Shown: positions 1 through 64,000, counted from the stretch's first letter. The stretch is 64,000 bases of DNA from a virus (IMGVR_UViG_3300020312_000068:18022-82021); one strand, 5' to 3'. The notes: generated by a model from the letters alone, not told the origin. A program made the numbers and translations.

Positions 1-1
1 G

Positions 2-118
2 ACGAAACAACAAAACGATACGACAATGCGGTTGTTATTGTCCGTAGCTTCATATTTGCTACTTACCTTATCACTAATTGCTTTATTATTAGTGGTGTCA
101 TTCGGCATTGGTAGATGA
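2..118 (+). CDS. Partial membrane-type ORF, C-terminal end only
   Basis: The frame is open from the window edge to TGA at 116-118. An internal ATG at 26 would give a 30-residue peptide that is almost entirely hydrophobic (Leu, Val, Ile, Ala, Ser) and ends in GIGR, so this is either a tiny single-pass membrane protein or the C-terminal membrane segment of a longer upstream gene. It shares ATGA with the methyltransferase start at 115, which suggests translational coupling. No family is recognised. The 5' end lies outside the window if the ATG at 26 is not the start. Confidence 0.45.
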   Translation, partial: TKQQNDTTMRLLLSVASYLLLTLSLIALLLVVSFGIGR

Positions 119-1068
119 GAGACACAATATTATATGGTGACTGTCGTGAAACTCTTGGTAATCTCAAAGCACAGATTCAAGTGGGTGTTGCTGAGAGACC
201 AAGGATGTGTGTCACATCTCCACCTTATTATGGTTTAAGAAACTATGGTAATGAAGAGAAGCAAATAGGTCAGGAGCAGACTCCTGAAGAATATATCCAA
301 AACTTAGTAAACGTATTCAGGGAGGTTCGAGATGTGCTCGCAGATGATGGAACTTGTTGGCTTAATATTGGCGATAGTTACTATAATTACAGACCTGGAA
401 GGGGACAAGGATTGGTCAAACAGACAGTCTCAAATTCTAAGCAAGACTTACCAGATGTGTGTGCTCGTAGAGGAAATAGACTCGACGGACTCAAAGAAAA
501 AGATTTAATAGGTATACCATGGATGCTCGCATTCGCATTGAGAGCAGACGGATGGTATTTAAGACAGGATATAATATGGCACAAGCCTAATCCTATGCCT
601 GAGTCAGTCAAGGATAGATGTACCAAATCACATGAGTATATCTTTCTATTAACCAAGAACCACAAGTATTATTATAACCATGAAGCAATTAAAGAGAAGG
701 CAGTGGGTGAACGATGGGGTGGTAACACTCCTATTAATATGGATAATACTAAGGATGTTGACAATCAGTTTAGTGGTTTAACAAGACCACGTAAGATGGT
801 GTATGAGAAGAGGAATAGAAGATCAGTGTGGAAGGTAGCTACTAAACCATTTAAAGGAGCACACTTCGCTGTGTTCCCACCTGAGTTGATTGAACCATGT
901 ATCAAGGCAGGATCAGAGGAGGGTGACATCGTACTCGATCCCTTTATGGGCAGTGGTACAACAGCACAAGTGGCACAGTCACTGGATAGACACTGGTTAG
1001 GATGTGAACTACATGAAGAGTACAGTAAAATAATAAACAAGCGAGTACCTGGCAAACTACCCCTTTAG
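115..1068 (+). CDS. DNA methyltransferase, beta class, probably N4-cytosine type
   Basis: This 317-residue protein should transfer a methyl group from S-adenosylmethionine to DNA. The catalytic motif IV is TSPPYY (residues 34-39), the form usual for N4-cytosine enzymes, and the SAM-binding motif I is DPFMGSGTT (275-283). Catalytic motif before SAM motif is the beta-class order. The middle (about 90-250) is basic and aromatic and probably holds the target-recognition region. The start overlaps the preceding stop as ATGA. It lies in a cassette with a nuclease-like gene at 1894 and a second methyltransferase at 2438, so it may protect phage DNA from host restriction or from the phage's own nuclease. 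The m4C assignment rests on the motif only, and the recognition site is unknown. Confidence 0.85.
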   Translation: MRDTILYGDCRETLGNLKAQIQVGVAERPRMCVTSPPYYGLRNYGNEEKQIGQEQTPEEYIQNLVNVFREVRDVLADDGTCWLNIGDSYYNYRPGRGQGLVKQTVSNSKQDLPDVCARRGNRLDGLKEKDLIGIPWMLAFALRADGWYLRQDIIWHKPNPMPESVKDRCTKSHEYIFLLTKNHKYYYNHEAIKEKAVGERWGGNTPINMDNTKDVDNQFSGLTRPRKMVYEKRNRRSVWKVATKPFKGAHFAVFPPELIEPCIKAGSEEGDIVLDPFMGSGTTAQVAQSLDRHWLGCELHEEYSKIINKRVPGKLPL

Positions 1069-1126
1069 TGGACGGTTGATAAACTGTCACACTGTTCCCC
1101 CATTTAGAATAATAAGGCTATATTAT
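1068..1126 (+). promoter_or_regulatory. Hairpin-box/-10 element ahead of the small-gene cassette
   Basis: An imperfect inverted repeat pairs GTGGAC (1068-1073) with GTCACAC (1086-1092, one bulged base). It is followed after 28 nt by TATTAT (1121-1126), with a further TATACT at 1124-1129. The layout matches the better-conserved elements at 3986, 5860, 7291, 8245, 9041, 9896 and 10285. This is the weakest member of the family. Confidence 0.45.
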
Positions 1127-1152
1127 ACTATTATACACAACGGAGGGCTACC

Positions 1153-1371
1153 TTGTTAATGTCACTACACTTCGGAAGACACTTCTGGTTAGATGAGGAG
1201 CATGAGTTATGCTCATGTCCTACATTTACTGATGGTACACCTGATCTAGATCAAACTGATTATGTATCTGAGTGGACTGAACTAGAGGATGTTGACCTAA
1301 GTAAACTTCTTTATGTTCATCGTCAACTTATCACTCAAGACGCAGTAACCTATTATGAGGCAAGAGCATGA
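1153..1371 (+). CDS. Hypothetical small acidic protein
   Basis: A 72-residue protein with no recognised family. It is acidic and contains CSCPTF near residue 18 and several Trp and Tyr residues. The TTG at 1153 is favoured as start because GGAGGG (1142-1147) lies 5 nt upstream; the ATG at 1159 would be 11 nt from it. It is the first gene after the regulatory element at 1068-1126. Its stop overlaps the next start (ATGA at 1368), so it is probably cotranslated with the zinc-ribbon gene. Confidence 0.6.
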   Translation: MLMSLHFGRHFWLDEEHELCSCPTFTDGTPDLDQTDYVSEWTELEDVDLSKLLYVHRQLITQDAVTYYEARA

Positions 1372-1571
1372 GGTACGCATTAGCAGGACCATACTCATTG
1401 GATTTTAAACCAGTGAATCCACGCTCACGTGCTGGCAAGAACGGTAAACTCTTATTATGTCCACATTGTAAGGGTCTATCAAGAGTATATCATTTCTCAT
1501 GGTCTGCTCTATCATGCCAGACATGTGGCAAATCCATCAACAAATACGACTGGGAGGTCGGACACAAATGA
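1368..1571 (+). CDS. Small zinc-ribbon protein
   Basis: A 67-residue protein with two CxxC pairs: CPHC near residue 32 and CQTC near residue 51, about 16 residues apart. This spacing is that of a zinc ribbon that could bind one Zn ion with four cysteines. Such ribbons usually mediate nucleic-acid or protein contacts; nothing in the sequence identifies the partner. It is linked by ATGA overlaps to the genes on both sides (1368 and 1568), which places it firmly in the methyltransferase/nuclease operon. Confidence 0.7.
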   Translation: MRYALAGPYSLDFKPVNPRSRAGKNGKLLLCPHCKGLSRVYHFSWSALSCQTCGKSINKYDWEVGHK

Positions 1572-1897
1572 AACTAACTATTTCACCCCAAGGTCTAGTA
1601 AACAACAAGGAGTCATGGAACGATGATGTATCCACCCAACAACTCGTACGAACTGCTGTACATACTGTGCTGGAAGAGTTGGATCAAGAGGTTCTCGAAG
1701 AGTGGGAACTAGATGATGGTTCTATTGAAATAGAATCACATCACAACAACGTGATCTACAGAGGCACAGCAAATCCTAATGCTACTAACTCTGAGTTCGA
1801 TGGTTTCCCACCATACTATAACAAGGTCACTGAACCTGTTGAACTAGAGAACGTTACTGATGACTGGTATGATGAGGAGGGTAACTTAATCCCATGA
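1568..1897 (+). CDS. Hypothetical acidic protein
   Basis: A 109-residue protein beginning MKLTISPQG. The start at 1568 is chosen over an upstream ATG at 1499 because it overlaps the previous stop as ATGA, as at every other junction in this operon. The protein is strongly acidic, with a Glu/Asp-rich stretch at about residues 35-52 and a DDWYDEEGN tail, and has no recognised domain. It directly precedes the nuclease-like gene (ATGA at 1894). An inhibitor or DNA-mimic role is conceivable from the charge but is speculation. Confidence 0.65.
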   Translation: MKLTISPQGLVNNKESWNDDVSTQQLVRTAVHTVLEELDQEVLEEWELDDGSIEIESHHNNVIYRGTANPNATNSEFDGFPPYYNKVTEPVELENVTDDWYDEEGNLIP

Positions 1898-2460
1898 AAG
1901 CAGGTAGTTTCAATGCCATCACACCACCACTAGATTCACCTAGGATGAGAGATTTCCTTAACAGGTGCCTAGGATTGAAGTGGAAGGAGGGTACAGCACA
2001 TGAACATCAGGTACGTGACATACTTGATGAGATGGAGATAGTGTATGAGTACCAACCTAATGGTTCACAACAGTTCCCTGATTTCAATGTACCATCACGT
2101 TGGGGAACGATACAGTTAGAGTGTAAGAGTAGTCAGCGTGCCAATCCCACATATAATAGTGGGAGACCGCACATGGGTGGACTATACATATTCTGCTCTA
2201 AGAAATACGATCAGACTACCATATTCTATGGTGATGACGTACTCACTCTTGAGAAGAGAGCATTGTATGATGAGTACCTAGCGGAACAGAAGGCACTGTT
2301 GGAGAAGTATCAGGCACGTGCTGACTGGAAAGATGACCGTGGGTTTGACTTTTACAATAGAGAGATGTATACTCAGAGTGGTGGAGCGCAATATACTGAC
2401 TACTTTACCCATAAAGATCGTAAACTATGTGAGGACAATGTATTTCGTAGTTTCAACTAA
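1894..2460 (+). CDS. PD-(D/E)XK nuclease-like protein, possible restriction endonuclease
   Basis: A 188-residue protein. Residues 62-63 are Pro-Asp and residues 76-78 are Glu-Cys-Lys, set in a beta-hairpin-like context (FPDFNV, then IQLECKSS). This is the PD-(D/E)XK arrangement of many type II restriction and repair nucleases, in which the Asp, Glu and Lys bind metal and activate water. A charged helix with HEHQVRD precedes it. Because it sits between two DNA methyltransferase genes (115 and 2438), it is likely the nuclease of a phage restriction-modification-like cassette, although degradation of host DNA is also possible. It overlaps the next gene by 23 nt. The cleavage specificity cannot be read from the sequence. 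Confidence 0.7.
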   Translation: MKAGSFNAITPPLDSPRMRDFLNRCLGLKWKEGTAHEHQVRDILDEMEIVYEYQPNGSQQFPDFNVPSRWGTIQLECKSSQRANPTYNSGRPHMGGLYIFCSKKYDQTTIFYGDDVLTLEKRALYDEYLAEQKALLEKYQARADWKDDRGFDFYNREMYTQSGGAQYTDYFTHKDRKLCEDNVFRSFN

Positions 2461-3319
2461 GTGTGAAGAGCACTTATGGGGATGGGAGGAGAATTCCTTT
2501 CATGCCTGTATCACTGACCCACCATACGGTATGGGCATGGAAGAGTGGGATCATAGTGTCCCAACAGTAGAAATATGGCAAGAAGTATACAGGACACTAA
2601 AACCTGGAGCATTCTTGTTATCATTCTGCTCACCACAGTTGTATCATCGTATGGCATGTGCGGTAGAGGACGCAGGATTTGAGATTAAAGATCAGATCAT
2701 GTGGATGACCACTACTAAGATGCCTAAAGTAAACAGATTGAAACCAGCACATGAACCTATTGTTGTGGCACAGAAACCCACAGAGGGTAGTCTCAAAGAT
2801 AACTTTGAGAAATATGGAGTGGGTTACATTAACACTGTGGATACGAGGATACCATGGGATAAGGATCCACCGAAGGGGTGGGTCGCTCAAGGTGGAAAAC
2901 GTAGAACCTTTGGTAAGGAGGGTAATACGAAAGGTGGTGGAGCTAAGTATGGTACTGTAGATGCTAATCCTGACGGTAGATACCCATCTAATATCATAGG
3001 TGAGGTACAAGAGGAGCACCAGAAGTATTTCTATGCGCCTCGTGCTACTCGTAAAGAGAAGGGAGCAGACAATGACCATCCAACAGTTAAACCAGTATCA
3101 TTGATGGAGTATCTCATCAAGATATACTGTCCACCTAAGGGTATGATATTAGATCCTTTCTGTGGTACAGGCACCACTGGTGTCGCTGCTCTACCCACTG
3201 AACGTAGTTTCTTGGGTATTGAGATGAATCCACATTATGCTGATATCGCAGAGCGACGGTGTGCGGATGCTGAACTGCCCACTGAGTTCTGGCAAGCACC
3301 TGTAGATGAGGTACAATAG
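2438..3319 (+). CDS. DNA methyltransferase, beta class, probably N6-adenine type
   Basis: A 293-residue protein when started at the ATG at 2438, which has GAGG just upstream. An upstream ATG at 2318 would add about 40 residues with no methyltransferase character, fully overlapping the nuclease gene. Motif IV is DPPY (residues 27-30) and motif I is LDPFCGTGTT (238-247), again in beta-class order. DPPY is typical of N6-adenine enzymes. The middle (about 110-195) is Gly/Lys-rich and probably contains the recognition region. It differs clearly from the TSPPY enzyme at 115, so two different modifications or sites are likely. It is the last enzyme of the cassette. Confidence 0.85.
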   Translation: MYFVVSTKCEEHLWGWEENSFHACITDPPYGMGMEEWDHSVPTVEIWQEVYRTLKPGAFLLSFCSPQLYHRMACAVEDAGFEIKDQIMWMTTTKMPKVNRLKPAHEPIVVAQKPTEGSLKDNFEKYGVGYINTVDTRIPWDKDPPKGWVAQGGKRRTFGKEGNTKGGGAKYGTVDANPDGRYPSNIIGEVQEEHQKYFYAPRATRKEKGADNDHPTVKPVSLMEYLIKIYCPPKGMILDPFCGTGTTGVAALPTERSFLGIEMNPHYADIAERRCADAELPTEFWQAPVDEVQ

Positions 3320-3323
3320 GCAC

Positions 3324-3488
3324 ATGATTAAATCAAACATGGACGATCCAGTCTATTTCACTAAGACTGAGGTCAAATTCCTTAAGTTCTGCCTATCGCA
3401 GAGCATGGAGTGGGTCTACCACTCAGATAGGGTACAACAGCAAGCTATCATTGCTAAACTGGATCACCTATCGGAGGCACAAGATTAA
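3324..3488 (+). CDS. Hypothetical small protein
   Basis: A 54-residue protein beginning MIKSNMDDP. An in-frame ATG at 3306 would add six residues and overlap the methyltransferase end; neither start has a strong Shine-Dalgarno sequence. It is rich in Phe, Gln and Trp and has no recognised motif. It ends just before the SprT-like gene, which continues in the same reading frame after the TAA. Confidence 0.5.
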   Translation: MIKSNMDDPVYFTKTEVKFLKFCLSQSMEWVYHSDRVQQQAIIAKLDHLSEAQD

Positions 3489-3530
3489 TATGTTGAGGAT
3501 GATGAAACTATTATTTGTAATTTCTGGAGT

Positions 3531-3998
3531 TTGGTTCTTACACTGGTTATGTCTCATTCCATTTTCTATTCAGGCCATCATCAGCAGAAGCGCATCACAG
3601 ATGCCTTCATTGACTGGTTTGTCCACAAATATATCGGTAAACGGTATAAACTGGACTTCCATGTTGTAACCAAGGGATTAGTCAAAGAGAATCTCTATGG
3701 TGAGATGGGAGTACTGGACAGTTTATCCAGACCGAGACTATTTGAAATAGTAATCCGCTACAACTTGAGTAAGTGGGATTACCTAGTCACACTGGCACAT
3801 GAAATGATACACTGTAAGCAACGTGTATACAAGGAGTATGTGACCAGATATAATAGAAACTATTGGTACAAGTCATTTGTACCTGACTCTGTTCCGTATC
3901 TTGATGAACCATGGGAGGTTGAGGCACGGAAGTGGGAGTATTACTTAGCACATGAGTCCATAAGACAAGGGATAATTACCACAGTGACACCTGAATAA
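3531..3998 (+). CDS. SprT-like zinc metallopeptidase
   Basis: A protein of about 155 residues containing LAHEMIHCKQ, a perfect HExxH zinc-binding motif (His90, Glu91, His94 counted from the TTG at 3531). A downstream PWEVEARKWE segment (about residues 125-134) probably supplies the third metal ligand, as in SprT/minigluzincin-type peptidases. Such proteins occur in marine T4-like phages; substrates are unknown. The start is uncertain: TTG at 3531 or ATG at 3549, neither with a good ribosome-binding site. The reading frame is open back to the TAA of the previous gene at 3488. The regulatory element at 3986 overlaps its 3' end. Confidence 0.7.
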   Translation: MVLTLVMSHSIFYSGHHQQKRITDAFIDWFVHKYIGKRYKLDFHVVTKGLVKENLYGEMGVLDSLSRPRLFEIVIRYNLSKWDYLVTLAHEMIHCKQRVYKEYVTRYNRNYWYKSFVPDSVPYLDEPWEVEARKWEYYLAHESIRQGIITTVTPE

Positions 3999-4041
3999 GT
4001 GTCCACAATACCATGATTCCTCGTTAGTTTGCCCTTATAAT
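3986..4041 (+). promoter_or_regulatory. Hairpin-box/N29/TATAAT element ahead of the helicase
   Basis: GACAC (3986-3990), an 8-nt loop, GTGTCCAC (3999-4006), 29 nt of spacer, then TATAAT (4036-4041). The repeat GACACCTGA...AGTGTCCAC is nearly the same at 5861-5881. No TTGACA-like -35 is at normal spacing, so an activator bound at about -45 is inferred. The -10 box lies in the loop of the terminator at 4019-4062. Confidence 0.65.
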
Positions 4042-4062
4042 AGGGACACTAACGAGGTTTTT
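4019..4062 (+). terminator. Intrinsic terminator enclosing a promoter and a Shine-Dalgarno
   Basis: CCTCGTTAGT (4019-4028) pairs perfectly with ACTAACGAGG (4048-4057) and is followed by TTTTT (4058-4062), a textbook intrinsic terminator with a 19-nt loop. The loop contains TATAAT (4036-4041). The 3' arm contains GAGG, the only plausible Shine-Dalgarno for the helicase ATG at 4064. Read-through RNA would hide it; RNA started from the internal promoter would not. Confidence 0.75.
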
Positions 4063-4063
4063 A

Positions 4064-5290
4064 ATGCTTTCATTACGTCCACATCAAGTAAGGACAATCA
4101 ACAGTATGAGAACTGTTGATAAGGGTACAATATACATTCCTACTGGTGGTGGTAAGACAAGGTGTATGATTGAGGATCTAAAGTTCAGACTCAGTGGTGC
4201 TACAGATAAGATCACAGTTGTGGTCGCACCACGTATCATGCTTGCTCTACAATTAGCAAATGAGTTTGACACAGCATTAAATGAGGAGCGTTACGTTATT
4301 GGTCATGTACACAGTGGTGAGACTGATGACTGGTGCTCTACAGATACAGATGAGATACGCAATTTCTTAGAGGGAGCGATCTCATTTGGTAACAATCCCA
4401 TCATATTCTCTACATATCATTCACTTCACAAGTTGGTTGAGGCAGGTGTGTATGCTGATCATGTATACTATGATGAAGCACACAATAGTACTCAGCGTAA
4501 TTTCTTCCCAACTGTAGCATCATTCAAGACTACACACGCATATTATTTCACTGCTACACCAAAGAATAGTTCTAAGCACGCACGTGGTATGAACAATGAG
4601 GATGTGTATGGACAGAATATCATCACAGTTGATGCTAATGAGTTACTAGACTGTGGAGCGATCATCCCACCAACAGTACAAGTACATACTATTGACACTG
4701 TTCGCACTAAGAAAGAGATAGCAAACATTGATGCTACCACTGTTATACGTGTTGTTGATAATGGTGACGCAGAGAAGGTGCTCGTTGCTGCCCCATCAGC
4801 ACGTATCATCAACAGAATGATAGCACATACTGATCTATTCATGGAGTTAAAAGCACGTGGATACACAGTATTACGCATCACATCTAAGCATGGAGCATTT
4901 ATTGATGCTAAGAAGGTGAATAGAAAGGAGTTCTTCAAGCAGTTACACATCATGGGTGCGGATAAGAATGCTAAATTCATCCTCTTCCACTATTCTATAC
5001 TCTCTGAGGGTATCAATGTTGCGGGACTAACTAATGTAATCCTGCTACGTAACCTAGGTGTGGTTGAAATGGCGCAGACTATTGGTCGTGTGATCCGCTT
5101 AGATAAGGAGGATTCACAGAATATAAATGATGGCACACTTAAACCACGTGCTTATCAGAACTATATCAAACCAACTGGAATTGTATCTGTACCAGTGTAT
5201 ACTAACCACAATAAGAACACTGCTACAAGAGTACAAAGAACAGTTAATACTATCTTCAATGAGGGTAAACCAGCAACAGCATGGATATAA
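4064..5290 (+). CDS. Superfamily II DNA/RNA helicase
   Basis: A 408-residue ATPase that should translocate on nucleic acid. Walker A is PTGGGKT (residues 26-32), Walker B is DEAH (137-140), motif III is FTATP (about 162-166), and a C-terminal motif VI reads QTIGRVIR. RPHQ at residues 5-8 acts as a Q-motif-like element. The size and layout suit a compact two-RecA-domain helicase; a UvsW-like role in phage recombination or replication restart is possible by analogy with T4 but not shown. The start follows directly after a terminator hairpin whose 3' arm carries the ribosome-binding site. Confidence 0.85.
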   Translation: MLSLRPHQVRTINSMRTVDKGTIYIPTGGGKTRCMIEDLKFRLSGATDKITVVVAPRIMLALQLANEFDTALNEERYVIGHVHSGETDDWCSTDTDEIRNFLEGAISFGNNPIIFSTYHSLHKLVEAGVYADHVYYDEAHNSTQRNFFPTVASFKTTHAYYFTATPKNSSKHARGMNNEDVYGQNIITVDANELLDCGAIIPPTVQVHTIDTVRTKKEIANIDATTVIRVVDNGDAEKVLVAAPSARIINRMIAHTDLFMELKARGYTVLRITSKHGAFIDAKKVNRKEFFKQLHIMGADKNAKFILFHYSILSEGINVAGLTNVILLRNLGVVEMAQTIGRVIRLDKEDSQNINDGTLKPRAYQNYIKPTGIVSVPVYTNHNKNTATRVQRTVNTIFNEGKPATAWI

Positions 5291-5321
5291 CCCTTAGAGA
5301 CGCTTCTAGAGGTCACACAGA

Positions 5322-5903
5322 ATGATTAATACCATGTTCTCAATACCATTAATTCACTACAATGTGGATAGATGGTTGTATAAAAGAAATAAACTACTCG
5401 ATCTCATTCCCCACGATGATATGACGCTAGGGGATGAGACTGTAGTATCAAATTATCAAGGTGCTAACAATCAGTGCGCGTTGATACAAACTATACTAGA
5501 GGATGAGATTAAACTATTCAACAGACAGTTGAACTGTAACGCACAAATAGTAAGAGCATGGTTTGAACAAGCAGATAATAGTATGTTTCATCCACCCCAT
5601 ACACATGGTCATGGAGGATGGAGCGCAGTATTATTCTTAGACTATAATCCTGAGCACCATACACCCACCATATTCATCAGTCCATTCAATCATTTCATTG
5701 ATGGATCGCAATTACAATACAGACCAGAGTGTAAGGAGGGAGATCTTATACTATTTCCTAGTATGCTATTACATTACACACTACCTAACACATCAAATGT
5801 GCGTAGAACAGTGTGTTCATTCAATCTAACAGTGGATATGGATAATATCCCACTCGCATGGACACCTGAGATAGTGTCCACTGATCCACCACAAGCATCC
5901 TAA
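5322..5903 (+). CDS. 2OG-Fe(II) oxygenase superfamily protein
   Basis: A 193-residue protein of the kind common in cyanophages. It has a His cluster HPPHTHGHGGW (residues 90-100), a distal His151 in FPSMLLHYTLPN and an Arg pair near 162 followed by a beta-strand (CSFNLTV). This resembles the small 2OG-Fe(II) oxygenase families in which a proximal His motif, a distal His and an Arg hold iron and 2-oxoglutarate. Substrate unknown; phage homologues are suspected of modifying host proteins or metabolites. The next regulatory element (5860-5915) begins inside its 3' end. Confidence 0.75.
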   Translation: MINTMFSIPLIHYNVDRWLYKRNKLLDLIPHDDMTLGDETVVSNYQGANNQCALIQTILEDEIKLFNRQLNCNAQIVRAWFEQADNSMFHPPHTHGHGGWSAVLFLDYNPEHHTPTIFISPFNHFIDGSQLQYRPECKEGDLILFPSMLLHYTLPNTSNVRRTVCSFNLTVDMDNIPLAWTPEIVSTDPPQAS

Positions 5904-5915
5904 AAGCGTTATAAT
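5860..5915 (+). promoter_or_regulatory. Hairpin-box/N28/TATAAT element
   Basis: GGACAC (5860-5865), loop CTGAGATA, GTGTCCAC (5874-5881), 28-nt spacer, TATAAT (5910-5915). The predicted start of transcription, about 7 nt past the -10 box, falls on or next to an ATG at 5922. The loop sequence TGAGAT recurs in the minus-strand element at 8279-8302. Confidence 0.65.
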
Positions 5916-5919
5916 ACAT

Positions 5920-5984
5920 GTATGGAAGGCAAGGGTGACGGATACCACACCAGAACACGTCTTTAAATCGAACCTCTTCCATAC
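5920..5984 (+). other. Stem-enclosed 14-codon ORF downstream of a promoter
   Basis: GTATGGAAG (5920-5928) pairs with CTTCCATAC (5976-5984), enclosing 47 nt. Inside lies ATG (5922) to TAA (5964-5966), encoding a 14-residue basic peptide. The ATG sits at the predicted transcription start, so it would be leaderless. It could be a regulatory micro-ORF, a structured leader or chance. No tRNA T-loop or cloverleaf fits. Confidence 0.3.
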
Positions 5985-6005
5985 CTATTCACTTGCTATT
6001 ATCCA

Positions 6006-6137
6006 ATGAGCATCGTTAACCCAACAGTTCACCCATCATTTGTGTTCTACGCATTCAGATCATGCCAGAACGGTAATGACATCCTACAGCGTATTGATGA
6101 TTTGATTCTTGACAATGTATTTGTTGGTGCTAGATAA
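6006..6137 (+). CDS. Hypothetical 43-residue protein
   Basis: The frame runs from the ATG at 6006 to TAA at 6135-6137 and encodes a 43-residue peptide beginning MSIVNPTVH, with a Cys and an acidic amphipathic second half (ILQRIDDLILDN). There is no clear ribosome-binding site. It fills the otherwise empty space between the oxygenase gene and the gene at 6157. No family recognised. Confidence 0.5.
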   Translation: MSIVNPTVHPSFVFYAFRSCQNGNDILQRIDDLILDNVFVGAR

Positions 6138-6156
6138 CAGTAATCACTGAGGTTAA

Positions 6157-6399
6157 ATGCCCAGACAATATCCTTTCTCAAGAGGAGATTATGTTCAAGT
6201 AGATGGGGAGGAGGGATACATTAATTGTATCTCTCCCCATTACTTTACTCTCACTACGCACCAGTGGGAAGCGCCTGGTACTCTACACGGAGTAAGACAA
6301 GTCAATGTACTTATCTTCAGGCATCTTTGGCCTAACATCATTTTCATTTCTAAACATCATGTGGATTCCGATGAACACGATTCAGATCAAGGCATGTGA
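6157..6399 (+). CDS. Hypothetical small protein, SH3-like barrel character
   Basis: An 80-residue protein beginning MPRQYPFSRGDYVQVDGEEG. The alternating hydrophobic pattern RGDYVQVDGEEGYINCISPHYFTL resembles small beta-barrel (SH3/KOW-like) phage proteins, which is an impression, not an assignment. GAGG at 6147-6150 lies about 6 nt before the ATG and supports the start. The C-terminus is acidic (HVDSDEHDSDQGM). It overlaps the next gene. Confidence 0.6.
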   Translation: MPRQYPFSRGDYVQVDGEEGYINCISPHYFTLTTHQWEAPGTLHGVRQVNVLIFRHLWPNIIFISKHHVDSDEHDSDQGM

Positions 6400-6568
6400 C
6401 CAAGAGGTACACGTCGCCATAGAAAAGAAGAGAAGAGGATATTATTGGAGTTATGAACATCTAAACAAGTTCTATGGTCCATTCAAGGGCAAAGAAGATT
6501 GTTTAACTGATGCTCGCACGTATAGCAGGTATGGTACTACAAATAAACAACTCATTTCATCAACCTAG
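6371..6568 (+). CDS. Hypothetical small protein
   Basis: A 65-residue protein starting MNTIQIKACDQE. Earlier in-frame starts at 6359 and 6305 are possible, but those upstream residues read like a shadow of the preceding gene. It contains a basic stretch EKKRRGYYWSYEHLN and a probable short beta/alpha structure. No family is recognised. Its 3' end overlaps the oxygenase start that follows. Confidence 0.5.
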   Translation: MNTIQIKACDQEVHVAIEKKRRGYYWSYEHLNKFYGPFKGKEDCLTDARTYSRYGTTNKQLISST

Positions 6569-7124
6569 TGATGTAGAAAGAAGACTGTTAGTAATAGATC
6601 GTTTCAAGGATATAATACTACAGGAGTTCTTACCACTAACACTGGAGTTCAAAGACCTATCAACTTACCAAGATGATTACATTAACAGTAATGGTCAAGG
6701 GTATACGATAGGTCTTGAACAGTATGAAAAAGCAAAAGAACAAGACAGTGGATGGGCAATAGCACCATTATGGTATGATGATTATGAGTATACACGTAAC
6801 AGTATGCTCATGCCCAAGACAACTAAACTATTGAAGTGGATAGGACATACAACGTATGCTGGCATAACAGCATTACATCCTGATCATGGACTAGACTGGC
6901 ACCATGATGATGATCCATTTCCTAACAAGTTACAGATGAGAGTATTCTATACTCTAAAGACATGCGGAGGATCATACATTGAGGTAGAGGAGACAGAGAA
7001 GAGGATTAAGAAGAGGTACTTCAAAGAACAAGAATACATCATATTTCATAGTAAGAAGAGACACAGAGTATGGAACGAAGGTATTCTACCAAGGTATTCT
7101 CTTGTAATTGACGTTTTGAAATAA
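6531..7124 (+). CDS. Aspartyl/asparaginyl beta-hydroxylase-like 2OG oxygenase
   Basis: A 197-residue protein from the ATG at 6531 (an alternative ATG at 6510 adds seven residues). The segment LHPDHGLDWHHDDDP followed by RVFYTL, then HSKKRHRVWNEG and RYSLVIDV, matches the aspartyl/asparaginyl beta-hydroxylase fold: a His-x-Asp-type iron site, a distal His, and an Arg for 2-oxoglutarate. It is a different subfamily from the oxygenase at 5322. Its substrate is unknown. It is followed by a 237-bp non-coding gap. Confidence 0.75.
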   Translation: MVLQINNSFHQPSDVERRLLVIDRFKDIILQEFLPLTLEFKDLSTYQDDYINSNGQGYTIGLEQYEKAKEQDSGWAIAPLWYDDYEYTRNSMLMPKTTKLLKWIGHTTYAGITALHPDHGLDWHHDDDPFPNKLQMRVFYTLKTCGGSYIEVEETEKRIKKRYFKEQEYIIFHSKKRHRVWNEGILPRYSLVIDVLK

Positions 7125-7290
7125 ATGTTTAATTAAATGTGTATGGGCGTAGATACTCTTGGATAGTATCCTGAGAATAAAGGGTGCTTATTGAGAATAA
7201 ATCAGCGGAAATGCTAGTAAACATGCGGTGTCGTTGTGGTCTAAGGCCGTCGCCTACCAAAAGTCAAGCAGCCTTGTGATACTTTTTAAA
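7125..7290. other. Non-coding gap with a direct repeat
   Basis: I see no convincing gene here. The gap holds a 10-nt direct repeat TGAGAATAAA (7172-7181 and 7192-7201, 20-nt period) and a 6-bp inverted repeat GATACT/AGTATC near 7152-7170. A 22-codon ORF at 7211-7279 lacks supporting signals. The remainder leads into the promoter at 7291. Confidence 0.4.
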
Positions 7291-7333
7291 GTGTCCACCT
7301 TTTGCCCAAAACTGAGACTTTTGGCCTTATAAT
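7291..7333 (+). promoter_or_regulatory. GTGTCCAC/N29/TATAAT promoter
   Basis: GTGTCCAC (7291-7298), then TTTTGCCC, then TATAAT (7328-7333) exactly 29 nt from the box. The minus-strand element at 9041-9099 has the same box, TTTTGCCC and spacing. CCAAAA and TTTTGG in the spacer could form a 6-bp hairpin. Predicted transcription start about 7340, giving a leader of about 22 nt to the ATG at 7362. Confidence 0.65.
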
Positions 7334-7361
7334 TAGTTTATAGTCAATCAGAGAGTTTCCA

Positions 7362-7655
7362 ATGGCAACGGCCAAAAGTGGCACAAAACCGAGAAAGCGC
7401 AGAGTTTCACCAAAAAAGGTGAAAGATGTGACTTTTGACGTTTCTGAGATTTCTACAGCTATTAACATAATAGCCATAAAAGATCAGAAAGTGTGTATAA
7501 CCTTCCAAGGTCAAGAAAAGGAGTATGTTTACAACTATTCTGACAACTTGGCAGCTTTTGTGAAAGAGTTAGAAAAGTTCACAAAAGAGCAACATCTATC
7601 ATTAGGGAAATACTTTAACGGTTTAGTTAAAGACGGCAAACTCACTCAGAGCTGA
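7362..7655 (+). CDS. Basic-tailed hypothetical protein
   Basis: A 97-residue protein with a Lys/Arg-rich N-terminus (about residues 5-21, KPRKRRVSPKK) followed by a compact domain with alternating beta pattern (KVCITFQGQEKEYVYNYSDN) and a Lys-rich helix. The tail suggests nucleic-acid binding. No family is recognised. It is the first gene behind the promoter at 7291, and its stop overlaps the next start by one base. Confidence 0.65.
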   Translation: MATAKSGTKPRKRRVSPKKVKDVTFDVSEISTAINIIAIKDQKVCITFQGQEKEYVYNYSDNLAAFVKELEKFTKEQHLSLGKYFNGLVKDGKLTQS

Positions 7656-7840
7656 TGAAAATGGCTAAAAGCTATAAGAACAGGAGAAATCCTGGAAAGC
7701 AGTCGTTTGGCCAGAAAAAGAGAGAATACTTTGAAAGTATGGATCTCATGGATTCTGGTTACATTGACAAAATGTCCAATAAAACACGTATTCAGGCAAA
7801 TTGTGACCTAGAATACGACGACCCCAACGATTACGACTAA
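7655..7840 (+). CDS. Hypothetical small charged protein
   Basis: A 61-residue protein starting at ATG 7655, which shares one base with the preceding stop; ATG 7661 is an alternative. The N-terminal half is basic (KNRRNPGKQSFGQKKR) and the C-terminal half acidic (DLEYDDPNDYD). No family is recognised. It belongs to the three-gene unit transcribed from 7291. Confidence 0.55.
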   Translation: MKMAKSYKNRRNPGKQSFGQKKREYFESMDLMDSGYIDKMSNKTRIQANCDLEYDDPNDYD

Positions 7841-7842
7841 CC

Positions 7843-8025
7843 ATGGACTATAGCACAACCGTCACACACTACCATGCAGGACTGTTGAGTCCTGATGAAT
7901 GTGTCAAAATGATACAATTTCTTCTAGACACGGACAAACTCCTGGAATTCCCAGAATTGTTCGAGGTCTCAGATTATTATATCATGGAAGGATTGTGCTA
8001 TTATGTCCCTAGTCCAGTTGAATAA
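7843..8025 (+). CDS. Hypothetical small acidic protein
   Basis: A 60-residue protein beginning MDYSTTVTHYHAG, with an amphipathic helix (SPDECVKMIQFLLDTDKLLEF) and an acidic character. It starts 2 nt after the previous stop and ends the plus-strand unit; a hairpin at 8039-8059 follows. No family is recognised. Confidence 0.55.
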   Translation: MDYSTTVTHYHAGLLSPDECVKMIQFLLDTDKLLEFPELFEVSDYYIMEGLCYYVPSPVE

Positions 8026-8038
8026 TTGACCACAGTCA

Positions 8039-8059
8039 GCTGGATTTTTTAGATCCAGC
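8039..8059. terminator. Hairpin between convergent genes
   Basis: GCTGGAT (8039-8045) pairs with ATCCAGC (8053-8059) around a 7-nt T-rich loop, between the convergent genes ending at 8025 (plus) and 8065 (minus). No T-tract follows on either side, so termination is inferred from position. The arm sequence recurs in the hairpin at 8308-8328. Confidence 0.5.
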
Positions 8060-8064
8060 GCGAT

Positions 8065-8238
8065 TCAGTCTTCAAATTTGAGTTCGTGCTCTGCTTCAAT
8101 GACTGATTCCCAGAGGGAGTCGAATGCGTCATCGTGAGCAGGTGGCAAGTCTAAACCTGCCAACTCGCTGAACACCTCGCACAGGAGTGCATGCTGTGCT
8201 GAGTTGAGTCTGATCGTGAAGAGGTCGTTGATTTCCAT
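8065..8238 (-). CDS. Hypothetical micro-protein, paralogue of the one at 8611
   Basis: A 57-residue acidic protein, MEINDLFTIRLN to the stop at 8065-8067. Its LDLPPAHDDAFDSLWESVIE resembles LGLPPHLEEDAAYHSLFEKITE in the gene at 8611-8754, suggesting duplication. The ATG at 8238 lies about 7 nt from the end of the TATTAT box of the element at 8245-8302, so the mRNA would be leaderless or nearly so, and there is no clear Shine-Dalgarno. Confidence 0.65.
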   Translation of the reverse strand: MEINDLFTIRLNSAQHALLCEVFSELAGLDLPPAHDDAFDSLWESVIEAEHELKFED

Positions 8239-8244
8239 GTCTTA

Positions 8245-8302
8245 ATAATACACGAAAATGGGGACTAGAAAGCAAAAAAGGGACAGTATCTCAACTGTCC
8301 CT
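8245..8302 (-). promoter_or_regulatory. Hairpin terminator fused to an N29/TATTAT promoter, minus strand
   Basis: AGGGACAGT and ACTGTCCCT (8279-8287 with 8294-8302) form a 9-bp stem with a 6-nt loop. On the minus strand it is followed by TTTTTT, so it can terminate the upstream micro-gene operon. The same 3' arm then stands 29 nt before TATTAT (8250-8245), as in the plus-strand elements. It therefore looks like a combined terminator and promoter. Confidence 0.65.
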
Positions 8303-8307
8303 AGGCA

Positions 8308-8328
8308 GCTGGAATTTTTCATTCCAGC
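8308..8328. repeat. GCTGGAAT hairpin at the end of the micro-gene operon
   Basis: GCTGGAAT (8308-8315) pairs with ATTCCAGC (8321-8328) around a 5-nt loop. It overlaps the stop codon of the gene at 8319. The preceding AGGCAGCTGG is shared with the regions at 8035-8043 and 9100-9109. Confidence 0.5.
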
Positions 8329-8477
8329 GTTGTTATTGTGCCCTCGCTGACGATGATTCCATCTGCATAGTAGGAATCGAAATACGATTCCAACTCTTCT
8401 TGCAGGTGTCTCCATTGTACAGACTCTTCAACAGGCACGGAGATGTCAAAGCAAACTCTGAATTTCTCTACTGACAT
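8319..8477 (-). CDS. Hypothetical 52-residue protein
   Basis: Runs from the ATG at 8477 to TGA at 8319-8321 on the minus strand, MSVEKFRVCFDISVP..., acidic, with an amphipathic WRHLQEELESYF helix and a beta-like C-terminus. It is too short for ordinary ORF thresholds, but it starts inside the end of the upstream gene (8468-8614), the usual coupling in this operon. No family is recognised. Confidence 0.6.
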   Translation of the reverse strand: MSVEKFRVCFDISVPVEESVQWRHLQEELESYFDSYYADGIIVSEGTITTLE

Positions 8478-8614
8478 AGATCCTCAAACCTGCGAAGGAT
8501 TTCAATTTGAATGTCCTCTTGGGACATCATGGCGAGGTTGCCTGTTTCGGTTGCCTCTTGCATGACATCCTCATAAAGACTTTCAAGGATGGATTCGTGA
8601 TGAAGGGTGCTCAT
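8468..8614 (-). CDS. Hypothetical 48-residue protein
   Basis: Runs from the ATG at 8614 to TAG at 8468-8470, MSTLHHESILESLYEDVMQ..., a strongly helical acidic peptide. It shares ATGA with the upstream gene (stop 8611-8613) and overlaps the downstream one by 10 nt. No family is recognised; the coupling and the neighbours are the evidence that it is real. Confidence 0.6.
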   Translation of the reverse strand: MSTLHHESILESLYEDVMQEATETGNLAMMSQEDIQIEILRRFEDLCQ

Positions 8615-8754
8615 GAATAATCGAAGGGTGAAGGTTCAGTAATTTTCTCAAAGAGGGAATGATATGCAGCGTCCTCTTCGAGGTGAGGCGGAAGACCTAA
8701 ATCTTGAATGAAAAGAATTGCATTCACGAGTGCGGTTTCTTCTGCCTCGGTCAT
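8611..8754 (-). CDS. Hypothetical 47-residue protein, paralogue of the one at 8065
   Basis: Runs from the ATG at 8754 to TGA at 8611-8613, MTEAEETALVNAILF.... GAGGGA at the end of the upstream gene gives a good Shine-Dalgarno at normal spacing. The LGLPPHLEEDAAYHSLFEKI segment resembles the protein at 8065-8238, so the two are probably an old duplication. No family is recognised. Confidence 0.6.
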   Translation of the reverse strand: MTEAEETALVNAILFIQDLGLPPHLEEDAAYHSLFEKITEPSPFDYS

Positions 8755-8765
8755 TCGTAATTCCC

Positions 8766-9014
8766 TCACGCTGCCACCCCCTCAGGGTGGCAAAGGTCAA
8801 CGATGGTTTGCTGAGTCACTTCACGCACTGAGTCCACGTGCTTGAAATACTGATTGATGTGCTTGCTCGTAGTACGAGAGTAGTACACGTCAGTTTTGAA
8901 GTGTCCGAGGTCAAGAGAGAATCCTGCTACGGGTGTCTCATAAGAGAATAGTACAGAAGTACCATTGTTGAATGAGAGTTCAGTTTGGTTTGCACCGAGT
9001 TGTCTTAGGATCAT
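8766..9014 (-). CDS. Hypothetical 82-residue protein of cyanophage type
   Basis: An 82-residue protein with LSFNNGTSVLFSYETPVAG and YYSRTTSKHINQYF. I recall this pattern from small conserved cyanophage proteins of unknown function: two beta-strands, then a short helix. It is the first gene of a four-gene minus-strand operon (8319-9014) driven from the element at 9041-9099; the predicted leader is about 20 nt. Confidence 0.7.
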   Translation of the reverse strand: MILRQLGANQTELSFNNGTSVLFSYETPVAGFSLDLGHFKTDVYYSRTTSKHINQYFKHVDSVREVTQQTIVDLCHPEGVAA

Positions 9015-9040
9015 TTTAGTCCGATTTGGTTGACTCTTTT

Positions 9041-9099
9041 AATATAGTCCATATGCAGGCAGTGCAGGGGCAAAAGTGGACACCTTGTCAACTGTCCAC
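9041..9099 (-). promoter_or_regulatory. Hairpin-box/N29/TATATT promoter, minus strand
   Basis: GTGGACA (9076-9082) and TGTCCAC (9093-9099) form a 7-bp inverted repeat with a 10-nt loop. Read on the minus strand, GTGTCCAC then TTTTGCCC precede TATATT (9046-9041) by 29 nt, copying the plus-strand element at 7291-7333. Confidence 0.65.
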
Positions 9100-9117
9100 A
9101 GGCAGCTGAGCAAAAAA

Positions 9118-9141
9118 AGAGCACCCCTGAGGGTGCTTTTT
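9118..9141. terminator. Bidirectional intrinsic terminator
   Basis: AGCACCC (9120-9126) and GGGTGCT (9131-9137) form a 7-bp stem with loop CTGA, flanked by an A-run on the left and TTTTT on the right, so it can terminate in both directions. It lies just beyond the stop of the minus-strand gene at 9144. Confidence 0.85.
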
Positions 9142-9143
9142 AA

Positions 9144-9452
9144 TTAGAACTTGATTCTGCCGATTACTGGCAAGAGTTCTTTGGTTAGTGCCTCAAGGTA
9201 GAGCAGAGGCAACAGGATCAAACTTAGACCGTCTCTTGGATAATCCTTGAGAGATTTCAAGTTGACCTTTGCGTCTTCGATCTTTTTGTATGATCTCTTG
9301 ACGCTTTCAGAATCTGGAGTGATGACCACTTTTGCAGGTTCTGGTTTTGCAACCGCTTTGCGAGTTCTCGCTTTTGGGGTTGCTGGTTTCCGTGTCCGTG
9401 TCTTACGTGCTGGTTTTGCTGCGGTTGACTTGGAAGCGGTTGAAGTTGGCAT
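9144..9452 (-). CDS. Histone-H1-like basic-tailed protein
   Basis: About 102 residues from the ATG at 9452; an upstream ATG at 9467 would give a nearly leaderless form behind TATAAT at 9484-9479. The first 50 residues are Lys/Ala/Pro/Thr/Arg-rich with repeated KPATPKARTRK-like units, resembling bacterial H1-like tails, and should bind nucleic acid non-specifically. The second half is a compact helical region ending in LLPLLYLEALTKELLPVIGRIKF. A terminator follows at 9118-9141. Precise role unknown. Confidence 0.65.
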   Translation of the reverse strand: MPTSTASKSTAAKPARKTRTRKPATPKARTRKAVAKPEPAKVVITPDSESVKRSYKKIEDAKVNLKSLKDYPRDGLSLILLPLLYLEALTKELLPVIGRIKF

Positions 9453-9478
9453 GCAGAAGAAATGCATTTGACTCTTGC

Positions 9479-9484
9479 ATTATA
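9479..9484 (-). promoter_or_regulatory. TATAAT -10 box for the H1-like gene
   Basis: TATAAT on the minus strand, 11 nt before the ATG at 9467. No GTGTCCAC box lies 28-29 nt upstream, so it does not belong to the hairpin-box family. Confidence 0.45.
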
Positions 9485-9583
9485 GTCACAACCCGACCCC
9501 GTTTAGCAAACCCGTAACATAATGAAACAATAAAACGGCTGACTTTCTGTTTCAATATGTAACGCTTTTGTTGGTTAGGTCTC

Positions 9584-9883
9584 ATGATCCTTTATTATAA
9601 GGTCATCGGTGAGGAGGGGTTCGCGGAATGTCCCCTGTTCGACCCTCACCGAGTTTTCTTCACAACTGAATCTATGGCACTGTCTTCTTGGACACCGACC
9701 AACAACAAACCGAATCATCCCCACTACATGCCCAACAAGAAATGGAATTCTTACAAGCGATGGGTTGATGCAGGATTCATCTTCTTTGATCGAATGGAAT
9801 TCCATATGAGAGCATACCCGCCCATGAACTTTCGACCTAACACCAGCGGGCACAATATCATCACTCTCACCCGCCACTTCTAA
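9584..9883 (+). CDS. Hypothetical aromatic-rich protein
   Basis: A 99-residue protein beginning MILYYKVIGEEGF, rich in Phe, Trp, Tyr, His and Pro, with a beta-like pattern. The overlapping minus-strand frame of similar length (9575-9877) is rejected because its composition is Arg/Ser/Cys-rich and it has no ribosome-binding site. TTAGG lies just ahead of the ATG. No family is recognised. It is transcribed divergently from the H1-like gene and ends before the element at 9896. Confidence 0.55.
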   Translation: MILYYKVIGEEGFAECPLFDPHRVFFTTESMALSSWTPTNNKPNHPHYMPNKKWNSYKRWVDAGFIFFDRMEFHMRAYPPMNFRPNTSGHNIITLTRHF

Positions 9884-9895
9884 CCAGTTGGATTA

Positions 9896-9939
9896 GTGGC
9901 ACACTCGACCCCTTCTAGGGGTCTTTTTTTGTGTATACT
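9896..9939 (+). promoter_or_regulatory. GTGGCACAC/N29/TATACT promoter
   Basis: GTGGCACAC (9896-9904), 29-nt spacer, TATACT (9934-9939). The spacer contains a complete intrinsic terminator (9907-9930), so promoter recognition would span a terminator hairpin. The box is a variant of GTGTCCAC that is repeated exactly at 10291-10299. Confidence 0.6.
9907..9930 (+). terminator. Intrinsic terminator within the 9896 promoter spacer
   Basis: GACCCCT (9907-9913) pairs with AGGGGTC (9917-9923) around a 3-nt loop, followed by seven T. It terminates the gene ending at 9883. Confidence 0.85.
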
Positions 9940-9965
9940 AAAAGAGTAAACAAACGAGATTCATT

Positions 9966-10277
9966 TTGCAGACTCATTCAATCACCCTCGGCATGAACAT
10001 CCCAAACGAGGGCAAACTCACAAACCAAATGTGGGTCGATTTTCTAAACAGCGTTTCTGATCTTATCCCATATTGCACCATACAGGATGCAGTCGGAATT
10101 TTCAAAGGCGAGGTTGAGCAAAGCAAAATCATCTCAATCACCGTGGACGAAAGAACCACAGGTGCAATGCACATGATCTCAAATCTTGAAAAGGTCGGGG
10201 ACATGTACAAAAAACAGTTCAGGCAAGAATGCATAATGTATTCTATGACCAAGGTCGATAGTCTGACCTTCGCCTAG
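9966..10277 (+). CDS. Hypothetical protein
   Basis: A 103-residue protein from the TTG at 9966; GAG at 9956-9958 is a weak Shine-Dalgarno at 7 nt. The next in-frame ATG (9993) would remove nine residues. The sequence has a mixed alpha/beta pattern (MWVDFLNSVSDLIPYCTIQDAVGIFKG...IISITVDERTTGAMHMISNLEKV) and no recognised family. It forms a single-gene unit between the promoter at 9896 and the hairpin at 10285. Confidence 0.6.
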   Translation: MQTHSITLGMNIPNEGKLTNQMWVDFLNSVSDLIPYCTIQDAVGIFKGEVEQSKIISITVDERTTGAMHMISNLEKVGDMYKKQFRQECIMYSMTKVDSLTFA

Positions 10278-10284
10278 GACAGTC

Positions 10285-10333
10285 AAGAGAGTGGCACACG
10301 TTGTCACTCTCTTTCCTTTTTTCCCTCTATAAT
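10285..10333 (+). promoter_or_regulatory. Hairpin terminator with GTGGCACAC/N28/TATAAT promoter
   Basis: AAGAGAGTG (10285-10293) pairs with CACTCTCTT (10305-10313), followed by a T-rich tract, a likely terminator for the gene ending at 10277. GTGGCACAC (10291-10299) overlaps the stem and stands 28 nt before TATAAT (10328-10333). Predicted transcription start coincides with the ATG at 10340. Confidence 0.65.
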
Positions 10334-10339
10334 GAATGT

Positions 10340-10519
10340 ATGAAAAACAAACTCATTCAAGGCGACGGTTTTCTTTGCTCTCCAGGTATGGAGGATTTCT
10401 GCAAAAGAATGGTCGCCCAAGAGAGACAACAAATGCAGATCGATGAAGAGATTCGTCTCGGACTAAGACCTGCCCCCAGTAGACACTTCGGATACTGGAA
10501 CATAAGCGATAGACATTAA
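10340..10519 (+). CDS. Hypothetical 59-residue protein, probably leaderless mRNA
   Basis: Begins MKNKLIQGDGF at ATG 10340 and ends at TAA 10517-10519. The ATG lies 7 nt beyond the TATAAT at 10328-10333, where transcription should start, and no Shine-Dalgarno precedes it. It is helical and charged in the middle (MEDFCKRMVAQERQQMQIDEEIRLG), with an aromatic C-terminus. The stop codon lies in the loop of the hairpin at 10502-10534. No family is recognised. Confidence 0.6.
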   Translation: MKNKLIQGDGFLCSPGMEDFCKRMVAQERQQMQIDEEIRLGLRPAPSRHFGYWNISDRH

Positions 10520-10537
10520 CGCTCTATCGCTTATAAT
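10502..10537 (+). promoter_or_regulatory. 12-bp hairpin merging into a TATAAT box
   Basis: ATAAGCGATAGA (10502-10513) pairs perfectly with TCTATCGCTTAT (10523-10534), loop 9 nt. TATAAT (10532-10537) begins inside the 3' arm. It differs from the GTGTCCAC family but again joins a hairpin to a -10 box. It precedes the gene at 10568. Confidence 0.55.
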
Positions 10538-10567
10538 TAAAACATCACACACAGGAGATTTCATTCT

Positions 10568-10753
10568 ATGGCATCATGGGCAGTACAACCCTCATCATGG
10601 GGTAACGAACTCAAAGCAAATGCAGAGTTTGGTTCTGACTTTGACCGCATCCAAGACATTGCTTATTCATGGGCAACTGAAATGGGTGAAGCGATGACAG
10701 TATGGAAGTGTGGGACAATCAGTGAATTTAAGTGGATGGAGGTAGATGCTTAA
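10568..10753 (+). CDS. Hypothetical small protein
   Basis: A 61-residue protein beginning MASWAVQPSSWGNE, rich in Trp and acidic residues. AGGAG at 10553-10557 gives a good ribosome-binding site. Its TAA overlaps the ATG at 10753. No family is recognised. Confidence 0.6.
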   Translation: MASWAVQPSSWGNELKANAEFGSDFDRIQDIAYSWATEMGEAMTVWKCGTISEFKWMEVDA

Positions 10754-10917
10754 TGAACGCATCAACTCACGAACTCTTATCAACTGACCCTTACATCAAA
10801 TACTATTTTCTCTCATGTCCCGATCAACAAGAACAGCAGTCCGTTATTGGACAAACCAGCAAAACAACCCGCGTTTACTCTGGTTCAACTCATTCCAAGA
10901 GGCAGTCGATCTTGTAG
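10753..10917 (+). CDS. Doubtful small ORF overlapping the gene at 10815
   Basis: Starts at the ATG sharing one base with the previous stop (MNASTHELLSTDPYIKYYFLSC...). The first 22 residues look protein-like, but from about residue 22 the sequence is Ser/Thr/Gln-rich and resembles a shadow of the frame starting at 10815. It may be a short coupling ORF, or the two frames may be one gene split by a frameshift. Confidence 0.35.
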   Translation: MNASTHELLSTDPYIKYYFLSCPDQQEQQSVIGQTSKTTRVYSGSTHSKRQSIL

Positions 10918-10973
10918 AGGGATTTCTCAAATGTGGTTACCGTGCTGAGATAGCACCGCCACATATCAGATAA
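10815..10973 (+). CDS. Hypothetical 52-residue protein
   Basis: Runs from the ATG at 10815 to TAA at 10971-10973, beginning MSRSTRTAVRYWTNQQN and continuing with FNSFQEAVDLVEGFLKCGYRAEIA. The amphipathic helix and the even composition make this the more convincing of two overlapping frames. A GC-rich hairpin follows. No family is recognised. Confidence 0.6.
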   Translation: MSRSTRTAVRYWTNQQNNPRLLWFNSFQEAVDLVEGFLKCGYRAEIAPPHIR

Positions 10974-11098
10974 GGACAGTCGGGGGCGTTGCGCCCCCCC
11001 TGCCCCGTTTAAAAAGAGTCCCGTTCGTCTAACCTACAAAAGTGGGTACGTGCGGGATCGTTATATAGAAAATATTTTTTCTCAGAAATTTTTGCCCT
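10974..11098. other. Non-coding gap with a GC-rich hairpin
   Basis: GGGGGCG (10982-10988) and CGCCCCC (10992-10998) form a very stable 7-bp stem with a 3-nt loop, unusual in this AT-rich genome and without a following T-tract. Farther on is TATATA near 11072 and the inverted repeat AGAAAA/TTTTCT. No gene is seen. Confidence 0.45.
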
Positions 11099-11452
11099 AT
11101 GAGCGATCCGAATAAACTTAAACCAGGAAGTTACATAGACACTCAGGGAATGGGTGGTCCTATGACTCCAGAAGATCTTGCCAAATGGAAGGCATCTCCT
11201 GAGTATAAGAAACAGACTTACAAACCCGCCATTGTAAAACCTCGAAGACTATTCACAGATACTTACTGTAAGGAGATGTCAATATTAATCAACGAGGTAC
11301 TTGACGCAAGGGAAGGTAAGATGGATTACACATCTTATTTCGATACAGAAGAATTCAAACATCCCGTAACAGAGGATGAACCACCTTACAGTAGACCTAT
11401 CACACATGACTTCGAGAAAAGAGTCCTCAGAAAAATGTTCCCCAAAGACTGA
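11099..11452 (+). CDS. Hypothetical protein
   Basis: A 117-residue protein beginning MSDPNKLKPGSYID, with Pro-rich and Lys-rich stretches, a helical segment (YCKEMSILINEVLDAREG) and a basic C-terminus. There is no Shine-Dalgarno before the ATG. It looks like a conserved phage protein of unknown function, but I cannot name it. It overlaps the following ORF. Confidence 0.6.
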   Translation: MSDPNKLKPGSYIDTQGMGGPMTPEDLAKWKASPEYKKQTYKPAIVKPRRLFTDTYCKEMSILINEVLDAREGKMDYTSYFDTEEFKHPVTEDEPPYSRPITHDFEKRVLRKMFPKD

Positions 11453-11651
11453 GCATACATTCACCTTTACGGATGAACAATTATTATGTCTACAAGTATG
11501 CTTACAGAATGCTCCGACACCATATCATATCTCTAAGAAGAAGATAGTTGGTGATCTTGAAGGTATAATAGGTAAACCACCTGTCGTCAAGCATCCCCCC
11601 TTAAAGGTTGCTAAGTACGATCTATCAAAATATGGGATAACTGATCAATGA
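11406..11651 (+). CDS. Hypothetical protein with uncertain start
   Basis: The frame supports about 60-81 residues; protein-like composition begins at about TFTFTDEQLLCLQVCLQNAP and continues to KYDLSKYGITDQ. The ATG at 11406 is used here, ATG 11376 is longer, and neither has a clear ribosome-binding site. Its stop overlaps the purN ATG (TGATG-type junction at 11648-11651), so it is probably cotranslated with purN. Confidence 0.5.
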   Translation: MTSRKESSEKCSPKTEHTFTFTDEQLLCLQVCLQNAPTPYHISKKKIVGDLEGIIGKPPVVKHPPLKVAKYDLSKYGITDQ

Positions 11652-12196
11652 GAATAGCAGTACTCTGTTCAGGTTCTGGTACTAACTTCGAGAACCTCGT
11701 AACACAATGCCCTGAGCATGACTTTGTGCTTATGATTTATAATAAAGAAGATTGTGGAGCAATAAAAAGAGCAGACCGCCTCGGAATACCCCACATACAC
11801 CTAACAAGTAGGGAAGAAAATGAGATGATAGCACTCTTGACGAACATCAATGTAGAATTAGTTGTACTCGCAGGGTGGATGAGGGTGCTATCTTCCGAAT
11901 TTATCAAAGCATTTCCAAGGCAGATCATTAATATACACCCAAGTCTCTTGCCAAAGTACAAAGGCTTACATGCTATACAGCAAGCATTAGACGCTGGAGA
12001 CAATATTACTGGTTGTACTGTTCATTATGTCACTGAAGAATTAGATTCTGGTGAAATAATAGACCAATCACATGTCCATATCTCTAAGGAAGACACTCTA
12101 GAGACTCTAACACAACGTGTACAACGTGCTGAACACCGATTGTTACCGTTAGTTGTTAAGCAAATCGAAAGAAATTATGAATTTGTGTTGAATTGA
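11648..12196 (+). CDS. purN: Phosphoribosylglycinamide formyltransferase PurN
   Basis: A 182-residue enzyme that transfers a formyl group from 10-formyltetrahydrofolate to GAR in purine synthesis. The N-terminus MRIAVLCSGSGTNFENL matches the phosphate-binding loop, INIHPSLLPKYKG holds catalytic Asn95 and His97, and the conserved acid is Asp133 in TEELDSGEI. These correspond to Asn106, His108 and Asp144 of the E. coli enzyme. It is slightly shorter than bacterial PurN (about 190-212). It is a known cyanophage auxiliary metabolic gene, presumably raising purine supply for phage DNA synthesis. Confidence 0.95.
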   Translation: MRIAVLCSGSGTNFENLVTQCPEHDFVLMIYNKEDCGAIKRADRLGIPHIHLTSREENEMIALLTNINVELVVLAGWMRVLSSEFIKAFPRQIINIHPSLLPKYKGLHAIQQALDAGDNITGCTVHYVTEELDSGEIIDQSHVHISKEDTLETLTQRVQRAEHRLLPLVVKQIERNYEFVLN

Positions 12197-12215
12197 ACAA
12201 ATAATGTGTTATAAT
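12188..12215 (+). promoter_or_regulatory. Sigma70-like promoter
   Basis: TTGAAT (12188-12193), 16-nt spacer, TATAAT (12210-12215), ahead of the gene at 12241. No hairpin box lies 28-29 nt upstream, so this resembles an ordinary host-type promoter. It overlaps the purN stop. Confidence 0.5.
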
Positions 12216-12240
12216 TACTTGTACAGACCTATACAAACGG

Positions 12241-12450
12241 ATGATTAATCTCGATGAGAAGTATCATAGTTACCTTGGAGGCAGCAAAACCTTCAAAATT
12301 GATGGTGTTAACGAACCCTTAATGGGTTATGGTTATCATTGCGACGGAAATGACATCAAAGGGTACTATGTAACCACAACAAACTACAAATTATTCTATA
12401 ATATGAATGAGCAGTTCATAAAAATGGAGGCTCTCCGTGGAAACGAATGA
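12241..12450 (+). CDS. Hypothetical small protein
   Basis: A 69-residue protein, MINLDEKYHSYLGGSKTF..., Tyr-rich with a beta-like pattern (MGYGYHCDGNDIKGYYVTTTNYKLFY). No family is recognised. Its 3' end carries GGAGG (12426-12430), which serves as the ribosome-binding site of the next gene. Confidence 0.6.
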   Translation: MINLDEKYHSYLGGSKTFKIDGVNEPLMGYGYHCDGNDIKGYYVTTTNYKLFYNMNEQFIKMEALRGNE

Positions 12451-12721
12451 TACAATGCAACTTCTCCTGGCTCTAAAGAGTCAGGTAGAAGCACTTGAGA
12501 AGAGATTAAACGATATGGAGCTTCTTATGAAGCGTCCAGGTCATGAAGAGTATGAGAAATTAGTCGATGTTGTGCTAGAACACGACAAAGATCTCCATGA
12601 TCCTGTCTATTTGCATGACATGCAAGACAAATACTTTGATTGTGTAGCAGCCTGTGACCCAAATGCTCAGGAAGAATCCTGTGAAACCGTTTGTAAACCT
12701 ATTTTAGAGACACATGAGTAA
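12437..12721 (+). CDS. Coiled-coil hypothetical protein
   Basis: A 94-residue protein. The GTG at 12437 is chosen because GGAGG at 12426-12430 lies 6 nt upstream. Residues 5-35 (MQLLLALKSQVEALEKRLNDMELLMKR) form a heptad coiled coil. The C-terminus has four Cys (CVAAC and CETVC) within about 20 residues, which could pair or bind metal. It overlaps the neighbours on both sides by 8-14 nt. Confidence 0.65.
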   Translation: METNDTMQLLLALKSQVEALEKRLNDMELLMKRPGHEEYEKLVDVVLEHDKDLHDPVYLHDMQDKYFDCVAACDPNAQEESCETVCKPILETHE

Positions 12722-12899
12722 TACAGAAAAGTTCTATCACATATATTACGGGAAAAAACCAATATTTAAAGCGTTAAACGAAGAAGAATATGAATTTATC
12801 TGGGAAAAACTGATGTGGGTCTATAATGATGACATAAGTTTCGTAGAATTTGAAGAATCTAGAGATGATAAAGCAGAATTAGCGGAATCTTCGTTCTGA
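12714..12899 (+). CDS. Hypothetical small acidic protein
   Basis: A 61-residue protein, MSNTEKFYHIYYGKKPIF..., with an acidic helical C-terminus (VEFEESRDDKAELAESSF). It overlaps the preceding gene by 8 nt. No family is recognised. It is the last gene before the late structural region. Confidence 0.55.
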   Translation: MSNTEKFYHIYYGKKPIFKALNEEEYEFIWEKLMWVYNDDISFVEFEESRDDKAELAESSF

Positions 12900-12935
12900 A
12901 ACCCAAAAAAATCGCGAAAAATCGCGTCGTTCGAC

Positions 12936-12943
12936 TCTAAATA
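12936..12943 (+). promoter_or_regulatory. Late promoter TCTAAATA
   Basis: TCTAAATA resembles the T4-type late promoter TATAAATA and lies 24 nt before the ATG at 12968, the first structural-region gene. The same variant occurs at 13757-13764. Confidence 0.6.
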
Positions 12944-12967
12944 TTTCAAAAATAGGGCGAAAATCCT

Positions 12968-13186
12968 ATGGAAGCAGAATTTCAAGCCTTAGAAGGCGAT
13001 TTTACCATAAAAATTGGTAGAGAGTTGCATAATTACTCTAAAATTTCGGATATTCCCGAAAAATTTGACCATTTGATCAAGTTTATACCAAATATTCCCG
13101 AAAGTCCTCATAGTGAAGAGGATCACGAGCACATTCACAAGTTCACTGACTTCATACATATGTTACAGAGTAGAGAACAGAAGTAA
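12968..13186 (+). CDS. Hypothetical protein upstream of the PAAR gene
   Basis: A 72-residue acidic protein, MEAEFQALEGDFTIKIGREL..., with a His-rich acidic segment (HSEEDHEHIHKF). It is directly adjacent to the PAAR gene (stop 13184-13186, next ATG 13187), so it probably functions in the same tail-tip or baseplate hub assembly step. No domain is recognised. Confidence 0.6.
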   Translation: MEAEFQALEGDFTIKIGRELHNYSKISDIPEKFDHLIKFIPNIPESPHSEEDHEHIHKFTDFIHMLQSREQK

Positions 13187-13471
13187 ATGCCTGCAGTTAC
13201 AAGAATTGGAGACGCAGATGTCTCTCATTGTTCTGGAATGACCAGAGCAGAGGGATCTCCTAACGTCTACTGTAATAATATACCAATATCTCGTCAGGGG
13301 GATGTTAATACTTCTCACCTATTACCTGCTCCTATATGTCCTTCCCATGCGGTTGCTATTACAACAGGTAGTACAACCGTATTTGTAAATGGCAAAGGAT
13401 GTGGTAGAGTAGGTGATGCTACATGTACCTCTGTTGCAGAGGGATCTGATAATGTATTTGCTGGAGGTTAA
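13187..13471 (+). CDS. PAAR-repeat tail spike tip protein
   Basis: A 94-residue protein, MPAVTRIGDADVSHCSG..., with the repeated GD-x-x-x-H/S and GxxxVxVNG pattern of PAAR proteins, which fold as a small cone that sharpens the central spike (T4 gp5.4). Cys and His residues near 14-15, 47 and 50 could bind the tip metal. It sits at the head of the baseplate cluster, as expected. The late promoter at 12936 serves it. Confidence 0.85.
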   Translation: MPAVTRIGDADVSHCSGMTRAEGSPNVYCNNIPISRQGDVNTSHLLPAPICPSHAVAITTGSTTVFVNGKGCGRVGDATCTSVAEGSDNVFAGG

Positions 13472-13473
13472 TT

Positions 13474-13620
13474 ATGGCTAAAACAAAAGGAACTTGGATG
13501 AACACCAATACTATTGAGGCGAAACCAAAGAAAACGAGACAGGGAAACTCTAAAAATTCCAAATATAGTGCTACTGCAAGGAACCATGCCAGAAAACAAT
13601 ACAAAGGGCAAGGCAAATAG
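13474..13620 (+). CDS. Tiny basic protein
   Basis: A 48-residue, strongly basic protein from the ATG at 13474 to TAG at 13618-13620 (MAKTKGTWMNTNTIEAKPKK... ending KQYKGQGK). GGAGG at 13464-13468 supports the start. It has no hydrophobic core and is probably disordered. It overlaps the next gene by 35 nt. Function unknown. Confidence 0.6.
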   Translation: MAKTKGTWMNTNTIEAKPKKTRQGNSKNSKYSATARNHARKQYKGQGK

Positions 13621-13765
13621 AATAATTAACGGTGTAAGGAACCATAATGTTCCCGTAGATATGGGTGATAACTTCTACGAGAACGGAAATGAGTACTGCA
13701 AGTACCTTATTACAGACCCCAGAAGCGATGTCTATCTGCGGAACTCGAAAAAAGTGTCTAAATAG
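13586..13765 (+). CDS. Hypothetical small polar protein
   Basis: A 59-residue protein beginning MPENNTKGKANRIINGV. This ATG is chosen over one at 13514 because AAGGA at 13578-13582 gives a suitable ribosome-binding site. It is Asn-rich with a DMGDNFYENGNEYCKYL segment. Its 3' end overlaps the late promoter of gp25. No family is recognised. Confidence 0.6.
   Translation: MPENNTKGKANRIINGVRNHNVPVDMGDNFYENGNEYCKYLITDPRSDVYLRNSKKVSK
13757..13764 (+). promoter_or_regulatory. Late promoter TCTAAATA ahead of gp25
   Basis: TCTAAATA, 25 nt before the gp25 ATG at 13790, overlapping the stop of the preceding gene. Confidence 0.65.
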
Positions 13766-13789
13766 ATTGAGGTCGATTAATATTAAGGA

Positions 13790-14182
13790 ATGGCAGTAAC
13801 GAGTAGCCGTACGTTCAAGGATTTTGACCTTACATTTAGGCGCAATCCTATTACGAACGACGTAAATACTCTTAAGAATGAAAACGCTATCAAAGAGTCT
13901 GTAAAGAACATTGTTCGATACAACTTTTATGAGAAGCCTTTTCTGCCGAATTATGGTGGCAACGTATATGGTGCCCTATTTGAGTTATATGATGCCCGTA
14001 GTTCAGGATTACTTGAAGCACAGATCCAGAACTGTATAAACAACTACGAACCACGAGTCGTTTGCTATAACGTCATCACAGCGTTTGATGAGGATTATAA
14101 TGACTTACGTGTGGAGATATATTATCTAATTACAGGTCTTCCTAATATAATAGACACCTTGGAGGTAATACTGAAGCGGTAA
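13790..14182 (+). CDS. gp25: Baseplate wedge subunit gp25
   Basis: A 130-residue protein with the gp25/GPW-type lysozyme-like fold pattern: NPITNDVNTLKNENAIKESVKNIV, then a YNFYEKPFLPNYGG loop and a DDLRVEIYYLI-type C-terminal strand. gp25 joins the sheath to the wedge. AAGGA precedes the ATG. It is directly followed by gp6 (TAATG overlap at 14182), the order found in T4-like phages. Confidence 0.9.
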   Translation: MAVTSSRTFKDFDLTFRRNPITNDVNTLKNENAIKESVKNIVRYNFYEKPFLPNYGGNVYGALFELYDARSSGLLEAQIQNCINNYEPRVVCYNVITAFDEDYNDLRVEIYYLITGLPNIIDTLEVILKR

Positions 14183-16053
14183 TGGCACTTACACAAGTAA
14201 ACTCGTTAGAATTTAACGAGATCAAGGCACAATTAATCGATTATTTGAAGGGTCAGAGTGAATTCTCTGATTATGACTTCGAGGGATCCTCATTGTCCAT
14301 TCTTTTAGACGTATTAGCATATAATTCTTACTATTCTGCGGTCAACGCAAACCTATTAGTCAATGAGAACTTCCTAGACACTGCTGTTTTACGTGAGAAC
14401 GTTGTAAAACTAGCTAAGTTGATAGGATATACCCCTAGAAGTGCTAGAAGTGCCCGTGCGACCTTTACAGTGAAGGTACAGACCACTTATGGTAGTGGTG
14501 CCAATGGGCGTGGGTATCCTCAGAGTGTTCAGATCAATAAAGGGATCTTCGTTTCCTTCGTAGGGACTGAAGGTAACTTCATTTTCTCCATTCCTAAAGA
14601 TTTAATTGTATCCGTTAATACATTAGACGGTGTTGCGACCTTTAATGGTGTCGTAGCATATGAAGGTGTCTTTATAACTGATACATTCAGGAAAGAGAGT
14701 AGTGAGAGACAAAGATTTATCTTAGCAAACGAAACTGCTGACACTTCTTCAATGTCAGTGGAAATTACACGTGGAACTCTAACAGATGCTTATCTACAGG
14801 GTGACGATATCACTGCTATAAACAATGTTAGCAAAGTATTCTTCTTAGAGGAGTCAGAATACAAGAGACCAGAACTTATTTTCGGTGATGGGATACTTGG
14901 AGAGGCATTAGTCAATGGAGACGTTATAGAAGCGACCTATACGACCTCTCAGGGCAATGGAGCGAACGGTTTGACCTCATATTCCTTCGCAGGTACTATT
15001 AAGGACTCTCAGAACCAACCTATTACCTCTGGAATCACTCTGACACTCGATGCTGTACCCGATGGTGGTGCTGCTAAGGAAACTATTGACTCAATTAAGT
15101 ATTCTGCGCCAAAATTCTACTCTGCTTTCGGTAGAGCAGTTACTACAAAGGATTATGAAGCTATAATTCCCCAAATTTACCCAAATGTCCAATCTATTGT
15201 TGCTTTTGGCGGGGAAGAGGCAGATCCTCCAGAATACGGTAAAGTGATTGTTGTCATTAAGCCGAAAAACGCGGATAAACTGTCTATTTCCGAAAAAGAC
15301 GCTGTTCAGAAGAAAATTCGCTCTTATTCGGTTGGAGCAGTTGAACCAAAGGTAATGGATCCGTCAATTTTGTATATTGACTTGGTTTCATTCGTTTATT
15401 TCAACCCAAACATCACTAGACGCACTCAAGAGGAAATTTCTCAAATTGTTTACCGCAATTTAGAGGCATTAAACCTTGCTGCTGAGTTTAATAAGTTTGG
15501 TGGCAAATTTAAGTATTCTAAAGTCCAGAAAATCATTGATGAGGCTGAACCAGCGATTACATCAAACATTACTAGAGTTAGAATGCGTAAAAACGTACCT
15601 GTGACGCTAAGTCAGCGTTTTAACTACAAGGTATGTTTTGGAAACAGAATTAATGCTCAATTAGAAACTCCTACGTTCGAGACTAACGGTTTTAAACGTG
15701 CTGACGGAGGAAATACAGTATTTTACCTAAATGACGATGGTTTGGGTACTGTACGTCTATTCTCGGTCAACGCAGACGGTTCTAAGTCGTATGTGGGCGG
15801 TAATTGGGGCACAGTTGATTATACGATGGGAGAAGTGACTATTAATGACCTTATTATTACTGAGGTTGTTAATTCAACTGATAATATCATTCAGTTCTCT
15901 GTTGTACCTGAATCTAATGACTTAATCTCTCTCAGAGAGACCTATTTGACAATAGGTATAGATAATCTTGTTGTTAATGTTATTGATGACGAAATTTCCA
16001 GTGGTAGCAATACGTCTGGAACAGGCATAATCCCAGAATCAAGTTATAGTTAA
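14182..16053 (+). CDS. gp6: Baseplate wedge subunit gp6 (baseplate J-like)
   Basis: A 623-residue protein, close to T4 gp6 (660). The N-terminal FEGSSLSILLDVLAYNSYYSAVNANLLVNE segment and the central SAPKFYSAFGRAVTTKDYEAIIPQIYP segment are characteristic of gp6/baseplate J proteins. gp6 dimers link wedges into the inner baseplate ring. It overlaps gp25 by one base and is 3 nt from the giant gene that follows. Confidence 0.9.
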   Translation: MALTQVNSLEFNEIKAQLIDYLKGQSEFSDYDFEGSSLSILLDVLAYNSYYSAVNANLLVNENFLDTAVLRENVVKLAKLIGYTPRSARSARATFTVKVQTTYGSGANGRGYPQSVQINKGIFVSFVGTEGNFIFSIPKDLIVSVNTLDGVATFNGVVAYEGVFITDTFRKESSERQRFILANETADTSSMSVEITRGTLTDAYLQGDDITAINNVSKVFFLEESEYKRPELIFGDGILGEALVNGDVIEATYTTSQGNGANGLTSYSFAGTIKDSQNQPITSGITLTLDAVPDGGAAKETIDSIKYSAPKFYSAFGRAVTTKDYEAIIPQIYPNVQSIVAFGGEEADPPEYGKVIVVIKPKNADKLSISEKDAVQKKIRSYSVGAVEPKVMDPSILYIDLVSFVYFNPNITRRTQEEISQIVYRNLEALNLAAEFNKFGGKFKYSKVQKIIDEAEPAITSNITRVRMRKNVPVTLSQRFNYKVCFGNRINAQLETPTFETNGFKRADGGNTVFYLNDDGLGTVRLFSVNADGSKSYVGGNWGTVDYTMGEVTINDLIITEVVNSTDNIIQFSVVPESNDLISLRETYLTIGIDNLVVNVIDDEISSGSNTSGTGIIPESSYS

Positions 16054-16056
16054 TCC

Positions 16057-19000
16057 ATGCCAGTAGAGCAATCCTCGTGGAAGGTAGCGTCGTGGGTCAC
16101 CCCCTCAACTCAGGTAACAGGTGACCTAATTGACTCTACCGTATCACCAGAAAGTAGATCTAGAATTTCCGATAGAATTGAGGAACAGATTCCTCAGTTT
16201 ATCAGAGAAGATTATGGTGACTTTGTTACCTTCCTTAAGTATTACTATAAGGGATTAGAGTTAAAGGGCAATCCAGTTGATATTGTCCAGAATATAGATG
16301 AATACTACAATATAGACAAGTTAAATGAACTTGTAGAGAAGACTACATCGTCATCTGGGATAACTTCTACTACAACTACCATTGACGTTGCTAATACTAG
16401 GGACTTCCCGTCTGAAGGATTGGTAATGATCGATGATGAGATCATATACTACTCAAGTAAGTCTCAGACCCAGTTAAAGGGGTGTACAAGAGGGTTTCAC
16501 GCAACAACTAAGGTAGGTACCCTTAAGGAATTTACATTCACTTCATCTATAGCAGCATCACATGACTTTGGTGCTGATGTAATCAACCTAAACAACCTAT
16601 TACCTCTATTTTTACTCCAAAGGTTCAGAGATCAGTTTTCTGCGTCTTTCCCATCGAAGTTTGCCGAAGGAATACAGCAATCTTCCGTTACTAAGCGTCT
16701 TAAGGACTTCTATGCTGCTAAAGGTACTTCTCGTTCCTTTAAGTATCTCATTAGAGTGCTATTTGGCGTAGAGTCAACTATACAGTATCCAAAAGAGAGA
16801 ATTTTTAAGCCATCTGACGCATTCTACACTGTCAGAGAGGTTATTCGTGCTACAGCAATATCTGGTAACCCAGTAGAGCTAACTGGAGAGGTTTTATACC
16901 AAGCAAACGATCCAAATGACCCAAATGTCAACGATGCGCGGATTTATGTTAAATCTGTAGTTGAAGTCTTCACCGAAGATGGAAAAATCTACGAATTGGA
17001 CGTAGATACGGAAAATGGTGCTGGAACGTTCACTACTCCGTACAAATCAATCCTTACTGAAGATGTAAGCTCCAATTTAGACGAAGATGTCATTTCTGTT
17101 GACTCTACTATCGGTTGGCCTGAGAAAAACAGTAGTTTCCGTGTTAATAACGAGATTATTGAATATACTGACAAAACAGTTACTCAATTCCTTGGTTGTA
17201 CCCGTGCTAGACAGAATACGACCAATGCTCCTCATATTGCGGGTTCTGAAGTCAGTTCATCCTTTGAAATTTACGGATATTCCAATAGAGACCAAACTAA
17301 GATCAGTTTGAAGGTTTATGGCGGTACTAGAGGTGTTGAACTTGTTTCTGGCGGTAGATATTACCTTCAAGACTCAAAAGTCACTACTCCTGCTGCTCCA
17401 GGCTTCGATTCACTCGATCCCCTCTGGGATAGCTTCGTTTATAACGTTAAGAAGCTTGTAAACGCAACTGGGGCGGTTTTAGACGCTCCTAACAACGATG
17501 GAAGCGTTGTAGTTACAATAAGTACGGATCAAGACCATTTCTTCAAGCGTGACGACATAGTTACGATTTTAAACGCTCCAGAAGACGTATATAACTCACA
17601 ATTCCGAGTTTTGGGTGTTGGTAGCAATCAAAGCTTCCAAATCCTACTTCCTTCGACTCCAATCGCAGGAGTTAACCAAACTTTCCTCTGTGCGCGAGAA
17701 TTTGCGAAATCTACGTCTTCAGACACTTCAATTCGCACAAAAGTCGAAAATACGCCTTCTGACGTTCAAAATGTCTATAGATCTTCTGAAAACGCGATTA
17801 TTGCGTCTCCAGGAATTCCTGGACACGAAATCGGTCCATTTGGAGCTGGAGATCTAGATCCAGGCAATCAACGCTATTTGAAGCGAATTCCGCTTACTAC
17901 AATCACAAAATCGATAAAAACGGCAACTCCAGTCGGTCAAGTCGGAATTGGCGTTAATGGAGTTCCATTTTTCTCATATAAGTCGGAAAACACGAAATTA
18001 TACGGTGGAGTCAAATCTATTACCGTTATTAACCCAGGTGACGGATATGACATCACAAATCCACCAATAGTTGAATTTGAACCTATATGGCGTGCTGGAA
18101 CCAATTTTAACCTTAATCAAAGAATTAGAAACAGTTTAGGATACAGATATAAGAATATCGGTAGTGGAAAGAGTGCTGAACTTGGTAGTGAGCCAACTCA
18201 TACAAATGCTAACTTAGTACAAGATGGTTCTTGTATATGGCAATATGAGGGTATATCTGCTGAGGCAACTGTTAGTGTGTCTGGTCGTGTATATGCTATC
18301 AACGTAACTAACGGTGGTTCTGGATATACATCTGTACCTACAGTGTCTATTACAGGTGGTGGTGGGACTACACAGGCATCTGCTACTGCTACGGTTACTA
18401 ATGGTGTCGTTAATGCCATCTCAGTGACTGCTGAAGGTACTGGGTATACATCTGCCCCCACAGTCACTATTACTGGTGGTGGAGGCATCGATGCGACTGC
18501 TACAGCAGTTGTTCGTGGTGGATTGACCGCTGAGGGTATTACAATAACAAATCCTGGATCTAACTATGATACTAGACCATTTGTTACTCTAATATCAGGT
18601 AGTGGTGCTGTTGCTTATCCATCTATTGTTAATGGTAGAATTGTTTCTATCATCCTGACATTTGGTGGTAGTAACTACTATGGTCCTCCTGACGTTGTTA
18701 TTACTGGTGATGGTGTTGGTGCTGTTGCTTTTGCGACTATTGATGGAAGTACCCAGACAGTTACCTCTGTTACTGTCACTAATGGTGGTATTGGATATAC
18801 TGCTGGTAAAACATTTGTAAATATCGTTTATCCAGGATCTGGTGCTACTTTCCAGGTTGAACTTCCAATATTAACCGAAAATACTGCTGCTACTCCAGAA
18901 GAACTTGGTGTAACTACAAATGAACTTGTAGCACCTAAAACAGCTGACCTTAATAATGGAGTTTCCATTAAAGGTGCTAACTACGGAATTTATGGTGGGG

Positions 19001-22000
19001 AATATGGATATCTTTATAACCCAAGAAGGTTACGTTTCCTTTTAGGAGATAACGTTAGTGATAATGCCACTAACTCAGAATTAAACCCAACTAGACATTC
19101 TCCTATTCTTGGATGGGCATTTGACGGTCATCCAATATACGGTCCTTATGCTTATGTTGATAGAGAGAATAAGAATCCATATAATCAGCTAACTCAGATG
19201 AGAAGCTCTTATAGGGTAAAATCTAGTAGAGATGCTTTGATTACTGGTCTAACTGACCAAATGGGTAAGTATATTGAAGATTATGAGTATATCGAAGGAT
19301 CAGGTGATCTTGATCAATATAATGGAAGATATTGCGTAACCCCAGAATACCCTGGTGGTGTATATGCTTATTTCTGTACACTAGATGGTTCTACAGGTAA
19401 TCCTAAGTTCCCATACTTTGTTGGTCCTGAGTTCTATTCACAGGCAGATAGTATTAACTGGAAGGGTAATGGACTACAGAGGAACTTCACAGAAGATGCT
19501 TCAAGATATAAGCGTCCCTACATCTATACTGATACATCTATTGTTAGGAGAAAGGAATTAGGCGATCCTGTTGAATATGTTCTTGCTATGGAGGATGCTA
19601 CAACTCCTTTAGTGCTAGAGAGTGATGATGGTGATGGAACAGATATTGAGTTTATTGGATTTGTTGATATTGGTATTGGTTACTATGACTACTTCCCAAC
19701 TATTAAAGGTGGTGCTGTAGATTCATTATTTGTTTCTGCTACTAATAGGTATTTCTCATCTGGTTTAGATACTTATCTTATCGAAGGTGCTGGATTTAAC
19801 TATAAAGTCAATGATAGACTTATATTTGATGAAACAGGTACTGGTGGATCAGGTATATCTGCTAGAATCTCACGTATTACTGGTGCTGCTGTTAATACCT
19901 TATCATATTCAGTGGATTCTACTACTGATGTCATAACTGGAACTATGGGAACAGCAGATGCCCATTATATCAAACCAGGTGAAGGTATAGACATCTCTAT
20001 TGGTAATAACTTAATTACAAGAGATATCAAGACTAAGGTTATTACAACCAATAATGTTGATGTATATCACTTTAAGTATTTTGATTTAACAAACTTCTAC
20101 ATCAGTTCTCCAGGTAGAATAGTACAAGCTAATTTAACCATTACTGGTGGTGAGAGTTATACTAATGGTACATATAATGGTGTCATCCTAACTGGTGGTA
20201 GTGGAACAAATGCTTCTGCCAATATTACAGTTAGTGGTAATGAAGTCACAGCAGTCTCTATACAGAATCAAGGTAAGAATTATGTAGATGGAGATGAGTT
20301 AACATGTGCTGCCACTGCTATAGGTGGTACTGGTAAAAACTTTAAAGTTGATATAGGTAACGTACTTAAGACAGGTGGTATATCACAAGGATACTGGACA
20401 TTCTTTGCTGGTAGTGGTGGAGTACCTGGTACATACACTAAAGTACCTCTTAAGAACGCTTCTACGTCCTCTGGAGAGGGTGCTGAGTTCACTATAGTCG
20501 TTGCTGCTGGTGGTGGAGTAGAATCCGTAACAGTAACTAAGGAAGGTAGTGGATATTACCCTGGTGAGCAATTAGATCCTGTAGATTCTGATATTGGTGG
20601 ATGTACTGGATTCTATCTAACACCTAATGCTGTTAATCAAGAATTTACTGGTAGAGGAAGTGCTTCTCACCAGTTGAGTGTTGGTGATGAGATTGTTGTC
20701 ACAGGAACTAACCCATCTGACTATGATGGAACTCATATTGTATCTGGATATACGACTGAAAGAAGATTCCAGTTTAAGAAACCAGTAGGAATCATTACAG
20801 ATACTGCTATAGCAACGACTACTGAAGTTTTCGTCAAAGAAGCGAAATTAGATCTTATTAATGGTCATCAATACAGGTTTGATACCACAGATGCTTCTAA
20901 TGCTGGTAAGAGACTTGAATTTACCTTTGATAAAGAGAATACTAATGTATTCACATATAAGAATGTAACTGATGTTGAAAATGACCCTCAAACTGGTCAA
21001 CAACAGTCTATCACTATATCTCTAGATGATGTTCCAGGAACATTATTCTATTTTGATATTAATGGTATTAATGGTGGAGCAGGTAGTTACCTCAGTGTAG
21101 TAAATGACCCATATTTGGGATCTAATACTATTGTAACTACTCCTAGTACTACATCAATGACATTTACCCTGGCAAGAGAACCAGAAGGTAATTACAACAC
21201 AACTAATACACTATCATACGCAACTAACTCAATATTCCCTGCTGGTGGTATTGCTGCTATTAACATTGGTGACCCAGGCAGAAACTACTCTACTATTCCT
21301 AAATTTACTGGGGTAGAACGTGCTGGTGCTGGTGCTACTGCTCAATGTACAATATCAGGTGTAGTTGAGGATATCGCTGTACTTGAAGCAGGAGTTGACT
21401 ATAATGGAAGTAACCCACCTGTCATTGTTTGTTCAATGCCAGATTTCCTTGATCTAACTCTAGAACAGGTCTTTGGTACCTTTACTGTTGGTGATATTGT
21501 TATATCTCAAACTACTCTTGGTACTGATACTGCTCGTGGTAGGGTTATCTCATGGGATGCTAATACCTCTACATTAAGAGTACAACCACTTCGCAACAAT
21601 TTACAAGGTACAGCAAATCGTGGTTTCATTATGTTTACCACAGGTAATGCTAATACTAATAAGATTTTCTCTAGTTCAAACCAAGCTGTAATTGCTGCTA
21701 TAGGTGGTACCCAGGCGCAGGTTGCTGCTGTTGTTCCTTCAACTGGTCCTGAAACTGGACAGATACAGACTATTGCTGTTAACAACGGTGGAAGTAACTA
21801 TAGGACTGCTCCAACTGTTTATATTGATGATCCTTGGTATGGTGGTGTACTTACTGTAAGTATTAACAGTCAGAATACATCTGCTAACTTTACTCCTGGT
21901 ACATACACTGGTGTAACACAAGAATCTGTTGCTCCTACTGGTGGAGATAACTCTGAATTTACTATTGTTATTGATAGCAACCAAGATGTAGCATCAGCAA

Positions 22001-25000
22001 CTGTAACTACTGGTGGTAATGCTTATGCTCTTGGTGATTTAATCACTATTAATGGTGAGAAGATCACTGGTGGTGGATCTGCTGATGACTTTGTACTTAA
22101 AGTAGAGTCATTGACATTTGTTAGAAAGGCAGTTACATCTACTACTATTAATGCTTCTATTGATGAGGTAATTGTAACTAACTCTGGTTCAGGTTATCTA
22201 TCTGCTCCTGAAGTTGAGATATCTGGTGGTACTGGAATTAATGCTTCTCTGAGAGCAGAGATCATTGATGAGACTGTTAAGAAAGTTATTATAGAAAATG
22301 CTGGAACTAAATTCCAAAATCCACCTATCATAACCATTAAACAAAATTTAGGAACAGGTGCTTCTATCCTATTGAAGTCTACTGATTTGGGTAAGGTTAT
22401 CAATTTGGGTGGTGATAATATTACTTACAACTACTCACATGATAGAACCCTCAAACCTGCCGTTAACACGACTTATAACTTACAACTCACAAGAACTCAA
22501 ATCGTTGACTTCTTCACTGTTACGGATGGAGGATTCTCCTTCGTTACTAAGCCAACCATCGAGCTCGTTGGTGGAGGTGGAAGCGGTGCAGTTCTGGATG
22601 CTGTTATTGATAACGAAGTTATTCAGGGTATTGAGGTAATCAATCCAGGTAAGGGATATTCATCTACTCCTGCTGTACAGGCAAAGATGACTCATTCCTT
22701 TGTACCTTTACAGTCTAATAGTACTCTTAACTTCCCATATAACACTAAGATTCCTACAGGAACAAAAGTTAAGTTAGTTGAGGTAGATGGTGGTTTACCA
22801 GCTCCTTTACTAGAGAATACTACTTATTATGCTGTTGCTCAAACTATTGCTAATGGTTTAGCAGATAACCAGATTAAGTTGGCATCTACCTTTAGTGATT
22901 CACAAGGTGTTAACCCAACTACTATTACAATCTCTGGTGTACCTACCATTGGACCAGGTGGAACATCCACATTTAATTTAACTACAACTGACCTAGGTGA
23001 TAGTATAACTGTTACCATGAAACCAGCAACATTCTCTGTTGGTGAGAAACTATATCAAGGTACTTCTACCGATTCATTCTCTGCTGTAGGTACAGTCAAG
23101 AACTGGGATTCTAAAGGTAGGATTCTCTCTGTTGAAATTGAGCAAGGTGAGTTCTTAGCAGGACAACCTGTATTTGGTTTACAGACTAAAGCATTTGGTG
23201 AAATCCATGAATTTGATAGAGCATTAGCGAACTTTACAGTATCTCCTATTGCTACTGCTACTGCTGAGTTCAAGAGAACCACTGGTATTCTTGATCTTAA
23301 TGAACAGCGTTTATATGACTCTGATAGGTATCAGGAGTTCTCATATGTTGTTAATTCACCTGTTAATGTTAAAGAGTGGAAGAATCAGTTTAAGACATCT
23401 GCTCACCCAGCTGGATTTAAGGTATTAGGTACTCAAATAATTTCACAATCTACCTTTAAGAGGTATCGTAGGAAGTCTTATCTGAACTTATCTAACCCAG
23501 ACCTAGCAGGTTGGTGGGAACCAAGAGAGGGTGATGAGGATCAGTCATTCAATGGTACAACATACTTTACTCCGAAGCCATCTGCTTCTAACTCTGGTAA
23601 GTTGTCTAGAATTGAGAACTTCTTCTTAGGTAAACCAGATTATACTGCTCTTGTTCCAACTAATGTTCAGATTAGTGGTAAGCAGCTATTGGATGTTAGA
23701 AAGATTCTAAGTGCTGTTGTAGATAAGTTTGATAAGATACAAGATAGAACAGTTACCTTCGATGGGTCTAGTTCTTCTATAGTTTCGACAGCTAATAACC
23801 AGTTTACTATAACCAACCATGGTTTCATTACTGGTCAAAAGATTAATTATAGTGTACTCTCTGATAGGTATCAGGATGCTAGAAATCTAATAGTTGCTAA
23901 TATTGATTATATTGTAGATACCACTTCTGATTGGTTAGAAGCACAATATCCTGCTTTAACAGATGGTACTAAACCAGATTATGACAAGGCTAAGTGTTCT
24001 AGAGATATTAGGTTCTGTGTTGTTAACTGGACTAATGACTTACGTTATGGTGGTAACTCATTCTCATGGGATGTTGTAGATCAGTATATTGGCGGTGTTG
24101 GTGTATTAGGTAATAAGTATGCTGATGCTAAGTTCCTTATCCTTAAGAATAAGCAATTAATTGCTGAGGAAGCACTAGGTATGATGAAGGTGGATTACCC
24201 TGCTTTCAGTGTACATAATGGTTCTGATCAAGATTGTTACGATGATATCATCGATGTATTAGAAGCAATCTGCTATAACATGACATATGGTGGTAACAGT
24301 GAAGTATATGATGGTGCCAAGTATTATGTTGATGGTAACCATGTTGATTCTGTAGAAACTGAAGTTAACGTCTGTTTCAACCATGCTAGAGACCTTGCTA
24401 TCAAGGTAATGCAGAACTATCCTCTGACACTAGCACATTCTACTCAGCAGCAGTTCTTTGACAGTACAATAACATTTGATACTGATGGTTTTATTGATAA
24501 TAAGGTTGCTGATGCTAGAACTTTAATCCTTGCTAATAAGAATCAGATTGCTGAGACTGCTGTAGACAGGATGGAGACACAATATCCTTCTCATGCTGTT
24601 ACTGGTGGTAGGATTGAGTGTGAATATGATATTAGAGACTTTATCGACGTAATGGTCGAGAACCTTGCTCGTGGTGGTAATGATGGTGTCTGGGATGCTG
24701 CAAACTACTATGTAACAGGTGGATTTGTTATTGGCGAAGAAGCTGAATCAGCATATGCCTTTGAACAAGCAAAATTAATCACACATCTTGTTTTACAGAA
24801 TAAGACAGTATCTGATATGACAGGTCAGGTAATTGATAATAGTATTACTGTTGATCCTCCTGATGATAAGTGTACTGCTGTACAGGCAACTGTAACTACT
24901 TTATATGATATCGTTATTAATGCTATTACTACACCTCTGGATCATCAGAATGTAACTAGGACTGCTAAGACTGGTGGTAATAGAGGAGCATGTTCTTTAG

Positions 25001-28000
25001 TTGAGTCTGCTCTTACTACTCAAATGGCAATCATTACTACTGCCATAGCAAATGACAATATGAATCATGTTGTTAGGACTGAACCAGCAAATGCCATATA
25101 TCATATTGCTGGAGAGGAGACTGAGACTATTGCTGCTATTCAGTATGCTAGAGATCTATGTAAACAGGCAGTACAGAATCTACTTCCTAACGCAGATTCA
25201 ACAATTACTGAAGATACTACACCTAAGTGTACTGATGTACAGGCTTCTATTGATACTCTTGCTGAGATTATATGGAAAGGTATTGATAATCCATCAAGTA
25301 TACCTGAAAGAAACGTTGGAACATATCCTAATGTAAGAACTGGTGCTCCCGTTGCTGGTTATACCATACATGGTGCTACTAATGCTGTTTATCTACCTGC
25401 TTCGGGTCTATTCACTGTAACTGTAGCAAATCATGGATTTGAATTAGGTGAGTACGTACAGTTTGAAGATGAAACCTTCATACTTACATGTGCTTATGAT
25501 AATCATGCTACAGAGCATAAGTATCCAAGATCAACTGACCCTGCTAGTGGTAAGTGGTTGGAAATTCTTCAGATTACTAAGAATACATTCACAGTTAACG
25601 TTGGTATAAGCACCGATACATCTGTTCATAAGTATGTTTCTGCTACAGGTGTCCACACCTTTGTAAGTGGTGTCACAAATGCTATATCAGATGGTACTAG
25701 CCAGTATACGGCTGCCTCTGGTACTACCTATGATCCCGCAACTGGAGATATGGTCATCAATATTGGTGCTCATAGTCTTACAACTGCTAATACCATTACC
25801 ATTGCTAATAGTGGAATAGTATTCACTTGTGATAAGGACAATCATGCTACTAACCATGCTTATCCTCGTGCTACTGACCCTGTAAGTGGTAAGACTCTTA
25901 ATATCAGTGCTGTTGCTGCGAATACAATTACTGTTAATGTAACTCCTGCTACTAAGGTTAGAAAACAGATTCAAGATTCTGACAATTACTATGTAATTAA
26001 GGTTGATGATAATAATATTAAACTTGCTCAGTCTAAAGCATATGCTTCTGCTGGATATCCAGTAGAGTTAACTGGTCTATCCACTTCTAATCAGCATAAA
26101 CTCAGACTTAGATTTGATGGTGAGACTACTGACTTCCAGACCAGATATAGGGATGCTGCGGTATCACCAATTAATAAGAATATGCTTATGGTTTCTATTA
26201 ATGGTATTATCCAGAACCCTGAGTCATATAGTTTGAGTGGTAGTACAATTACATTCAGTGAAGCTCCTAAAGAGGATTCTGAGTGTATCATAATGTACTA
26301 TAAGAGAAATGATATTTCTACAAACTTCCAGTTAGATCAGTTTGGTGATGTTATTGCTACTCTTGATACAGCAGATGGTCTTTATCAAGGTTCAGGATAT
26401 ACTCCTGGTACATATAGCGGTGTATCTTTAATCAATAAGAGAGGTAACACTGGTACTGGAGCAACTGGTAATATTACAGTCACGAATGTTCTTGAGGGTG
26501 CTACTCACAACGTCAATAACCAGTATGCTGATGCTCGTGTATTGATCAATAATAATGCTGAGATAATTGCTGATATTGCTGTTGGTCTACTTAACAAGTA
26601 TGGTACTCCTACTGATAATAGAGTAGCAGATGGGGCAAACCTAATTCTCATGAACAAGGATTTCATTGCTAAGGAAGCAGTGGAGAGAATGCATAATGAT
26701 ATACCTTACACTATACCTTCAAGTAGAGAGTTAGATGCTTACAACTTACTACAAGGAAATAGAGAGTTTCTAGCATGGGAAGCATATCATTTATTCAGTA
26801 CTATTGATTATCCTGGATATACTCATGCTCAAGGATATACACCTCAAGATTGTGTAGATGATGTTCTTGATATCATAGATGCTGTATCATTTAACTTAGT
26901 ACATGGTGCTAATAACAAGGTATATGATGCTGCTTATTTCTACACTGGTGCTTATGAGAGTGGTAGTGTTATTGCTGGTGAGGAGCAACAAACTCTTGCT
27001 GTTATAGGTCAGTTAAGGAACTTGATGTATAAGGTTGTGACTAATGAGTTAGTTACAGTTGGTGGAAGTCATGGATATACTCAGTATACAGAAGATACTA
27101 CTTATATCTTTGATGGTTGTGTCACAGTTAAGAACACTATTAACACCTTATTGACTATCATCGAGACTGCTATTAATACTGACTTAATGGTACATGTCAC
27201 TAAGACAGAACCTACTCTATTTGTTGAACCAACAGGAGATAGTCAGGACTGTGTAGATGATGTCGTTGACTGCTTAGAAGCTATTGCTATTAACATGAAG
27301 TTTGGTGGTAATAGTGAGGTATATGATGCTGCTAAGTATTACGTTGATGGTGCTCACGTTGCTGGTGAAGAGATTCATACCATCTATGCTTTCCGTGAAG
27401 CAAATAAGATAGCACAAGAAGTCATTAAGCAAAATGCTGTTACTGTACAAGGTACACATGGTCTTACTCAGAAATATGATGGTGGTTTAACAAGACTATC
27501 TGGTAATCCTTGTGCTACTGTATGTTCTACAGTTGATACTCTTTGGAATATCATTGAAGTAGCAGTTAATACTAATTCTATGAGTACGTTCACTAGAACT
27601 GCTCCTACTGGATTTACTGTTCCTGGTCTTGGTCCTAGCCAATGTAAGGCAGATACTGTTGATGTTCTACAAGCAGTTGGTGTCAATATAGCATTCGGTG
27701 GAAACCACATATTATACGATACTATCAATATGTACTTCGTTGGAAACCATGTTTCTGGTGAAGAGACAGAGACTAAGTACGTATTTGAAGAAGCACGTCA
27801 AATGGTGCTTAAAGCAATTAATAATGAATCTTTCGATACATATGACCATCTAAATCTTACCGATAAGCAACAGTTTAAGGATACTTCTATTACAGCGTAT
27901 TCTACAACTCAGACTGCTTCATTCACTCCTACAGCAGCAACTTATACACAAGCTAATGGTCTACTAGAATTAACCATTGGATCACACACTTTAACGGTTG

Positions 28001-31000
28001 GTAGTCGCATACAGATTGCTGATGGTTCATTGAAGTTTAAGTGTGCTATGGATGATAGCATAACTCATCATGCTTATCCTAGATCTACTGATTTCGCATT
28101 CGGTAAATCTATTCCTATTACAGCAGTAACAGGTACAACAATTACTGTTAACGTAGGAAGTACACCTCAGGTTCTTTTCAACGTCACTGACGGGTCATAT
28201 GACCCCACTACAGGTCATTTAGACCTACAGATAGTAAATACCAGTTTCACTCCAACTGCGGGTAGTTACGTTCCTTCTACAGGACTAATGACCCTTAATA
28301 TTGGTTCTCATAGTTTGATAAAAGGTGAGCATGTATTACTCGCTCCTGGTTCACAGATATTTACCTGTGATATGGATGAGGATTCTACTGATCATGCCTA
28401 TCCTAGACTTACAGATCCAGTTTATAACAAACCAATTAAGATTGAGGATGTATCTGGTAATAACATAGTATTGGATGTAGGTAAATCACCTCAGGTTACT
28501 CATGATGTAACTAATGCCCAGTATACTCCTAATACTGGTATCATGAACTTGACTATTGGTAACCATTTACTCAAAGTAGGTCAAACTGTAAAACTTAGTG
28601 GATTAACATTCCAGTGTAATCAGGATCAGTATAGTGGTGATCATGTATATCCTAGATCTACTATTGAAACACATACAGCTACCAATGCTTCCTTTAATAC
28701 ACAAACAGGTATTGTTACTATAACCGTCAATTTCCATGGAATGAGAGATGGTGATTGGGTTAAGTTAGATGATGGTGCTCTCACATTTACATGTACACAA
28801 GGTGGTGGTACACATGCTTATCCTCGTCCTTCAGATCCTATATCTGGCAAGTGGGTACAAGTATCTAATACAACCGCAACTACATTTGATATTCAGTGCT
28901 TAGAGAACGTTCCATGTACTAATGCTACTGTTCATTCATTCCACACAGCAGCTACTGATGGAATTAAACAGAAGAAGGATAGGGCATATAACAATGCTGT
29001 AGAAATTCTAGCAGTTACTGATACAACTATAAACGTTAATGTCGGTATCTCTTCTAACACCACAACTCATAGATGGAAGCCTGGATTTACTGCTACTGCT
29101 GGTGTTATTAGTGGTGGTGATCATACTCATACTTGGAAGTCTTCTAAGGCAAATTCAGTCATATTACCTCATGGATTTAGACCTCAGAGAATACTAACTG
29201 TAGAGACTGCTGCTTATAATCCTACTACAGGTATTATGACATTGACTGTACCTGATCATAATCTAACTTCTACTGATGAGATTAAGATTAAGGATGATTC
29301 ATTATCATTTACATGTACTCATGGTGCTGGTACTAAGACATATCCTAGGGCATCTGATCCAGTAAGTCAGAAGTGGATTACTGTAGGAAATATCACTAGA
29401 GATACATTTACAGTACAGGTTTTAGATTCTACACCTTCTACTAACGTAACTGCTCATACATTCGTATCTGCTCTTGCTGATGGTATCACTGTTAAAGGAC
29501 AGACTATCAAACTTGCTGATGGTTCTATCACAATGACTTGTGATATGGATGATCACTTTACTGACCATGCTTATCCAAGAACAGGAACTATAACACATAC
29601 AGTTACTGATGCTAGTTACAATCCAACAACAGGTATATTAACATCTACTATTAATGATCATGGAATGGTTTCTGGAGACTTCGTTAAGTTCGCAGATGAT
29701 TCATTAACCTTTACTTGTACTGAAGGTGCTGGTAATCATACGTATCCAAGATCAACAGACCCTGTAAGTGGTGCTTGGTTAGAGATAAGTAACGTCACTT
29801 CTAATACATTTGATGTACAGGTTCTTGATGCTCTACCTTCAACTAATACTACAGTCCATACATTCGTAAGTGCCACTTCAGGTGGTGTCACACAAAAGAT
29901 TGACAGAGCATATGATACAGCACTTCAGATTGTTGAAGCAACTCCTGATCGTATTACTCTTGATGTAGGTAAGACCCCAACGGTTACTCATACTCCAACA
30001 GCTGCTACTTACAATGCTGCTGCTGGTACTATGGAAGTCACCATTGGTGCTCATAAGTTAAGAACTGGTACTACAGTTAAGATGCTAGAAGGTGCTGTTA
30101 CCTTCACATGTGATGAGGATGCTGATGCTTCTAACCATGCTTATCCTAGATCTATCGTTGATGGACACCAGGCAAGTGCTGTTGCTTATAACCCAACAAC
30201 AGGTGTAATGAGTGTAACCAGCAATGGACATGGATTACGCAATGGTGATTGGATCAAGTTAGCTAAGGATAGCTTCAAGTTTACATGTACTCATGGTGAT
30301 TCTGGTAATCACACATACCCTAGAGTAACTGATCCATTCTATGATAAGTGGATTCAGGTAAGTAATGCTTCTAATAACGCATTTGATGTACAAGTTCTAG
30401 CAACTCAACCATCTACGAATACTACAACTCATACTTGGGTATCTCCTACAGGAATGACACCTACTGATGCTTCTTATAGTGGCACAACAGGTATTATGAC
30501 CTTGACTGTTTCTGGTCATGGTATGGAAAATGGTGATATGGTTAAACTTGACGATGGTGCTATAACATTCAAGTGTGACTATGGATCAGGTGTTCATACA
30601 TGGCAAGGTGGTGTTGCTAACAACGCTGTAAGTGATAACTTAGGGCAACAATATAACGTAAGTAATGCTGATTACAATCCAACTCTCGGTACATTAGTAT
30701 TGACTATTGGTAGTCACTCACTGACAACTTCCAATACTGTACAGATCGTTTCTGGATCATTAACATTCAGTTGTGACGCAGACTCTCATGCTACTAACCA
30801 CACATATCCAAGAGCAACAGACCCTGCTAATGGTGCTACACTCGCTATTACTGATGTAGATGTAACAACAATTACAGTTAATGTTGGATTAGCAGAGGGA
30901 TCTGGTACTGCTTATCCTAGAGGAACTAGAGCAGAATATACTGCTGCTGGTGGATCTACATACGATCCTGCTACAGGTTTAATGGTTGTTACAACAACTG

Positions 31001-33804
31001 TCAACCATGCTATTAATGTTGGTGATGAGGTTTTATTTGACGACGGTGCTATAACATTCAGTTGTAACTTTGGTGGTGCTTCAGGTGCTGCTGCTCAGAA
31101 GTCATACCCACGTAATACTGACTATGCTAGTGGTAAGTGGTTAAAGGTTCATGCTAAGACTGCTAATACATTTACTGTACAGGTATTAGATACAATACCT
31201 TCTACTAACACTGATGCTCATACATTTGTATCTGGTGTTACTAATGCTATCAATGTAAGAGACCCTCTAAGTGGTAGATTCGTTGAGATCTTTAATGTAA
31301 CACAACATACTTTCGATATTCAAGTCTTAGATACTATTCCTTCTAGCATATCTTCTAATCATACATTTGCTTCTGCTGTATCTAACTCTATTCAGAGAGC
31401 AGAAATTAGAGCGAAGCGTGACAGATCATTCGATCATGCTGTTAATATTTCAGCGGTGTCTGCTACTACTATTACATTAGATGTTGGTATATCTTCTCAT
31501 GTATCTCCACATCAGTTTGTATCTGCTCTAGCTGATAGTATCATTACTGGTGGAAACCATGCTCATAAGTTTAAGAGTGCTTCAGCAGGTGCTGTAATAA
31601 CAGGTGGATCATATAACCACACATTCTTAAGTGCTGATTCTGGTGCTGTCTTGAATGGACAGTGGGGATGTACTCATGTACAGGCTTCTGTAGATACTTT
31701 GATGGATCTAGCATATACCGCTATACATCAGGGTAACTTCAGTGGAATTACAAGAACGGTAGGTCAGTGTGGTGACGGTTATGAAACTGCACCAACTATA
31801 TCTGTAAGTGGTGGTACACCTACTACTGCTGGTACTCTTGTTCCAATATTATCTGACGAAGGATATATCAAGAAGATTGATCTTATCGCAACAGGAGCTG
31901 GATACAACAATGTACCTACTGTAAAGATTACATCTAATACTGGTTCAGGTGCTACTGCCACTGCTGCTGTTGCTGCTGGTGCTCTTACTGGTATTACCGT
32001 AACTGAGGCTGGATTTGGATATGATGATGTAACAGTTGAAATCATTAAGAACGCTGCTGATACTATTACAACTACAGCTACTGCTTTTGCTACTGTTGGA
32101 AGATACTTAGAAAGGATTGATGTACAAACTACAGGTAAAGGATATAATTCTGCCCCTGCTGTATCAATTAGTGGTGGTACACCTGCTACTGCTGCTAGTG
32201 GTGGTCTTAGCAGACTAACTGGAGCAGTAACAGATGTTGCTCTCGTTTCTGGTGGAGATGGATATCAAGATACTGATGTATTAGGTGCTAATGCTGCTGA
32301 TATTGGTGGTACAGTCACAAATTCCTTCCAGGTTGAAGTTGACACAGTAACCTTTAATGGAGTTACTACACAGTTTGCTGCTACTGTTGGTGGTACTGGA
32401 TATAACCTACCTGCTAATGATAGATTCTTATTATTCTTGAACTCTACTATACAGAAGGTTTCTACTTCTTACACATATACAGGCACACCATCTACTATTA
32501 CCTTCTTGGAAGCTCCTAAGGGTAATATGGACTTCTACTGCTTCTATGTTGGACAGTTACAGGATATGGATGATCTTTCACCATACTTTAATGGAACTAG
32601 AAAGACATTTATCCTTAAGAAGAATGATCAACCATTCTCACTTGAATCTGATTCAACAGAAGTTGTAACAGCAAATAATATTGTTATGTTCTTGAATGGA
32701 ATATATCAGGAACCTGAAGTTGCCTTTACTCTTAATGGTTCTATCCTTGAGTTTAGTGAGGCACCTAGATCAGGTACTGACGTATCAATTCTAATCTATA
32801 CTGGATCTAATCTTGATATAGTAACTGAAGATACTTACAACTGTATTGACCCTGGTGATTTACTACAGATTGAGTCCGAGGGAGACATACGTACACTTGC
32901 TACTGTTGCTAGTTCCTCCTCATTAGATACATATGAGTATACAGGACTACGACCAACTGTTGCTGAGTTTACTGCTGTAATTTCTGGTGGTAAGGTCGTT
33001 GACGTGATTATCACTAATCCAGGTTCTAATTATGAAGTTGCTCCATACCTACTATTCAATGGTGGTGGTGGAACTGGTGCTTTCGCACAGACTGAAATAT
33101 CTGTAGGTAGTGGTCAAGTTATAGCGGTAACCAATCTAGAGGGTGGATCCGATTATAATACTGTTCCTTCTGCTACAGCATATCATCCTATAGCACTTGA
33201 AAGAACACAGAGGGATAGGGCAATATCTAATGTCAACTTCTTGTATACAACTCATTTGGATGCTTCTTTAACAGCAACTGATACTACAGTTAATGTTCTT
33301 AATGCTTATTATAATGCTGGAATTGGATTCCCATCCCAGGGTGAGATATTAATTCCATATTGGAATGCTGTTGAATCTGTATGGGGTGCTGAAAGAATCC
33401 TATATGGTTCTGTTGATTACTCAACTAACCAGTTTACAGTTACTACCAATGGTAGAGGACATCAAGATACGGGTCCATCGTTAGGTGTTGGACACGTTAT
33501 CAATGTTGAAACTGGAACTTATTCCTCTGTGATTAAGAGTGGTGATGCTTGGACTAATGGTATCCAGACTTCCTATAAAATGAGTGAGGTTACTGCTACT
33601 ATGGCTGCTAACCACAATCGTGAAACTGGTGAGGAAGTATACATTCAATTCTTATCTGGTACTGTTTCTGGTACAGATTTAGATGGAACTTATAAGATAA
33701 AGAAAACGGGAGCAACGACCTTCACGGTTGAGATCCCAGTAGCACTAGCTGTTAGTGGACAGAATCTACAGATTCTTCCAACAGTTCGTGTCTACACCGT
33801 ATAA
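16057..33804 (+). CDS. Giant baseplate/tail protein at the gp7 position, 5,915 residues
   Basis: A single uninterrupted frame of 5,915 residues, against about 1,030 for T4 gp7, between gp6 and gp8. Residues 1-640 are wedge-like ([39 protein letters not shown]). Then follow Gly-rich GxGY beta repeats (about 650-940, 1350-1515, 1730-2210, 5230-5450), a YHYH domain (970-1170; [18 protein letters not shown] from His1014), a cupredoxin-like segment without copper ligands (1594-1690), helical ARxLIxANK/GGNxxVYDAAxYY modules (2603-3088, 3487-3942), and C...HxYPR modules (3104-3305, 3948-5202). Three copies of an NGIxQxP...FSEAP module lie near 3375, 5455 and 5545. Three IxxEIIxY/GCTRG-like modules lie near 108, 345 and 5743. 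It probably joins the baseplate to adhesive arms. The gp7 identity rests mainly on position. Confidence 0.8.
18006..18870 (+). repeat. Gly-rich GxGY beta-repeat block
   Basis: Six tandem units of about 35-45 residues with the pattern [22 protein letters not shown] within the giant gp7-position protein. Related units recur in gp8 and in the fibre encoded at 44752. Confidence 0.8.
23863..25320 (+). repeat. First helical ARxLIxANK/GGNxxVYDAA module block
   Basis: Alternating helices ADARxLILANKxxIAExAxxRMxxxYP, then C-x-x-DIxDxIxxxxxNxxxGGNxxVYDAAxYYVxGxHVxGEExES, repeated about three times. A second block lies at 26515-27880 and related copies at 55665-56650 and 62045-62800. Confidence 0.8.
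27900..31660 (+). repeat. C...HxYPR module array in the giant protein
   Basis: About a dozen degenerate units with the order YNPTTGxMTLT, HGLxxGDxVK, TFTC...HxYPRxTDPxSGKW, TFxVQVLDxxPSTNT, HTFVSA. Two further units lie at 25368-25970 and a similar array lies at 56695-62035. Confidence 0.85.
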
Positions 33805-33807
33805 ATA
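33800..33807 (+). promoter_or_regulatory. Late promoter TATAAATA ahead of gp8
   Basis: An exact TATAAATA that contains the stop codon of the giant gene, 20 nt before the gp8 ATG at 33828. Confidence 0.8.
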
Positions 33808-33827
33808 ACCTATAAAGCCCTTGTCTG

Positions 33828-35351
33828 ATGGCACTTGTAACCGACAAATTTAGAATTTACGCAGCCGAGGCGTTTAGAAACACTCTCGGTAGCACTGGTT
33901 CGGACGCAAACAAAGTTTATTTGTTTGTTGGTCGTCCGAAAGCTTGGGGTAATCCTGATTCCCCACCTACTAATGAGCCTATTGACTCATTCACATATCA
34001 TAGACAGACGTATGGTGATTCGGTTGCTTTTAAGCGAGTAGATATTACTGATACTTCTCTCGTTGTACCTAGAGTAGATTGGATTGATCCCACTGAAACA
34101 ACTGGTGGTACTGGACGTACATATTCTATGTACAAACCAGATTACAGTCCTGCTAAGACTACTGCCAATGGTGCTACTCGTCTATATGATTCAAACTTCT
34201 ATGTGATGAACTCTGACTTCAACGTGTACAAATGCTTGTACAATGGTCAGTCTCCCACATACCCTAGAGGAAGACCCTCACTGATTCAACCAACAGGAAC
34301 ATCAACCACAGTTATTGAAACCAACGACTCATCTGAGTATAAGTATCGTTGGAAGTATATGTATACTATTGACGCTGATAATATTCTAAAATTCGTTACT
34401 ACAGAGTTTATTCCTGTAATTGAGAATTCTCTAGTACAAGCTGCTGCTGGTGCTGGATCTATTGATACTGTTGTTATTGAAAATGCTGGTCAGGGTTATA
34501 ACAATGATACCTACACTAACGTACCTATTCGTGGTGACTGGTCAATCAATGGTGGAACTCAAGCATATGCTTCTGTTACGGTAGAGTCTGGATCTGTAAC
34601 TAACGTTACTGTTACTAACTCTGGATCTAAGTATAGTTTCGGTACTATTGATGTTGGATTAATCCCTAACATTGGAGCTGGTGGATCGGGTGCTGACCTT
34701 GATGTCATTATCCCTCCTAATGGTGGACATGGTGCAGATGTTATCAGAGAGATTGGTGCTTACCGTCTTATGTTTGCTTCCAAACTAGAGACATCTACTG
34801 CTTTCGTTGACTTCCCAACTGACCTTACATTCCGTAGAGTTGGTTTGGTACTTAATCCATATGATTATAAAACTACTACAATATCTGATCAGAATACAAG
34901 ATCTGCTATTAAAGCAATGATCTTCCCTCAGTCTGGTACTGGTATGCCTAGTGGAACCTTTACTGCTGGTACTACTATCACACAGAATACCACAAATGCT
35001 AAGGGATATATTGTTTCTTATGATTCGACTACGAAAGTATTGCGTTATTATCAAGATTCAACTGATGGATTAACTTCTGGAAATATTGTTGAGTTCAGTG
35101 GTAACTATGAGATTACCTCATCAAACCTTATAACTGCTACTCCTAACCAGACATTTGGTACATCACAAAACCCAGTTACACAGATCACTATTGGTGTATC
35201 TGTATACGAACTAGGTCTTTCATTTGTTGAAGGATATGCTAACGGAGAGGTTGAAATCAACTCTGGAGAAATCCTCTACATAGACAATAGGAACCCAATA
35301 ACCCGATCTGCGGATCAGAACGAAGAGCTCAAAGTAGTAATTGAATTCTAA
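33828..35351 (+). CDS. gp8: Baseplate wedge subunit gp8, enlarged by an insertion
   Basis: A 507-residue protein (T4 gp8 is 334). Segments alignable by eye to T4 gp8 are DKFR near the start, NKVYLFVGRPKAWGN, VPRVDW, YRWKYMYTI and the C-terminal GEILYIDNRNPITRSADQNE. Between them, at about residues 205-300, is an inserted Gly-rich region (IENAGQGYNN, VTNSGSKYSFG) of the repeat type found in the giant neighbour and the fibres. gp8 normally connects wedge proteins gp7 and gp10. It has its own late promoter and is followed without a gap by the DUF4815-type gene. Confidence 0.85.
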   Translation: MALVTDKFRIYAAEAFRNTLGSTGSDANKVYLFVGRPKAWGNPDSPPTNEPIDSFTYHRQTYGDSVAFKRVDITDTSLVVPRVDWIDPTETTGGTGRTYSMYKPDYSPAKTTANGATRLYDSNFYVMNSDFNVYKCLYNGQSPTYPRGRPSLIQPTGTSTTVIETNDSSEYKYRWKYMYTIDADNILKFVTTEFIPVIENSLVQAAAGAGSIDTVVIENAGQGYNNDTYTNVPIRGDWSINGGTQAYASVTVESGSVTNVTVTNSGSKYSFGTIDVGLIPNIGAGGSGADLDVIIPPNGGHGADVIREIGAYRLMFASKLETSTAFVDFPTDLTFRRVGLVLNPYDYKTTTISDQNTRSAIKAMIFPQSGTGMPSGTFTAGTTITQNTTNAKGYIVSYDSTTKVLRYYQDSTDGLTSGNIVEFSGNYEITSSNLITATPNQTFGTSQNPVTQITIGVSVYELGLSFVEGYANGEVEINSGEILYIDNRNPITRSADQNEELKVVIEF

Positions 35352-38300
35352 ATGGCACAGAATACGAATCTAAACATATCTCCCTATTTTGACGACTTTG
35401 ATGACGACAAAGGGTTTTTAAAGGTATTGTTTAAGCCTGGATTTCCAGTACAGGCAAGAGAACTAACTACACTCCAATCACTCCTACAGAACCAGATAGA
35501 CACGTTTGGTCAAGGTGTGTATAAAGAGGGTAGTATGGTGGTACCTGGTGGTACTACACTTAATAGGAATTATCCTGTTGTTTTAGTTCAGAATAACTAT
35601 CTGAACCTACCTTTAGAATTGTATAGAGATTCACTTAACGGCAAGGTTGTGAAGGGTGCCACTTCAAACATCCGTGCTAGAGTTAATTTTTCAATCAGTT
35701 CTACAGAGTCAACTCGTGGATATGTTTCATTCTATATTACCTATCTAACTAAAGCAGATGATAATGTAACCAGTGTATTCCAAGCTGGTGAGATATTAAC
35801 TTGTGAGGAAGATATTACTTATAGTACCTCTACTATTGTTGCTGGTACTCCCCTTGCTCAACTATTAAACTCTAATAGTACTGCTGTTGGTTCTACTGCC
35901 AACATTGGTAAAGGTGTTTACTTTGTTCGTGGATACTTTGTACCTGTAGCAGAGCAGACTTTAATACTTGATCAATATTCTAATACTCCATCTTATAAGG
36001 TTGGACTTAAGGTAGAAGAGAGAATTATAACTGCTGATGAGGATGCTACCCTATATGACAATGCTATAGGTAGCACAAACTTCTCAGCACCAGGTGCAGA
36101 TAGATTTAAAATCAACCTAACCCTAGTTAAGAAAGCACTTGCTGATCCTAACTCTGCTGACTTTATTGAACTCTTACGTACTAACGTTGGTAAGATTGAG
36201 AAGAAAGTTGAGCGTAGTGATCTTGGGTTTATTAATGATATACTTGCCACTAGAACTAAAGAAGAGTCTGGTGACTATTATGTCAAGAGATTTAGTGTTG
36301 ACGTAAGGGAGAACCTTAACGACGCATTTAATAATGGGGTCTTTACCAGTGATCAGACCACACAGGATGGTGCTACACCTACTGAGGATAAGCTTGCTGT
36401 ACAAGTCTCTCCAGGTACTGCTTATGTTTCTGGTTATAGAACAGAGAAACTAGCAAATACATTTAAGGATTCGGACAAGCCCCGCACATTTACTGCTGCT
36501 GATTCACAGTCTATTACTTCAGACTTTGGTAACTATGTTCTGATTAGTAATCTGTTCGGTGGTGTTCAATTATATGATACTGTTAGTTTACATAATGAGA
36601 AGATTGCTACTGGTGGTAACGCAAATGGTGACACCATAGGACAAGCAAGAGTTTTTGGATTCTCATTTGAGAGTGGTGCTAGAGATACTACTGCTACAAA
36701 ATATCAACTTGCTTTAGCAGATGTTGATCTGTTTACAACTGTTACTATTGGTAGTACTGCTATAGTAGGAGATAAGAAGTATGTTGGTATGACATCTGGT
36801 GCTACTGGATATTCTAGGACCAATGGTACTGTTACTTCTGTTACCTTTGAACAGGTGACTGGTAACTTCGCAGTTAATGAGACTATTGCTTTAGAAGAGA
36901 ATCCTACTGCCAGTATTGCTACTATCAGTGCTGTTACTTCTTATCAGTTTACTGACTGTAAGTCATTCTATAAGGCTGGATTTACTGCTGATATAGATTT
37001 AGATCTTAGATCAACTGTAGCTGCTAATGCTCCTGTATTAAGCAGTACATCTGGTAACGCAACTGCTACTTTAACTGCTAGTCTATCTAATTTCTCAGCA
37101 CAGTTGAGGAAGAATGATGTACTTGCTATCAGTAACAATAACTTGTCACATCAGGTTAGAGTCACTAGCATAACAAATGCTGGTGAGATCGCTATTGAAA
37201 GGATCACCTCAAATAATTTAAACGATGGAGCAATCAGTGGAAACATCACATTACTCAGACCACAAATTAGGGAAGCTCAAAAGAGAACACTTATATCGGC
37301 AATTCCGAAAGCTGCCGTTAAGTCTACTTCCACTAACAGCTCTGGTAGTTCTGTTGCCCCTCTCGGATACTTCAGAAAGTCCTATTCAGTATCCGTTACT
37401 GGAGGAGCATTCTCCCTCTCTGCAGGATCTAATCTTACCTTCAGAGATCCCACAGATGGAGATGACTTCCAAGTCATTGCCACTGCTGGAACCAATGCGG
37501 GTACCTCTTACACCGTAGGTAATGGTATAGCAACCACTTCTAACCCAGGTGATGCTAGTGCTTCTATCACTGGATTAAATGCTGGTACTTCAGCTGCTAT
37601 TGTTATAGCAACTGTATACTCAAGTAATAGAACTGCGAAAGCAAAGACTACTGAGCGTATGAAGGTGCTTAGAGTCGATCATACTTATGGTGCTAGTGCT
37701 AATGGTTTAACACAAACTACTGCTGGTTATGGACATAGATTAGAAGATAAGTTTATATCTCTTGGATGTGCTGATGTATTCTCACTGAAGGCTGTATATG
37801 AGTCATCTAATTCTGATGATCCTGTAATACCTAACTGTGGTTATAGTAACCTTATAGGTAATTTTGCGATAGGTGATATATTAACAGGTGCTGAATCTGG
37901 TGCTAAAGCACAGATCGTATCATTTGATAGTACCACAGTGTACTATGTAATGTTGAATAAGAATGCTTTCTCTGGAGAGGAAGGTATATCTACTCCTGAT
38001 GCTAGTGGTAAGATTACTCTTGGAACCATTAAAACTGGTAGTGCTAATATCACATCATCGTTTGACTTAGATAATGGTCAAAGAGAACAGTATTATGATT
38101 ATTCTAGACTTGTAAGGAAGTCTGGTTATGCTGCTCCTACACGTAGAATCTTAGTTATCTTCGATAGATTCTCCACAACTTCTGGAGATGGATTCTATAG
38201 TGTTGATTCCTATTCTTCTGATGATTATAAAGAAATACCTACCTTTGGTACAATTCCATTAAGAAACGGTTTAGACTTCCGTCCAATGGTTCCTGCTGCC

Positions 38301-41300
38301 ATCTCAGGGTCAGGTACAAGGCTATCACCATTCTTACATTCTTCTAATGATTATTTTGGTTTCAGTACTAGAGCATTCACTGGTAACCTTGTAGGTCTAC
38401 CAGGACAGGCAGATACCACTATTCTTTCCTATGAGTATTACCTAGGTAGAATAGACAAACTTAGCATGAATAAAGATAATAAGATTATCATTGCTAAGGG
38501 TGAACCATCTGAGACTCCTGTCGAACCATCTGATCCAGAAGACGCTATGCTTCTGGCAACTATTACTATTCAACCTTATGTCTTTGATATTGATGAAGAT
38601 GTCACTATCACACAGACAAACTTTAAGAGATATACATTTAGAGATATTCAACAGCTTGAGCACAGAATCAAGACTCTTGAATACTATACACAGTTATCAC
38701 TACTAGAAGCTGAGACTGCTACCTTTGCTGTTAGAGATAGCAATGGTATGGATAGATTTAAGAATGGATTTATCGTTGATAACTTTGCGTCACTAGCAAC
38801 CAGTGATACATTCCACCCTGACTATAGAGTATCAGTTGACTTTGATGAGGGTCATTTACGTCCTTCCCACTATACAACTAACCTTCCTCTGATTGTTAGT
38901 TCCACCTCTACTAATATTCAACAAACAGGTGATCTAGTAACACTACCATATACTGACTTAGTATTGGTTGATCAACCTTATGCTTCTGCTTTAGAGAATG
39001 TAAACCCATTCAACGTCTTTACTTTCATTGGAGATATTAAATTAACTCCAGAAACTGATGACTGGGTAGACACTAAGACACTCGCTGCTATCCAAGGACC
39101 AGTTGTAGAAGGTAACTACATGACAACTGTTAGAGAGTTTGGTGCTGATCAGAATGGTCTAACACCTATTCAGTGGGGTTCATGGCAGACAACATGGTCT
39201 GGTACTGTATGGCAGACACGTCAAGTCACAACAGGTAAAGGTAAGAACAGACGTACCAGAACTGAGAGATTCTCAAGAGTTAGAACAGATCAGTCAAGAA
39301 CTGGTATTCGCCATAGTATTACACCTATTATTGAACAACAGAGTCTTGGTAACAGGATTGTATCTGTTGAGCATATTCAAAATATGCGTTCTAGGAACAT
39401 TGAATTTAAGGGTGAGAAACTCAAGCCAAGGACACGTTTCTATGCTTTCTTTGATGGTGTAGATGTTAAGGCATATATCACTCCTAAACTTCTTGAGGTA
39501 ACTAAGAATCCTAATGATGATTCTGATACTAACTCAACTCCTTTCCAGGTTGGTGAGACAGTTAAAGGTCTTACATCTGGATGTACACTAAGAATTTTGG
39601 AACCTAACCATGAGCACAATACAAACCCATACACAGGTACAAGTATTTCCTCAGTTTCAGATTACACTGCCAACCTGGCATGGATTAATCTTGACACTAA
39701 CGCTCTCGCTGCTCAAGCTCTCGGAGCTTATTCTGGCAACCCAATCCCTAATGAGATCTTGGTTGGACAGTCTTCAGGTGCTCGTGCGAAAGTTAAAGAG
39801 AGAAGATTAATTACAGATGGTGCTGGATTCCTGAAGGGAACATTCTTTATACCAGAACCTAACGTATCTACTAATCCTAAGTTTAAGACTGGTACACGTA
39901 TCTTCCGTCTATCTGATACAACTAATGATTCACAAGTACAAGGTGAATCAGAGTCTAGTGCTCAGACAGAATACTCTGCTACTGGTATTCTCCAGACTCA
40001 GCAGGAAACTATTATTTCTGTACGTAATGCTCAAGTTGATGAGCAGAGATTTACACAGAACAGAACCTTATGGTCTGACCCTCTTGCTCAAACATTCTTG
40101 ATTCAAGATGAGGACTTAGAAGGTGGTGTATTCTTAACTAAGATCGATCTATTCTTCCAACAGAAGGATTCTGAGATCCCAGTTGCTATTGATATTCGTA
40201 CCGTAGAAAATGGTACCCCAACACAGGTAATCGTTCCATTCTCTAAGGTAATCAAGAAGGCAGCTGACGTAGTTACATCAGCAGATGCTTCTACACCAAC
40301 AACATTTGTATTTGAGTCTCCAGTATTCATAGGACATCAACAGGAACATGCTATTGTTGTCACATCTGACTCAAACCAATATAAAGTATTCATCTCACTT
40401 CTAGGTGAAGATGCTATTGATGCTGCTCACGCAGGAGAGAAGATCTCTGAGCAGCCATATATCGGTGTTCTATTCAAATCACAGAACGCTTCTACTTGGA
40501 CACCATCTCAGTTTGAAGACTTGATGTTCAAGATCTATAGAGCAGACTTTACTCTACCTACTACTCTTGCTCAGTCTAAGTTGATTCTTAACAACGCAAC
40601 ACTGGAAGAGAATAATGGTGGATTTGTAAGTGCTCTACCAAACGCCTTTGCCACAACTGATGATCAGGCATATGTTGATGTCTTCCATAGCAATCATGGT
40701 ATGCAATCATCTGCTAACTATGTTGTTGTAGATGGTGTTAAATCTGAAGTTGGTGATACCACACTTAAAGTTGCTCTTGCTGCTTCAGGTGTATCACAGA
40801 TAACAGTACAGAATGCTGCTAACTTCCATCTTTGTATAGGTGGTAACGCAACACAAGCTGCTAGTTTAAATTCAGGAAATACTGGACCAGGTAATGCTGC
40901 TCCTGCTGTTTCCAATACAAACCCAGGCTTTGTTAAGATCGGTGATGAAATTATAGCTTATGAGCATATCAATACAGGTTCTCCTGATTGGATTATTGAT
41001 ATCTTAGGACATAATGCTGCTTCTGTAAGTGGTAGAAATTGGGATCCTGTTACTAATTCAGGTTCTGCTACAGGTACTGCTCATCTTATAGAGGCTACCG
41101 TAGAGTGTTATAACCTTGCTGGTATACCTCTGACAAAGATTAACGGTACACATCATACATCTACATTTGGTGGTCTGACTTCTTTAAATAGTCCACACAA
41201 ATATAGACTAAACATTACTGGAGTTAAAGCACATAAAACAATCAGTGCTGGAGGGGATGGTGTAACCATTTCCCAAAACATACCTTGGGATGTGCTAACT

Positions 41301-42017
41301 CCACAAATACAAACTCAGACACAACCTGGCTGTAGCATTAGTGCTAGAGCATTGGGTACAAGTGGAACCTCATGTGGTCCATTCCCATCAGGATATACTG
41401 CTGAGACATCATTCGTTAAGGATACAACATTCAGAGATATTACTTTGAATGATATCAATTACTTCCTTGCTACTAAGGTCATTGCTTCTAAGCAAAATGA
41501 AATTAGCAATATGTCTGGAGGTAAATCACTTGACGTAGAATTAAACTTCTTCTCTGACGCAAGTCACTTATCACCTGTTGTTGATACTCAGAGAATGAGT
41601 GTCACTACCACTGCTAACCTCATCAACAACTGGACTCCTTCTGCTGGAGTAGGTGATGAGAATGCTGCTATATACATCACTAGACTCGCTAGACTTGATA
41701 ACTCAGCTACGGGTGTTAAGGTTGCGTTGGCAGCAAACAACTTTGAATTCTCTAATCTCTGCTTAATGTATAAGTTAGTACCTGTAGGTTACACTGGAGA
41801 TACTGATGATTTGAATTTTGAATATTTCAATACTACTGGTATACCTGACAGTGGAGACATGGTTCCTCAAAATGATCCATTTGTCTGGACAGATTATGAG
41901 TTTACCGTTGAAGATGCTCCTGCTTATGATGGATTCCAACTTAAAATCGTACTTAGAAATTACAATCAACCGTACATCCCAAGAGTCAAAGATTTAAGAA
42001 TCATTGCATTGGCATAA
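35352..42017 (+). CDS. DUF4815-type baseplate/tail-fibre structural protein, 2,221 residues
   Basis: The N-terminus (NISPYFDDFDDDKGFLKVLFKPG, then FPVQARELTTLQSLLQNQI) is the signature I associate with the DUF4815 family of cyanophage virion proteins that occupy the gp9/gp10 position and attach fibres to the baseplate. The middle (about 750-1300) is rich in beta and Gly. Residues about 1292-1390 are basic and conserved-looking (GKGKNRRTRTERFSRVRTDQ). Near 1560-1700 lies a regular domain (DPLAQTFLIQDEDLEGGVFLTKIDLFFQ). It is longer than most family members I know. It starts immediately after the gp8 stop. Confidence 0.75.
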   Translation: MAQNTNLNISPYFDDFDDDKGFLKVLFKPGFPVQARELTTLQSLLQNQIDTFGQGVYKEGSMVVPGGTTLNRNYPVVLVQNNYLNLPLELYRDSLNGKVVKGATSNIRARVNFSISSTESTRGYVSFYITYLTKADDNVTSVFQAGEILTCEEDITYSTSTIVAGTPLAQLLNSNSTAVGSTANIGKGVYFVRGYFVPVAEQTLILDQYSNTPSYKVGLKVEERIITADEDATLYDNAIGSTNFSAPGADRFKINLTLVKKALADPNSADFIELLRTNVGKIEKKVERSDLGFINDILATRTKEESGDYYVKRFSVDVRENLNDAFNNGVFTSDQTTQDGATPTEDKLAVQVSPGTAYVSGYRTEKLANTFKDSDKPRTFTAADSQSITSDFGNYVLISNLFGGVQLYDTVSLHNEKIATGGNANGDTIGQARVFGFSFESGARDTTATKYQLALADVDLFTTVTIGSTAIVGDKKYVGMTSGATGYSRTNGTVTSVTFEQVTGNFAVNETIALEENPTASIATISAVTSYQFTDCKSFYKAGFTADIDLDLRSTVAANAPVLSSTSGNATATLTASLSNFSAQLRKNDVLAISNNNLSHQVRVTSITNAGEIAIERITSNNLNDGAISGNITLLRPQIREAQKRTLISAIPKAAVKSTSTNSSGSSVAPLGYFRKSYSVSVTGGAFSLSAGSNLTFRDPTDGDDFQVIATAGTNAGTSYTVGNGIATTSNPGDASASITGLNAGTSAAIVIATVYSSNRTAKAKTTERMKVLRVDHTYGASANGLTQTTAGYGHRLEDKFISLGCADVFSLKAVYESSNSDDPVIPNCGYSNLIGNFAIGDILTGAESGAKAQIVSFDSTTVYYVMLNKNAFSGEEGISTPDASGKITLGTIKTGSANITSSFDLDNGQREQYYDYSRLVRKSGYAAPTRRILVIFDRFSTTSGDGFYSVDSYSSDDYKEIPTFGTIPLRNGLDFRPMVPAAISGSGTRLSPFLHSSNDYFGFSTRAFTGNLVGLPGQADTTILSYEYYLGRIDKLSMNKDNKIIIAKGEPSETPVEPSDPEDAMLLATITIQPYVFDIDEDVTITQTNFKRYTFRDIQQLEHRIKTLEYYTQLSLLEAETATFAVRDSNGMDRFKNGFIVDNFASLATSDTFHPDYRVSVDFDEGHLRPSHYTTNLPLIVSSTSTNIQQTGDLVTLPYTDLVLVDQPYASALENVNPFNVFTFIGDIKLTPETDDWVDTKTLAAIQGPVVEGNYMTTVREFGADQNGLTPIQWGSWQTTWSGTVWQTRQVTTGKGKNRRTRTERFSRVRTDQSRTGIRHSITPIIEQQSLGNRIVSVEHIQNMRSRNIEFKGEKLKPRTRFYAFFDGVDVKAYITPKLLEVTKNPNDDSDTNSTPFQVGETVKGLTSGCTLRILEPNHEHNTNPYTGTSISSVSDYTANLAWINLDTNALAAQALGAYSGNPIPNEILVGQSSGARAKVKERRLITDGAGFLKGTFFIPEPNVSTNPKFKTGTRIFRLSDTTNDSQVQGESESSAQTEYSATGILQTQQETIISVRNAQVDEQRFTQNRTLWSDPLAQTFLIQDEDLEGGVFLTKIDLFFQQKDSEIPVAIDIRTVENGTPTQVIVPFSKVIKKAADVVTSADASTPTTFVFESPVFIGHQQEHAIVVTSDSNQYKVFISLLGEDAIDAAHAGEKISEQPYIGVLFKSQNASTWTPSQFEDLMFKIYRADFTLPTTLAQSKLILNNATLEENNGGFVSALPNAFATTDDQAYVDVFHSNHGMQSSANYVVVDGVKSEVGDTTLKVALAASGVSQITVQNAANFHLCIGGNATQAASLNSGNTGPGNAAPAVSNTNPGFVKIGDEIIAYEHINTGSPDWIIDILGHNAASVSGRNWDPVTNSGSATGTAHLIEATVECYNLAGIPLTKINGTHHTSTFGGLTSLNSPHKYRLNITGVKAHKTISAGGDGVTISQNIPWDVLTPQIQTQTQPGCSISARALGTSGTSCGPFPSGYTAETSFVKDTTFRDITLNDINYFLATKVIASKQNEISNMSGGKSLDVELNFFSDASHLSPVVDTQRMSVTTTANLINNWTPSAGVGDENAAIYITRLARLDNSATGVKVALAANNFEFSNLCLMYKLVPVGYTGDTDDLNFEYFNTTGIPDSGDMVPQNDPFVWTDYEFTVEDAPAYDGFQLKIVLRNYNQPYIPRVKDLRIIALA

Positions 42018-42316
42018 TGGAAGATTTTGAAGCATACGCAAGGTCACGAGAGAAGGAAATTCTCACAAAGAAGGATGATAGGGGTGAAATAGACCCTCGT
42101 GACGAGAAAGGTTTAATTAAAGTAGAGGATCATAAGAATCTAGGAAGAGATCCAAATTCCAACGCTATCATTAATACTGATAGTGCTGGTTATCTTGCTT
42201 ATGTAAAAGCAAGGGAACGAGCTCGCTTAAAAGATAAGTCTGTTATGGACCTGAAGGACGAGATTACGGAACTCAAGGATATGCTTAAGGTTCTAGTAGA
42301 AAACAGTAATAAATAA
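42017..42316 (+). CDS. Small coiled-coil protein of the fibre block
   Basis: A 99-residue, highly charged protein. The N-terminus is MEDFEAYARSREKEILTKK, and residues 65-95 (ARERARLKDKSVMDLKDEITELKDMLKVL) form a clear heptad coiled coil. It overlaps the previous stop by one base (TAATG). It could be an assembly chaperone or a fibre trimerisation factor; this is inference from charge and position. Confidence 0.65.
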   Translation: MEDFEAYARSREKEILTKKDDRGEIDPRDEKGLIKVEDHKNLGRDPNSNAIINTDSAGYLAYVKARERARLKDKSVMDLKDEITELKDMLKVLVENSNK

Positions 42317-42322
42317 CATTGA

Positions 42323-42330
42323 GATAAATA
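42323..42330 (+). promoter_or_regulatory. Late promoter GATAAATA
   Basis: GATAAATA, 23 nt before the ATG at 42354. A second copy, AATAAATA, lies at 42308-42315 across the preceding stop codon. Confidence 0.7.
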
Positions 42331-42353
42331 CTCTTTAGGGAAAATTCTAGAGC

Positions 42354-42692
42354 ATGGCATCAGCTGTATCCAATCTATTGATTTACCAAGGTGCCGATTT
42401 CAACATCGACTTCTCAGTCGAGAACGATAACGGTACTGAATTTGATATGACGGGGTACTCAGCAGCGTGTAAGATCAAGAAGCATTACACAAGTAGTACT
42501 TCTACAACAGTTTCAACTGCTATCTTAACACCTGTTACCGCTGGACGCATCCAACTTTCTCTATCAGCTGCTCAGACTACCGCTATGAAGTCAGGCAGAT
42601 ATGTTTATGATGTTGTTATAACAGCAGCTTCTGGGTTAAAGACCAGAGTGCTTGAAGGTACAGTTAGTGTTCTGGAGGGGGTCACACTCTAA
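42354..42692 (+). CDS. Ig-like fibre-associated structural protein
   Basis: A 112-residue all-beta protein (NLLIYQGADFNIDFSVENDNG, MTGYSAACKIKKHY, GRYVYDVVITAASG). The pattern resembles the N-terminal beta-sandwich of siphophage upper baseplate protein BppU and similar domains, though this is an impression. It has its own late promoter and a TAATG overlap with the next gene, so it probably belongs to the fibre attachment machinery. Confidence 0.6.
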   Translation: MASAVSNLLIYQGADFNIDFSVENDNGTEFDMTGYSAACKIKKHYTSSTSTTVSTAILTPVTAGRIQLSLSAAQTTAMKSGRYVYDVVITAASGLKTRVLEGTVSVLEGVTL

Positions 42693-42913
42693 TGGCAAGA
42701 TTAAGATTTGGAGATCAATCAGTTCCAAGAGTTACACGAGTCGCCACTGGTGGTGGCGGTGGAACAGTTGGTGCTTTGGCCGACGTTGACCTGACAGATA
42801 CAAGTGAAGGCGGTTTACAGAATGGTGGAGTATTGGTATACAACTCCTCAAAAGCAAAATTTATACCAACAAATGTGCTAAACAACATCACAGTTAATGG
42901 GGGAACATTCTGA
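42692..42913 (+). CDS. Small fibre-associated protein ending in GGTF
   Basis: A 73-residue protein with a Gly run (ATGGGGGTVGALADVDL) and ending NNITVNGGTF. The larger fibre protein encoded immediately downstream ends TNTVDGGTF, so the two share a C-terminal tail. LADVDLT...GGVLVYNSS is a motif common in cyanophage fibres. Overlaps its neighbours by one base on each side. Confidence 0.65.
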   Translation: MARLRFGDQSVPRVTRVATGGGGGTVGALADVDLTDTSEGGLQNGGVLVYNSSKAKFIPTNVLNNITVNGGTF

Positions 42914-44592
42914 TGGCATCAAAGTTACTGGTAAAACGTAGTACGGGGACAGCTGCTCCAGGTACCGTTGATTTCGGTGAATTAGCCTTAACGGTTGGGA
43001 CAGGTACCCAAGCGAACCTCGGAGACAGACTGTTTGTTGGAGACAATAATAGTGCTGCTCAAGTGGTTGGTGGTAAATATTTCACCGACATGCTGGATCA
43101 AGTACACGGTGTAACAACCGCTGCTAGTGCTCTGATCGTAGACAGCAATAAGAAACTTGATGATTTCTATGTTGATGATGTTCAAATCAACGCTAATGAA
43201 GTCACAACAAGTACAACAGATTCTGACCTAATCATATCTGCCAATGGAACTGGTAAGGTTGTTTTACAAGATGGTCAGGAATTAGAATTTGGTACTACTG
43301 GCGATATAGAGTTTGTATGGAATGACTCTGACGCTGATGTACAAATAAGAAGATCAAGTGGTGGTAACGCTGCTGCTGCATTACTAATCCAAGACGACAT
43401 CCCCCTGAAGTTTGGATCTGGTAATGACGCACGTGTTTATTACGACGAAACAACACTAGACAAACTACGTTGGGCTGGTGCTGATCAAGAATTCGATTCA
43501 GGTGTTCAGGTTAAGTTTGCCGATAACACTACTGCTTCCAATACCACAACTGCTGCCGTAGTAATTACAGGTGGTTTAGGTGTTGGTGCTAAGGCATGGA
43601 TCAAAGATTTGAATGTAGATGATGACGCAACTATAGGTACTGCTGCTGGTGATACCTTAACAGTTAACTCAACAACTACCTTTAATAACGGTGTAACCTT
43701 CAGTGGTACACAAACCGTTTCTGGTACCATCAACCAGACTGGTGAGTTTACAATCGACCAGTTAAAGTTGGATGGTAATATCCTCTCTACCACTTCTGGT
43801 ACTGAGATGATTATCGACCCTTACCCTGCTGGTAATGATTCAGAGGGTTTGGTTATTATTAAAGGTGACTTACAGATTGATGGTACGACTACTACAGTCA
43901 ACAGTGCTTCAATGTCTGTTAATGATCCTACTATTGAATTAGGTGATCCTACAGTTACATTATCACTTACTACTGCTGCTACTTCTGGTGATACAGTTCT
44001 TACTGTTGACCGTGTTGTAGGACTTAATGTTGGTGATGACATCACTGGAACAAATATAGCAAACTCAACAAATATTCAATCTATCAATACTGGTCTTAAG
44101 CAAATTACTTTAGATCAGGCAATCACAGGAAACATCGATAGCGGTGGATCAATCGTCGCAACACGCGATGCTTCTGATGGCCTAGATAGAGGTGTGAAGG
44201 TACACTATCATGACGGTACTAATGCTAAGTTTGGTTTCTTCGGTTATGACCGTACAGGTGGTGCTGATGGAAATGGTGCTTGGACATTCATCGAGAATGC
44301 TACAGATACCAATACAGTATTTGGAGTAACAGGTAACCGTGGTACAGTTGTACTTGGTGATCTAGAACTCGATACCGATCTTGAAGTTCAATATGGTGGT
44401 ACAGGTGTTTCAACCTTTACCCAATATGGCGTTCCTTATGGTAACGGTGCCTCTGCTATGCAGGTAACAGCTGCTGCTAATATGGCATCACCTGGTACTG
44501 GTGATGATGCCACAACCTCCTATCAAGTTTTAACAGTCACCGCTGCTGGTGTTCCTGTTTGGACTAATACCGTCGATGGGGGTACGTTCTGA
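42913..44592 (+). CDS. Tail fibre protein, 559 residues
   Basis: Begins MASKLLVKRSTGTAAPGTVDFGELALT, a typical N-terminal attachment region of cyanophage fibres, followed by repeated beta segments (LIISANGTGKVVLQDGQELEFG; ATIGTAAGDTLTVNSTTTFNNGV) of a triple-stranded shaft, and ends in VDGGTF. It probably contacts the host surface or bridges to the distal fibre encoded at 44752. Confidence 0.75.
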   Translation: MASKLLVKRSTGTAAPGTVDFGELALTVGTGTQANLGDRLFVGDNNSAAQVVGGKYFTDMLDQVHGVTTAASALIVDSNKKLDDFYVDDVQINANEVTTSTTDSDLIISANGTGKVVLQDGQELEFGTTGDIEFVWNDSDADVQIRRSSGGNAAAALLIQDDIPLKFGSGNDARVYYDETTLDKLRWAGADQEFDSGVQVKFADNTTASNTTTAAVVITGGLGVGAKAWIKDLNVDDDATIGTAAGDTLTVNSTTTFNNGVTFSGTQTVSGTINQTGEFTIDQLKLDGNILSTTSGTEMIIDPYPAGNDSEGLVIIKGDLQIDGTTTTVNSASMSVNDPTIELGDPTVTLSLTTAATSGDTVLTVDRVVGLNVGDDITGTNIANSTNIQSINTGLKQITLDQAITGNIDSGGSIVATRDASDGLDRGVKVHYHDGTNAKFGFFGYDRTGGADGNGAWTFIENATDTNTVFGVTGNRGTVVLGDLELDTDLEVQYGGTGVSTFTQYGVPYGNGASAMQVTAAANMASPGTGDDATTSYQVLTVTAAGVPVWTNTVDGGTF

Positions 44593-44606
44593 CGTTCTTT
44601 TAAATC

Positions 44607-44813
44607 ATGGATGTAAACATCATTATTTCTACATTACAACGTAAAGTTGGTGAACTGACTCTCGCTAATACTATGCTTGAGGCAAAAGTCATAGATTTAA
44701 CAAACCAGTTAAATACTATAAACCAACAACAATCATCAGAGAATGCTATAAATGGCAACGAGGATCAAACTCAAAAGCTCGACGACGGCAAGCGCAACAC
44801 CGACGACTTCTGA
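44607..44813 (+). CDS. Small coiled-coil protein
   Basis: A 68-residue protein, MDVNIIISTLQRKVGELTLANTMLEAKVIDL..., with a regular leucine heptad over residues 5-40 and a disordered polar tail. It overlaps the next fibre gene by 62 nt, in a different frame. No Shine-Dalgarno is visible. A trimerisation or chaperone role is possible. Confidence 0.6.
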   Translation: MDVNIIISTLQRKVGELTLANTMLEAKVIDLTNQLNTINQQQSSENAINGNEDQTQKLDDGKRNTDDF

Positions 44814-47800
44814 TTTAGTCGATAAGGAAGTTGCTCTTAATATAGCGGATAAGAAGCTTTTTGTTAACAATAACGGAACAGTAGAGGAAATAGCAAATGC
44901 CGTACCGAACACGGCAAGTGTTACTGCCTCAATGTTTGCTGCGGATATAACTAATGGTCCAAATAATACATACTTTGTTGCTAAATCAGGTTCAGATTCT
45001 TCAAGTTTGTCAGGTGGTGCTGATAGAGGTAAGAGTACAACTACCCCATTTTTAACTGTTGCTAAAGCTTTAACAGTTGCTACAGCAGGTGATATAATTC
45101 ATATTGCTGCTGGTGAGTATACTGAAGCTGCTCCTCTAAACATACCTGATGGCGTAACTATTAAGGGTGCTGGTCTTAGGGCTACCCAATTAAAGCCGAC
45201 TGGTGGTACCAATGATGTGGACTTTATGGTCCTTGCTGGTGACACAACAGTCTCAGATTTAACTGTAAAAGATATAATTTATAATTCTGGTAATGATACT
45301 GGTTACGCATTTGTATGTGCTAACAACTGGGATTCAGATAGAAGTGCTTATATAAACCGAGTTACCGTTCTTAATAAGGGATCAACTACATCAGCATCCG
45401 ACCCTTATGGATTTGATGCTGGAGATGCTGGACGTGGTGCTAAATTAGATGGTGCTATATCCAACTCAAACTCATTAGAGACTGCTGTACTATTCAACGA
45501 AGTAACCTTCTTTGTACCTAATTCTGTTGGTGTATACTTAACTAATGGTATTCGTTGTGAGTGGCAAAACTCCTTTATATACCTTGCTAACGAAGGTATT
45601 AAGGGTGTACAGGGTGCTACAGGTAAGCATGGTACTGGACAGACAAGATTAAAATTATCTGGTACTTCTGGTACGTTTGCTACTAACGAAAAGATTTATC
45701 AGTTAGAGAATCAGTTTAAGTCAGGTACTTATGCTGTAAGTAGTAATGTCGTAACTGTTACACGTACTGCTCATGGTCTTGTCACTAACGATAGAGTTTA
45801 TGCTGACTTCATCACTGGTACTGCTACTGATGGTTATTATCAAGTAACAGGTGCCCCAACTGCTGATACCTTTACCTTTGCTCTTACCACTGGAAACACA
45901 AGTGGTAATGTAACTTATAAGAAAGCAGAAGGTTATGGTAACATTGCTAATAATGATGGAACATATATTTTCCTAACAGGAAAAGGTGAGGGGCAATTTA
46001 CTACTCCACTTGAGGTAGGTAAGACTCTTACACCTAATGCTGACGCTTCTCTTAATACAACTACACCTAAGTTTGGAACTGCTTCACTAGCACTTGATGG
46101 TACTGGTGACTTTGTTAGTATAGAGACTCAGGAAGACTTTGGTTTTGGTACTGCTAACTTCTGTATAGAAGCATGGGTATATCCAACCTCAGTTTCTGGT
46201 GTTAATAGTATTCTTGACTTCCGTACTGGTGCTACTTCAGATGGTGGTCCATATCTATGGCATGATGGTGGTACAGTTAAGTTTGGATCTGCTGCTGCCA
46301 CACATATTACTGGTGGTACAATAAGCGTTGACACATGGGCTCACATTGCTGTTGCTCGATATAACGGTTCTACAAAGTTATTCATTAATGGTACTCAATC
46401 AGGTAGTACATATACAGATAGTAATAATTACGGAAACACAAAAACTCTTAACATAGGTTCTGCTACTGGTACTGGATCTGACTACTTCACAGGTAAATTA
46501 GATGAAGTAAGGGTCAGTCTTGGAACCGCAAGATTTACAGGTAACTTCACTGCTCCTTCAAGTGAGTATGGAACTGACATTTATACATCTTTATTATTAC
46601 ACTTCAATGGAGATTCAGGATCATCCTCATTTACTGATGCTGGATATGTAAAAGATATTCGTTCTGATGGTGGTGATAGTGCTACTGGTATTTCACTTGT
46701 AGACTATGGTGACTTTGGATGTGAGTTCAAAGCATTAGCATCATCTAACATCTATGGTAATAAAGGTGCTGTTGCTGATGGTAATGGTTGTAAGTTAAAT
46801 CTTACTGCCCACAACTTCATGTATATTGGTGCTGGTAAGGACTTGACGAACGATGGTTCGTTAGCACAGCAAGCCAATGAAGCAGTAGAACTTAATGGTG
46901 GTAGAGTATTCTATTCATCTACTGACCAGAGAGGTGACTTCAGAGTTGGTGAAGTATTCTTAGTTGACCAAGAGACAGGTAATGTTAACTTCCAGTCAAC
47001 ATCATCATCACAGCAAGCAACCAGTATTGGTCTATCTGACTCCACTGGTACAACAAACATTTATCCAGCATACATTGAGACTGGTAATATTCGTCTCGCT
47101 GGTAACACAATATCCACTACAAGTGGTGACTTATTAATTGACCCTGCTGGCAACCAAGACACTACCTTCAATGGTGAGGTTGTTTTCGCAGAGAACGCAT
47201 ACTTTGACCAGTATAAGATTGGTAGTTTCAACTCTGACCAGATAGGTTCTATTGATGTCTACCTGGGTCCTGTCCAAAAGAGGGGTGGATTCAATGCTTA
47301 TGGTCTACAATCTGACACTAACTTATTACTATCTTCAGATGGTGTTGCTAGTGTAACAGTACAGAATGCTGGTACAGGATATCAAGGTGGTTCAACTAAC
47401 CTTGACATGGATACCGACCCTGCTGTGGTCGCTACTGCTACTGCTTCTCTTGACACACAAGATGGTGCTGTAAAAGATATTACATTAACGAATCCTGGTA
47501 CTCTTTATACAACTCCTCCAGCAGTAACATTCAGTGCTTCTCAGAATGCTGGTACTGCTCCTGATGCTAGTGCTGTTCTAGAGACATATGGTGTTCTTAA
47601 TAGAATTGATATTGCTGATGGTGGTGCTGGTTTTACTTCTGCTCCAACTTTAACGATTGAAGCACCAGAAGAATTTACATTTGATACAGAAACAGGTATA
47701 TCTGGTAATACGATAACCATTCAAAATCATCCATTTACAAATAATTTAAGAATAGTTTATTATAATAATGGTGGTTCTGAGACTCCTGGTCTTACAGACG

Positions 47801-50800
47801 GTACCACTTATTATGTTATCAATGCTTCTGGAGATACTTTCCAAGTATCTACCTCTCAAGGTGGTGGTGCTGTATCACTAACTGCTTCTGCTAGTGCTGC
47901 TGGAGAGAGTCATAGTTTTAAAGGTGTTAATGCTACTGCTACTTGTACGATCAGTGGTGATGCTGTTAACTCTATTACTATTACAGAGCAAGGTACTCTG
48001 TACAATGGTTCAACAACTCCAACTATTACACAGTCATCTGCTGGCCAGACTACAGATGCATCCTTCACAGTATTCAATGGTAGGTCTATAGGTAGTGTAT
48101 CCGTTAATGGAAGAGGATCTGGATTTACCTCAGCACCTACTGTAACAATTACTACAGATGGTACAGACACCACAGGATCTGGTGGTACTGCTACTTGTAC
48201 TATTGGTTTCCCAATAGGAACAGTTACTCTCACAAACCAAGGATCTGGTTATAACTTCGCACCAACAGTTCAGTTAACAGGTGGTAACGCTGTTAGTGAA
48301 GCTGACCTCACACCAGTCTTTAGTAAGAAGAGTGCTAGATTAACAGAATTAACTATCACCGCCCCAGGTGTTTGTTATGATACTGCTCCAACCATTGCTT
48401 TAGAAGGTGGTGCTGGTCATGACGCTAAGATTACATGTAATATACAATCATTAACTGGTACAATAACCAATGCTGGATCAGGATATACCCCTGGTACCTA
48501 TACTGGAGTATCATTTACTTGGGTAAGCGGTGCTACAGAACCACAGAGTGCTGCTACAGCGGACTTTAGATGTCCAGGTTGGGAAGGTACTATAACCAAT
48601 GCTGGTTCAGGATATACTGATGGTGAGTATACAGGTGTTACTGCCTTTAACGTACCTGCTCAAACATTCGCAGTAACTGTTATTACCAACCCTGGTGCTT
48701 CACCCCCAGATAACGTATTTGTTATAGATGGTAGCACACAGGCTGCTATCAATATGACCGAAGGTAATACTTACCGTTTCGATCAATCAGATGCTTCCAA
48801 CGTTGGTCATACTCTCATCGCAGGTAGAGAAGATGGTGGTACTCTCAGTCAGGATATAGTTACTGTTGTTAATGGTACTGCTGGATCAGCAGGTGCTTGG
48901 ACTGATATTGTTGTACGTCCTGGTACTGCTGGAGAGACCGCAGACTATGTTTGCCAGAACCATGCTAATATGGGTGCTAGTATAACCATTGCTGCTGGTG
49001 CTGCTGGAAACTATGGTGATGGATTAACATTAGATGCTGTTGTAGAAGGTGGTGTATTCACTTCTATTAAGTCCACTTCATCACAGGGTCAGAACTATGC
49101 TGCTAATGACACCTTATCATTTGCTGCTGCAGATGTTGGTGGTGCTGGTTCTGGAGTAATATTCCGATTAGACCAACAAGATTTAACACTATCAGAAGTA
49201 ACAAACATCAGTTTAACTGGTGGTCCTTACGCTGTTAGTGATGTTCTATCTGTAGATCCTGCCAACGCAGGTGGTACAGGTTCTGGATTCCAATACACTG
49301 TAAGTAAAGTAGGTTTCATTAGAGACGTTACTGTAGCGGAACCTGGCTATGGATATAACCCAACACAAAGACTTAAGCCAAGAATTCCTCCCACAACAAC
49401 AGGAGATACATTCTTATTAGATGTTACTACTACAGTAACAAGTGAGACTTTTGAAGTAACTCATGATGGTGCTATTAATAATAGCCACTTCAAGATTGCT
49501 GGTAAGAAAGATCCTGCCCTGTCACAGGGTACATTAACTGTAGGTTCTGGTACTGGTAAATTCCAGGTTATAGGTGAGACTGGTAATAGTACACAGGCTG
49601 GTAATGCTGTTATTGATGGTGATCTAACCGTTAAAGGTAACCTAGCGTTTGGTGATGAGGCAACTGACACCTTAACTATCACAGGTGCTACCACAACAAC
49701 AGGTGACACAACACAGACAGGTAACCTTACATTAACAGGTGACATAACTCAGACAGTTGGTGATGTTGCTCTTACAAATGTAACTGCTCAACTTGCTGAT
49801 GGTACTGCTGCTGCTCCTACTCTCAATCTAGTCAACTCTGCTACTACTGGTTTATTCAGAAGTGATGCTGACACTATTGGTGTTGCCATTGCTGGTGTAG
49901 AGAAAGGTAAGTGGGGTGCTACTCTTGCTATAGGTAATGATTTCCAAGTTGGTGCTACAACAGTTACTGCTAGCCCAGTTCTTTCTGTTGACGTTACTAA
50001 CAGTGTTGTAAAAACAGGTACTGCTGCTGCTGGACTTCAGATTAATAACGATGCTTCTATTGAGGCTATCGGTACAGATGCTGATGTTTCTCTCAGATTC
50101 CAACCAAAAGGAAATGGTGGAATAACCTTTACAGGTGGTCCTGATAGAGACTTCATAACAAATGATGGTACTAATGAAACCTTTAAATTGGAGATGGATA
50201 AGGGTGACCTTTCCACCAAGGGATTCATTCAAGCCAATGAAAGATTAAAGATTACTGATAGTGAGATCTCCAACGTTTCCCAAGGAGTATCCACATCATT
50301 CGGGCAGTTAGTAACATTAGACACTTCAGGAACTGGTACAACATTCACTGATGGTACGTTTACTAACGTTGCTATTACTTCCACAGTAACTGGAAAGGGT
50401 TCTGGTGGTACTGTTGATGTAACAGTTGTAAGTAGTTCTATTACAACAGTAACAGTAAACACTGGTGGTAAAGATTATGTTAAGGGTGATGAGATCACTC
50501 TTGATTCAGGAGTCATTGGTACTGATTCTGTACAAAAGGTTCTTATTAGTGATGTTGCTGGTACTGGACTCAGTTTAAAACCAAGTGTTGCGAGAAACAT
50601 TCTTTGTGATACTACTGGTTCACTGATTGTTCCTGTAGGTGATACAAACTCAAGACCTCCTGCTGATGACACCTACCTTGGTGGTATCAGATACAATACT
50701 TCAACATCACAGTTTGAAGGTTACAACGGTATCGACTACGTATCACTTGGTGGTGTACGTGACGTTGACCAAGATACTTACATATTAACTGAGGTAACTC

Positions 50801-51873
50801 CTGGATCTGACGAAGATACATTTGAGTTTTATAACGCAGGATTTAACTCATTATCTCTAAACAAAGATAAGTGGACAATTAGAACTGCGAAGCTTGTCGA
50901 GATAGAAGGAACATATACTCTTAACGGTACATTAGGTTTAGATACGTTAGATGTTCAACGTAAAGGAACATCAATTACTAAGGTTAGAAGTAGTAAGGAT
51001 TTTGAAGTTACTGGTGGTTTATTCCTTAAACATCAGTTAGTTGCTGGTACTATCGCATCGTTCACTGATGGCACCCTAGGAGCGAACCCAGGCACCTTTA
51101 ACGCCACTGCTGCAGCATATGACCCATCAGCAACATTTACAGCAACAGCTGGTGTTTCTGAGTTTGCTGGAACTGGTGCTACATTTGATATTGTTACCGA
51201 CGCTAATGGTACTATCACATCTATCACTATCAACTCTGGTGGTGTTAACTTTGAGGCAGGTGAAATTGTTACTATTGGTGGTGGTTTACTTGGTGGTGGT
51301 GCTGGTACTGATGTAACCTTCACGGTTGCTACGTTAAGTAATGCTGACGTAGCACATGGTAAGATCAGTTCTTTACAGGGTGAACTTCGCTTCAATATGA
51401 ATAGTGACAAGCAGTTCTTGTCATTAGATTCAACTGGAGCAAAAGCAGCATTCAAGGTAAATAGAAATTATGAAGCAGGTGGAAATACTTCATACTTAAC
51501 TCTATTTGATTCTACAGCATCATTTGTTGAACTTGATTCAGCTAGAGTAGAAGGTGGATCTATACCTTCCTATTCTACTACTGTTACCTTTACGGCATTC
51601 GATAAGACTTTATATAAGGGTTCTAAGACTTTAATTACTCTAGAGAGTAATGATTCTAAGGTTCATATGTTCGAGGTCACTGCTGTATGCTCTGCTTCAG
51701 GTACAGAAGCGTTTGCTACAGTCACTAACTCTATTACATCAGATAATGATCTAATGGATTGTACAGTTAGTGTCAGTTCAAATGACGTTCAGATTACGTT
51801 AGCGAAATCCACTGCTGCTTCTAGTTCCACATCCTTTACTGGAAGGTACACTACCACTAAGGTCAAGGTATAA
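44752..51873 (+). CDS. Giant tail fibre with beta-helix, LamG and cupredoxin domains, 2,373 residues
   Basis: Residues 1-60 resemble other fibre N-termini (SSTTASATPTTSDLVDKEVALN). Residues 71-290 form a pectin-lyase-like beta-helix (TPFLTVAKALTVATAGDIIHIAAGEY). Residues 430-610 are a LamG/concanavalin-like domain (FCIEAWVYPTS...KLFINGTQSG...GKLDEVRVS). Gly-rich GxGY repeats fill 860-1300. Residues 1302-1413 are cupredoxin-like with His1353, Cys1401, His1404 and Met1407 in type-1 copper spacing. A shaft of beta repeats follows, and the C-terminus may be a head domain. Carbohydrate binding is likely for LamG. No late promoter lies directly before it. Confidence 0.8.
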   Translation: MATRIKLKSSTTASATPTTSDLVDKEVALNIADKKLFVNNNGTVEEIANAVPNTASVTASMFAADITNGPNNTYFVAKSGSDSSSLSGGADRGKSTTTPFLTVAKALTVATAGDIIHIAAGEYTEAAPLNIPDGVTIKGAGLRATQLKPTGGTNDVDFMVLAGDTTVSDLTVKDIIYNSGNDTGYAFVCANNWDSDRSAYINRVTVLNKGSTTSASDPYGFDAGDAGRGAKLDGAISNSNSLETAVLFNEVTFFVPNSVGVYLTNGIRCEWQNSFIYLANEGIKGVQGATGKHGTGQTRLKLSGTSGTFATNEKIYQLENQFKSGTYAVSSNVVTVTRTAHGLVTNDRVYADFITGTATDGYYQVTGAPTADTFTFALTTGNTSGNVTYKKAEGYGNIANNDGTYIFLTGKGEGQFTTPLEVGKTLTPNADASLNTTTPKFGTASLALDGTGDFVSIETQEDFGFGTANFCIEAWVYPTSVSGVNSILDFRTGATSDGGPYLWHDGGTVKFGSAAATHITGGTISVDTWAHIAVARYNGSTKLFINGTQSGSTYTDSNNYGNTKTLNIGSATGTGSDYFTGKLDEVRVSLGTARFTGNFTAPSSEYGTDIYTSLLLHFNGDSGSSSFTDAGYVKDIRSDGGDSATGISLVDYGDFGCEFKALASSNIYGNKGAVADGNGCKLNLTAHNFMYIGAGKDLTNDGSLAQQANEAVELNGGRVFYSSTDQRGDFRVGEVFLVDQETGNVNFQSTSSSQQATSIGLSDSTGTTNIYPAYIETGNIRLAGNTISTTSGDLLIDPAGNQDTTFNGEVVFAENAYFDQYKIGSFNSDQIGSIDVYLGPVQKRGGFNAYGLQSDTNLLLSSDGVASVTVQNAGTGYQGGSTNLDMDTDPAVVATATASLDTQDGAVKDITLTNPGTLYTTPPAVTFSASQNAGTAPDASAVLETYGVLNRIDIADGGAGFTSAPTLTIEAPEEFTFDTETGISGNTITIQNHPFTNNLRIVYYNNGGSETPGLTDGTTYYVINASGDTFQVSTSQGGGAVSLTASASAAGESHSFKGVNATATCTISGDAVNSITITEQGTLYNGSTTPTITQSSAGQTTDASFTVFNGRSIGSVSVNGRGSGFTSAPTVTITTDGTDTTGSGGTATCTIGFPIGTVTLTNQGSGYNFAPTVQLTGGNAVSEADLTPVFSKKSARLTELTITAPGVCYDTAPTIALEGGAGHDAKITCNIQSLTGTITNAGSGYTPGTYTGVSFTWVSGATEPQSAATADFRCPGWEGTITNAGSGYTDGEYTGVTAFNVPAQTFAVTVITNPGASPPDNVFVIDGSTQAAINMTEGNTYRFDQSDASNVGHTLIAGREDGGTLSQDIVTVVNGTAGSAGAWTDIVVRPGTAGETADYVCQNHANMGASITIAAGAAGNYGDGLTLDAVVEGGVFTSIKSTSSQGQNYAANDTLSFAAADVGGAGSGVIFRLDQQDLTLSEVTNISLTGGPYAVSDVLSVDPANAGGTGSGFQYTVSKVGFIRDVTVAEPGYGYNPTQRLKPRIPPTTTGDTFLLDVTTTVTSETFEVTHDGAINNSHFKIAGKKDPALSQGTLTVGSGTGKFQVIGETGNSTQAGNAVIDGDLTVKGNLAFGDEATDTLTITGATTTTGDTTQTGNLTLTGDITQTVGDVALTNVTAQLADGTAAAPTLNLVNSATTGLFRSDADTIGVAIAGVEKGKWGATLAIGNDFQVGATTVTASPVLSVDVTNSVVKTGTAAAGLQINNDASIEAIGTDADVSLRFQPKGNGGITFTGGPDRDFITNDGTNETFKLEMDKGDLSTKGFIQANERLKITDSEISNVSQGVSTSFGQLVTLDTSGTGTTFTDGTFTNVAITSTVTGKGSGGTVDVTVVSSSITTVTVNTGGKDYVKGDEITLDSGVIGTDSVQKVLISDVAGTGLSLKPSVARNILCDTTGSLIVPVGDTNSRPPADDTYLGGIRYNTSTSQFEGYNGIDYVSLGGVRDVDQDTYILTEVTPGSDEDTFEFYNAGFNSLSLNKDKWTIRTAKLVEIEGTYTLNGTLGLDTLDVQRKGTSITKVRSSKDFEVTGGLFLKHQLVAGTIASFTDGTLGANPGTFNATAAAYDPSATFTATAGVSEFAGTGATFDIVTDANGTITSITINSGGVNFEAGEIVTIGGGLLGGGAGTDVTFTVATLSNADVAHGKISSLQGELRFNMNSDKQFLSLDSTGAKAAFKVNRNYEAGGNTSYLTLFDSTASFVELDSARVEGGSIPSYSTTVTFTAFDKTLYKGSKTLITLESNDSKVHMFEVTAVCSASGTEAFATVTNSITSDNDLMDCTVSVSSNDVQITLAKSTAASSSTSFTGRYTTTKVKV

Positions 51874-51876
51874 ATA
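51869..51876 (+). promoter_or_regulatory. Late promoter TATAAATA
   Basis: An exact TATAAATA overlapping the fibre stop codon, 20 nt before the ATG at 51897, the same arrangement as at 33800-33807. Confidence 0.8.
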
Positions 51877-51896
51877 ATCTGAGGTAACCGTATAAC

Positions 51897-52436
51897 ATGG
51901 CGACGAAGAATTTCAGTTCAATAGGCGGATTTGCCGTAGGCTCAACTGAGGTGTTAAATACACATTATGAGCTTAAAAATATATCAGCAATTCACATGGT
52001 TGCTGATGATTTTACTGATGCATCAAATGACCTATACATAGCAAAGAGAACCACAACTCCTACTGATAATTTACTTCGTTTAAGTTTTGATGGCAGTACC
52101 AACATTGCTACTAATAGCCCAGCACTAGGACATAATAGTGTTGCCTTTGTGAAGGCAAAGGTATTTGGGCAAGAGACTAGCAACAATATATACTGTCTAG
52201 CTTCGATGTTTGATTGTGTGGTTACAGTAGACACTAATGGTGTTCCTACTCTACAAGGTCAGTATGAGCAGGTCATACATGAGCATCTTCCAGGAATTGA
52301 GTCCTGGTCTATATCACCCGTTGCTTTTCAGATTGGTAGCAACGCATATTTTAGTTTTGATGTTGAGTCAGTTTCGACTACCTCAACCGTGAAGTGGATT
52401 GGTATTATTGATATTACTAAAGTAACAACAGCATAA
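51897..52436 (+). CDS. Virion structural protein, 179 residues
   Basis: Begins MATKNFSSIGGFAVGSTEVL, an all-beta pattern with HLPGIESWSISPVAFQIG near the end. I recognise the general type from cyanophage virion protein clusters but cannot name a family. It lies between two giant fibre genes and has its own late promoter, so it may be an adaptor between fibre segments. Confidence 0.6.
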   Translation: MATKNFSSIGGFAVGSTEVLNTHYELKNISAIHMVADDFTDASNDLYIAKRTTTPTDNLLRLSFDGSTNIATNSPALGHNSVAFVKAKVFGQETSNNIYCLASMFDCVVTVDTNGVPTLQGQYEQVIHEHLPGIESWSISPVAFQIGSNAYFSFDVESVSTTSTVKWIGIIDITKVTTA

Positions 52437-52451
52437 CTGGAGTACAAGTAG

Positions 52452-55400
52452 ATGACGTTTAGGCTGAGTTCATCACAACAAAGAATTGAGGGCACTGGGT
52501 CAGTTCCGCAGGGACCGTGGACAAGTGCCACTTATGGTCGTGCCAACGGTATAGTCACCGTTACGTCGATTGCTCATCGACTTAATACGAACGAAAGGTT
52601 GTATGTCAAACCTGGTTCTGATAATTTGCTGAGAACTTTTGATGAAGGTCAATATACAATAACGGTTGTAGACGAAGATACATTTACTATATCAGGTACT
52701 GGTCAGAACTTCATTGAAGCTGCCACTACTATATCATACAGATCTGTAAGATCTTTAGTCATTAATGCTTCAGATAGAATGGAGCTTAGTGTTGGTTCTG
52801 GTGCCAACGAAGATGACGCTGTATTCATAACGAAGAGTGATACTGGTAATATTCGTGTAGGTATTAATAATACAAATCCTGAGTTTGACTTAGACGTTGA
52901 AGGTCAGATAAGAACCACAAGGTCTATCATCTCAGACACTGCTCAAATTCGTAACCTAGACGTTCAAAACGAATTTGTAACTAAGGGACTAGACCTAAGA
53001 GGTCCCAACTTAATTAACTTTGAAGAAACAGATCCAACAGCAAACGACTTCGGTACGATCTATTATCCTACCGCTGATAACCCACCGAGGCAGACTCAGA
53101 ACAACCGAGTTGCTACAACCAAATTCGTTTATGACGTTGCTACTGCTGACAATGGTGGTCGTGTCTACGTATCCTCTGTCGCTGGTATTGGTGACGATGC
53201 TAACGATGGTAGGTCTGCTGCCAAGCCAGTTCGTACAATTAAGAAAGCTGCTCAGATCGCTTATAGTCTTCAGCAAGACACTCAGACACCTGAGTACGTA
53301 TCTATTATTGTATCTGGTGGTGACTATCTAGAAGATAACCCAATATCTCTACCATATAACTGCTCTCTAATTGGTGATAACTTAAGAAGAGTTATCTTAC
53401 GTCCATTGAATATGGACAGGCACATGATTAAAGCGTCTAATGAGACGTATTGTGCTGGTGTTGTATTCAGGGATCACTTAGACGCTAGTGGACTGCCTGA
53501 CTGGACATGGAAGTATGCTTATGTGTTTGACGATAAGCAACGTCTCATGTATGAGCCAGACCTTGCTCCATTTGAATTCTCTCCAGGTTTAGAAAACAAA
53601 GGTAGAAACATCTTTGCTATTACCTTTGAGAACCACACAGGTGACAATACTACATTACTTGTTGGATACGCTGTAGAAGGTGGATCATCTTCTGCTAGAG
53701 CGATCATTGAACAAGTAACCTTCACGGGTCCACAAGCATCTCCATATTCATCTGGTACTATTATCGTACTGATGGATGATGATGAATCAACCTTCCAGCT
53801 CGCTGAAAGATTATACTATGCTGATGTTTATGCTAACATTGTTAAGACAGGTGCTTCCCCATCTGACTCACTTGACGTTGCTGATAGAGAATCACAAAGA
53901 CCTGAAACTGAGGTTATCAAACACCAGAGGTACCAGTGGGTAATTAACTCTGAGGAAGAGAAGCTTCGCTTCGATGGTAGTAGTGATACTATAGTTGATG
54001 CTACTAATAATGAAATTACTATACCTTTCCACAGATTAGAAACTGGTTGGAAGGTATTCTATACAGTAGAAAACGAAGGTGGAACAGCTCCACAAGGTTT
54101 AGTTAAGAATACTACATATTTCGTTCGTAAGATAGACGATAATAAAATTGCTCTATATGATACTGCTGCCAATGCTTTAAACATCCAGGTAACTACTGGT
54201 GTTAGAGACTTGGGAGATCCTGGTTCAGGTGATGAGCATACTTTGTATCATTCTAGAATATTCACTAGAGATAATACAATTTACTTCCCCAAGCATGGTC
54301 TCTTTACTGGAAATGGTGTTTACTACCGTCCATCTAAAGCAGCAAATATTGGTGGACTTGTAACTAATAGTTTAATCTATGTTTACAAGATAGATGATAA
54401 CTATTTCCAAGTATGTAATACACAGGCAGATGCTACCTCTAAAGATATAGGTGGTAATGATACTCCTGTTGTTTTACCTTTAACTGATACAGGTAAGGGT
54501 TATCAAAGATTTGAGAAAGCAATTAACGTTGTTGACGTTGCTACTGTAACTACTGATCTTGCTACTCAGCAAACATATAATGGTATTAAGTTAACTGTAA
54601 CAGGTGCTTCTAGAACTATTGAAGGTATTCCTTTTGTAGGTCATGACTACGAAGTAGGTCAAGAAGTACAGATTTATGGTTTACCATATACTGCTATTGA
54701 CTTTGGTACAAGTGCTACAACCACTTATACGCAATCTACTGATACTATAACAATTACGATTGCTAACACAGATCCTTCTAAGATGAATGCTCTGTGGCCA
54801 AACCTAACAACTATTGGTGGTGCTGCTGGTAAAGGTGTTGGTATCCATTGTACATTTGATGCTGGTGGACATCAATCTAAGTCTTTCCATATTGCTCAGT
54901 ATGCTAATGGTACACTTGCCCAGACACAAAGTGATTTTGCCACAGTCTTAGGTGGTAGTTCTAACCTAGGTGCTGGTGTTGCTAGATATAATTCATCAAC
55001 AAACGAAGTATACTTTGTAATCAGAGCATCAGATTCTGCTACTAGATCTGGTAACTGTGCTGTCTTAGATAACTTAGGTGACTTTAATGGACGTAAATAT
55101 GTTACTCATCGTATTGAACGTGCTGATGGTTACTCACTAAACTTCTGTACAAGAGGTTCTTGCTCTAAGTTTGCTACAGACTTTGACCCAGCTGGTGACC
55201 AGCAGGTTTGTTCTGCTACAAACTATGCCTTGATGTCATTAAGGAACTCTCCTTACGCATTTGAAAAGGTTGAGTTTGGATCAAGCATCCAGGAAATGGC
55301 GAAGAGCAGAGATGCTGCTGAGACTCTTAATAATAACGTAGACTTCATTGCTATTGAGTCATACGCTCACGTCAAGAAATTATATAACGCTGGTACTTCT

Positions 55401-58400
55401 ACTAGCTTCACTAGATCAGGTTCATACACATGTTCTGGTAAGGTGATGACCGTTGTATGTGGAAGAGGTCATGGAGCATTTGCTAAGAATTCCTATAGTA
55501 TGGTATTCAGTGGTGCTACACCTGATGGTGCTTACATCATTGATGACACTGCTGATCATAGAACATTTACTATCCTATTAAGTACTGCTAGTACAGACAG
55601 TGGTACTGTAACAGTTACTATTCCTGCTCCTTGGCAGACACCTAACTCAGTTCCACCTGTAGATAGATCTGCTGATGGTTCATCCTTAATCCTTGCTAAC
55701 AAGCAGTTTATCGCTCAGGAAGCGGTAGCAAGAATGCTTGCTAACAATCCAGGATATAATGTTCCTACTGGTTCACAAGCATGTATAGATGATGCTGTAG
55801 ATTATATCGAAGCATTTACTTACAACCTAGCATACGGTGGTAACGACCAAGTTTGGGATGGTGCCAAGTACTATGTTGATGGATCACACGTTGTAGGTGA
55901 AGAGAATGAATCTGTAGAAGTCTTTAATTTAGTTAGAGATCTTGCTATACAGGTTACACGTAATGAGCCTATCACAGTTCAAGGTGGTCATGGTCTAACC
56001 CAGGTAAGAGATTATACTATTACTCCTGATGCTGCTGGTTCAGGTCAAGGTAACAAGCACGCTGATGCTCGTAACTTAATATGGGCTAACAAAGAATTTA
56101 TTGCTGACATTGCTGTCGGTAGAATGAATGCTGACTTCGGATACGAAGTACACAGCAATAAGCATGTTGACGCACATGATCTACTGATTGCTAATAAGGA
56201 CTTCATTGCTGCTGAGGCATATGCTTGGGAACTTGCTGAAGATCCTACACTACACGTTCCTACAGGAAACGGACAAGATTGTATTGATGATATTGCTGAT
56301 GTTGTAAACGCTGTTGCTTTCAACGTACAACACGGTGGTAACAACAAGGTTTGGGATGCTGCTAGTTACTATGTTGGTACACCTCACCTAGATGACGAGG
56401 AGTTCCAGTCAGTACGTTGCTTTGAACATGCTAGAGAGATCTGTAAGCTAGTTCTTGCTAACAATACTGTTGTAGTACGTGGAGATCACGTAAAGACACA
56501 GACCTTCGATACTACTATCACTCATGATAGCTCTGCTTCTTCAGGAGATTATACATCTGCTGATTGTACTGACGTAAGAGCAACTGTTGATACTCTGTTT
56601 GAAATCATTCACAGTGCTATCCTCAATGATAGTCTCAAGTCTATTAAGAAGGTTACACCTAGACCATATAAGGTACCTGCTGTTAATAAGTTAACTGCTA
56701 GTGGTGCTGAGTATAATCCTGCTACAGGTGTCATGACTCTAAGAGTCGGTACTGACACTAAGGATGTTTCTGCTGCTACCTTTGCTCCTGCTAGTGGTAA
56801 TTTAGAATTAAATATCGGTGCTCATAGTTTAACAACTTCCGATAAGATAAGAATTAATACAGGTTCATTAACCTTCCGTTGTGATCTTGATGGACAGTCA
56901 TCTGATCATGCGTATCCACGCACCAATATTGATTACTCAACTGCTGCTAGTGGTACTACTTACAATCCTACAACTGGTGTATTATCTGTTACTACAACTG
57001 TTGGTCATGGATTACAGAACGGTGACTGGGTTAAGTTTGCTGATGATTCTATAGTATTTGAGTGTGCTCAAGACGCAGGTAAGAATCATTCATATCCACG
57101 TCAAACAGATCCTATCTCTGGTAGATGGGTTGAGGTATCCAATGTCGGTGGATTGACATTTGATGTACAGGTTCTAGCAACTCAACCATCAACTAATACT
57201 ACAGTTCATACATTCGTTAGCGCAACTGCTAATGGTATATGGAAGAAGAGAGATAGAGCATACGAGCAAGATCTACCTATCACAGCAGTATCTTCTACTA
57301 CTATCACAGTTAATGTTGGTATTTCTAGTGATACTTCTACTCATGTATTCCAGTCAGCAACTGCTGGTGCTGTTATCCTAAGTCACGGTCTTACTACTTC
57401 TCAGTACATTAAGCTTGCTAATGACTCTCTGACATTTACTTGTGGTCAGAATAATGGTCAGACCAATATGACTTATCCTAAGTCATCTTCTACTGCTAAT
57501 CAGGAAGGATGGTCTGCTATCACTGCTGTAACAGTTGACACTGTTGACATCAACATTGGTACTACAACTGTTGAAGGATTTGAAGCTAAGAATGCTACAT
57601 ACAATGCTTCTAATGGTGAGATGGTTGTTACCATCGGAGCTAATAACTTCAAGGTTGGTCAGACAATCAATCTAGCACCTAGATCAATAAACTTTACTTG
57701 CGAGCAGGATGATAACCAAACTGTTCACGCATATCCAAGAGAGACAGATCCATATTACAGTCAACCAGTAGCCATCAGTGCTATAGGTAACTCAACCTCT
57801 TCAGTAACTGATGCTACATTTGATCCTGCTGAAGGTAAGTTGACACTTACTATTCCTGATCATGGATTGAGACAGGATAGTCAGATTAAGATTGCTGATG
57901 GATCACTAACATTTACATGTGCTCACGATAGTCATGCTACAGATCATGCTTATCCAAGAGCAGAACAGAAAGCTATTACTGCTACAGATGCTGCCTATAA
58001 TACAGCAACTGGTATAGTTACAGTCACACAGACTGGACATGGACTTAAGGTTGGTGAGTATATCAAAGTTAAAGATAATGCTCTAACCTTTAGTTGTACT
58101 CATGGTGGTGGTGGACAGTCTTCTTATCCACGTCCATCTGATCCTATTAGTGGAAAGTGGATCCCAGTTACTGCTGTCTCTGGTGACACATTCTCATTCA
58201 AGTGTTTAACCACTGTACCTTCTACTAATACTGACACTCATACATTCGTATCTGCTACTACTGGTGGTATCATTAAGAGAGATCCAGATAGTGATCAGTG
58301 GAGACATGTACAGGTTGTCGATAAGGATACAGTTAACGTTTGTATTGCTACATCTTCTAACGAAACAGTACACGCATTCAAATCAGCAACTGCTAATAAT

Positions 58401-61400
58401 ATAACTCATAAAGATTCTACGATTACATTAAACGTAGGACCAACTGCTGCTGTAGACTATACACCAACAGGTGCTACTTATGATCCTACAACTGGTGATA
58501 TGGTTCTTACCATAAACCAGCACCCTGACATTGTTGGAGCAACTCCACATGTCGCAACAGGAGCTAGTTATGATGCTGTTACTGGTCTCATGGAGATCCA
58601 GATTGCTGGTGAGAATGAATTTAATGAAGGTCAGTTTGTAAGAATCCCAAGAGATTCATTCAACTTCACATGTGACATGGATGGTAATACATCCACGAAG
58701 TCATATCCTAGAGCAACAGATGATGCTGCTGATTGGTGGCTTCCTATTAAATCTGTAGGTAAGACAGCTACAGGACAGTATATTAATGTAGAAGTAGGTA
58801 AGTCTCCTGCTAAGAATTTCACAGTATCTGATGCTACCTATAATCCTACCTCTGGTGACATGGAACTCACCTTGGGTACTCATAGATTGCAAGCTGGTAC
58901 AGCTATTAGGTTAGGAAAAGATTCATTAATCTTTACTTGTGACTTTAATAGTGACGGTAATACAACTCAAAAGACATATCCTAGAGCAACTGGATCTTCA
59001 GCTGCTGGTGGTAAGGACTACGCATATGATACAGCACTGAATATTACTGCTGTAGGACATGCTAAGAGTACATCAACTGATGCTGCTTACAACCCAACTA
59101 CAGGTGTAATGACCTTAACGGTTCCTAACCATGGATTCGTTAATGGTGATAGAGTTAGAATCGCTGATGATTCATTAACCTTTACTTGTACTGAAGGTGC
59201 TGGTAATCACTCTTATCCTAGAGCATCTAAGTCTACTCACACAGCAGGTAACGGTACAACATATAATCCTAATACAGGTGTATTGGTTGTTGACACTGGT
59301 AGTGCTCACAACATGGTTAATGGTGATTGGGTTAAGTTCAACGATAATTCATTAACATTCACATGTACTCATGGTGGTGGTAATCACACTTATCCTCGTG
59401 CTACTGATCCTATGAGTGGTAAGTGGGTACAGATCGAAAGTGTATCCTCTACATCATTCACTGTAGCTGGTAATAAGATTCTAGATGCAATCCCATCAAC
59501 TAACACTACTGCTCATACATTCGTAAGTGGTGCTACAGATGGTATCGTACATAAGGATCCTGCTAGTGGTAACTTCCTAACAGTTTCAAATGTAACTCAG
59601 AATACATTTGATGTTCAGGTATTAACCTCTGCTCCATCTACAAATACTACAGTACATACCTACGTTTCATCTACTGCTAATAACATTGAGTTAGAGAACT
59701 CAACTATTACAGTTAATGTTAACGGTGGTCAGGGTGCTATTACAGATACTACAGTACATAACTTCGTAGCTTCTCCTAAGTTACAACCAACTGATGCTTC
59801 TTACAACCCAACAACGGGTGTAATGTCAGTGACCATAGTTGGTCATGGAATGGACAATGGAGAGTATGTTAAGTTTGACGATAATACATTTACATTCAAG
59901 TGTGCTCATGATAGCAATGCTACAGATCACACATATCCAAGACCTCAAGATCCTGCTAGTGGATCATGGTTAAAGGTTTCTAACGTTACTGCTGATACAT
60001 TTGAAGTAACTGTTCTTACAAAGATTCCTTCAACTAACGAAACAGTACACGCATTCCAGTCAGCAACTGCTGGTGTTACTAGAAGCCAAGTACGTTCAGG
60101 TGGTGCCTATGCTCATACTTACGTAGCTCCAACTGATCTAACACCTACTGGTGCTGTTTACAATCCAACAACAGGTATAATGACTCTTACAATTCCTAAC
60201 CATGGAATTGCTGATAAAGAGTACGTTAAACTTGCTGACGGTGCTGTAACATTCACTTGTACTGAAGGTGCTGGTAATCATTCATATCCTCGTGCTACTG
60301 ACCCTGCTAGTGGTAAGTGGTTACAGACAACTTATGTTGATGCTAATAGTTTCAGCGTACAAGTTCTTGCTAAGATTCCATCTACTAACACTACAACTCA
60401 CACTTATGTAAGTGCTGCTGCTAATAGTGTTAAGAGATCTCAGTTTATCAGATCAAAACAATCAATCAGATTGGCTGATAGTGCTGTCACATTTGAATGT
60501 GATCTCAACGCAAGAGCAACTCAACACTCATATCCACGTGCTGCTCTAACTCAGTACACAGCAACTAACGCAACCTATGATGCCAATGATGGTGTCATGG
60601 AACTCACTGTTCCTGGTCATGGAATGAATGAGGGTGATTGGGTTACACTTGCTAATGATTCTATTTCATTCAAGTGCCCTTACGGTACTGGAACACCTCA
60701 TACATGGGCTGGTGGAACATCATATAATGCTATAACAGTAACTGCTGGTAGCGTTAAGAAAGATGTAACTACTGCTACATTTGATCCTGCTAATGGTCTT
60801 ATAGAATTGACCATTGGTGCTCACTCATTCACAACTAGCGATACAATAACTATTGCTCCTGATGCTATTAAGTTCACATGTAATGCTGACTATCATCAGA
60901 CAGTTCATAGTTATCCTCGTTCAACAGACCCATCATACAATACAGCAATAGCGATAACTGCTGTAACTGCTACTACTATAACTGCTAATGTTGGTGCTGT
61001 ATCTGGAAACGTAGCGAAATCTTATCCACGTGCTTCAGATCCTATCTCTGGTAATTACGTAAGAATCTTTAACGTAACTCCAGACACATTCGCTATACAA
61101 GTTTTAGATGATATCCCATCTACCCAAACACAAGTACATACATTTGTTTCAGCTGTAACTAATGGTATAACTCATAAGCGTGATCCATATCGTGCTTCTG
61201 CTATACCTGTAGCTGAGGTTGGAGAGTCCATGAGGTCTGTTTCCAACGCAGTATATAATGAGAATACTGGTGTAATGACTGTTACCGTTACTGGTCATGG
61301 ATTAACGACTGGTAATCGTATTAAGTTCGATAAAGAGTCATTGACCTTCACCTGTGCTAAGGATACTAATGCTACTCAGCATTCTTATCCACGAGTAACT

Positions 61401-64000
61401 GATCCTTATTATGATAAGTGGCTTCAGATAACTCAAATTGACGTTGATAACTTTACAGTTCAAGTCGGCACAGGAGGTCCAAATGATCGTTTCGCCCACA
61501 CGTTTGTCTCTGCAACCCCTGGTGGTATTAAGCTCCAAGATGGAACAATCAGGATCAATGTCGGAAAGTCAACTGACACTACTGCTCACTACTTTGTTAG
61601 TGCTCTTAGTAATTCCGTTAAAACAGGAGGGCCATACAACCATACCTTTGTTCCTACTCCAGGAATAACTCCAACAGGAGCAGACTACAATCCAACAACA
61701 GGTTGGATGAGAATCACAGCTGCGGATCATGGTTTAAGAAATGGTGACTTTATAACCGTTACTGAAAATGGTTTAACTTTCCGTTGCGATCATGATAGTC
61801 AGCAGACAGATCACAAATATCCTAGAAAGAGTGATCCACTATATCATAACTACGTAGAAGTTCGTGAGTGTACTCAGAACACATTCGACTTTAACGTATT
61901 ACAGGGTACAACCCCAACAAATACTACTACTCACGTATTCAAGACAGCAGTTACTGGATGTATCAGAAGAGCTGCTATTAAGAGTGGTGGTAATTATCCT
62001 CATAGATTTGTTTCAGCATCCGCTAATGGTGTTGAGGTATCAGGTGACAACCAAGATTGTAAGGATGACGTAATTGATATCCTACAGGTTGTTTCTTGGA
62101 ACCTTGCTATGGGTGGTAATGACTTCACCTATGATGCTGCTGAACTATACGTTACAGGCAACCATCTACAAGGTGAGGAACATCATTCCATCTATGCTTT
62201 ACGTCAGGCACAAGCGATTGCTATAGAATGTTTCCAGAATGAGACCGTAACAACTGGTGGACATACTACCAGATCACAGGTTAAGGATCTAACGATTACT
62301 CAGGATACAGGTCTACCAATCTGTAACACTGTAATCAGTTCCTTGACTACCTTAATGAATATCATTGAGGTTGCTATCGATACAGATAGTCTCTCTGGAA
62401 TAACAAGAACTGCATCACATACAACTCGTTGTGCTGACGTTGCTTCTACGATTACAACGTTAACACTTATACTTACCAATGCTATTGGTACAACTGGATC
62501 TCCAGGTAACTTAACTGGAGTAGCTAGAACATATCCAACATCCGATGAGCAATGTATTGATGACATCAGACACGTAATTCGTGCTTGGATGTATGACCTC
62601 AGATATGGTGGTAACTCACAAACAATACTATCTGCTGGTAAGTACATCAATGGTACAAATATTATTAATGTAAACAATGAGGTAGCTCAGACACGTCAGG
62701 TTTACGAGAAAGCTAAGGATATGTGTGTCCTTGCTATACGTAACCAGTTACCTGAAGCTAAGTTTACAGACATAACTCCATTCAGTAATGCTTCTACTAC
62801 TGTAGATCAGACTAAACCTGAATGTAACGCAATGATCACTAACTTGACAGCGTTACATACAATTTTAGACAACGCTCTTAACACCCCAACATCACTTGCT
62901 GGTGTAACTAATACTCCTCCAAGCACAATGCTTAAGGATGACAATGGTCTTAAGGTCGTTCCTATGTTGGGTGATCTATTAGATCTACCTGTTATCGAGG
63001 CATCTCCTTATATTCAGAACTCTTCACTTATATCCTTCCTTGGTGCTTCTGGTGCTGAGATTGATGGTGCCAAAGTTGCTACACCTAACGTTCCACGTCC
63101 AGGTGTCTACGCAGATGCTAACGGTGTTGAGAGACCAACGTGGCCTCATCAGGGTAAATCGATGGTTGCCAACGCATTCACTATCATATCGATTGGTGGT
63201 GGTGTTGGTTATAACATCCTCAATGATGGATATACACAGCTTGTATCTGTGTTCGTTATCTTCGGTGGAGACGGTGTTATCGTACAGTCAGGTGGATATG
63301 CTTCACTGACTAACTCTGCTTCTAACTTTGGTACTCGTTCACTTAAGGCAACAGGTTACAGATCTGAGGCATATGAATTTGATATTGGTACAATTACTAA
63401 TATCATCAACCAGACTGATAACAATGGTGCTCAAACTGGTCGTCAGATCATTGAAGTTGGTGGTACAACTCTAACTAACTTCCCAGTTGAAGATTACATC
63501 ATCAAGATTGATGGGTACACTAACACTGACCCTGCTAAGGAATACTTCATTCTTGGTGTAGAGAAACTATCTGGTTCTATCGGTACTCAAGTTACTGCTA
63601 ACGTTACTACTAACGATGGATTAGGATTAGACCTTGTAAGAACTTCTGATGGTCAGCAGATCGCTTATAGTCAGGGTAACTTAACTCCTGAACTTGTAGG
63701 TAAGACAATAAGATTCCACAGACCATCCATCTGTAACTCATCTGCCCATACGTGGGAATATGTAGGTGCTGGTGATACTTACTTAGCACTACCACAAAAC
63801 GGTGGTGTTGGTATCCCTGCTAACGAAGCTGTCGAAGAGAAGTATGGTCAGGTTTATACCTCAGGTACTAACGAATTCGGTGACTTCAAGGTTGGTGACT
63901 TCGTTACCATCTTTAACAGAACTGGTAGTATCAGCTTCGTTGGTACTGTTAGTATCTCTGAACTATCATCTATTAAGATTGTTGGTGGATCCATTACTAT
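52452..64000 (+). CDS. Giant tail fibre/structural protein, at least 3,849 residues, 3' end outside the window
   Basis: The frame is open from the ATG at 52452 (TGGAG at 52438-52442) to the window end. N-terminus: MTFRLSSSQQRIEG. About 236-480 resembles a pectin-lyase-like beta-helix (DDANDGRSAAKPVRTIKKAA; SLIGDNLRRVILRP). About 1072-1400 and 3199-3450 are helical ARxLIxANK/GGNxxVWDAAxYY modules, and about 1415-3195 is an array of C...HxYPR modules, both shared with the 5,915-residue protein. From about 3514 the sequence (SLISFLGASGAEIDG; TNSASNFGTRSLKATGY; FHRPSICNSSAHTWEYVG) is typical of the conserved C-terminal half of cyanophage fibre-like proteins. Probably a distal adsorption fibre. 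Confidence 0.8.
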   Translation, partial: MTFRLSSSQQRIEGTGSVPQGPWTSATYGRANGIVTVTSIAHRLNTNERLYVKPGSDNLLRTFDEGQYTITVVDEDTFTISGTGQNFIEAATTISYRSVRSLVINASDRMELSVGSGANEDDAVFITKSDTGNIRVGINNTNPEFDLDVEGQIRTTRSIISDTAQIRNLDVQNEFVTKGLDLRGPNLINFEETDPTANDFGTIYYPTADNPPRQTQNNRVATTKFVYDVATADNGGRVYVSSVAGIGDDANDGRSAAKPVRTIKKAAQIAYSLQQDTQTPEYVSIIVSGGDYLEDNPISLPYNCSLIGDNLRRVILRPLNMDRHMIKASNETYCAGVVFRDHLDASGLPDWTWKYAYVFDDKQRLMYEPDLAPFEFSPGLENKGRNIFAITFENHTGDNTTLLVGYAVEGGSSSARAIIEQVTFTGPQASPYSSGTIIVLMDDDESTFQLAERLYYADVYANIVKTGASPSDSLDVADRESQRPETEVIKHQRYQWVINSEEEKLRFDGSSDTIVDATNNEITIPFHRLETGWKVFYTVENEGGTAPQGLVKNTTYFVRKIDDNKIALYDTAANALNIQVTTGVRDLGDPGSGDEHTLYHSRIFTRDNTIYFPKHGLFTGNGVYYRPSKAANIGGLVTNSLIYVYKIDDNYFQVCNTQADATSKDIGGNDTPVVLPLTDTGKGYQRFEKAINVVDVATVTTDLATQQTYNGIKLTVTGASRTIEGIPFVGHDYEVGQEVQIYGLPYTAIDFGTSATTTYTQSTDTITITIANTDPSKMNALWPNLTTIGGAAGKGVGIHCTFDAGGHQSKSFHIAQYANGTLAQTQSDFATVLGGSSNLGAGVARYNSSTNEVYFVIRASDSATRSGNCAVLDNLGDFNGRKYVTHRIERADGYSLNFCTRGSCSKFATDFDPAGDQQVCSATNYALMSLRNSPYAFEKVEFGSSIQEMAKSRDAAETLNNNVDFIAIESYAHVKKLYNAGTSTSFTRSGSYTCSGKVMTVVCGRGHGAFAKNSYSMVFSGATPDGAYIIDDTADHRTFTILLSTASTDSGTVTVTIPAPWQTPNSVPPVDRSADGSSLILANKQFIAQEAVARMLANNPGYNVPTGSQACIDDAVDYIEAFTYNLAYGGNDQVWDGAKYYVDGSHVVGEENESVEVFNLVRDLAIQVTRNEPITVQGGHGLTQVRDYTITPDAAGSGQGNKHADARNLIWANKEFIADIAVGRMNADFGYEVHSNKHVDAHDLLIANKDFIAAEAYAWELAEDPTLHVPTGNGQDCIDDIADVVNAVAFNVQHGGNNKVWDAASYYVGTPHLDDEEFQSVRCFEHAREICKLVLANNTVVVRGDHVKTQTFDTTITHDSSASSGDYTSADCTDVRATVDTLFEIIHSAILNDSLKSIKKVTPRPYKVPAVNKLTASGAEYNPATGVMTLRVGTDTKDVSAATFAPASGNLELNIGAHSLTTSDKIRINTGSLTFRCDLDGQSSDHAYPRTNIDYSTAASGTTYNPTTGVLSVTTTVGHGLQNGDWVKFADDSIVFECAQDAGKNHSYPRQTDPISGRWVEVSNVGGLTFDVQVLATQPSTNTTVHTFVSATANGIWKKRDRAYEQDLPITAVSSTTITVNVGISSDTSTHVFQSATAGAVILSHGLTTSQYIKLANDSLTFTCGQNNGQTNMTYPKSSSTANQEGWSAITAVTVDTVDINIGTTTVEGFEAKNATYNASNGEMVVTIGANNFKVGQTINLAPRSINFTCEQDDNQTVHAYPRETDPYYSQPVAISAIGNSTSSVTDATFDPAEGKLTLTIPDHGLRQDSQIKIADGSLTFTCAHDSHATDHAYPRAEQKAITATDAAYNTATGIVTVTQTGHGLKVGEYIKVKDNALTFSCTHGGGGQSSYPRPSDPISGKWIPVTAVSGDTFSFKCLTTVPSTNTDTHTFVSATTGGIIKRDPDSDQWRHVQVVDKDTVNVCIATSSNETVHAFKSATANNITHKDSTITLNVGPTAAVDYTPTGATYDPTTGDMVLTINQHPDIVGATPHVATGASYDAVTGLMEIQIAGENEFNEGQFVRIPRDSFNFTCDMDGNTSTKSYPRATDDAADWWLPIKSVGKTATGQYINVEVGKSPAKNFTVSDATYNPTSGDMELTLGTHRLQAGTAIRLGKDSLIFTCDFNSDGNTTQKTYPRATGSSAAGGKDYAYDTALNITAVGHAKSTSTDAAYNPTTGVMTLTVPNHGFVNGDRVRIADDSLTFTCTEGAGNHSYPRASKSTHTAGNGTTYNPNTGVLVVDTGSAHNMVNGDWVKFNDNSLTFTCTHGGGNHTYPRATDPMSGKWVQIESVSSTSFTVAGNKILDAIPSTNTTAHTFVSGATDGIVHKDPASGNFLTVSNVTQNTFDVQVLTSAPSTNTTVHTYVSSTANNIELENSTITVNVNGGQGAITDTTVHNFVASPKLQPTDASYNPTTGVMSVTIVGHGMDNGEYVKFDDNTFTFKCAHDSNATDHTYPRPQDPASGSWLKVSNVTADTFEVTVLTKIPSTNETVHAFQSATAGVTRSQVRSGGAYAHTYVAPTDLTPTGAVYNPTTGIMTLTIPNHGIADKEYVKLADGAVTFTCTEGAGNHSYPRATDPASGKWLQTTYVDANSFSVQVLAKIPSTNTTTHTYVSAAANSVKRSQFIRSKQSIRLADSAVTFECDLNARATQHSYPRAALTQYTATNATYDANDGVMELTVPGHGMNEGDWVTLANDSISFKCPYGTGTPHTWAGGTSYNAITVTAGSVKKDVTTATFDPANGLIELTIGAHSFTTSDTITIAPDAIKFTCNADYHQTVHSYPRSTDPSYNTAIAITAVTATTITANVGAVSGNVAKSYPRASDPISGNYVRIFNVTPDTFAIQVLDDIPSTQTQVHTFVSAVTNGITHKRDPYRASAIPVAEVGESMRSVSNAVYNENTGVMTVTVTGHGLTTGNRIKFDKESLTFTCAKDTNATQHSYPRVTDPYYDKWLQITQIDVDNFTVQVGTGGPNDRFAHTFVSATPGGIKLQDGTIRINVGKSTDTTAHYFVSALSNSVKTGGPYNHTFVPTPGITPTGADYNPTTGWMRITAADHGLRNGDFITVTENGLTFRCDHDSQQTDHKYPRKSDPLYHNYVEVRECTQNTFDFNVLQGTTPTNTTTHVFKTAVTGCIRRAAIKSGGNYPHRFVSASANGVEVSGDNQDCKDDVIDILQVVSWNLAMGGNDFTYDAAELYVTGNHLQGEEHHSIYALRQAQAIAIECFQNETVTTGGHTTRSQVKDLTITQDTGLPICNTVISSLTTLMNIIEVAIDTDSLSGITRTASHTTRCADVASTITTLTLILTNAIGTTGSPGNLTGVARTYPTSDEQCIDDIRHVIRAWMYDLRYGGNSQTILSAGKYINGTNIINVNNEVAQTRQVYEKAKDMCVLAIRNQLPEAKFTDITPFSNASTTVDQTKPECNAMITNLTALHTILDNALNTPTSLAGVTNTPPSTMLKDDNGLKVVPMLGDLLDLPVIEASPYIQNSSLISFLGASGAEIDGAKVATPNVPRPGVYADANGVERPTWPHQGKSMVANAFTIISIGGGVGYNILNDGYTQLVSVFVIFGGDGVIVQSGGYASLTNSASNFGTRSLKATGYRSEAYEFDIGTITNIINQTDNNGAQTGRQIIEVGGTTLTNFPVEDYIIKIDGYTNTDPAKEYFILGVEKLSGSIGTQVTANVTTNDGLGLDLVRTSDGQQIAYSQGNLTPELVGKTIRFHRPSICNSSAHTWEYVGAGDTYLALPQNGGVGIPANEAVEEKYGQVYTSGTNEFGDFKVGDFVTIFNRTGSISFVGTVSISELSSIKIVGGSIT
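56695..62035 (+). repeat. C...HxYPR module array in the 3' giant gene
   Basis: About seventeen YPR-type units, the same design as at 27900-31660 (YNPTTG, TFTC, HxYPRxTDPxSGKW, VLxxxPSTNTxxHTFVSA). Degenerate at the protein level; some neighbouring units share DNA phrases. Confidence 0.85.

Follow-up and report, generated by a model that had tools for sequence, protein, structure and literature searches.

A dyad at a fixed distance from a TATAAT-like box as a probable activator-type promoter class of T4-like cyanophages

A 24-bp pseudo-palindrome placed 28-30 nt upstream of a TATAAT-like box recurs through the early region of a T4-like cyanophage, and ~660 distinct sites of the same kind were collected in T4-like cyanophages, upstream of many unrelated gene families. 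The collection was gathered with the pattern itself and many of its contigs are related, so the counts do not represent independent events; hundreds of such promoters in relatives argue for a real gene-control class, which, judged from sequence, looks functional. These sites are probably activator-type promoters, at which the RNA polymerase of the host, with its main sigma factor, acts together with a dimeric dyad-binding protein.

Virus and genomic setting

The window, that is, the whole stretch of 64,000 nucleotides analysed, corresponds to positions 18022-82021 of an 82,021-bp IMG/VR virus record (IMGVR_UViG_3300020312_000068). Its source is a T4-like cyanophage, a virus of ocean cyanobacteria. 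A gp6 baseplate wedge gene was located at 14182-16053 and, with the gp25, PAAR and giant gp7-type genes, the gene order matches that of Prochlorococcus phage P-HM1. The promoter sites occupy the small-gene region ahead of the baseplate genes. The giant gene at 16057-33804 is a gp7-type ORF of 5915 aa, and a second very long frame, like PHM1_097, probably runs from ~52.5 kb to the window end and leaves it. A DNA methyltransferase gene at 205-695 shares 85% DNA identity with P-SSM7, to which the rest of the first 25 kb is far less close, pointing to a putative recent exchange. Relatives of the early gene at 9966-10277 occur in P-HM1 and IMG/VR. Its product matched DUF3574 and the S-adenosylmethionine lyase family weakly in Pfam (E 0.0018, below the cut-off) and is a possible anti-restriction protein.

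Promoter sites in the record

Eight pairs of a box and a -10 had been listed in the original prediction, and all eight were present at their coordinates with the spacing given. Sites are listed below in window coordinates, except for the tenth.

1068-1091, plus strand: dyad h, GTGGACGGTTGATAAACTGTCACA; score 28.2 by the matrix from other viruses
1121-1126, plus strand: -10 of site h, TATTAT; predicted start ~1133, gene 1159-1371
3983-4006, plus strand: dyad a, AGTGACACCTGAATAAGTGTCCAC; matrix match
4036-4041, plus strand: -10 of site a, TATAAT; upstream of helicase gene 4064-5290
5858-5881, plus strand: dyad b, ATGGACACCTGAGATAGTGTCCAC; matrix match
5910-5915, plus strand: -10 of site b, TATAAT; next ORF probably 6007-6135
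7275-7298, plus strand: dyad c, TGTGATACTTTTTAAAGTGTCCAC; matrix match
7328-7333, plus strand: -10 of site c, TATAAT; upstream of gene 7362-7655 (phrog_4357)
8279-8302, minus strand: dyad e, AGGGACAGTTGAGATACTGTCCCT; doubles as terminator-like hairpin of the upstream gene
8245-8250, minus strand: -10 of site e, TATTAT; predicted start falls on the ATG at 8238
9076-9099, minus strand: dyad d, GTGGACAGTTGACAAGGTGTCCAC; top matrix score, 33.0
9041-9046, minus strand: -10 of site d, TATATT; upstream of gene 9014-8766 (phrog_5643)
9881-9904, plus strand: dyad f, TAACCAGTTGGATTAGTGGCACAC; matrix match
9934-9939, plus strand: -10 of site f, TATACT; upstream of gene 9966-10277
10275-10298, plus strand: dyad g, TAGGACAGTCAAGAGAGTGGCACA; matrix match
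10328-10333, plus strand: -10 of site g, TATAAT; predicted start falls on the ATG at 10340
10479-10502, plus strand: ninth, weaker dyad, GTAGACACTTCGGATACTGGAACA; score 18.2, N29 before TATAAT; new relative to the original prediction
10532-10537, plus strand: -10 of the ninth site, TATAAT; upstream of gene 10568-10753
Record position 3610, ~14.4 kb upstream of the window: tenth site; matrix match

The predicted start of site h was taken from the class consensus; its dyad has a near-identical counterpart in L013 at 3718. Helicases related to the product of 4064-5290 are preceded by the element in other viruses too. At window positions 4019-4058, a long inverted repeat, CCTCGTTAGT...ACTAACGAGG, encloses the -10 of site a in its loop and has TTTTT after it. 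Nine of the ten matrix sites fall within window positions 1-14000. The proposal that the element starts most transcription units applied to ~1-10.6 kb but not to 11-14 kb; genes starting at 9467 (minus strand) and 9584 (plus strand) are without a site.

Enrichment and spacing

A matrix built from other viruses only recovered all eight sites plus two more, giving 10 in the 82-kb record with 0.2 expected (shuffles of this record, threshold 8). A first matrix of the dyad without the -10 was too weak. The pattern TGTCC-N28-34-TATAAT was found three times in the window, with a shuffle mean of 0.48 and none of 100 shuffles reaching three. Because the half-site pattern STGKCMC misses the TGTCCAC type, the two half-site types were counted separately when each was scanned against a TATAAT-like box at all distances from 0 to 79 nt. 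A single sharp peak was obtained, at 31-33 nt after TGTC for TGTCCAC and at 32-33 nt after TGKC for TGKCACA, with few matches at nearly all other distances. In IMG/VR, the dyad followed by N28-30-TATAAT was present in at least 120 stretches, against 11 in all for the same dyad with N18-20; GTGGACA...TGTCCAC with N27-30 was found in 65 stretches.

Architecture of the element

Alignment of the sites on the -10 gave the 24-bp pseudo-palindrome TGTGMCAGTT-N4-AASTGKCACA, in which GTGGACA/TGTCCAC can take the place of the half-sites and whose 3' end lies 28-30 nt from TATAAT. The box first described is thus conserved but forms part of a larger unit, in which the inner CAGTT/AASTG (AAGTG in the window sites) is conserved as well. 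Relatives for comparison were fetched via neighbouring early proteins and carry the element too, mostly as TGTGNCA...TGKCACA. Most of the supposed variant boxes are therefore the common form and TGTCCAC is a second one; GTGGCACAC and GTCACAC, formerly read as degenerate, correspond to the commoner TGKCACA half-site. Half-sites mix freely (378, 105, 90 and 92 sites over the four left-right combinations), also within the same phage, and cluster modestly by virus (0.63 vs 0.52 in the null). Of 167 dyads, 13 are flanked by a correctly spaced -10 on both sides (2.4 expected), and the asymmetry of the dyad may give direction.

Promoter features and downstream genes

In 287 of 462 sites the first start codon follows the -10 by 20-30 nt, the usual distance being 20-28 nt, whereas the median for random positions was 81 nt. 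The proteins encoded downstream form 217 clusters. By a crude test, 38% of sites lie wholly within ORFs compared with 77% of random positions, so the motif is not as frequent inside genes as between them, a possibility that had been raised as a check. The base 12 nt after the first -10 base is a purine at 616 of 659 sites (93%; the -10 itself was set by the search), as expected of the predicted transcription start, and the base after it is T in 76%. The TATAAT-like -10 and the predicted purine start ~7 nt after it agree with a sigma70 promoter. In sites e and g the predicted start is the A of ATG, as in 33 sites of the class, so these mRNAs may be leaderless.

Counting from the predicted start as +1, the dyad spans about -65 to -42 and is centred near -53, farther upstream than the -45 originally suggested. 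A -35 matching TTGACA in at least four of six positions (spacer 16-18) was present in 32% of the class and in 11% of shuffled spacers. The earlier statement that no standard -35 is present was mostly correct; the class as a whole is nonetheless enriched in weak -35 sequences, and at the ninth site TAGACA was found with a spacer of 16.

Distribution among viruses and hosts

Whole genomes of P-HM1, Syn9, S-PM2, P-SSM2, P-SSM4 and S-RSM4 were scanned with the matrix after training loci sharing sequence with them had been left out. Each carries 9-19 sites; shuffles gave 0-0.5, and four alternative spacing windows gave 0-4 apiece. With the same matrix, 0 sites were found in pelagiphage HTVC008M, which is T4-like and placed in the same family; T4, Ma-LMM01 and P-SSP7 gave no sites by the pattern with up to three mismatches. 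Among 122 loci, 110 contain a gene whose product resembles a protein of P-HM1, Syn9 or P-SSM7. Sites cluster in small-gene regions (P-HM1 33-39 kb, P-SSM2 44-69 kb, Syn9 43-53 kb) and in Syn9 occur elsewhere too. They also recur near gp150 (peptidase/cobT-like) and cobS in P-HM1, Syn9, P-SSM2, P-SSM4 and S-PM2, which suggests a conserved regulon core outside the early region. As some copies precede these replication-time genes, the class may not be strictly early.

The full strict pattern was found in 0 of 390 Cyanobacteriia genomes, drawn evenly from the class rather than from hosts. In the GTDB set the strict dyad had 42 matches, with no Prochlorococcus or marine Synechococcus among the record titles, and no common neighbouring regulator gene accompanied the strict dyads in cellular genomes. 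One acidobacterial genome, Pyrinomonadaceae MAG SSF56, carries the strict dyad TGTGACAGTT-N4-AAGTGTCACA six times (L159, L165, L171, L176, L188, L190). These copies are intergenic or situated at gene starts, most have GT after them, and, with the same asymmetry, they may constitute a separate regulon or a mobile repeat.

Proposed mechanism and alternative explanations

Host RNA polymerase would read the TATAAT box through its main sigma factor, while a dimeric DNA-binding protein on the 24-bp pseudo-palindrome would recruit or stabilise the polymerase, a step made necessary by the weak -35. With each early gene or small operon having its own copy, a single factor could activate early genes scattered over both strands as one regulon. 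The fixed upstream distance, the consensus -10 and the weak -35 fit an activator-dependent promoter. The original proposal was a phage early or middle class of promoters, distinct from MotA promoters, at which a factor binds the dyad ahead of a sigma70-type -10; this reading is favoured by the fixed spacing, the start codons, the 93% purine and the MotA search described below.

As to the factor itself, the absence of the strict pattern from the 390 cyanobacterial genomes and of the strict dyad from host-titled records makes us lean to a phage protein, while host sites may be looser than the strict pattern. A cyanophage-encoded or virion-carried dimeric activator unrelated to MotA, which would serve a dedicated early regulon across T4-like cyanophages and replace the MotA/AsiA switch, is proposed tentatively, with a probability slightly short of even. 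Candidates were sought among proteins common to all six cyanophages, with absence from HTVC008M noted; in the cyanophage-only core proteins, Pfam and PHROGs scans gave no recognised transcription-factor domain. The phrog_385 'transcriptional regulator' (PHM1_238 of P-HM1) was not taken as a candidate because a relative is also present in HTVC008M. The MarR factor of cyanopodoviruses, which binds downstream of the transcription start and belongs to P-SSP7 (PMC9692554), was set aside on account of this position and of the lack of sites in P-SSP7.

Chance, or common ancestry of one repeated sequence, would be an exceedingly improbable explanation for the sites. Early-region genes of related phages are indeed homologous, but the 10 sites found against 0.2 expected and the sharp spacing peak agree with the original argument that a constant distance speaks against chance; moreover, the downstream proteins fall into many clusters, the spacers vary while dyad, spacing and -10 stay constant, and T4 and HTVC008M, T4-like phages of other hosts, have no sites. 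The inverted repeats could instead be RNA hairpins, serving upstream genes as terminators or mRNA-end structures and preceding promoters by coincidence. A folding energy of -14.7 kcal/mol and a T run after the repeat were found for site e, and terminator-like hairpins adjoin sites f and g. The hairpin at site f, however, is distinct from the dyad (9907-9923, with a T run, in the spacer 3' of it), neither site f nor site g forms a simple hairpin in this register, contrary to the earlier description of the element as a hairpin in general, and the distance to TATAAT is fixed. Among 184 distinct dyads, unconstrained inner pairs were often non-complementary and showed no covariation: pair 5/20 was complementary in 55% and pair 8/17 in 24%, the commonest combination at 8/17 being the asymmetric hairpin mismatch G..G (symmetry avoided, Fisher p = 3e-5). 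Since unfixed positions do not preserve pairing, the dyad appears to be read as double-stranded DNA; as a general explanation the RNA hairpin is largely refuted, and we give it very little credence.

If the dyad is a DNA site, it might be the operator of a repressor that shuts early genes off later, the promoters firing unaided. Dyads commonly serve as operators, the class is enriched in weak -35 sequences and sequence alone cannot separate an activator from a repressor at -53. Steric repressors, on the other hand, usually overlap the region from -35 to +1, and a dyad that stops 28-30 nt short of the -10, with helical phase almost constant, shows an activator pattern, so that repression seems improbable. 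The same activator mechanism with a different encoder is a more serious alternative: a cyanobacterial host transcription factor would bind the dyad and be borrowed by the phage, as S-PM2 and P-SSM2 borrow PhoB. Host PhoB binds S-PM2d promoters (PMC10976474), genes whose transcription has to begin early would depend on a factor that is there from the outset, and mixed half-site types within one phage are what one tolerant factor would allow. This possibility, which we regard as rather unlikely though worth serious consideration, is weakened by the strict-pattern and strict-dyad results in cellular genomes, by the poor fit of known host sites (NtcA 7/659, Pho box 0, CRP 0) and by the modest clustering of half-site types by virus. 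Under the preferred activator mechanism, the precise 24-bp site with its fixed spacing and hundreds of examples offers a ready bait for the controlling protein, and with the element early regulons can be recognised straight from the sequence of cyanophage genomes and ocean metagenomes.

Comparison with known systems

T4 middle promoters (MotA box plus sigma70 -10, with AsiA) likewise combine a sigma70-type -10, a weak or absent -35 and a phage-specific upstream box, but theirs is a single box near -30, whereas the dyad here is centred near -53. The MotA box TGCTTYA near -30 was found in 5 of 659 sites and 5 times in shuffles. First searches for MotA and AsiA lacked a positive control, and the MotA search alone was repeated with T4: Pfam PF09114 was found in T4 (3e-63) and not in P-HM1, Syn9, P-SSM7, P-SSM2 or S-PM2. 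A T4 middle promoter was thus excluded by box, position and MotA. T4-like cyanophages have been described as lacking MotA and AsiA, with unclear control of early and middle genes (PMC2984593).

The T4 late promoter motif TATAAATA was present in 0 of 659 sites and, like the NtcA, Pho and CRP motifs, does not fit them. NtcA-activated cyanobacterial promoters likewise have a palindrome upstream of the -10, which is of the TAN3T type, and need no -35. The dyad lies ~12 nt farther upstream than the NtcA class II position, and the NtcA motif GTAN8TAC occurred in 7 of 659 sites compared with 16 in shuffles. Cyanophage promoters reading a host regulator, PhoB, are known from S-PM2 and P-SSM2 (PMC10976474). 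Such promoters differ from the present class, none of whose 659 sites has a Pho box.

The closest counterpart is a novel regulatory element reported by Doron et al. in 2016 (ISME J 10:1437), which is said to govern early-gene transcription in Syn9 and to be shared by T4-like cyanophages. That element (Syn9, P-TIM40) and the sites found here have this conservation across T4-like cyanophages in common and are probably the same. The class is therefore likely to be known already, with the present genome as a new member.
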